Below are positions 1 to 24,242 of a stretch of 24,242 bases of DNA, piece by piece. The position numbers and the translations under genes were made by a program. This stretch comes from a virus, in the IMG/VR virus record IMGVR_UViG_3300033149_005745, positions 1 to 24,242 of that record; one strand, 5' to 3'. The first letter of the stretch is position 1. Each line of letters begins with the position of its first letter. The notes beneath the pieces were generated by a model. It had not been told where the DNA came from. It was given only the letters and a program-made list of their open reading frames with translations, and did not search any database.

Positions 1-2
1 TA

Positions 3-191
3 ACCACTCGAACCCCGGCTAAAAAGGGGAGAGCAATAGTCGAACTAGACACTGACGGGGCCTATGTAATGAGCGAGGAACTAATTGAGGAAAGCAATAA
101 GGTTAAGAACTTCGACAAATTTCTTTCAGACCTGGAAGAGGTGATATCATGTCAATCAAAGAGAAGACAACGGCCGCCCAACAAGAACTAA
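3..191 (+). CDS. C-terminal fragment of an unknown protein (5' end outside window)
   Basis: The third forward frame is open from the window edge to TAA at 189-191, about 62 codons; the other two forward frames hit stops within the first 25 bases or so. The readable part is acidic and charged, with VELDTDGAYVMSEELIEES near its start and a basic tail, QSKRRQRPPNKN. The ribosome binding site and the first 43 bases of the methyltransferase gene lie inside it, an overlap typical of coupled phage genes. No domain is recognisable in the fragment, so no function is proposed. The basic tail lies entirely in the overlap, so the true product could differ if the frame is not used. Confidence 0.5.
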   Translation, partial: TTRTPAKKGRAIVELDTDGAYVMSEELIEESNKVKNFDKFLSDLEEVISCQSKRRQRPPNKN

Positions 192-937
192 TAGAGATGG
201 AGGGCGAGAAGCCACCGTTTGAGACGACCACTCTTTGGGATTACCCAAGGCAAAGTTATGGCAAGAAACCCAAGGGAAACAACAAGTTCCAAGGCGTAAC
301 ACCAGCGTTCATAATTTGGAACATGCTGCAACGGTATACAAGTGAGGGCGACCTAGTCCTTGATCCTATGGCCGGAAGCGGTACAACCGTCGACGTTTGC
401 GAAGAAGAAAGAAGAGAAGTAATTGCGTACGATATTAACCCTCAGCATCCGAAGGTTGTTAAGCAGGATGCTCGCGAAATTCCGCTTCCAGATGAGTCCG
501 TCGATATGGTCTTTATAGATTCACCGTATGGAGATAATGTAGACTACTCAGACGACCCAAGGGATATTGGTAAAATCTCAGCGGAAGAGCCACAATTCTA
601 TGAAGAATTAGAAAAAGTAGCACTCGAACTGCATAGAGTCCTGAAGTGGGAAAAGACTCTGGGCTGGCTAATTGGTGACCAGTGGGTAAAAAGGAAGTTT
701 ACCCCCGTGGGATTTAGAATCTATGACATGCTTGTCAATAGGGTAGGCTTTCAACCATTGGATATTGTTTGCGTTGCTCGGAGAGGTCAGAGTTCCAACA
801 CTGGTGTTTGGCACTATCGAGCGCAAAAGTTTAACTTCTTTTTGAGGGGATTTAAATATCTCATCCTCGTCAAGAAAACTAAAAATGACGACAAGTCTGA
901 ATCCACTTCAAAGGTTAAATGGGGCAAATATAAATAG
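149..937 (+). CDS. DNA methyltransferase (adenine-N6 or cytosine-N4 type), permuted motif order
   Basis: This is probably an S-adenosylmethionine-dependent DNA amino-methyltransferase. The cofactor motif DPMAGSGTT is at residues 72-80, with the following acidic strand at YDINP (94-98). The catalytic loop is IDSPYGDNVDYSD around 123-135, where the family normally has (D/N/S)PPY. The C-terminal part (FFLRGFKYLILVKK, about 230-243) resembles the block near the end of the N-4/N-6 methylase fold. In the common beta class the catalytic motif precedes the cofactor motif; here the order is reversed. The start has a good GAGGTGA ribosome binding site at 138-144, four bases before the ATG. It sits directly upstream of the terminase, where a small terminase gene is often found. 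Likely roles are protecting phage DNA from host restriction or marking DNA. The target base and site cannot be read from the sequence. Confidence 0.85.
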   Translation: MSIKEKTTAAQQELIEMEGEKPPFETTTLWDYPRQSYGKKPKGNNKFQGVTPAFIIWNMLQRYTSEGDLVLDPMAGSGTTVDVCEEERREVIAYDINPQHPKVVKQDAREIPLPDESVDMVFIDSPYGDNVDYSDDPRDIGKISAEEPQFYEELEKVALELHRVLKWEKTLGWLIGDQWVKRKFTPVGFRIYDMLVNRVGFQPLDIVCVARRGQSSNTGVWHYRAQKFNFFLRGFKYLILVKKTKNDDKSESTSKVKWGKYK

Positions 938-980
938 CCGCGAAACGGGGCTCATCGTGCACGAACTTTAGCCGCGCGCG
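935..980. repeat. Direct repeat TAGCCGCG flanking a 10-bp palindrome
   Basis: TAGCCGCG occurs at 935-942 (containing the methyltransferase stop codon) and again at 969-976. Between them is the perfect palindrome TCGTGCACGA at 955-964, enclosed by GGCT (949-952) and AGCC (970-973), which can pair. The cluster lies about 200 bases before the terminase gene, where packaging recognition sites are often found in phages. It could equally be a weak transcription stop or an operator. No U-rich tail follows it. Confidence 0.4.
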
Positions 981-996
981 TACACACTCTTAGGTG

Positions 997-1127
997 TTGA
1001 TATTGATTCTAGCTATTGTGTATTGGCGCGGAAGAGAATAGAAGCTGCTTTCCACTCCAATTAAGTGTTTCTCCGTGGTTTTCTTCCGTTTTCCTCTCGT
1101 TATTTCTCTATTTCTGCTCTGTTTCAC
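997..1127 (+). other. Non-coding stretch: promoter-like motif and pyrimidine-rich tract
   Basis: TTGATATTGATT at 997-1008 closely resembles the sequence over and after the -35 box of the two promoters at 1128 and 5356, but no good -10 box follows at the right distance. From about 1050 to 1127 the + strand is strongly pyrimidine-rich, about four bases in five over the last 57, with repeated TTTC/TCTC blocks. No gene is visible here. The tract could be a packaging-related element, a rho-utilisation-like site, or simply skewed intergenic DNA. Confidence 0.4.
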
Positions 1128-1156
1128 TTGACATCGATCTGCGTCTGCTTTAAGAT
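1128..1156 (+). promoter_or_regulatory. sigma70-type promoter for terminase/portal
   Basis: A perfect -35 box TTGACA (1128-1133), a 17-base spacer and TAAGAT (1151-1156, four of six matches to TATAAT) lie just before the terminase gene. Transcription would start near 1163, leaving a very short leader of about a dozen bases before the ATG at 1175. The sequence after the -35 box, TCGATCTG, nearly matches the same region of the promoter at 5356. Confidence 0.75.
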
Positions 1157-1174
1157 AGACTTGGTGTCAGTGGC

Positions 1175-3310
1175 ATGATTTCGTACAAAAAGGGCAGAAT
1201 TTTGGTTCCACTTGAGGCGGACGCTGCTGTTATCCCAGATAGTTGGCTGGATATGTATGGGCGTGTTCTTCTTCCAGCCAAATGGGATGAGCAATCTTGG
1301 ATGTCGCTTTCCAAAAACGCTAAGCGTTTTGTTTATCTTTGCTTATCTAACTACAGTGTCTGGTTCAGACATATATTCCTTCCTTACGAAGGCCTTCGGG
1401 AGCGCGGCTATACTGAGGAGGAGACCGACGCGCTATATCCTTTTCGTCCACTTACGCCTGACATGACTGACTTTTCCGAATTTACCGGACTTCCCAGGTT
1501 TATGAATGACTACTGTAACCGGTTGGATAAGCATACTCCTTGGGGTTTTGTGGTTTCGGAGAAAAAGCCTGTCCATGATGATATTTGGAACTTGATGACC
1601 ATCCTTCCTACTGGTTGCTTTAAAAGCACTATGACGGGAATGGGCTTTTCATTGTTTGCGATTGGCCGCGATCCAACGGTGGCTATTTTAATCGCGGTGG
1701 AGACTAAGGAGCTGGGTGAGCGGTTCATTGTTACGGCTAAGGACCACATCAATCAGAACGAACGCTTCCGTTGGTTGCACGGCGATTTGCATGCTGATGA
1801 TAGTAGTGCGAAGTGGCAGACTACGGCCATAGTTGTTGATCGTCCCATAGATAGGTCAGCGCCTACGATGGAAATAACCGGCTACCGTGGGGCCATTCAG
1901 GGGTTGCGATTTGATATAGGTATAGGAGATGACTTGATTAGCCGTGAGAATTCACGCACTCCTGAGAGCCGTGCGCGGCTGATGGAGTGGATTGATGGTA
2001 GTGAGTTCCGTGGCCGACTCAACCCAAATCGGCGTATGCGGATTATTGTGGGGACGTTCCAGCGTTATGATGATTACTACCATGCCAAGAAGATAGAAAC
2101 ACTAGAGAAGAAGACCGGCATTTGGTCGTATGTTGAGGAGAAAATGATTCAAGGAGGTACTTGGCCTCCTAAGCTTGTTAATCCTGAGCGGGACAACGCC
2201 ATTGTTAAAGAGAATATTGTTGTGCCGGACGATTTGGTGACTATTTGGCCCGGGGAGTGGACGGCTGAGAAGCTAATTGATGAGTGGGTGGACAACGAGA
2301 CAACATTTGCACGCACCCGCCTTAACGAGGTTGTTGACCCAAAGAGTAAGATTTTCCAGGTACAATATTTGGAGGATATCAAAGCTGATGGCTACCACAC
2401 CAAGGACGGACTATTTCGTAAGCCTCTTCTATCCCGGTGGCCTGTGAGTGTGGGCATTCCCCAGGAAGGCTCCGACGTTTACCGGCTTTATACAGAACAG
2501 GGCTTTACCATAGAGCAGATGTTTTTTGTACTTTCGGTGGACCTTGCTTCGACCGAGACGTATACGTCTGACTATACGGTGTTCCATTTGTGGGGGTTTG
2601 ACCGGAATAGTTTGGTACGGGTTCTATTAAATCAGCTGCGGCGGAAAATGGCTGACCCGGACGTGATTGGGTCGCACCTGGCTACTTGGGTAAAGGCCTA
2701 TCGACCTGATAGATTGGTAGTGGAAGCGAACGCTGTTGAGAAGCTCTTTGCTCGGAGTTTGGTTGAAGTGGTCGGTCGTCCTGTGAATATTGTTGAGATG
2801 AAAGGCAACAAGATCGAGATGATCGAAAATGTTCGTGACTTGATTTCTTCTCGCCTGGTTTGGGTGCCGTGGGCAAACGATAACTATCGCACACCATATG
2901 TCTTTGCGTCGTTTATGGATGAACTAAATAACTATCCTATGGGACATGACGACACGGTGGCGGCTGCAGCACACGCGCTGTATGCTCTACGTCACTATGG
3001 CAGTCCCATCCGTGCTACTGTTGTACGGGGAAAGCCCCCCGAGGAGATGGCTGGTTACAATATTGAATTCGAGGAGGAAGCCGATGAAGATTTGATGGGC
3101 GTGCGGGTGTTTGGTGCGGGTGCTGCCCCTGTTGCGGTGACTGGGAGGCGGGCGAAGCCGTGGGATGTTCTGAATGCCATGGCAGCAGCTAGGCGGAAAC
3201 GGGCAGATGTCGTGGAAGACCCCCGCGATGTATTCCGCGCCGATCCAAATCATCCGGCGATACAGTATGAAAAAGCAGCAGCCAGACGTCCAACCGCTAG
3301 ACGTTCGTGA
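1175..3310 (+). CDS. terL: Terminase large subunit (packaging ATPase and nuclease)
   Basis: This is the motor that cuts and pumps phage DNA into the prohead through the portal. The ATPase part has a Walker A-like loop LPTGCFKST at residues 144-152, a Walker B strand GIGDD at 249-253 and a coupling-like VGTFQR at 292-297. The C-terminal RNase H-like nuclease has its acidic residues in SVDLA (D456), VVEAN (E517) and GHDD (D592/D593). At 711 residues it is long for the family: about 140 residues precede the P-loop, and a charged tail of about 100 follows the nuclease. The P-loop is unusual, with Phe149 where glycine normally precedes the lysine. The start is ATG 1175, with only a weak GGTG (1163-1166) upstream; the promoter position supports it. 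The last 44 bases overlap the portal gene. No small terminase gene is visible in the window. Confidence 0.95.
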   Translation: MISYKKGRILVPLEADAAVIPDSWLDMYGRVLLPAKWDEQSWMSLSKNAKRFVYLCLSNYSVWFRHIFLPYEGLRERGYTEEETDALYPFRPLTPDMTDFSEFTGLPRFMNDYCNRLDKHTPWGFVVSEKKPVHDDIWNLMTILPTGCFKSTMTGMGFSLFAIGRDPTVAILIAVETKELGERFIVTAKDHINQNERFRWLHGDLHADDSSAKWQTTAIVVDRPIDRSAPTMEITGYRGAIQGLRFDIGIGDDLISRENSRTPESRARLMEWIDGSEFRGRLNPNRRMRIIVGTFQRYDDYYHAKKIETLEKKTGIWSYVEEKMIQGGTWPPKLVNPERDNAIVKENIVVPDDLVTIWPGEWTAEKLIDEWVDNETTFARTRLNEVVDPKSKIFQVQYLEDIKADGYHTKDGLFRKPLLSRWPVSVGIPQEGSDVYRLYTEQGFTIEQMFFVLSVDLASTETYTSDYTVFHLWGFDRNSLVRVLLNQLRRKMADPDVIGSHLATWVKAYRPDRLVVEANAVEKLFARSLVEVVGRPVNIVEMKGNKIEMIENVRDLISSRLVWVPWANDNYRTPYVFASFMDELNNYPMGHDDTVAAAAHALYALRHYGSPIRATVVRGKPPEEMAGYNIEFEEEADEDLMGVRVFGAGAAPVAVTGRRAKPWDVLNAMAAARRKRADVVEDPRDVFRADPNHPAIQYEKAAARRPTARRS

Positions 3311-5144
3311 TGAAACAATTGAGAGTAGGCACGGCCCAGTTGATGCTCGGGTTTACCATTTTGCGGCGGGTACACCACAAGGCCCGATGTTGGGGATGGT
3401 TTCTGCCGCCGAGGGCATGCTCGATCGCGTGGTAGGAGGCTCAGCGCAGATAACAGATGAGACCGCCAAGCTGTTTGCGGCATATGCCAAGAGTAAGAAG
3501 GTGGCTACCCCACCTGTTGATCTAAATACGTATGTGTCGTTGGCTGATGAAGCAACTGTGCATGCGTGTATAGAGGCCAAGGTGGTTAGTATCTGTCAGC
3601 AGGGTTATAAGATACGCCCTCGTTGGGAACTGGCTGTGTTGGACCAGTCGCTGGCGCCCCTATCTGACATGTATGAGGCGCCTGTTGCCACGGATGAGCA
3701 ACTTAAGAAAGTTAGGCCTCAGCTGGAGAAGGCCGAGGCGTTCTTGTCATTGGGTATGCCTGACGAACCTTTCCCTGACCTGTTGGCTGGGATGTGGCGT
3801 GATTTGGAAACGGTGGGCCAAGGCTTTATTGAGTTTTCTCGCGATAAGCAGGGTGTTATTGACGGTATGTCTCCGTGCAAGGCGGTCACAATACGGTTCC
3901 TTGCTGATGGCTCTGGGTACATACAGATTCGGAATGGCAAGCGGAAGTTCTTTGCTAAATACACAGCGGATAAGGAGGAACGATATCGTTCAGTCAAGAT
4001 TGAAGCTGTGAAGCAGCAGTTGGGTGCCGGGGGTAGCAACTACGAGGTGATCGATCTTCCTGTTATGTGGGGGACGTTAGATAGGGGCATCCCTATTGGT
4101 TTGTTTAATAAGGCGATCACTGAGCCTGGTGATGTGGCTGCTGAGAAGGTTACCGAGCTACTTTGTATGAAGAAGGGCACGTCTAAGGATACGCTTTATG
4201 GTGAACCCGATACGATGTCAGCCGCCTATGATTTATTCGGGGCTAAATACGCAGCTGCGTTTAACGCTTCCTACTTTGAAAACTCAACAGTGCCACGTAT
4301 GGCGATTATTGTGCGAGGAGGGGAGCTGACATCAAAGGTGACTGATGCTATTCAAAGGTGGCTTAACGAACAGCAGCAGATTGATGCGATGAATAATGTG
4401 TTGATAATTGAAGTGCCTGGTATGGAAGTGGAGATTGAAAAGTGGGACCTGTCGGTTTCGCAGCTTAACGAATCTGGGTTTAATGAGTTTCGTGATCTTT
4501 GTGATCATCGTATTATGCGAGTGCATCGTGTGCCTCCCAGCGTTATTGCTTCGATAGAGGGACTAAACAGGGCGGTTAGCCAGGAGGCCAACTGGCAGTT
4601 TCTGGCGCAGGTCGTTCGCCCAGAGCAGCGGCGTATCGAATCTAGGTTCAACTATATTCTGCGGGAGGATTTGGGTCTGAAGGATGTAATGCTTGACCTT
4701 GCCCAGCCAGAGCTTATTTCGGAAAGGGAGCGGGCCGAGATATTCTCCATCCTTATGGGGAGGGGCGTGGTGAGCATTAACGAGGTGCGCAGGTACTATG
4801 GCAGGCCTCCAGTGGCCGGCGGTGACGAGCCATTTCTTAATTCTTTGGGCGTAGGGATTTTGCCTGTGCGTTTGGTTGAGGAAGTAGTGCGAGCTAATCT
4901 CGGTGTGGGGGCTGAAAACGGTAATGGTGAGGCTAAGCCACTTACTAGCGATATGAAGACGCCGCCCAATTCTGCCCCAATTTTTCAATTGCCTAATGCG
5001 TCCAAGGCGCTGTTTAATGCGATGGCGGTAGGGCAGCTTACTTCAGAGCAGCAGATGGATACGGCGATGATACTGGAGGATTTGGGTATTCCACAGATGG
5101 TGAGGTTTGTGCCGGAGGCCACCAAGGAAGATGATGATGTATAG
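3267..5144 (+). CDS. Portal protein
   Basis: This protein would form the dodecameric ring at one capsid vertex through which DNA enters and to which the tail attaches. It fits the HK97/SPP1-like portal family. YGEPDTMSAAYDLFGAKYAA is followed by FENSTVPRMAIIV (about residues 337-349) and then RVHRVPPSVI at 418-427 and LNRAVSQEANWQFL, with the long C-terminal helix region after it. These blocks are the conserved core of such portals. I prefer ATG 3267 (MKKQQPDVQ, 625 residues), a 44-base overlap with the terminase gene. The frame stays open to an earlier ATG at 3174, but those 31 extra residues look like out-of-frame terminase coding sequence. Neither start has a strong ribosome binding site, so coupling to terminase translation is likely. 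The acidic C-terminus ends with tandem stops (TAG TGA). Confidence 0.93.
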   Translation: MKKQQPDVQPLDVRDETIESRHGPVDARVYHFAAGTPQGPMLGMVSAAEGMLDRVVGGSAQITDETAKLFAAYAKSKKVATPPVDLNTYVSLADEATVHACIEAKVVSICQQGYKIRPRWELAVLDQSLAPLSDMYEAPVATDEQLKKVRPQLEKAEAFLSLGMPDEPFPDLLAGMWRDLETVGQGFIEFSRDKQGVIDGMSPCKAVTIRFLADGSGYIQIRNGKRKFFAKYTADKEERYRSVKIEAVKQQLGAGGSNYEVIDLPVMWGTLDRGIPIGLFNKAITEPGDVAAEKVTELLCMKKGTSKDTLYGEPDTMSAAYDLFGAKYAAAFNASYFENSTVPRMAIIVRGGELTSKVTDAIQRWLNEQQQIDAMNNVLIIEVPGMEVEIEKWDLSVSQLNESGFNEFRDLCDHRIMRVHRVPPSVIASIEGLNRAVSQEANWQFLAQVVRPEQRRIESRFNYILREDLGLKDVMLDLAQPELISERERAEIFSILMGRGVVSINEVRRYYGRPPVAGGDEPFLNSLGVGILPVRLVEEVVRANLGVGAENGNGEAKPLTSDMKTPPNSAPIFQLPNASKALFNAMAVGQLTSEQQMDTAMILEDLGIPQMVRFVPEATKEDDDV

Positions 5145-5180
5145 TGACTGTTAGATTATGCCAGCCCCGCAAGTTTTGAG

Positions 5181-5211
5181 GCACTCCTGCTCCTTGCCCG
5201 AGCAGGAGTGC
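5181..5211 (+). terminator. Perfect 12-bp hairpin after the portal gene
   Basis: GCACTCCTGCTC (5181-5192) and GAGCAGGAGTGC (5200-5211) are perfect inverted copies around a seven-base loop CTTGCCC. It lies 36 bases after the portal stop and before the next promoter. A U-tract is nearly absent: TCACTTTGTG follows on this strand, and the other strand has none. It may be an imperfect intrinsic terminator, or a structure that protects or processes the 3' end of the terminase-portal message. Confidence 0.65.
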
Positions 5212-5333
5212 TCACTTTGTGTATCATGCTTGAATATTGTCCTCCTCGTAGTCTCGCACCGTTCGCCAGGTCCCACGTACTTGGAGCTACCCCAGTGGTT
5301 TCACCATATCTTTGGATTTTTTAGACAAAAAAA

Positions 5334-5351
5334 TTTTGGTTTGTCCCAAAA
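5334..5351. promoter_or_regulatory. Inverted repeat upstream of the promoter, possible operator or UP element
   Basis: TTTTGG (5334-5339) and CCAAAA (5346-5351) are perfect inverted copies separated by six bases, ending four bases before the -35 box at 5356. A second, overlapping inverted pair, GACAAA (5324-5329) and TTTGTC (5340-5345), is also present. The whole 5317-5352 block is rich in A and T tracts, as expected of an UP element. A regulator site is inferred from position and symmetry only. Confidence 0.45.
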
Positions 5352-5355
5352 AGCC

Positions 5356-5383
5356 TTGACATTGATTTGAACTTCCTTATAAT
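5356..5383 (+). promoter_or_regulatory. Near-consensus sigma70 promoter for the head/tail operon
   Basis: Both boxes are perfect: TTGACA at 5356-5361 and TATAAT at 5378-5383, with a 16-base spacer. Transcription should start near 5390, giving an untranslated leader of about 70 bases. This is the strongest promoter visible in the window and is well placed to drive protease/scaffold, capsid and the genes beyond. Confidence 0.85.
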
Positions 5384-5461
5384 GGAAACTGAGTTAAACC
5401 CAAATATGAGCTTGTTCAGAGTAATAACTGATGGAATCTAGCCAGTTGGGGGCTGGTTGGC

Positions 5462-7648
5462 GTGCCCTATGAGAGCATATCCCAGCTTCCTGCCAGTTTT
5501 AAGAATTATAGCACCGAGCAGAAGAAGTATGCCCTTCGTGTGCTTAATGCCTTGCTGCGCGATTCCAGTTTGACCGAATCTCAAGCGATAGCCACTACCC
5601 ACGAGATGGTTCAAAGGAAGTTTAAGATTTCTAAACCAGGGGGGAAGGCTGCAATGATTGGTGACTTTTCATTCTTTGTTTCTGTCAACAAAGCGGAGTC
5701 GTCCGCCGATGGCGAGCTTCGTTTTGTTGGTCAGGCCTCGTCTGCTCTTGTTGATAAAGAGGGCCACCGTGTTACTGAAAAGGCAATTCAGGCTATGCGC
5801 AATTCCGGCCCAATTCCCCTTGTTGTAGCCGGAAGTCATGTGGAGGGTGAAGTCAGTGTAGCATCGCGAATTGGGTGGTGTTGGCCGGACGTTTCGGTTG
5901 ATGACCCCTCGGTACTTCGCATAAATGGCCGGCTGAAAAAGAGCCATCCGTTTGTGCCAGCTATTTATGAGGACATGACAGATGAGGCCCTACGGGACAC
6001 GATGAAGTTGTCTATTTCCGGTCGGCTGCCGCCGGGAGCGGTGCGGCACAGTCTTGACTCTAAGACTCATCGTGCCATTATGGAGATTGATGATATTGAG
6101 CTTCAGCACGTTTTGCTCTGTTCGGCAAACTCTGCGATAAATCAGGATACTTGGGTGGCACCGGTTGGTGATGGTAAGGCCCAGTTGGGTTGGACTGATA
6201 TGATTTTTAAGGCGGCGGACACTTTGGGCCGCCAGCCGGGAGGCACAGGCGAGGGTCCTGGCGGGGTTTGTGTCTGTCCTGAGTGTGGTTATGAGACTAA
6301 GCACGATACCGGCGAGCCTTGTTATGAGATGAAATGTCCAAAGTGTGGGTCCAAGCTGACTAGGCCGACTACTGGGAAGGCAAAACGTTCTGAGGCGGAA
6401 GAAGTGTCAAGCGCGACTTATGTTTGTGTTGAGTGTGGCTTTGAGGAGGCTATGGCTGAATATCGGCCTGATGGGTATTTTTGTAAGATTTGTGGAGGGA
6501 AGATGGCACCAAAGGAGGTTGACGCTGTGCCAACGACTAGGAATACAGCAAAGGCCGAGTTTGACGAAATTGCTGCCTATTATGATTTGTTGGGGAAGAC
6601 CATTTCTGAGATCACTCTCGAGGAATTGGAGAAGGCTAAGTGGACTACTGCGTATGTAAATGATCTTCCGGATTCTGCCTTCCTATATGTTGAAAATACG
6701 GGCAAGAAGGATGAAGATGGGAAGACTGTGCCACGAAGCGCAAGGCATTTACCATTTAGAGATAAGCAGGGCAACTATGATTGTCGTCATTTGCATGCAG
6801 CAGCAGCCCGTGCCAACCAGATTAAGGGTGTAACAACGACTATTAGTGCTGAGAAGAAACAGGCTTTGAAAGAGAAAGCACAACGGCTTTATAATAAACA
6901 CTGCAGTACAGCGAAAGCTGCTGATTCTAATACAGAAGGAGGCGAAAGTCTAATGGGTGAGTCCTTAGAAAATGCCAGCAGGCGGACTATTGGAGAGGTC
7001 CTAATGGCGGGGATTACACAGCTCCTCGGCACTGCCTCCCACACCAAGCTTGGGGATGATGCTCAAGCCGAGAAGGCTGGTTCTGATTCCAACGAGGCTG
7101 TTGAGGCAGTCGCCAAGGATGCCGAGACTCATTCAAGTGCTGAAGCTACCGGGGAAAAGACCGACATAGCTAAGCTTTTGGATGACCTTATTAACAAGGT
7201 AAGCGATTTAACCAATAAGGTTGATGCGCTTGAGTCTGCTAGCCAAGTGGACAAGACGAATGAGCCCGCCGATGATGGAGGCGAGGAGGAGACGGTTGAG
7301 AAGACCGAGGCCGATAAAGCCGAGGATACTCAAGTGGAACCGACTGCTCCTGAAGGCGATAATGTAGACAAGGTGGATGACGTCCCTACTGATGCTGTTC
7401 AAACTATCAATGACAACTTTGCTGAACTCTTTAAGCAGCTGTCTGCGATACAGGCGGCCCAAAGCGAGCAGGAAGCTCGGATTGAGGCGTTGTCTGGCAG
7501 TGTCGAGGTTATCGCCAAAGCCGATGGAATGTCGGCACAAGTACCACAGGGCGACGAGCCCGGCAATGGCGGGGGGGCCACTGAAGATGTGGCTCATATA
7601 TTAGCTCGTCAGGCTGAAAGCTGTTTCGGAAGGAGTGTGAGTACCTAA
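5462..7648 (+). CDS. Prohead protease-scaffold polyprotein with ChaB-like N-terminus and zinc ribbons
   Basis: This is a 728-residue multidomain head-maturation protein starting at GTG 5462, with GGGGG at 5448-5452 upstream. Residues 1-55 resemble ChaB (MPYESISQLPASF and a helical AIATTHEMVQRKF end). Residues 65-235 fit an S78-like prohead protease, with likely catalytic His126 (GSH) and Ser184 (KLSISGR) and a family-like end around CSANSAINQDTW. Two zinc ribbons follow: Cys272/275 with Cys292/295, and Cys322/325 with Cys341/344. Residues 394-490 (LPDSAFLYVE, KTVPRSARHLPF) match a module often found in phage protease or structural polyproteins, probably DUF6582. From 498 on the chain is acidic and coiled-coil-forming, like a scaffold. 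In known phages the protease removes the scaffold and the capsid delta domain; zinc ribbons are not a usual part. A nested scaffold start lies at 6953. Confidence 0.85.
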   Translation: MPYESISQLPASFKNYSTEQKKYALRVLNALLRDSSLTESQAIATTHEMVQRKFKISKPGGKAAMIGDFSFFVSVNKAESSADGELRFVGQASSALVDKEGHRVTEKAIQAMRNSGPIPLVVAGSHVEGEVSVASRIGWCWPDVSVDDPSVLRINGRLKKSHPFVPAIYEDMTDEALRDTMKLSISGRLPPGAVRHSLDSKTHRAIMEIDDIELQHVLLCSANSAINQDTWVAPVGDGKAQLGWTDMIFKAADTLGRQPGGTGEGPGGVCVCPECGYETKHDTGEPCYEMKCPKCGSKLTRPTTGKAKRSEAEEVSSATYVCVECGFEEAMAEYRPDGYFCKICGGKMAPKEVDAVPTTRNTAKAEFDEIAAYYDLLGKTISEITLEELEKAKWTTAYVNDLPDSAFLYVENTGKKDEDGKTVPRSARHLPFRDKQGNYDCRHLHAAAARANQIKGVTTTISAEKKQALKEKAQRLYNKHCSTAKAADSNTEGGESLMGESLENASRRTIGEVLMAGITQLLGTASHTKLGDDAQAEKAGSDSNEAVEAVAKDAETHSSAEATGEKTDIAKLLDDLINKVSDLTNKVDALESASQVDKTNEPADDGGEEETVEKTEADKAEDTQVEPTAPEGDNVDKVDDVPTDAVQTINDNFAELFKQLSAIQAAQSEQEARIEALSGSVEVIAKADGMSAQVPQGDEPGNGGGATEDVAHILARQAESCFGRSVST
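6937..6942 (+). promoter_or_regulatory. Strong internal ribosome binding site for a nested scaffold
   Basis: AGGAGG at 6937-6942 (within GAAGGAGGCGA) lies ten bases before an in-frame ATG at 6953 inside the protease-scaffold gene. It is among the best matches to the anti-Shine-Dalgarno sequence in the window, and it falls at the boundary between the conserved module and the acidic scaffold region. This makes a chance match less likely. Confidence 0.65.
6953..7648 (+). CDS. Nested in-frame scaffold protein (internal start)
   Basis: The ATG at 6953 is codon 498 of the protease gene and begins MGESLENASRRTIGEVLMAG, giving a 231-residue product with the same stop. The product has a short helical start, an acidic low-complexity middle (EEETVEKTEADKAEDTQVE) and two stretches suited to coiled coils (DIAKLLDDLINKVSDLTNKV; NDNFAELFKQLSAIQAAQ). 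These are typical of phage scaffolds. Making scaffold from an internal start in the protease gene is known from lambda (C and Nu3) and gives many free scaffold copies for each protease copy. That this happens here is inferred from the ribosome binding site and the domain boundary. Confidence 0.65.
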   Translation: MGESLENASRRTIGEVLMAGITQLLGTASHTKLGDDAQAEKAGSDSNEAVEAVAKDAETHSSAEATGEKTDIAKLLDDLINKVSDLTNKVDALESASQVDKTNEPADDGGEEETVEKTEADKAEDTQVEPTAPEGDNVDKVDDVPTDAVQTINDNFAELFKQLSAIQAAQSEQEARIEALSGSVEVIAKADGMSAQVPQGDEPGNGGGATEDVAHILARQAESCFGRSVST

Positions 7649-7649
7649 C

Positions 7650-8678
7650 ATGTCTGGAGTGATACCGGCGGCACAATATATCCAAAAAGCTGTGACCAGT
7701 GCCACACCAAACACAGCGTTTCTTCAGCTGCGTGGTGAGCAGCTGCGCTCGTTTATCGACCTTACTGTTGATACCTCAGTGATGTTGAAGGATGCTGATC
7801 ATCTGGTGTTGGATGCTCCCAGCCTAGATATTGCTACCCTCGATATCCCGGCTGGCCAGATGGCAATGGGGCTTGGTTATACCCAGCAGGTCCCGGCGGC
7901 TAACGAGCTGGCTCCTGTCTTTGGTGGACGGACCCTTACTCCTCAGCCGGCTGATATTCTCTATACATTTGAGAATACTTTCCTGCCTCGCTATAATATT
8001 GCGCGAGGTCAGTTGGCTGACGACATTGATACCGCCGTGCGCAAGACTATGGCGAATGAGTTCGAGCGCATCGGCATTATGGCCCAGGTTGGTGGGACCA
8101 ACCCGGCCGGTTACGCGCCTGGTAACATGACTACCATTGACGGGTGGCGCGTAAAGGCCAATGCTGGTCATATCTATGACCACGGAGGTGGCTATGTCAA
8201 CCCCGAGCTCTTTAAGGAAATGTGGAAGCTGCTGCCAGCTAAGTGGCGTGAGGATACGGCTCGGAAGAGCGACTGGCGGTTTTACGTTAATGACACCGTG
8301 GTCATCGAATACCGTGACTACTTGTCGCGGCGTACCACTGGGATTGGTGACCTGTCACTAACACAGGAGAACCAGCTGTCCTACGCTGGCATACCCATTG
8401 TGCCTGTTCCAGCGATATCGATTACTGAGGCAGGTGTACTGTCCCAGTCGGCATCTGCTGAGGAATTTACATTTGTTCTGCTCGTTGAGCGGGGCAACAT
8501 GGTCGTGGGTTATGGGCCGGAGATGACATTCCATCTGGGGCTGCGTCAGACCGACGGCAAGGTCCAGTATTATGCTTGGTGGGGCCAGTTCGATGTGCAA
8601 TATCGGCGCATCGACGCGGTGGTTTGCGCAGTGAACGTGAATCCCGTGGTTAATCCGGCATTGCTGGCTGCGTACTAA
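7650..8678 (+). CDS. Major capsid protein (HK97 fold likely)
   Basis: This is the shell-forming protein, 342 residues, directly after the protease/scaffold gene as is usual. Features consistent with an HK97-fold capsid are the NTAFLQLRGEQLRSFIDLT start, the LPRYNIARGQLADDID segment, a long mid-protein helix region (MANEFERIGIMAQV, NPELFKEMWKLLPAKW), a GIPIVPVPAI strand near 248-257 and a hydrophobic C-terminal end. There is no long N-terminal delta domain, which fits a separate scaffold. The ATG follows the upstream stop after one base. GGAAGGAG at 7628-7635 is the ribosome binding site, with a rather long 14-base gap. The call rests on position, length and general pattern more than on one diagnostic motif. 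Confidence 0.88.
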   Translation: MSGVIPAAQYIQKAVTSATPNTAFLQLRGEQLRSFIDLTVDTSVMLKDADHLVLDAPSLDIATLDIPAGQMAMGLGYTQQVPAANELAPVFGGRTLTPQPADILYTFENTFLPRYNIARGQLADDIDTAVRKTMANEFERIGIMAQVGGTNPAGYAPGNMTTIDGWRVKANAGHIYDHGGGYVNPELFKEMWKLLPAKWREDTARKSDWRFYVNDTVVIEYRDYLSRRTTGIGDLSLTQENQLSYAGIPIVPVPAISITEAGVLSQSASAEEFTFVLLVERGNMVVGYGPEMTFHLGLRQTDGKVQYYAWWGQFDVQYRRIDAVVCAVNVNPVVNPALLAAY

Positions 8679-8691
8679 TACACCTGCGGAG

Positions 8692-8706
8692 TGGGCTATT
8701 TGCCCA
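8692..8706 (+). other. Small hairpin between capsid gene and next gene
   Basis: TGGGC (8692-8696) and GCCCA (8702-8706) can form a five-base-pair stem with a TATTT loop, 14 bases after the capsid stop. There is no T-run after it, so it is a poor terminator. It could slow polymerase or protect the capsid message. It may also be chance. Confidence 0.3.
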
Positions 8707-8745
8707 TTGAGAAGCAGGGAATGAACAACAATGAGGTGAACAATG

Positions 8746-9225
8746 ATGGCTGATGAGCAAAAGCGGGCTGGTGGCTGGCTGTACATTCCGGACACGGCCT
8801 ATCACCCTGAGTCGTTTGTGGTGAAGTCTGTGGTTGAGACTGTTGAGGACCCGATTACCAAGCAGAACGTACCAATTTCTTATGTATTTAAGAAAATGGT
8901 AGCTCAGTTTGTCCGTACTGATGAGGACTATGAAGCGTTCCTTGCTATTATGGTTACTCGTCCGGGCCAGCGGGGTGTTGAGGGGTTGACGACGGAGCCA
9001 ATGTTTAAGACCGGCCGTCCTGAGGAGGATGGTCGACCTTTGGACCTAACCGATCCAGCAGTGTTGGCTCAGTTGAAGGAATTGATAGATACTCACCAAG
9101 CGAAGCAGTCCGATGAACTGGAGCCTGATATTGGAGTGGCTCACTCACTTTCAGCTGAAACTGCGTCTTCTCGTGGGGTGACTACGAAGGTTGTTGGGGC
9201 CCACGGCGTAGTTGATGGCGCTTGA
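8746..9225 (+). CDS. Unknown small head protein
   Basis: I do not recognise this 159-residue protein. It begins MADEQKRAGGWLYIPDTAYHPESF, has a compact mixed central part (VPISYVFKKMVAQFVRTDED YEAF) and ends in a hydrophilic, Ser/Thr-rich, probably flexible tail. GAGGTG at 8733-8738 is the ribosome binding site. The second ATG (8746) gives better spacing than the first (8743). A gene in this place, right after the capsid, is often a decoration, minor head or head-fibre protein, but nothing in the sequence proves that. A ten-codon frame (ATG 8721) overlaps the start and is probably meaningless. Confidence 0.75.
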   Translation: MADEQKRAGGWLYIPDTAYHPESFVVKSVVETVEDPITKQNVPISYVFKKMVAQFVRTDEDYEAFLAIMVTRPGQRGVEGLTTEPMFKTGRPEEDGRPLDLTDPAVLAQLKELIDTHQAKQSDELEPDIGVAHSLSAETASSRGVTTKVVGAHGVVDGA

Positions 9226-9241
9226 TATAGGGGGTGGGTCC

Positions 9242-10465
9242 ATGGGTATTCGGCTCACCCCATTCGGTTCTCGTTCGTATCATGTGGCGGGCGGGCCTGT
9301 ATCCCGTACTTACCACTTTGTGGCGGGCGAGTGGACTGAGGTAACCAATCCCAGCGACTTAGCCTATTTGCTGTCCAACGAAAATTGTATATTGCAAGAG
9401 GAGAAGCCGCTCGGCAACAAGGCCATAATTTGCCGCTGCGACGGGGATAAGACCAGGGCCCGCTTCGATGACGCTGCTGCAGGTGTTGAGTATTACAGGG
9501 AGTACGAAGCGGGCCGTATTTATAGTGTACCTTTACATGAGTACAAGGTGCTTAATAAGCGCCAAGATTTTCAAGAGGTTGATTTGGTAACGGCTTTATC
9601 GGATCGTCCTAGGATGCGGGTGTTGATAGTTCGGCCTAGGGGTTTGGGCGACTTGTTGCTTTCGCTGCCTGCAGTTGCAGCTATTCATAAGCGCTTTCCA
9701 AATGCCTCAATAGTATATTCGTGTGATGCTCATTATCGCGTATTGTTCTTTGATAACCCAGCAGTGACCAGGGCGGTAGAGCATTTCGAGGCATACGATT
9801 ATGCCCCTTATGACTACATCGCTGATTGGACTTATGGGGTTGAGAATCATCCTAGGCAGGCATCTGAGGCCCGCCCAGATTTGTTTGCTGAGATGGCGGG
9901 AATTACTAACCTTACTGACTACAGTATGTTGTTAAAGCCTATGCCTTCTCATGTTGAAAGGGTGGCAGGTTTGCTTCCAGACTCCCATCCTTTGGTGGCA
10001 GTGCATGTACGTGGTGCTAACTTTAGGCGGGTGCCTTCGCAGGAAAAGCTGGTTGGGATAGTGAGGAAAATGGTGTTGGCTGGAATGACACCAGTGTGTC
10101 TACATCACGTCCGTGAGACCATTTGGGACATTGATGGGGTAGTGAATTTGACCGGTCGAACAGACGTAGGTGACCTTGTTGCCGTAGTTGATGCGTGTGA
10201 TGCCGCGTTGGTTGGTGATTCTGGTGTGACGCACGTGGCAAACGCACTGAGCAAGCCGACATTGGCTCTTTATGGCCACGTTGATTACAAGCTGCGTATA
10301 AAGGGACAGCCTAATTGTACGGTCATCCAAGGCAACTCCTATGTTGGGTGTCCACCCTGTAATGACCATCAGACCCACCGGTGTGACCCTCCTCCTCGCT
10401 GTTTGGATATGATACCTGATGAGGTTATTATAGAGAGGCTAAAGGAAGTAGTAAAATGCCGATAA
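9242..10465 (+). CDS. Structural-like N-terminal domain fused to family 9 glycosyltransferase
   Basis: Residues 125-407 form a glycosyltransferase of the GT9 (heptosyltransferase-like, GT-B) type. The signs are MRVLIVRPRGLGDLLLSLPA at the start, an HVRGANFRR segment in the second half, GDSGVTHVANALSKPTLALY from residue 325 with Asp326/His331, and the C-x2-C...C...C cluster (CPPC, HRC, RCL) near the end that many GT9 proteins have. Such enzymes move a sugar from a nucleotide carrier to an acceptor. Residues 1-124 are not part of that fold; RTYHFVAGEWTEVTNPSDLA YLL looks like a short phage head or fibre domain. ATG 9242 is preferred because GGGGG at 9230-9234 sits seven bases before it; starts at 9215 or 9212 (TTG) would add 9 or 10 residues. 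The gene lies between capsid and connector genes and overlaps the next gene by ten bases. The acceptor is unknown: a capsid protein or host glycan is possible. Confidence 0.85.
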   Translation: MGIRLTPFGSRSYHVAGGPVSRTYHFVAGEWTEVTNPSDLAYLLSNENCILQEEKPLGNKAIICRCDGDKTRARFDDAAAGVEYYREYEAGRIYSVPLHEYKVLNKRQDFQEVDLVTALSDRPRMRVLIVRPRGLGDLLLSLPAVAAIHKRFPNASIVYSCDAHYRVLFFDNPAVTRAVEHFEAYDYAPYDYIADWTYGVENHPRQASEARPDLFAEMAGITNLTDYSMLLKPMPSHVERVAGLLPDSHPLVAVHVRGANFRRVPSQEKLVGIVRKMVLAGMTPVCLHHVRETIWDIDGVVNLTGRTDVGDLVAVVDACDAALVGDSGVTHVANALSKPTLALYGHVDYKLRIKGQPNCTVIQGNSYVGCPPCNDHQTHRCDPPPRCLDMIPDEVIIERLKEVVKCR

Positions 10466-11238
10466 CTCAAGCAGCCGACCATGAGGTTTCTGGACTTTCC
10501 GACGAGCGCTACTGTAATGTAGAGGACGTAATTACAGTGCTCAAACGGGTTTCTGTGGACAGTGAACAGGAGACCTTGGGTGCGTGGCTTGATCATGAGA
10601 CTCGTGACGAGGTTATTAGGTTTTACATACCGGATGCTCGACTATGGGTTAATGGTAAGGCGGGTCATGATTTTGATTACCACCAGAACGTTGCCATTGA
10701 AGTAGATGGTAATGGATTGGACTGTTTGGATTTGTCTAAGTATGGCTTTGTGCCACTGCTTGCTGTAGCGGACCTTGTTATTTCGAATAGTGCCCAAGAT
10801 TCCGACGATTATGTGTATTACTCTGATGGACGTATAAGACCTGTTGAGCAGGTTACTAGCATTAAGTATACGACTGGCCGGCCCTACCCATTCTTTTTGT
10901 CGGGGGCGCAGAATGTTGAAATGACAATAACTTGGGGGTATGTGACTCCTCCTTACGACATTCGGATGGCCCAGGCGCGGAAGGTGGCTGCCGATATTTT
11001 AGTGGAATTGGATACGGCTGATGCTGAGGACGGGGTGGTGCCGGGTGGAGCGTCGCGATTGACTTATGGTGACCTAAACATTCAGGTGGGTACGGCAGGG
11101 CGCTTTGCTGCTGCCGTAAAGGCATTGGAATTGCGGGCGCTAGATGCTTGTCGCCGACACCGCTTCCCGAAGGTATACACGGCAGAGTCTCGTATCGTTG
11201 GTTCCTACGCCAGAAGTTCTGGTGTAATGTGGGACTGA
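10456..11238 (+). CDS. Head-tail connector (gp6-like)
   Basis: This 260-residue protein probably docks below the portal to extend the DNA channel. The first 50 residues are polar and helical (DERYCNVEDVITVLKRVSVD). The middle is beta-rich with tyrosines, and residues 155-185 (TWGYVTPPYDIRMAQARKVA ADILVEL) match the helix block common in gp6-like connectors, where a G-x-VP-x-(D/E)-I segment is followed by an alanine-rich helix. AGGAAG about eight bases upstream is a good ribosome binding site. The start overlaps the glycosyltransferase stop. Its place after the head genes and before tail completion genes fits. It is longer than the usual 100-200 residues because of the central beta region. Confidence 0.65.
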   Translation: MPITQAADHEVSGLSDERYCNVEDVITVLKRVSVDSEQETLGAWLDHETRDEVIRFYIPDARLWVNGKAGHDFDYHQNVAIEVDGNGLDCLDLSKYGFVPLLAVADLVISNSAQDSDDYVYYSDGRIRPVEQVTSIKYTTGRPYPFFLSGAQNVEMTITWGYVTPPYDIRMAQARKVAADILVELDTADAEDGVVPGGASRLTYGDLNIQVGTAGRFAAAVKALELRALDACRRHRFPKVYTAESRIVGSYARSSGVMWD

Positions 11239-11242
11239 TACT

Positions 11243-11836
11243 ATGTCTAGGATATGGATGAGAGTAGTTCCATACAGGGTGTATAGAAATTCACCCACAC
11301 AGCGCCACGATTTGTCTATGGTGCTTAACACCTCGGATATCTATGGGGAAGATATGATGGGGCGAATCTTTCCCGATGATGAGGCCATAATCATGCCGGC
11401 GGAGGGCATTTTAGGGGCCACCGCCCAGTTGTGGGCGGAGCGCGGCGTAGACCTAAGTGTTGGCTATCTGGTTGCGGTGAAGAAGCCTCGGGTGGTTGGA
11501 GGTGTGCGTGAGGCAACAAGCACTACGTTGCTTTCCACTGCTGAGGTTGGCGCCACTACGCTTTCGGTAGTGGGGACAACCGGCTTTGAGGTAGCTGACC
11601 AGATTTCGATAAAATCTGGTTCAACCATTGAACTCTGTACGATTAAGGCAATTTCGGTGGGGCAGCTAACTATTTATGATAGTCATGCGTTGGAAAATGA
11701 GTTTGCGGCAGGTTCGACTGTGCTTGCCTGTCGATTCTACCGCGTGATTGCTCGGCGCACACCACATGATACTTTAGGGCCATACCAGGTTGTTACTTTG
11801 AAGGAGATTATAGGCAGAGCGGGGATGCTGGAGTGA
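11243..11836 (+). CDS. Probable head-tail joining protein with a beta-rich insert
   Basis: This 197-residue protein starts four bases after the connector stop. Residues 93-163 form a recurring phage beta module: TTLSVVGTTGFEVADQISI, then IELCTIKAI, LTIYDSHAL and AAGSTV, as found inserted in many virion proteins. The flanks (MRVVPYRVYRNS and RFYRVIARRTPHDTLGPYQV) read as one small barrel split by this insert, which suits a head-closure or adaptor protein, though I cannot assign the family. ATG 11258 with AGGA at 11249-11252 is an alternative start that would drop five residues. Confidence 0.6.
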   Translation: MSRIWMRVVPYRVYRNSPTQRHDLSMVLNTSDIYGEDMMGRIFPDDEAIIMPAEGILGATAQLWAERGVDLSVGYLVAVKKPRVVGGVREATSTTLLSTAEVGATTLSVVGTTGFEVADQISIKSGSTIELCTIKAISVGQLTIYDSHALENEFAAGSTVLACRFYRVIARRTPHDTLGPYQVVTLKEIIGRAGMLE

Positions 11837-11837
11837 C

Positions 11838-12656
11838 ATGCGTCCAGATTATACTATAAATCCATTTGAGGGTGCCCGGAATCTCTGTTTAGGTCGGGTA
11901 TTACTAAAGCAAGATGCGTCTCCTACTGATACTGAGATAAAGATTGGTGAGGAATTTATCGGAGATGACGCAGGCGCGGGGATTGTTGGCACTCATCTTT
12001 TCTACAATAATCCTCTTGATGATTCAGGCAAGGCTGTGTTGGTACAACCGACGGCGGCTGACACGCCTGGTGGTATTGAGCACCAGGAGACTATTACGAT
12101 TGACACAACCAAATTGGGCACGGCTGAATGGCATTTGTGGTCCACTTCCGGTATCACTAATGCCTATACAGTAGAACGGGGGGCGTATGTAAGGCTGTAT
12201 AATTTGCCAAATTTGTGTAGTTCACTCAAACTTGTCCAACAGGATTTTTTGGCTATGGAGCCCGCTCCCCGCCCCCAAGACCGGTGGTTTCCGGCAATTT
12301 GGGTCTTTGGTGCTAGGGTTAGTCGTGAGTGCCTAACAACTGCGCAGTGGATAGATACGTATAGGTTAATAGTTCGGTATGCCCGCCTTGTGTATGATGG
12401 GTACGACCGTCAAACTATTGTGGAGGAGATGGAGACGCTTATGACGCTTTTGGGGGAAGACTTTACTCTGGGTGGCACATGTTATGATTCTTATCTAACC
12501 CAGCCAATGCAGCTCGTGCCAACTCCCGGACAGGTGGTAGGCCCAAGCGGGGAACGGACTGTTGAGACCGCCCAAGGGAGTCAAATAGACTGGGGCGACA
12601 TTTACATAGAAGCGAAGCGTATTGTAATCATAGACAAGGCTGCTACGCCTGTCTAG
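11838..12656 (+). CDS. Probable tail terminator or tail completion protein
   Basis: This 272-residue protein starts one base after the previous stop, with GGAG at 11830-11833. Its second half (YRLIVRYARLVYDGYDRQTI, then METLMTLLGEDFTLGGTCYD and a closing DIYIEAKRIVIIDKA strand) follows the layout of tail terminators: helix, 'tLgG' turn, then a final beta strand. The first half (IKIGEEF...GTHLFYNN...GAYVRLYNLP) is beta-rich and may be an added domain. Position directly before the tail tube gene supports a role in closing the tail or joining it to the head. The family match is by general pattern only. Confidence 0.5.
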   Translation: MRPDYTINPFEGARNLCLGRVLLKQDASPTDTEIKIGEEFIGDDAGAGIVGTHLFYNNPLDDSGKAVLVQPTAADTPGGIEHQETITIDTTKLGTAEWHLWSTSGITNAYTVERGAYVRLYNLPNLCSSLKLVQQDFLAMEPAPRPQDRWFPAIWVFGARVSRECLTTAQWIDTYRLIVRYARLVYDGYDRQTIVEEMETLMTLLGEDFTLGGTCYDSYLTQPMQLVPTPGQVVGPSGERTVETAQGSQIDWGDIYIEAKRIVIIDKAATPV

Positions 12657-12660
12657 AAGG

Positions 12661-12668
12661 AAGGAGGT
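12661..12668 (+). promoter_or_regulatory. Very strong ribosome binding site for the tail tube gene
   Basis: AAGGAGGT at 12661-12668 sits nine bases before ATG 12678 and is one of the fullest Shine-Dalgarno matches in the window. It fits the need for many tail tube copies from a shared message. Confidence 0.75.
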
Positions 12669-12677
12669 TAGTTAGAT

Positions 12678-13646
12678 ATGCTATTGACCACAGGACCGAG
12701 CCTAAGCAAGCACGCTCGATTCGGCTTCGCTCTGCAAAGTGAAGAGGGTGTTGCGGAAGAGTCCGCAGAGAATGTCAACTGGGTGCCTTGGAACGATACA
12801 TTGGATTTCGCTCGCGTTGGCAATGTTGAAACCTATCGACAGGCGGACTATACCGACTATGATCATCTGGTATTTTCCAGCGGTCAGTGGTTCGAGGGGG
12901 GCGTCCCGGTGGCGTTACAGGCGGTAGAAGCGAGCCTCGACGACCTCATTACTTGGATTACCGACCGTAGTACAATGGGGTACAACCAAGGCCGTTTTGC
13001 TACGGTGTTTATCCTCGATCAGTACCAGAGTCGGGAAATACTGGATGTGAAGGTCCGCGAGGCTGTGATAACCCTAGTGAAGCGTCAGGTAGTTTCCCTC
13101 ACTTTGGACTTGGTTGGCAAGGAGCCAGTCACGCCATATAATGGTCCTGAGCCCGATGTCGTAACTGGTGGCCCCTATATCTACCAGGAGGCTACGCTGA
13201 GTGCTGACGTTGGTGGCATTGGATCGTTATCGGTGGACTACGACTTTGAGGAGATAGAAGTCAGGATTAACAATGTGTTGGAGGACCCCGGCGAGGGGAT
13301 GCGTCTCGACGGCAGCTTTTACCCTCGCACGCTTTATAACCTTGGCGGACCTGATGTGTCAGGCCGATTCGTTCGCGACATTCCAGAGAAGCAGGGTAGT
13401 GACTTCTTTACTAAGTGGATAGCGTCGCTTGCTGATACGTTTGGGACGACTTATGATGGTGCGCTGCGCATTTCTTTGGCTCGTGGTGGGGTTACTCTTC
13501 AGCTGGATATGCCTCGGGTTCGTTGGATGGACCCGCGCAGTGACTTGCCGGGCGATAATCGAAGCCGCATTCAAGTCACTTCGGACTGGCTTGCGCTGGG
13601 CAGTGATGATGGCGCAACTCCACCGATTACCTTGACAATTCCATAA
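12678..13646 (+). CDS. Major tail tube protein
   Basis: At 322 residues this is the best candidate for the hexameric tube subunit. It begins MLLTTGPSLSKHARFGFALQ, followed by alternating beta strands (TLDFARVGNV, VPVALQAVEASLDDLITWIT, RSREILDVKV-like strands) and a C-terminal beta-rich domain (VTLQLDMPRVRWMDP) with a final LTIP. The strong ribosome binding site, the position after tail completion genes and before the frameshifted chaperones, and the absence of any sheath gene all support a siphovirus tube. The protein is longer than the roughly 150-250 residues of simple tubes, so the C-terminal half may be an extra surface domain. Confidence 0.75.
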   Translation: MLLTTGPSLSKHARFGFALQSEEGVAEESAENVNWVPWNDTLDFARVGNVETYRQADYTDYDHLVFSSGQWFEGGVPVALQAVEASLDDLITWITDRSTMGYNQGRFATVFILDQYQSREILDVKVREAVITLVKRQVVSLTLDLVGKEPVTPYNGPEPDVVTGGPYIYQEATLSADVGGIGSLSVDYDFEEIEVRINNVLEDPGEGMRLDGSFYPRTLYNLGGPDVSGRFVRDIPEKQGSDFFTKWIASLADTFGTTYDGALRISLARGGVTLQLDMPRVRWMDPRSDLPGDNRSRIQVTSDWLALGSDDGATPPITLTIP

Positions 13647-13671
13647 TTGATAATCGGGAACTGATGTGATT

Positions 13672-14004
13672 ATGGCCGATCCTACTAATAAGGGGACTGT
13701 TTATACATTTACGACAGCTGATATGAATTTGGTTTGTACTCTATTGTGCTTCGACGGGATATTTTTGAAGAGCACTGAGGCGCAGCCTTTGCCAAGACAT
13801 TTGAAGGAGGAAGGCAGGCGGCCACGGTGCATATTTACGCTAGCATCGGCAGATAACGCAAAGCTGTTGGGACTGATAAAACAGCATCGAGAAGTGCGTA
13901 ATGGTGCGAGTGTTCCCAGCAAACGATATGATGAAGTGCGTAGGCATGTTGTTATACCCGCAATGAACGACGCGCAGGACCGATTAGAAAATAATAGAGA
14001 ATAG
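13672..14004 (+). CDS. Small unknown protein (DUF5659-like pattern)
   Basis: This is a short basic protein (110 residues from ATG 13672; GTG 13666 adds two). YTFTTADMNLVCTLLCFDG, then CIFTL and KLLGLIKQHREVRNGASVPS with a final RYDEVRRHVV resembles the pattern of small phage proteins grouped as DUF5659, but this is from memory of the pattern. The upstream GGGA is a weak ribosome binding site. It lies between the tail tube and the chaperones; its role in the tail is unknown. Confidence 0.6.
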   Translation: MADPTNKGTVYTFTTADMNLVCTLLCFDGIFLKSTEAQPLPRHLKEEGRRPRCIFTLASADNAKLLGLIKQHREVRNGASVPSKRYDEVRRHVVIPAMNDAQDRLENNRE

Positions 14005-14039
14005 AATACTAAAATCCGCCAGTAGCGGAGGAGATGACA

Positions 14040-14582
14040 ATGGGAAATTTGACTGATGAACGAAAAGCACAAATCCTTGACAAGTTGGCACTGAGGGCCG
14101 ACCTTGGTGAGAGCGACCGTATACCGTTGACTGGTCCGGCCGGAGAGGACATCGGGGATGAGTATTGGGTAGTGCTCCGGGAGGCTAATGCCGAGCAGAT
14201 TAGTCGCCTCGAGTCTCTTTTTATGAAGGAGACTGTGCACCGCGAGATTAAGGATGATGGCACATTAGATGAGCTTATCGAGCGGCGTTATGACACATTT
14301 GGCCTTCTTAGAGAGGTTGTTGTTATGCGGCTGATAAAGGACGCCCGGTTGCCACGGCGCACTAGTAGTGGCATTGAGGCGGTTGCTTGGCCTCGGCAAA
14401 GTTCGGAGCAGAGGAAGATGCTCAATGAGGTGCCTCCAGCACTTCTAGGTGTTCTTTTCCGCGCCATTAACGATTTTTACTTTGGTGAGGAGACCATAGC
14501 GGTGGAGAGCGAATCCGGCGAGTTGGAAGCGGTTCTTGACCAGCAGGCGGTGGTTGGTGAGTTAAAAAACTTGCCAGGCTAG
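14040..14582 (+). CDS. Tail assembly chaperone (G-like), frameshift donor
   Basis: This 180-residue, mostly helical, acidic protein sits between tail tube and tape measure, the place of lambda G. It starts MGNLTDERKAQILDKLALRA and contains a helix-rich centre (LLREVVVMRLIKDARLP) and NDFYFGEETIAVE near the end. Chaperones of this class coat the tape measure during tail assembly. ATG 14040 is preferred because GGAGGAG (14027-14033) sits six bases before it; ATG 14034 would add two residues but touches the ribosome binding site. The reading frame ends at TAG 14580-14582, 10 bases after a slippery heptamer that would send a fraction of ribosomes into the next gene. Confidence 0.75.
   Translation: MGNLTDERKAQILDKLALRADLGESDRIPLTGPAGEDIGDEYWVVLREANAEQISRLESLFMKETVHREIKDDGTLDELIERRYDTFGLLREVVVMRLIKDARLPRRTSSGIEAVAWPRQSSEQRKMLNEVPPALLGVLFRAINDFYFGEETIAVESESGELEAVLDQQAVVGELKNLPG
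14564..14570 (+). other. Programmed -1 ribosomal frameshift site A_AAA_AAC
   Basis: In the G-like frame the codons are TTA AAA AAC, so the heptamer is A_AAA_AAC, a canonical X_XXY_YYZ slippery sequence. The next gene is in the -1 frame. That frame has a TGA at 14558-14560, so the two frames overlap only from 14561 to 14582, and the slippery site falls exactly there. After slipping, reading continues CTT GCC AGG CTA GTG without a stop. Only a weak downstream stem (GGAG 14587-14590 with CTCC 14600-14603) is visible as a possible stimulator. Confidence 0.88.
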
Positions 14583-14998
14583 TGGGGGAGGCCGCTGTAC
14601 TCCAAGGTGATGTTTCGGTTTTGGAGATAGTTGTTCAGCAGCGGTTAGGTAAGATACTTGAGCAGAAAGAGCCCGCTAGCCACATTAGCGAACTGGAAGC
14701 CAAGAAGGACCCTCGGTTTCAGACTGAAGATGGTCGGTTGGATAAGGTTAAGTACCGTGAATATCTAGCCAGCCTTAGTCAACTGGTACGAGAAGCAGAC
14801 CCTGAGATTGATTCGACTTGGATCGAACGAAAGATGGCCCGCTTCATAACCCATCGTGTCGAGGAAGCTGAAATTTTCTTTGAGCTCCATCTGCTACCGG
14901 GAAATGTTCCTTGGAACAGGATAGCCCATTGGCGGATTGCTATTTGGCAATCTTATGCCCATGGTAAAGCCAAGGCAATGAGGGAAAAGTACCGTTAG
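14582..14998 (+). CDS. Tail assembly chaperone extension (T-like), expressed by frameshift
   Basis: The open frame really begins at 14561 and, by slipping at 14564-14570, joins the G-like protein to a roughly 142-residue extension, about 319 residues in all. The extension is helical and charged (VLEIVVQQRLGKILEQKEPA, YREYLASLSQLVREADPEID) and ends in a Trp-rich helix (WRIAIWQSYAHGKAKAM). A GTG at 14582 overlaps the G-like stop codon (TAGTG), but no ribosome binding site precedes it, so independent initiation is less likely than fusion. In lambda the fusion protein bridges tape measure and tube subunits. Both forms here should be made in a fixed ratio. Confidence 0.8.
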   Translation: MGEAAVLQGDVSVLEIVVQQRLGKILEQKEPASHISELEAKKDPRFQTEDGRLDKVKYREYLASLSQLVREADPEIDSTWIERKMARFITHRVEEAEIFFELHLLPGNVPWNRIAHWRIAIWQSYAHGKAKAMREKYR

Positions 14999-15058
14999 TT
15001 GGTGGAGTTTTGTGTTTATGGGCTGTTGCGAAACTGGTTCGCCTTTAGGATGATAATG

Positions 15059-15658
15059 ATGTTTAGACTAGTTTGGGATGACGCAAGTCAATTATGGTTT
15101 GACCAGCTGTCTACTCAGTTTCCGGCACGGCTGGCCAAGGCCACCCAAATAGCCATGCGTACAGCAGCGGACGCCGCGTTGCGGGCTGCGAAGGGCGATG
15201 CACCCGTATTTGAGGGGTGGCTGCAGAAGGATTTGCGCATGTTTCCTCTGAATATTATCAATGCGGGGCGCTTTAGTATTCGCATAGGGGAGAGTGGGGC
15301 ATTGCTTATTAGTGGAGAGCCTGTGCAGAAATACGATCCATTTTCGTATGCATGGGCAAAACATTCAAAAGCTGCGCCACACCGAGTTTGGCTATATGGC
15401 GTTGGGGGGAAGGAAACGTGGGCTAGAAAGAAGCTGCGCCGATGGTTCAGGGAGTATGTTTCCAGCGACCTCCCCACGACTGAGGCCGGATATCGCGAGC
15501 AGCGACCCAGCTATCCTCCATATATTGACGTGGACCCAGGTAAGACTGCTCAACCATTTTTTCGCGAACGGATCGAGCCTAACGGCGGTATGGTTTATGA
15601 CAGGTTTAGGCGCGAGATGAAGACTTTGGCAAAGATGTACTGGCGCAAACCTTGGTGA
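15059..15658 (+). CDS. Unknown tail-region protein, weakly gp10-like
   Basis: This 199-residue basic protein starts at ATG 15059, with AGGA at 15047-15050; ATG 15056 and 15050 and a TTG at 14999 are possible earlier starts without better support. An N-terminal alanine-rich helix (LAKATQIAMRTAADAALRAA) is followed by GDAPVFEGWLQKDL and a beta strand (RFSIRIGES), which is reminiscent of the HK97 gp10 layout in which a helix leads to 'aPv.tG.L..si'. The C-terminus is rich in aromatic and basic residues (KKLRRWFREY, PSYPPYIDVDP). A gp10-like protein normally lies before the tail tube, so its place before the tape measure would be unusual. The family is uncertain. Confidence 0.6.
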   Translation: MFRLVWDDASQLWFDQLSTQFPARLAKATQIAMRTAADAALRAAKGDAPVFEGWLQKDLRMFPLNIINAGRFSIRIGESGALLISGEPVQKYDPFSYAWAKHSKAAPHRVWLYGVGGKETWARKKLRRWFREYVSSDLPTTEAGYREQRPSYPPYIDVDPGKTAQPFFRERIEPNGGMVYDRFRREMKTLAKMYWRKPW

Positions 15659-15663
15659 GTTAA

Positions 15664-18600
15664 ATGGCAGACGCTGATGTAACCCTTGGGCTAAAAGTAA
15701 CTGCTGATATTTCCGAAGCAACCCGCATGCTGGAAGGGTTGCGTGGCAAGGCTGGTAGCATTGGTGGTGCCGGCGGTATTGGCGGTACTCGTGATGTTAG
15801 TGGCGTTGGTGCTACTAGCGCTGCTCGCCGTGGCATTTCTGAGATGGCAGTGGAGGTGACAAGGCTAAACGAGAGTAGGAGAAATCTTCAAGCTAGAAAT
15901 CTTACTGTTATACAGAGCGAGAAGTCCCTTGCTACTGCCTATGAGCGTTTGCGGAAGCGAAGCTCTGAGGTTACCCAAGCCGAGCAACTGTATCAAGATG
16001 CGCTCAAAATACGGGCAGGTTTGACTAAGGAGAGTACACAGGCTGAAAGGAATGCCGCCGCTGAGACGGTAAGAAGGGCCAAAGCCGAGAAGGAGCTTGC
16101 CGTTGCAAGGGCGCAATACACGCGGGCAGAGGTACGGCAAGGGGAGAAGGTTGTGGCTCAGCGTAAAAAGGAATTGGAAAGAAAGAAGGAAATGGAGCAA
16201 AAAGAAGGCCAAATGATTGCCCGCGCCAAACAGGAAATGATGCGCGACTTGGCTCGGCGTGAGGCGATAGAGCAAAAGAAAGGCCAAATGATCGCCCGTG
16301 CCAAACAGGAAATGGAACGTGACTTTGCACGGAGGCGGGCATTGCGGGCAAGGGAACTGCGGGAAGAGCAGCGAATGTTGGCGCTACATATACGTGCATT
16401 GAAGGAGTATGCAAAGGCACGAATGTCGATGGGCGTACAAGGCGTTGCCCGTAACATTCTGGGAGGTATTGGTAGAGTTTATGGCAAAATACAGGGGATG
16501 TTTTCCTTTGGTCTGAGGACCTACTGGGTATTTTTGTCTATTATGTATGCTATTCGCAATATCATCCGTCCGTTTACCCGGATGGTTGAGACGATGGTGG
16601 AGGGCTTTCGCAAGATAATTGGGTTGGCTGTGCAATTTGTGAAGTCGGTAGTGAATGCGGCTAGTGAGATGGAGATTCTGGAGAAGCGAATGGGGGCGCT
16701 CTTCGGTATGGGCATGGGGGCAGAAGGCAGGAAGATGATGGGCGAAGATGCGCTTCAATATGCCATGAACATGTCAGTCGGGATAAAGGCGGTATGGACT
16801 GATATTGCTGAGGCTATGATCAAGGGCTGGGCTCTTGGTTCGGAGATTATACCAAAAGCATTTCCGGAAAAGGGGATCAAGGGCGTTATACCGGCCGCGT
16901 TGGATTTAGCTGCAGTGTTTGGGAGGACAGCCGAGGAAGCTGCGGAAGCTATAATGAAGGGGGCCACAGGATGGTTTAGGTCATTGAGGGCATCGTTCGG
17001 CATTCTTCCGAGTCAAGTTCTAAGATATGGAGGAGTGCCTGGTCGGAGACCGGGAACATTGGCTGGGGCGGAGGCTGGGCCTGAAGCGCACGCTAGGAAT
17101 CTTTTGGCTATTATTAGTTTAATCGAAGATCGTTATGGTGGCATGGCCCGGGCGATGGCTTATACATTTGCAGCGGCGTTGGCTGATGTGCAGGATATGT
17201 GGGCGCACTTTGCATACGCGCTGCAGCGGCGTGGGTTTCTCAAGCCATTGGCTGATGCGATTTTTAAGGTTCGTGATAGGTTTTTCGAATTGACTGAGGA
17301 AGGATATAAATTAAAGAAGGAAGGCATTTTGGATTATATTGCTTGGCAATTCACTCAATGGTCGGAGCGGTTGCGTCCAGTGTGGAACTGGCTTGCCGAT
17401 AGAGTTGAGCCAATCCTTATTGTGGTTTCCGGTTGGTTGGATAAGATCGGCATAGCGTTTGACGAGTGGTACGCTAGGTCTGGTGGGATAGAGGGCATAA
17501 TGACGAAGGTGATGGGGGTCGTGGTTGATTGGGCCCCACACGTAATTGCATTCTTCCGCACATATTTACAGCTTGTGTTGTCGTTAGGGGACGCATTGTT
17601 ATGGGTATTTGAACAGGCGCTTTACATGGCGATGGCTGCTGCCGCACTGTTGGGCAAACCAAAGGCGGTCAAGGCTATTGGAGCTGCGTACACCGCTGTG
17701 ATTGCTACTAAGAAAGAAGCGCTTCCTTGGTTGATGGAGAAAGAAGAGGCAATAGGGGGAGGGATACAGGAAAGAGTAACTATATCAGCCGCCGCCCGCC
17801 AGGATGTGTTGGCGCGTGGTGGCACAGCCGAGCAGTCGTTACAGGCAGCCCAAGCAGTGCTACTTAATTCTGAGGCGTTTGAAGCGTGGAAGGAATATTT
17901 GGGCCCACAAGCGTTGGGTCAGGAAGTGGGCCCGGTACCTATGGCAGGTCGCAGTGAGGCAGTGCGAGCCGCCCAAGCTAGAGTTAAGGAGTTTGAAAGG
18001 ATAGCAAGTAAGGGGGCAGCAGCCGAAGGGGTAGCCGGCGGGGAGGGCGAGCAGAAGGGCATCTTCCGTAAATTGTGGGAGGTGCTTGGCAGGCTGGTTG
18101 ATGTTTTGGGGAAGTTAAACACAACCCTTAAATGGCTTGGTTACGCCTTGGTTATACTTCAGGGTATTTCGATGATGGGAAAGGTTGGTAGGGGACTAAA
18201 GACAATTAAAGATATAGGACTGTGGCTGTTTGGAAGGGCTGCTGGAGGCTCGTATGGTTTTATTCCTCCAGGAACGGGAGCCGCTGCTACTGGATGGGGT
18301 GGTAGAATAGCTGGATGGGGTGGTAGAATAGCTGGATGGGGTGGTAGAATAGCTGGATGGGGAGCCGGAGCTGTTGGAGGGCTTGGGCTGAGTGGATTGG
18401 GTACCATGAGTGCTGGTGCAGCCATTAGCGCGGCGCCCCTAGCTGTGACTGGTTTGGCACTTGCTGCTGGTGCTGGTGGTTATGGGATTGGTTATGCAGC
18501 GCGGCGGTACATTCCTGGGTTTGAGTCTTGGCTAGAAGAACTAGGCGATGCCTTGGGTAGCTGGTATAGTCAGATGGTCTACGGAATGCCACCGCCTCCT

Positions 18601-18708
18601 CGACTTGAAATTAAGGTTGTTCCCACCGACGGTCTCAACGCTCAAATCCGTCAAATGGATAGCCCCGGGTATTATTCTAGGTATGGTCGTCAGGCAGGTA
18701 GAAGCTAA
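15664..18708 (+). CDS. Tape measure protein
   Basis: This is the longest gene of the window (1014 residues), in the tape measure position directly after the chaperones. The order is: a Gly-rich start, about 200 residues of highly charged coiled coil (residues 60-255, including two 25-residue repeats), hydrophobic helices (TYWVFLSIMYAIRNIIRPF; HVIAFFRTYLQLVLSLGDAL), a WGGRIAG tandem repeat near 877-900, and a glycine/alanine-rich membrane-like segment (APLAVTGLALAAGAGGYGIG). Tape measures set tail length and are ejected with DNA. At about 0.15 nm per residue this one would give a tail of roughly 150 nm. GGTGAG upstream is the ribosome binding site. No lysozyme or peptidase domain is evident. 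The stop shares a base with the next start (TAATG). Confidence 0.92.
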   Translation: MADADVTLGLKVTADISEATRMLEGLRGKAGSIGGAGGIGGTRDVSGVGATSAARRGISEMAVEVTRLNESRRNLQARNLTVIQSEKSLATAYERLRKRSSEVTQAEQLYQDALKIRAGLTKESTQAERNAAAETVRRAKAEKELAVARAQYTRAEVRQGEKVVAQRKKELERKKEMEQKEGQMIARAKQEMMRDLARREAIEQKKGQMIARAKQEMERDFARRRALRARELREEQRMLALHIRALKEYAKARMSMGVQGVARNILGGIGRVYGKIQGMFSFGLRTYWVFLSIMYAIRNIIRPFTRMVETMVEGFRKIIGLAVQFVKSVVNAASEMEILEKRMGALFGMGMGAEGRKMMGEDALQYAMNMSVGIKAVWTDIAEAMIKGWALGSEIIPKAFPEKGIKGVIPAALDLAAVFGRTAEEAAEAIMKGATGWFRSLRASFGILPSQVLRYGGVPGRRPGTLAGAEAGPEAHARNLLAIISLIEDRYGGMARAMAYTFAAALADVQDMWAHFAYALQRRGFLKPLADAIFKVRDRFFELTEEGYKLKKEGILDYIAWQFTQWSERLRPVWNWLADRVEPILIVVSGWLDKIGIAFDEWYARSGGIEGIMTKVMGVVVDWAPHVIAFFRTYLQLVLSLGDALLWVFEQALYMAMAAAALLGKPKAVKAIGAAYTAVIATKKEALPWLMEKEEAIGGGIQERVTISAAARQDVLARGGTAEQSLQAAQAVLLNSEAFEAWKEYLGPQALGQEVGPVPMAGRSEAVRAAQARVKEFERIASKGAAAEGVAGGEGEQKGIFRKLWEVLGRLVDVLGKLNTTLKWLGYALVILQGISMMGKVGRGLKTIKDIGLWLFGRAAGGSYGFIPPGTGAAATGWGGRIAGWGGRIAGWGGRIAGWGAGAVGGLGLSGLGTMSAGAAISAAPLAVTGLALAAGAGGYGIGYAARRYIPGFESWLEELGDALGSWYSQMVYGMPPPPRLEIKVVPTDGLNAQIRQMDSPGYYSRYGRQAGRS
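16195..16344 (+). repeat. Two 75-bp tandem copies coding for a 25-residue coiled-coil repeat
   Basis: Copies at 16195-16269 and 16270-16344 encode EQK(E/K)GQMIARAKQEM followed by (M/E)RD(L/F)ARR(E/R)A(I/L). Twenty of 25 residues are identical. The DNA copies differ at several synonymous and non-synonymous sites, so the duplication is not very recent. A 25-residue period lengthens the helix without stopping it. Confidence 0.85.
18290..18362 (+). repeat. Perfect 21-bp tandem repeat, 3.4 copies, encoding WGGRIAG
   Basis: The unit GGATGGGGTGGTAGAATAGC plus T begins at 18292, 18313 and 18334, with a partial fourth copy (GGATGGGG) at 18355-18362. The copies are identical at every base, including silent positions. 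They encode GWGGRIA three times within the tape measure, next to a membrane-like segment. The perfect identity suggests a recent or actively changing slippage array. Confidence 0.95.
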
Positions 18709-21485
18709 TGGCCCGTCGAGTTAAACCAAAACTGTATGTAGCCATAACCCAGCCCGGCACTCCTCTAATGGAGGATGGCGGCAGTGTTGTACTGAATCGA
18801 CTTATGGTAAGGTATCCTGGGTATGGTGGGATGCACATCCCAGGCGAGCTAAATGCTTGGCCGAAGTCTGATGAGTATGATGATGCCATCTTTCCATATG
18901 TTTCCCTGTACCGGAATGCTGGCGATCCTTGGCCGATGACCGGGGCGGAGCCTATTTATTCTAATGGTGTGGTAGTCGGTCATGCTGTGCCGGCGTTCCT
19001 CAAGCTGCCTTTGGGTGGGAAGAATCCTCCAATTATGTTATATCCTTTTCTTGATACTCGTGGCTATGAAACAGCGGAGGAGTGGGGCGTAGGGACGAAG
19101 ACATTATCCCAGTTTATTGATCTTAATTACTGGGATTCTGTTGGTTATGGAACTACCGATGGTCGCAATAACTTCTGGCATGACCGCCCGTTCGGTGAGG
19201 TAGGAGCCGCCCGTCTGTATTATCAGGGAGCGGGTGAGCTTCCTCCTGCTGGTGAATATGTTGGACTGCGGTCGCGGTTTGAGCTACCCTGTGCTCCAGT
19301 TTTCGCAATTGACTTGTGGCGAGCCAGAATGCAGGATGATATCCCACCACAACCTTATGGAACCTACATAAAGTTTGGGGAGGGACCGCACGGATATCAT
19401 ATGCTGGAACTTCCCCACGAAGGGCCCGCCCGTATGTGGTGGAAGGATGATGCGTGGACTGGATCAAGTGTGCTGGAGTTGAGGACTGCGAATGAGCGTG
19501 GAGCTAGCATTTCCGTTGCGACATTGACAGGCGCGATGGATCAGGCCGAGGCTAACGAGGACCCGGCGCCCACCAGGTTATGGTTTGTTTGCACCCAGCA
19601 TGGGGTGCTGGTGTCTAATGGTAATGACCCGGGGCGCAGCGGGACGCTTTTTCGCTATCCTGATAGATACCTACGGACAGATTGGGTCAACCAAGTTGGA
19701 ATATATCCATTCGTTCGTAAGGGCAAGGTGGTAGTATTTAACAACGCCGGGCAGTTTGCATTTATCTTCTGGCCGATCACTATGCCTTCGTATGCGTCGT
19801 ACAGGCTCCCGATAATATATTTGCCCTATCCGTGGGATGCAGACACGTTTGATGCGGGAATTAGGGTGATGCAGAATCCAGTGTATGACCTAGATGAGGA
19901 TGAGACTTGGGTTCTCCGGTCGTGGGCCAAGGGAACGTGGATTCGGGGCCTCCTTGGGTTGTCGCGGGTGCCTGCCGGTGCTCACATGACTGAATATATG
20001 GTGACTGTTTACGCATACGCATCCACCGACGTCTTTACGGCAGGTCCTCAAATTAGCAATAAGCAAATGAACCCATTAGGTGAGGACACGCCATTATCAT
20101 TGCGAATGTCGCGCAGCCCTATTGTTTATTGGAATGATTATTTTCAAGACAGTAGCTTTTACGAGTTTTCCCAAAACGCCCCATATGTAGATGCCAAACG
20201 GATTGCTGTGCAAGCCAGTAAGGGCCGCATAGGCCGGGGTGGTCGCGTTAGTGTGGATAATCAAACCGGGGGCTGGGGGAGTACAGCCAGGGCGGGACGG
20301 GTCCACCGAGTGAGCGTTGAGGGGACGTGGGTGTTAGATGATGGGACCGAGGAGACTTCGGTATGTATCCTTGATGGGTTTACTACGAGCTTTGACACTG
20401 CCGAGCATCAGGACATTGATATGGACGCCAGTGTTGTTAGCATCATTGAACAGCTCGGGAATGTTAGTGTGGAAGGTGATGCGCCTGTATTTGATGGGCG
20501 ACGGATTGAGGATGTTTTCTATTGGATTTGTGAGAAGTTTGGCGTTTATTGTCAATGTGAGGTGTTAGAACCTGCTAATGGCAACGGAGGAATCCAGTAT
20601 TTTAACTTTGGGTTGCCATCAGAGCCCGTTTGGAGATTTGAAGATGGGCGCTCGTGGGTTGACATACTAAAGAACATAGCCATTTATGCGGGCAACGCCG
20701 GTCTGTTTGTCCGTGGCGGTGTGCTGTATAAGGGCTGCCCTTACTGCGTAGATAGCTCTCTTGTTCCCACCCGACGTAACGCAGTGTCGGGGATTGGTTT
20801 AGATGGGCATATGCGCCATTGGTGGGACCATATCAGCAATGGTCCCAACTCTCCCGGGTGCTTGCATGAGGACATATTGCGCACAGGCAACGCAGCCGGA
20901 GTTGATTTTGTTTTTACGATGAGTGCAGCCGATGCCGGGCGGGTTGTGGGGATTACTGGTGACCATGTGATGATGCATGAAATAGAGGACATACGCGCTC
21001 CCATTATGGAAATTGAGGGAAGTTATTATAATAGTGTGATAGTTAAGGGAGCAAGACAGGCTGACATGGACGAGCCAATAACTTACAACTATACTGATTG
21101 GGCATCTATCCAAGCAGTTGCCCCGTATGTTGGTCGTGGGTATCCGATAGGTAGGAAGCAGCAAAATACTTGGAGCTTTAGCTGGGCCAATACTCATGCG
21201 ATAGTTAATCGGTTGGCTAAGGCTTATTACTCCCGTTATTCCTACCGCCCTGAGTATTGCCGGGTGCGCGTCCCGTTTCTCCAAAATGCGGTGCGTGGGC
21301 AGGTGTTTGCGGTTATTGGCGGAGAGGAACTTGATATAGACCTAAATGCCTACCGTATAGTGGAAGTCCAGCACGATGTGGGTGGAAGGTCAGGCCCTCG
21401 TGGGACTGAGTTGGTTGGTTGGTTTATTCATAAAGTGGTATTGGCCGAGATTGGTGGTAATGGTAACGGCAACGGTGAGGAGTGA
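18708..21485 (+). CDS. Large tail protein, hub-like C-terminal half
   Basis: This 925-residue protein starts at the ATG that overlaps the tape measure stop by one base. Position and size fit a distal-tail/hub protein, the part at the tail tip that holds fibres and opens the tube. Residues 1-500 are beta-rich, Trp/Tyr-rich and show no family I can name. They may include carbohydrate-binding-like folds (GTYIKFGEGPHGYHMLELPH; RMWWKDDAW). The C-terminal part (RRIEDVFYWICEKFGV, then VWRFEDGRSWVDILKNIA and a VRGGVLY strand) has the pattern of gp27-like hubs. A CPYC motif followed by HMRHWWDH and GCLH lies just after it and could bind metal. The C-terminus is an NGNGNG tail. The hub call is moderate. 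Confidence 0.75.
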   Translation: MARRVKPKLYVAITQPGTPLMEDGGSVVLNRLMVRYPGYGGMHIPGELNAWPKSDEYDDAIFPYVSLYRNAGDPWPMTGAEPIYSNGVVVGHAVPAFLKLPLGGKNPPIMLYPFLDTRGYETAEEWGVGTKTLSQFIDLNYWDSVGYGTTDGRNNFWHDRPFGEVGAARLYYQGAGELPPAGEYVGLRSRFELPCAPVFAIDLWRARMQDDIPPQPYGTYIKFGEGPHGYHMLELPHEGPARMWWKDDAWTGSSVLELRTANERGASISVATLTGAMDQAEANEDPAPTRLWFVCTQHGVLVSNGNDPGRSGTLFRYPDRYLRTDWVNQVGIYPFVRKGKVVVFNNAGQFAFIFWPITMPSYASYRLPIIYLPYPWDADTFDAGIRVMQNPVYDLDEDETWVLRSWAKGTWIRGLLGLSRVPAGAHMTEYMVTVYAYASTDVFTAGPQISNKQMNPLGEDTPLSLRMSRSPIVYWNDYFQDSSFYEFSQNAPYVDAKRIAVQASKGRIGRGGRVSVDNQTGGWGSTARAGRVHRVSVEGTWVLDDGTEETSVCILDGFTTSFDTAEHQDIDMDASVVSIIEQLGNVSVEGDAPVFDGRRIEDVFYWICEKFGVYCQCEVLEPANGNGGIQYFNFGLPSEPVWRFEDGRSWVDILKNIAIYAGNAGLFVRGGVLYKGCPYCVDSSLVPTRRNAVSGIGLDGHMRHWWDHISNGPNSPGCLHEDILRTGNAAGVDFVFTMSAADAGRVVGITGDHVMMHEIEDIRAPIMEIEGSYYNSVIVKGARQADMDEPITYNYTDWASIQAVAPYVGRGYPIGRKQQNTWSFSWANTHAIVNRLAKAYYSRYSYRPEYCRVRVPFLQNAVRGQVFAVIGGEELDIDLNAYRIVEVQHDVGGRSGPRGTELVGWFIHKVVLAEIGGNGNGNGEE

Positions 21486-21490
21486 TTTCG

Positions 21491-21742
21491 ATGAGGCTGC
21501 AATTTGATTCAGATATGGATATAGCGCGGCAGGCTGACGAGCTGAAACGCATCCACCGGCGCGGTGCTCGCGGTGCTCGGGAAGAAGATGCCATGGTTGG
21601 CGCATTGTCCCCATCGTTGGACGCGGCAGGGCGGGCACATGTTCGCTATATGGTTGGGTATTACTTTGATGGTGATACTCTTATTGAGGTTCCCACAGCC
21701 AGCTACGGAATGAGTTATTATGGTGGGGAATATTATGGCTAA
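21491..21742 (+). CDS. Small unknown tail-tip protein with Tyr/Gly-rich end
   Basis: This 83-residue protein starts at ATG 21491; GAGGAG at 21477-21482 lies eight bases upstream, whereas a GTG at 21482 overlaps that site. The N-terminal half is helical and basic (ARQADELKRIHRRGARGARE); the end is ASYGMSYYGGEYYG. It overlaps no other gene once started at 21491 and lies between the hub-like and fibre-like genes. I do not recognise a family. A small protein here could join hub and fibre, but that is position alone. Confidence 0.6.
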   Translation: MRLQFDSDMDIARQADELKRIHRRGARGAREEDAMVGALSPSLDAAGRAHVRYMVGYYFDGDTLIEVPTASYGMSYYGGEYYG

Positions 21743-21761
21743 TGAACGTAGGTGAGTTTTT

Positions 21762-22763
21762 ATGAGCAACGCACAGTCTACACTTCTTGGATTGTATTGG
21801 GATAGGGGTTCGTCAACTGAGGGAGATGGCGACCTAGTTGACCCAGAAGACACCAATCGCCCAGCTCGATACTTAGAGCATGCGGTGGCGCAGGTATTAT
21901 TGTGGCGATTGGTTGAGGATGGTATAATCCAGCGCAGCCACGCTGTGCCAACCATTGATGAGGCTACGGCAAGAATTGCCGTACCACCCGCTGATGATGC
22001 CATCATTGGGTTTCTTTATGGTAGGGCCTTTATTATGAATAATACAATGGAGGCGGATGGCACGGCGAATGGAGGGGATACCACTTACCTACTTGACAAC
22101 GCTCGCACTGAGGCTGACGATTTTTGGAATGATGCTTATATCTTGTTTACCTCTGGAGCGAACAGTGGGCAGATACGGCAAGTTACTGATTTCACGAGCA
22201 CATCCGGAAGGCTGATGTGGTCAGCAGCATTGCCGGCCGCAGTTCAGTCCGGTGATACATATACAGTAACATTTTACTACATTCAAAACCTTACCAATGA
22301 TGCCGTCAATTGGGTATATGCTAGGGCGTTGGGAAGGACTGCGCGTGATGCGGTTGTCCAATGGGTAGCCAATACCAGCGGCGATAAAGCCACCGGGGAC
22401 ATATTGGTAGCTACCGTTTCCCTTGACGCAGCTGGGGCCGTGTTGTCGGCTGATAATGATCCTGTGGGCGCCGACCGCAATTTGTGGACCGGGGCAGGCG
22501 CAGTCCACCAAATAAGATTCCAAGGTACTGTACTTAATTTGCCTGCGGGTGGGTATATTGATATTACACTGTCCCATGATCCACTTGTTTTACTGGGACC
22601 AGTGTCAATGGATGGTGTTTTGGATGACGAGGATTGCGAGGCGGAGGTAATAAATGCGTGGGAACCAGATGAGTTTGTGTTTAGAATAACCAACAATGCC
22701 TCGTACGATACGACTGTCAGCTATGATATTCGGCGTTGGGGTCGCAAAAAGATTTATCTATAG
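21762..22763 (+). CDS. Fibre-like or accessory tail protein
   Basis: This 333-residue, acidic, beta-rich protein has an AGGTGAG ribosome binding site ending five bases before the ATG. Residues 106-168 contain the phage beta module TYLLDN...YILFTSGANSGQIRQV followed by LMWSAALPAAVQSGDTYTV. This module is seen in various virion-surface proteins. A second beta domain follows (DILVATVSLDAAGAVLSA; GGYIDITLSHDP), and the end, YDTTVSYDIRRWGRKKIYL, is basic. No enzyme motif is evident. Its place after the hub and its composition suggest a tail-tip or fibre component. Confidence 0.65.
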   Translation: MSNAQSTLLGLYWDRGSSTEGDGDLVDPEDTNRPARYLEHAVAQVLLWRLVEDGIIQRSHAVPTIDEATARIAVPPADDAIIGFLYGRAFIMNNTMEADGTANGGDTTYLLDNARTEADDFWNDAYILFTSGANSGQIRQVTDFTSTSGRLMWSAALPAAVQSGDTYTVTFYYIQNLTNDAVNWVYARALGRTARDAVVQWVANTSGDKATGDILVATVSLDAAGAVLSADNDPVGADRNLWTGAGAVHQIRFQGTVLNLPAGGYIDITLSHDPLVLLGPVSMDGVLDDEDCEAEVINAWEPDEFVFRITNNASYDTTVSYDIRRWGRKKIYL

Positions 22764-22781
22764 CGTAACTGGTGGTGACTG

Positions 22782-24242
22782 ATGCCGAATGGTCCTTGGA
22801 CAACAACTCAGGCACTGGGTACAGAGGGGTATGTAGCCGATATTTGGCTTACCATTTATGATCTGATAGCAAACAATGCTGCTGGGGTTGTAGTACAAGC
22901 TCTCAATTTTGATCTTCCTGGCTGTGCGATACACATTCTTCCTGTTGGCAATGAATTAAAATTGCAGGTTGTACTTTATCCCCACTATTTGAACCTGATA
23001 ACGCTCAAAACTTATACTATGGTTATTGGGCAAACCTACACTTTTCACATTACTGTTACAATCCCAGACGCAGTAGTGCAACGCCGTGAGGTGCGACAGG
23101 CTGATGTTTTGTACGTGGAACGAGTGAAGTATGAAGATAGGCTTGTGATACCTGAGGGCGCTATGATAACAGCAGCGGTTGAGGGAGGTGATTCAGCAGA
23201 AGATACATTTACCTCTGGCTATGTGGTGGGAGAGTGGCCATTTGGGGTCACACTGAGCTTCTATACTCATACCTGTCCCGACGATTACCACGCGACAAGA
23301 ATTGTATTTCAGCAAAACTCAGAGGCGTTTGATTTTAGTTTTATCCCCCCACTTGCTTTCGATAGGGTTGGACATCTGTATGAGCCGGATGGTAGGCATA
23401 TTATAACCACTGGGAGTACGACCTCATTGGACACTACCGTACTGCACAGCTCAGAGGGGGATAGTTATACCCAGACAATAGAGTGGGGAGGAAGAGCAGC
23501 AGACTTTTCCAAACTCCGTGTGGTTAGGGGAGACGGAGAGGCTTTTGATGATGATGGTGTTTACCCAGCGGATATACCAGAGGAATTTGATGACTTGCTG
23601 ATTGACGGATTTAGGAAAGTTCCCTACTTGGACTTGACCTGGCCGGAAGGTGTGATAGAAGGGGATGCAGCGCCAGTGCAGTTGGGAGAGCTAATAGATT
23701 TGCCTCCCCAGACCAACGATGTATGGAAGTCTGACCAGTATGGAGTTCCTCCTCCTGAGCTATCAAGCGTAGATTCTACCTACGTTGATACAGTAGCGGG
23801 GATACTGATTTGTAGGGGGACATTCAGTCCAAATGGAACTTATGGAGGGAAGACTGCGTATCAGAATGAAAATGGTGTCTGGCTATATTGGCACTTGGAT
23901 GAATATGGTATGGAGACGAATAGGTGGGCGATGGCGGGGCATTTGGGTGATACTACACCGTGGTACTGGACAGACATTAACCCGGGAAGTTCCGATCCTA
24001 CCGACGACTGGGAAATTGCCGACGTGACTCCGCCGTGTTTCTGGGGCGCCCCGTTTGATTTTAGTATAAACAAAGAGTCGGCTGTTGAGCACGGCATACA
24101 TATTCAGGATACGATAACCGTTGGTGATGAGAAGTTTGTCCTGGATGACAGGACGATGCCGATCAGTGTTCCTACCATTGATAAAACCACATGCACAGGA
24201 AGTCCTTTTGCTTTTGTTGACGCCGAGCATTCTGAGTGCGAG
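22782..24242 (+). CDS. Fibre-like protein, 3' end beyond the window
   Basis: From ATG 22782 the frame is open for 487 codons to the last base of the window, with no stop. GGTGGTGA just upstream is the ribosome binding site. It starts MPNGPWTTTQALGTEGYVAD IWL. The first 100 or so residues are beta-rich (LKLQVVLYPHYLNLITLKTY; TYTFHITVTIP), and the middle looks like an Ig-like or jelly-roll region (SGYVVGEWPFGVTLSFY). At 345-415 is GTFSPNGTYGGKTAYQNENG, VWLYWHLDEYG and NRWAMAGHLGDT, a tryptophan-rich module I know from phage fibres (G-x-Y-x-P-x-G-x-x-x-G-K...Y...W). It is probably a receptor-facing fibre or part of the tail tip. The full length and the C-terminal, receptor-binding part are not visible. 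Confidence 0.75.
   Translation, partial: MPNGPWTTTQALGTEGYVADIWLTIYDLIANNAAGVVVQALNFDLPGCAIHILPVGNELKLQVVLYPHYLNLITLKTYTMVIGQTYTFHITVTIPDAVVQRREVRQADVLYVERVKYEDRLVIPEGAMITAAVEGGDSAEDTFTSGYVVGEWPFGVTLSFYTHTCPDDYHATRIVFQQNSEAFDFSFIPPLAFDRVGHLYEPDGRHIITTGSTTSLDTTVLHSSEGDSYTQTIEWGGRAADFSKLRVVRGDGEAFDDDGVYPADIPEEFDDLLIDGFRKVPYLDLTWPEGVIEGDAAPVQLGELIDLPPQTNDVWKSDQYGVPPPELSSVDSTYVDTVAGILICRGTFSPNGTYGGKTAYQNENGVWLYWHLDEYGMETNRWAMAGHLGDTTPWYWTDINPGSSDPTDDWEIADVTPPCFWGAPFDFSINKESAVEHGIHIQDTITVGDEKFVLDDRTMPISVPTIDKTTCTGSPFAFVDAEHSECE

Follow-up and report, generated by a model that had tools for sequence, protein, structure and literature searches.

A gene conserved within the head operon of four uncultivated tailed-phage contigs encodes a two-part protein, in which a GT9-type glycosyltransferase follows an additional N-terminal region of 124 residues. 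We propose, with a probability of about 0.5, that the product is a clade-specific GT9-type protein glycosyltransferase which, aimed by its N-terminal domain, would decorate a virion protein during head assembly. The window analyzed here is the whole IMG/VR record IMGVR_UViG_3300033149_005745, a tailed-phage fragment of 24,242 bases.

Genomic context of the fusion gene

The genes from the terminase through the putative connector all run in one direction, and the enzyme is embedded among them as follows:

1175-3310, + strand: terminase large subunit (Pfam PF17289, E 6e-9; phrog_38, E 3e-58)
3174-5144, + strand: portal protein (Pfam PF04860, E 1.9e-20; phrog_12)
5462-7648, + strand: putative prohead protease with a zinc-ribbon insert and a scaffold-like acidic tail (position and homologs)
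7650-8678, + strand: major capsid protein (phrog_1623, E 6.3e-37; tblastn matches to annotated major capsid proteins)
8743-9225, + strand: 160-aa protein between the capsid gene and the enzyme (conserved in the clade; orthologs in three contigs)
9230-9238, + strand: ribosome-binding-like GGGGGTGGG 5' of the enzyme start (sequence)
9242-10465, + strand: GT9 fusion protein, 407 aa (ATG at 9242, stop at 10463-10465; ORF and translation; fusion also present in three further viral contigs)
10456-10465, + strand: overlap of 10 bases between the enzyme stop and the downstream gene start (across the four contigs the overlap measures 10-23 bases)
10456-11238, + strand: putative head-tail connector/adaptor (by position equivalent to the annotated head-to-tail adaptors of related phages)

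The initial annotation had described an enzyme gene sharing strand and overlap pattern with its neighbors, and this is borne out: its ATG lies 16 bases past the upstream stop on the same strand, and its end overlaps the downstream gene, whose Shine-Dalgarno sequence AAGGAAG (10442-10448) lies within the enzyme gene. Between the head-operon genes no convincing promoter or terminator was found, the candidate counts equaling those in shuffled sequences. The location originally given, between the major capsid and connector genes, holds as regards the shared head operon; the 160-aa gene nevertheless intervenes, and the connector is named by position only, its product having no Pfam or PHROG profile match. 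Placement of such an enzyme in a head operon is unusual, yet it has precedent.

The C-terminal GT9 region

The protein itself is divided into the following parts:

9242-9613, + strand: N-terminal region, rich in beta structure, residues 1-124 (the GT9 match in structures and profiles starts at residue 111-125)
9245-9412, + strand: weakly YqbF-like stretch, residues 2-57 (structural alignment with 2hjq)
9614-10462, + strand: GT9/GT-B catalytic region, residues 125-407 (Pfam PF01075, PDB profile matches, structural alignment)
9650-9652, + strand: Asp137, equivalent of WaaF/WaaC Asp13 and TibC Asp110 (profile alignment; invariant in four homologs)
10214-10234, + strand: GDSGVTH, residues 325-331, GT9 donor-site loop (WaaF/WaaC alignment; GD-x-G-x-x-H invariant)
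10349-10402, + strand: cysteine cluster C370-x2-C373-x7-C381-x5-C387, probably a metal finger (each Cys is kept in the four homologs)

The motifs by which a GT9-type enzyme was first recognized (RPRGLGDLLLSLPA, GDSGVTH and CPPC...RCL) are present, and Pfam, PDB profile and structural results agree with that assignment. The PF01075 (GT9) profile matched with E 1.2e-11 and 44.8 bits against a cut-off of 22 (Pfam search), a cut-off exceeded by the fusion proteins of all four contigs. When a profile of the four homologs was run against PDB sequences (hmmsearch), it retrieved 3tov (1.3e-13) and 1psw/WaaF (1.8e-13) as well as WaaC, and residue 125 of the fusion aligned with WaaF residue 1. AlphaFold2 modeling of the whole protein gave a pTM of 0.62, with residues 112-407 mostly at pLDDT 60-90, and the model aligned with 3tov (Z 25.1), WaaF (1psw; Z 23.8), WaaC (Z 21.3) and TibC (Z 20.6 over 296 residues, for model residues 57-407). 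As in GT9 members, the GT-B fold has two lobes, the first loop carries the catalytic Asp, and DSGxxH lies in the C-lobe.

Asp137, GD[ST]GxxH and the four cysteines are unchanged among homologs down to 31% identity, and the combination of GT9 fold and invariant catalytic motifs predicts that the enzyme is probably active. The position of WaaF Lys195 is occupied, in the profile register, by Arg263, which is invariant in the fusion family. The best named families by sequence were LPS heptosyltransferases (TIGR02193, 51.6 bits, far under the cut-off of 185), and no nucleotide-sugar gene was recognized within the window.

The N-terminal region

Residues 1-124 are foreign to ordinary GT9 enzymes, because the latter start at the equivalent of residue 111-125. 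The initial reading of this region as something other than glycosyltransferase therefore stands: it is absent from ordinary GT9 structures and has no Pfam, PHROGs or PDB sequence match. In three of the four homologs a Met is found at the junction with the GT9 part, a trace to be expected if an entire GT9 gene had been joined on. As a separate observation, this ATG codon (residue 125, 9614-9616) would permit a GT-only product from an internal start.

Modeled alone, the region came out rich in beta structure and with a single helix, the confidence being modest (pLDDT 57); in the whole-protein model residues 45-112 fell under pLDDT 50, and Foldseek with the region alone gave no match at E<=0.001. 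Structural alignment against 995 chains returned a single one at Z>=5, that of YqbF (2hjq; B. subtilis skin prophage, PF14553), which matched residues 2-57 of this pLDDT 57 model with Z 5.5, rmsd 2.5 and 21% identity over 47 residues, unrelated chains reaching 4.6. YqbF itself carries no glycosyltransferase, and the PF14553 profile did not match the region at E<=10. Because the score is barely above that of unrelated chains and finds no support in sequence tests, the likeness may be followed as a weak lead. The earlier suggestion of a head- or fibre-like domain is thereby retained in part: the best structural match, although weak, is a prophage head-cassette protein, whereas no fibre match was obtained. 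In the skin prophage the yqbF gene is presumably flanked by the capsid gene yqbE and the connector gene yqbG, which would correspond to the position of the enzyme gene. The yqbG product is a connector homologous to SPP1 gp15 (PMC9701221).

Two other ideas about this region were discarded. Its interpretation as two copies of a motif from the post-capsid small proteins of other phages failed, with shuffled sequences scoring equally (hmmsearch), and the score of a putative internal repeat was reached by 24 of 60 shuffles (hhalign). A comparison with the upstream 160-aa family scored above all 60 shuffles (hhalign; E 0.008, probability 5%), which is suggestive at most.

Conservation and distribution

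Relatives were found by bait searches with the capsid and connector proteins, which yielded three more contigs: IMGVR_UViG_3300033149_003258 (L007), IMGVR_UViG_3300031227_000475 (L009) and IMGVR_UViG_3300033149_004821 (L002). The same two-domain order beside capsid genes, initially noticed in a single sequence, recurs at the same place in each of them, and the succession capsid–small protein–two-part enzyme–connector is found in all four contigs. Identity to the window in the three contigs was 60/59/31% for the fusion, 72/68/37% for the capsid and 71/66/36% for the connector; the fusion diverges slightly faster than the other two, yet travels with the head genes. For the closest pair (L007 and L009), dN/dS was about 0.12 in the fusion (0.17/0.98 in the N-terminal part and 0.13/1.22 in the GT part) versus 0.11 in the capsid gene. 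The fusion is under strong purifying selection, and both of its parts are constrained.

According to annotation and the family profile, the glycosyltransferase is absent from outgroups with related capsids (Vibrio, Streptomyces, Rhodococcus, Pseudomonas, Agrobacterium and Aeromonas phages; contig L029), which carry only small proteins, or other ORFs, at the position of the enzyme; none is annotated in Bacillus PBP180. Given its conserved place, the constraint and this absence in outgroups, the fusion is settled in the head operon and specific to this clade, and not a passing cargo gene. Neither the fusion nor the capsid protein, used as queries, retrieved a prophage from 84,980 genomes, which is weak evidence of absence because the pattern step was narrow (a first scan missed two close relatives), and a plasmid search also found none. 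The clade size of four uncultivated contigs is a lower bound, since the collection scans were pattern-limited and once missed close relatives. Matches of the relatives' proteins to "Campylobacter phage A11a" were rejected as phage kin: that UNVERIFIED GenBank record (L021, MG065691.1) encodes E. coli WaaF at 3001-4029, likely a bacterial contamination.

Comparison with known glycosyltransferases

WaaC and WaaF (E. coli) and 3tov (Veillonella) share with residues 125-407 the GT-B fold (Z 21-25) and the equivalents of Asp13 and DSGxxH. They differ in lacking the N-terminal 124 residues and in having Lys195 where the fusion has its invariant Arg; in addition, WaaC and WaaF act on the LPS core, whereas the fusion gene belongs to a phage head operon and its product scores far under their family cut-offs.

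The overall build also resembles that of TibC, a protein heptosyltransferase of GT-B fold that bears a barrel at its N-terminus and an iron finger (C339-342-358-370), and in which loss of the N-terminal 80 or 95 residues abolished acceptor modification (PMC4358343). TibC and the fusion are alike in length (406 and 407 aa, respectively) and in a GT-B fold with a GT9-like core; the beta-rich N-terminal region of the fusion and its four cysteines near the C-terminus may be counterparts of the TibC barrel and finger. The cysteines, all invariant in the fusion homologs and similarly placed, are spaced x2-x7-x5 in the fusion versus x2-x15-x11 in TibC, and the barrel likeness comes from model residues 57-112, which overlie part of the TibC barrel in a low-confidence stretch (pLDDT under 50). 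Membership of the BAHT family (TIGR04414, TibC/Aah) was rejected, as none of the four contigs matched the profile at E<=1. There is no autotransporter acceptor gene beside the enzyme, whose neighbors are head genes.

Corndog encodes an O-methyltransferase and three glycosyltransferases between its portal and protease genes, and these glycosyltransferases were present in infected cells and not in purified virions (PMC4351075). As reported by the papers citing Freeman 2023, Corndog gp38 and Che8 gp110 are needed for capsid glycosylation (PMC12363180, PMC11256854), and mycobacteriophage glycosyltransferases modify both capsid and tail tube (PMC12363180, PMC11256854, PMC12619734). Our comparison with Corndog gp36-38 and Che8 gp110, which are not known to be GT9 enzymes, is by description; the likeness is that of tailed-phage glycosyltransferase genes, Corndog's being in the virion operon. 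The fusion gene lies within the virion operon in 4/4 contigs, a trait of phage virion glycosyltransferases. In Corndog, however, separate genes together with the O-methyltransferase fill the portal–protease interval, whereas the enzyme described here is encoded by one gene, extended by the extra domain, in the capsid–connector interval. Related virion-glycosylating enzymes have been described from mycobacteriophages, none of them of the same type, place or build.

Proposed function and alternatives

A GT9 enzyme that is coupled to head proteins and carries an extra domain would be best read as a protein glycosyltransferase acting on a neighbor. It would be made with the head proteins and be translationally coupled to them. 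In the host cytoplasm the C-terminal part would transfer a sugar, perhaps heptose carried by an ADP-activated donor. The beta-rich N-terminal domain, whose origin may lie in the YqbF-like small proteins of the capsid–connector interval, would aim the enzyme at a head protein, be it the capsid protein, the neighboring 160-aa protein or a part of the connector. Virion proteins would then leave the cell glycosylated. Corndog and Che8 are a direct precedent for the modification of virion proteins; by analogy with Corndog, whose glycosyltransferases were found in cells and not in virions, the enzyme would act inside the cell and would not have to be part of the particle. Against this explanation count the nearest named families, which are LPS heptosyltransferases and not protein glycosyltransferases, TIGR04414 giving no match; so do the lack of a recognized nucleotide-sugar gene in the window and the poor models of the N-terminal part, which no sequence test links to YqbF.

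A more elaborate version, which we offer as a tentative possibility, is self-aiming capsid glycosylation: the head-assembly domain of a capsid–connector small protein, fused to a GT9 heptosyltransferase, would dock on the procapsid and add sugars in place. This would make it the first GT9-based virion glycosylation system and a phage analogue of TibC.

Phage glycosyltransferases often modify host surface sugars, and the head-operon place could merely give late expression to an enzyme acting on LPS or another cell-surface glycan, leading to superinfection exclusion or receptor change. Although the nearest families by sequence are LPS heptosyltransferases, we consider this unlikely: host-conversion genes are usually separate, mobile morons, whereas here an additional domain is joined to the enzyme, the gene runs into that of the connector and, in 4/4 contigs, it has been passed on together with the capsid genes; late expression would be poor timing for exclusion. 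Alternatively, the N-terminal domain could be a head or neck part of a virion-bound subunit, with the glycosyltransferase exposed at the head surface or enclosed in it, where it would serve as a binding module or be an enzyme delivered on infection. The position in the head operon, the weak YqbF likeness of residues 2-57 and a conservation resembling that of structural genes are consistent with such a role, which nonetheless seems rather doubtful, as the Corndog head-operon enzymes were not found in purified virions (PMC4351075), the catalytic residues are kept, so that a purely structural role is not needed, and no fibre or decoration fold was matched. The masking of the particle or binding of host glycans suggested initially gained no support.

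Some proteins of GT9 fold are structural, such as the chloroplast NDH subunit PnsB1, which also matches the fusion, and the replacement of WaaF Lys195 by the invariant Arg263 (by profile register) could likewise indicate a non-catalytic protein retained to bind a neighbor or help it fold. The change from Lys to Arg is, however, conservative, and invariance of Asp137, GD[ST]GxxH and the four Cys down to 31% identity makes this reading improbable. No DNA-modifying role is known for the GT9 family, and coupling to a head operon is unusual for DNA modification; despite a DNA methyltransferase-like gene at 149-937, glycosylation of DNA or nucleotides is highly improbable. DNA-modifying glycosyltransferases are described as common in phages in work cited by PMC12619734, which counts in favor of the latter idea.

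If the preferred reading, a protein glycosyltransferase aimed at a head protein, is true, virion glycosylation would be widened beyond mycobacteriophages, could be traced in genomes by a simple signature and would come with a compact enzyme–acceptor pair, the acceptor being likely the product of an adjacent gene. Few phages have been shown to carry sugars on their particles; in those, the sugars weaken recognition by antibodies.

Other features of the window and its relatives

The DNA methyltransferase-like protein is encoded just 5' of the terminase and matches the C-terminal part only of PF01555 (E 9e-23). A peptide, LDLTDPxVLxQxKExxxSGxL, is common to the C-terminal part of the 160-aa family and the terminase C-terminus of two relatives (window 8743-9225; L007:17-358; L009:26-2149) and was not seen in the window's own terminase; perhaps it is a common docking tag.

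The putative protease contains a zinc-ribbon module (GPGGVCVCPECGYE..H..G.PCY...CPKCG; window 6230-6367), also found at L007:3294-3425, L009:5077-5208 and L002:3497-3628 (in L002 at a different place) and in L025-L035. Viral contigs with this module number at least 13, and the head modules of some are unrelated (in L031, for example, it forms a separate 96-aa protein), which gives the impression of a module that moves among phage head proteins. L025 and L026, found with the zinc ribbon as bait, have a different head module and no glycosyltransferase.

The genes at 13666-24242, including those for proteins of 1014 and 925 aa, have no confident Pfam or PHROG match, leaving the tail module nearly dark. 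The 925-aa protein is conserved in G003 (56% over 908 aa).

Follow-up and report, generated by a model that had tools for sequence, protein, structure and literature searches.

The DNA analyzed here, a virus record of 24,242 bases that we refer to as the window, carries a perfect 21-bp tandem array within a large open reading frame, which raises the question of whether the array is a recent expansion inside a tape measure protein (TMP) and, if so, what a gained unit would do to the phage tail. The first-pass annotation had placed such an array at 18290-18362 in a tape measure gene, next to a membrane-like segment, had read the identity of the units as a sign of recent expansion, and had put the effect on the tail at ~1 nm per unit.

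Table 1. Features of the window bearing on the array and its gene (feature; position; strand; basis)
Likely tail assembly chaperone, short form, 182 aa	14034..14582	+	Position and frameshift site
Slippery heptamer A_AAA_AAC, in the right phase	14564..14570	+	Same heptamer and phase in L002 (3599-3605)
Chaperone frameshift extension (lambda T-like place)	14571..14998	+	-1 frame open in both genomes
ORF between chaperone and TMP, start codon uncertain	15047..15658	+	Same place as the gp10-like gene of Kakheti25
TMP ORF, 1014 aa	15664..18708	+	Homology to L002 ORF, and context
Two 25-residue (75-bp) units, residues 180-229; six in L002	16201..16350	+	Sequence comparison
Predicted helix, residues 794-844, confident only mid-helix	18043..18195	+	AlphaFold2, single sequence
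21-bp array, 3.5 identical copies; GWGGRIA x3 + GWG, residues 877-900	18290..18362	+	TRF
Hydrophobic segment, residues 914-939	18403..18480	+	Kyte-Doolittle, window 19, peak 1.71
Next ORF, 925 aa	18708..21485	+	56% identical to post-TMP ORF of L002

The tape measure gene and its one relative

From its ORFs and PHROG matches the window is part of a head-tail operon, in which a terminase (phrog_38, E=3e-58), a portal (phrog_12, E=1.3e-33) and a head-type structural gene (phrog_1623, E=6.3e-37) are followed by more ORFs and then by the 1014-aa ORF that holds the array in frame. The product of this ORF (P0001) itself matched nothing in Pfam or PHROGs and had no tblastn match at 1e-5 among 50,697 phage records, and a PDB sequence search gave only a chance-level match to a designed binder (E=0.6). 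Through the gene after the TMP we found a relative, contig IMGVR_UViG_3300031227_000475 (locus L002), which has the large head and tail ORFs in the same order as the window, the terminases being 58% and the capsids 68% identical. At the place of the TMP the relative has a 1119-aa ORF that is 43% identical over window residues 174-751 and 36% identical over the whole alignment, and its product (P0002) matches phrog_1535, "tail length tape measure protein", with an E-value of 2.1e-8.

The slippery heptamer upstream sits near the end of its gene in both the window and the relative, in a lambda G/GT-like manner, and a -1 frameshift there, which we predict for both genomes, would give a fusion of 322 aa in the window and 330 aa in the relative with no internal stop. 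Frameshifted tail chaperones ahead of the tape measure are the lambda-type layout, and the array-bearing ORF is a large ORF downstream of such a pair, with one more ORF in between. Neither PHROG (at 0.001) nor Pfam gave a match for the chaperone ORF, and the ORF in between had none in Pfam. The heptamer itself is reported for phiCbK and its relatives except Colossus (PMC3556154). Because the relative's homolog matches phrog_1535, the frameshift layout is in place and the gene order is that annotated for Pseudomonas phage Kakheti25 (JQ307387; frameshifted chaperone, small gp10-like gene, tape measure), we regard the assignment of 15664..18708 to a TMP as firm, in agreement with the first-pass annotation, while noting that it comes through the relative's profile match and context. 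Read-through of the stop at 14996-14998 was considered and set aside: in our reading of the sequence, GGTGGAG and an ATG come directly after the stop at the second ORF of the relative, an ordinary arrangement.

Other ORFs of the operon also drew our attention. In a 417-aa ORF among the head-tail genes (9212-10465), residues 310-360 match glycosyltransferase family 9 (PF01075, E=1.3e-11), and L006 has a 418-aa ORF at the matching place. Between portal and capsid lies a 728-aa ORF (5462-7648) with zinc-ribbon matches below cut-off, and the relative's ORF at that place has 552 aa. Residues 161-298 of the relative's TMP gave a Pfam match above cut-off to the Cthe_2159 carbohydrate-binding family (PF14262, E=4.6e-8), which is very likely false and caused by the 25-aa repeats described below.

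Scans of the viral_contigs and genome_contigs collections returned no near relative, and records very near the window may be absent from these collections. In viral_contigs, searches with the TMP or the next ORF found one contig only, a degenerate DNA pattern for two 21-bp units had 0 matches, and the terminase had no relatives; genome_contigs held no relatives of the TMP or the next ORF. Neither of these two matched anything in the phages collection at 1e-5, and the relative's TMP found two weak records there at 0.01. Terminase searches gave 33 phage records and capsid searches 127, all below 60% identity, the capsid also matching one plasmid record and one more contig (L007, 8271 bases) that is too short to reach the TMP. 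The contig scans yielded one usable relative.

Origin of the 21-bp array

TRF returned the array at the coordinates already proposed, as 73 bases of period 21 with 100% matches, and its score of 146 was the top of the 10 rows in the window. The codons run GGA TGG GGT GGT AGA ATA GCT three times and then GGA TGG GGA, the final base lying outside the array, and the silent sites are identical among the units, as had been claimed. At lag 21 the TMP gene has an exact self-match of 52 nt; the longest such match was 32 nt (mean 9.4) in 5000 synonymous-codon shuffles within the gene that kept the protein, and at most 12 nt in 2000 codon-order shuffles. Given the codon frequencies of 15 window genes, a heptapeptide of this sequence encoded twice independently would agree at all silent sites with a probability of ~3.5e-4. 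From the shuffles and this probability it follows that the identity is in the DNA and not in the protein alone, and the identity at silent sites fits the recent DNA duplication suggested at first pass. Recent DNA copying is the simple reading and probably the correct one, although gene conversion between units would look alike.

Of the two relatives compared, the window has the array and L002 does not: the relative's TMP aligns without it, and the alignment is poor in this region. The relative has a 21-bp repeat of its own, encoding GFFTRIG (7209-7256; 2.3 copies, 85%), ~70-80 residues earlier in the alignment, and we rejected homology between the two repeats, which lie at different alignment places. 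Their units look alike (G-aromatic-x-x-R-I), and this motif, which we devised after seeing the units, occurs in both TMPs and in 0 of 25 control TMPs; however, 73 heptads of the relative (6.6%) score equally with the window unit under a grouped-residue rule, and the likeness is not significant. A foreign origin of the array region was also considered, third-position G+C being low (0.32) across the 41 codons that surround it, and dropped, since 54 of 974 windows along the gene, some overlapping the array, were equally low.

We set the array against 25 control TMP genes from the phages collection, namely those of three well-known phages, two weak homologs of the relative's TMP, and 20 picked for variety from 42 listed rows; the set was not random, and all 25 were counted. 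With TRF scores of at least 50, the controls had nine rows in 79.4 kb, seven with period 21 (in 6 of the 25 genes) and the others with periods 15 and 18, compared with 0.25 period-21 rows per set in 40 codon-order shuffles. Flanking DNA of the controls (137.7 kb) had five rows, three of them with period 21 at two loci, so that period 21 is only modestly more frequent in TMP genes than in their flanks (one-sided p 0.033; we settled on this comparison once the rows were known). At a score of 40, period 12 (six rows) was nearly as frequent as period 21 (seven rows) in the control TMP genes, and a preference for seven residues therefore hangs on the threshold. Pooled protein self-identity over the 25 controls peaked at lags 7, 11, 14 and 18, as expected of helices. 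On this chosen set a 21-bp or 7-residue period is neither strange nor rare in TMP genes.

The perfection of the window array is uncommon: the top control row (qsb1) had 1.9 copies at 94% and a score of 71, less than half that of the array. Given how uncommon such perfection is among the controls, the array may have a special cause. For exact self-matches at lags 6-200, the window array was exceeded only by Klebsiella phage K21lambda1 (69 nt at lag 127), and the next control was Seuss (27 nt at lag 132). The K21lambda1 self-match lies near the end of a tape-measure-like ORF (L011 3839-6302), at a lag that is not a multiple of 3, and adjoins an overlapping small ORF; it may reflect a duplication that shifts the frame, or else an error of assembly.

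The array ends 114 residues short of the TMP C-terminus, in a region rich in glycine (30% in residues 860-960 vs 12% over the whole TMP), and the membrane-like segment noted beside it corresponds to a hydrophobic segment 13 residues downstream. An AlphaFold2 single-sequence model of residues 779-1014 had a mean pLDDT of 54 and was too poor for a fold search. In this model the helix listed in Table 1 spans model residues 16-66, with block pLDDT values of 91, 92, 83 and 70 over model residues 21-60. The array was predicted as helix with low confidence (block pLDDT 35-47), which leaves the helix phase at the array insecure.

Longer units and the length of the tail

The window TMP has in-frame tandem units of two helix-compatible lengths: at 3.6 residues per turn, 7 residues correspond to 1.94 turns and 25 residues to 6.94. 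Between the two relatives it is the 25-residue unit, not the 21-bp array, whose copy number differs. These longer units lie in a coil-like part of the TMP, and the six of the relative occupy 5116-5565. At the DNA level, the window pair is 72% alike over the 75-bp units and 82% in a 71-nt register, the six of the relative are 65-85% alike among themselves, and units of different phages are 45-53% alike; at the protein level the corresponding values are 72%, 44-80% and 36-48%, with groups that overlap. These comparisons suggest that the units were likely copied separately within each lineage. The four extra units in the relative amount to 100 residues of a net TMP length difference of 105, the stretch before the units being 20 residues shorter than in the window and the stretch after them 25 longer. 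For a 219-residue piece of the relative's TMP with all six units, the prediction was a single continuous helix (mean pLDDT 86.7).

A 25-residue unit would measure 3.75 nm at 0.15 nm per residue, near one tube ring, the rise of which is given as ~40 Å in R4C (PMC10276861) and 43.2 Å, with 45 discs, in JBD30 (PMC11445458); for JBD30, whose TMP has 1158 aa, this comes to 25.7 residues per disc. It is tempting to propose that the ruler of this lineage is built of 25-residue helical units, one repeat to about one ring, such that gain or loss of a unit would change the tail by about one ring. We consider this unlikely; equating one unit with one ring is guesswork based on two lengths, 3.75 and 4.0-4.3 nm, which are 6-13% apart. 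The 25-residue units, which differ in number between two relatives and come near a tube ring in length, provide an easy way to test whether rulers lengthen by whole rings.

For the 21-bp array, the early estimate of ~1 nm per unit was right as arithmetic (7 x 0.15 nm, or at most 1.05 nm), but a single unit spans only about a quarter of a 4.0-4.3 nm ring. The 0.15 nm rule is reported to have been used for phiCbK with good agreement (PMC3556154), and computed from the genes it gives tails of ~152 nm for the window phage and ~168 nm for the phage of the relative. Measured tails of phiCbK-like phages are listed with errors of 4-12 nm (PMC3556154 Table 1), so that electron microscopy could hardly resolve single units.

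Competing readings and known tape measure proteins

The best explanation, to which we assign a probability of roughly 0.7 as a whole, is a recent in-frame tandem expansion in the TMP of what would be a long-tailed phage, tolerated and of small effect. A 21-bp unit encoding seven residues in the glycine-rich C-terminal part of the TMP would have expanded recently and in frame, by replication slippage or misaligned recombination. Since seven residues make two helix turns and the frame is kept, such an expansion would be tolerated: an added unit would lengthen the chain without changing the helix phase, and the virion would probably be little affected, each unit accounting for 1 nm at most, provided that the array is helical and inside the tube. 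That slippage was the cause, that the event was recent, that an unchanged helix phase made it tolerable and that its effect is small are all what we infer.

A stronger role, in which a variable number of units in the array would tune tail length by small increments, seems to us quite improbable. Tail length does scale with TMP length (PMC5099701, PMC3556154), and in TP901-1 deletion of the hydrophobic segments Tm2-3 is reported also to shorten the tail, from 118 to 107.6 nm (PMC5099701), from which non-repeat parts of the TMP count for length and an effect may appear after several units. TP901-1 is further reported to need the C-terminal 60 residues of its TMP (PMC5099701), and the window array lies outside the equivalent stretch. 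However, the array has been seen in one copy-number state only, with no variation in unit number, a unit falls well short of a ring, and most of the length difference between the relatives is made by the 25-residue units. We think it unlikely, too, that the array is a membrane or channel element, whose Gly-rich heptads would form a glycine zipper with the hydrophobic segment that follows when the TMP enters the host membrane. By sequence reading each unit and its neighbor form GxxxG, the hydrophobic segment follows, and for Burkholderia/Paraburkholderia TMPs glycine zippers are described that overlap transmembrane segments of the C-terminal region (PMC10240207), a role in DNA entry being posed there as a question. 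Residues 840-970, however, have nine GxxxG against a shuffle mean of 9.5, and we rejected a zipper in excess of composition for the region of the array; the array is missing from the relative, whose C-terminal hydrophobic segment falls at another place in the alignment. Over the whole TMP, GxxxG counts are above shuffles (26 vs 14.7 in the window, 24 vs 14.4 in the relative), which local Gly-rich stretches could explain. An assembly artefact would be conceivable for a metagenome contig such as this record of the IMG/VR kind, but we hold it to be very improbable, as the 73 bases of the array are fewer than those of an ordinary short read and the frame runs on both sides.

Three systems already described come closest to the window. 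Kakheti25, which shares the gene order, differs in that TRF returned no row at score 50 for its TMP. The TMP of TP901-1 (Mahony et al. 2016, PMC5099701) is alike in having repeat and hydrophobic regions, with deletions in both reported to shorten the tail, and unlike in that its repeats are given as 11 and 18 residues long; its gene has no perfect DNA array, the longest exact self-match being 12 nt at lags 6-200. Gain and loss of tandem units in TMP genes, the feature that the window shares with the TMPs of Belcaid et al. 2011 (PMC3271669), is described there for 33-nt units and for a 44-aa block of which two Bacillus prophages have four copies and a further one has three, where the authors lean to loss. 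The units in that account have diverged by mutation, whereas the window has a perfect 7-aa array in a Gly-rich part alongside a diverged 25-aa unit. The array is real and ordinary, another case of an already known kind of TMP unit duplication, and it adds one clean example of a DNA duplication, probably recent, in a tape measure gene.
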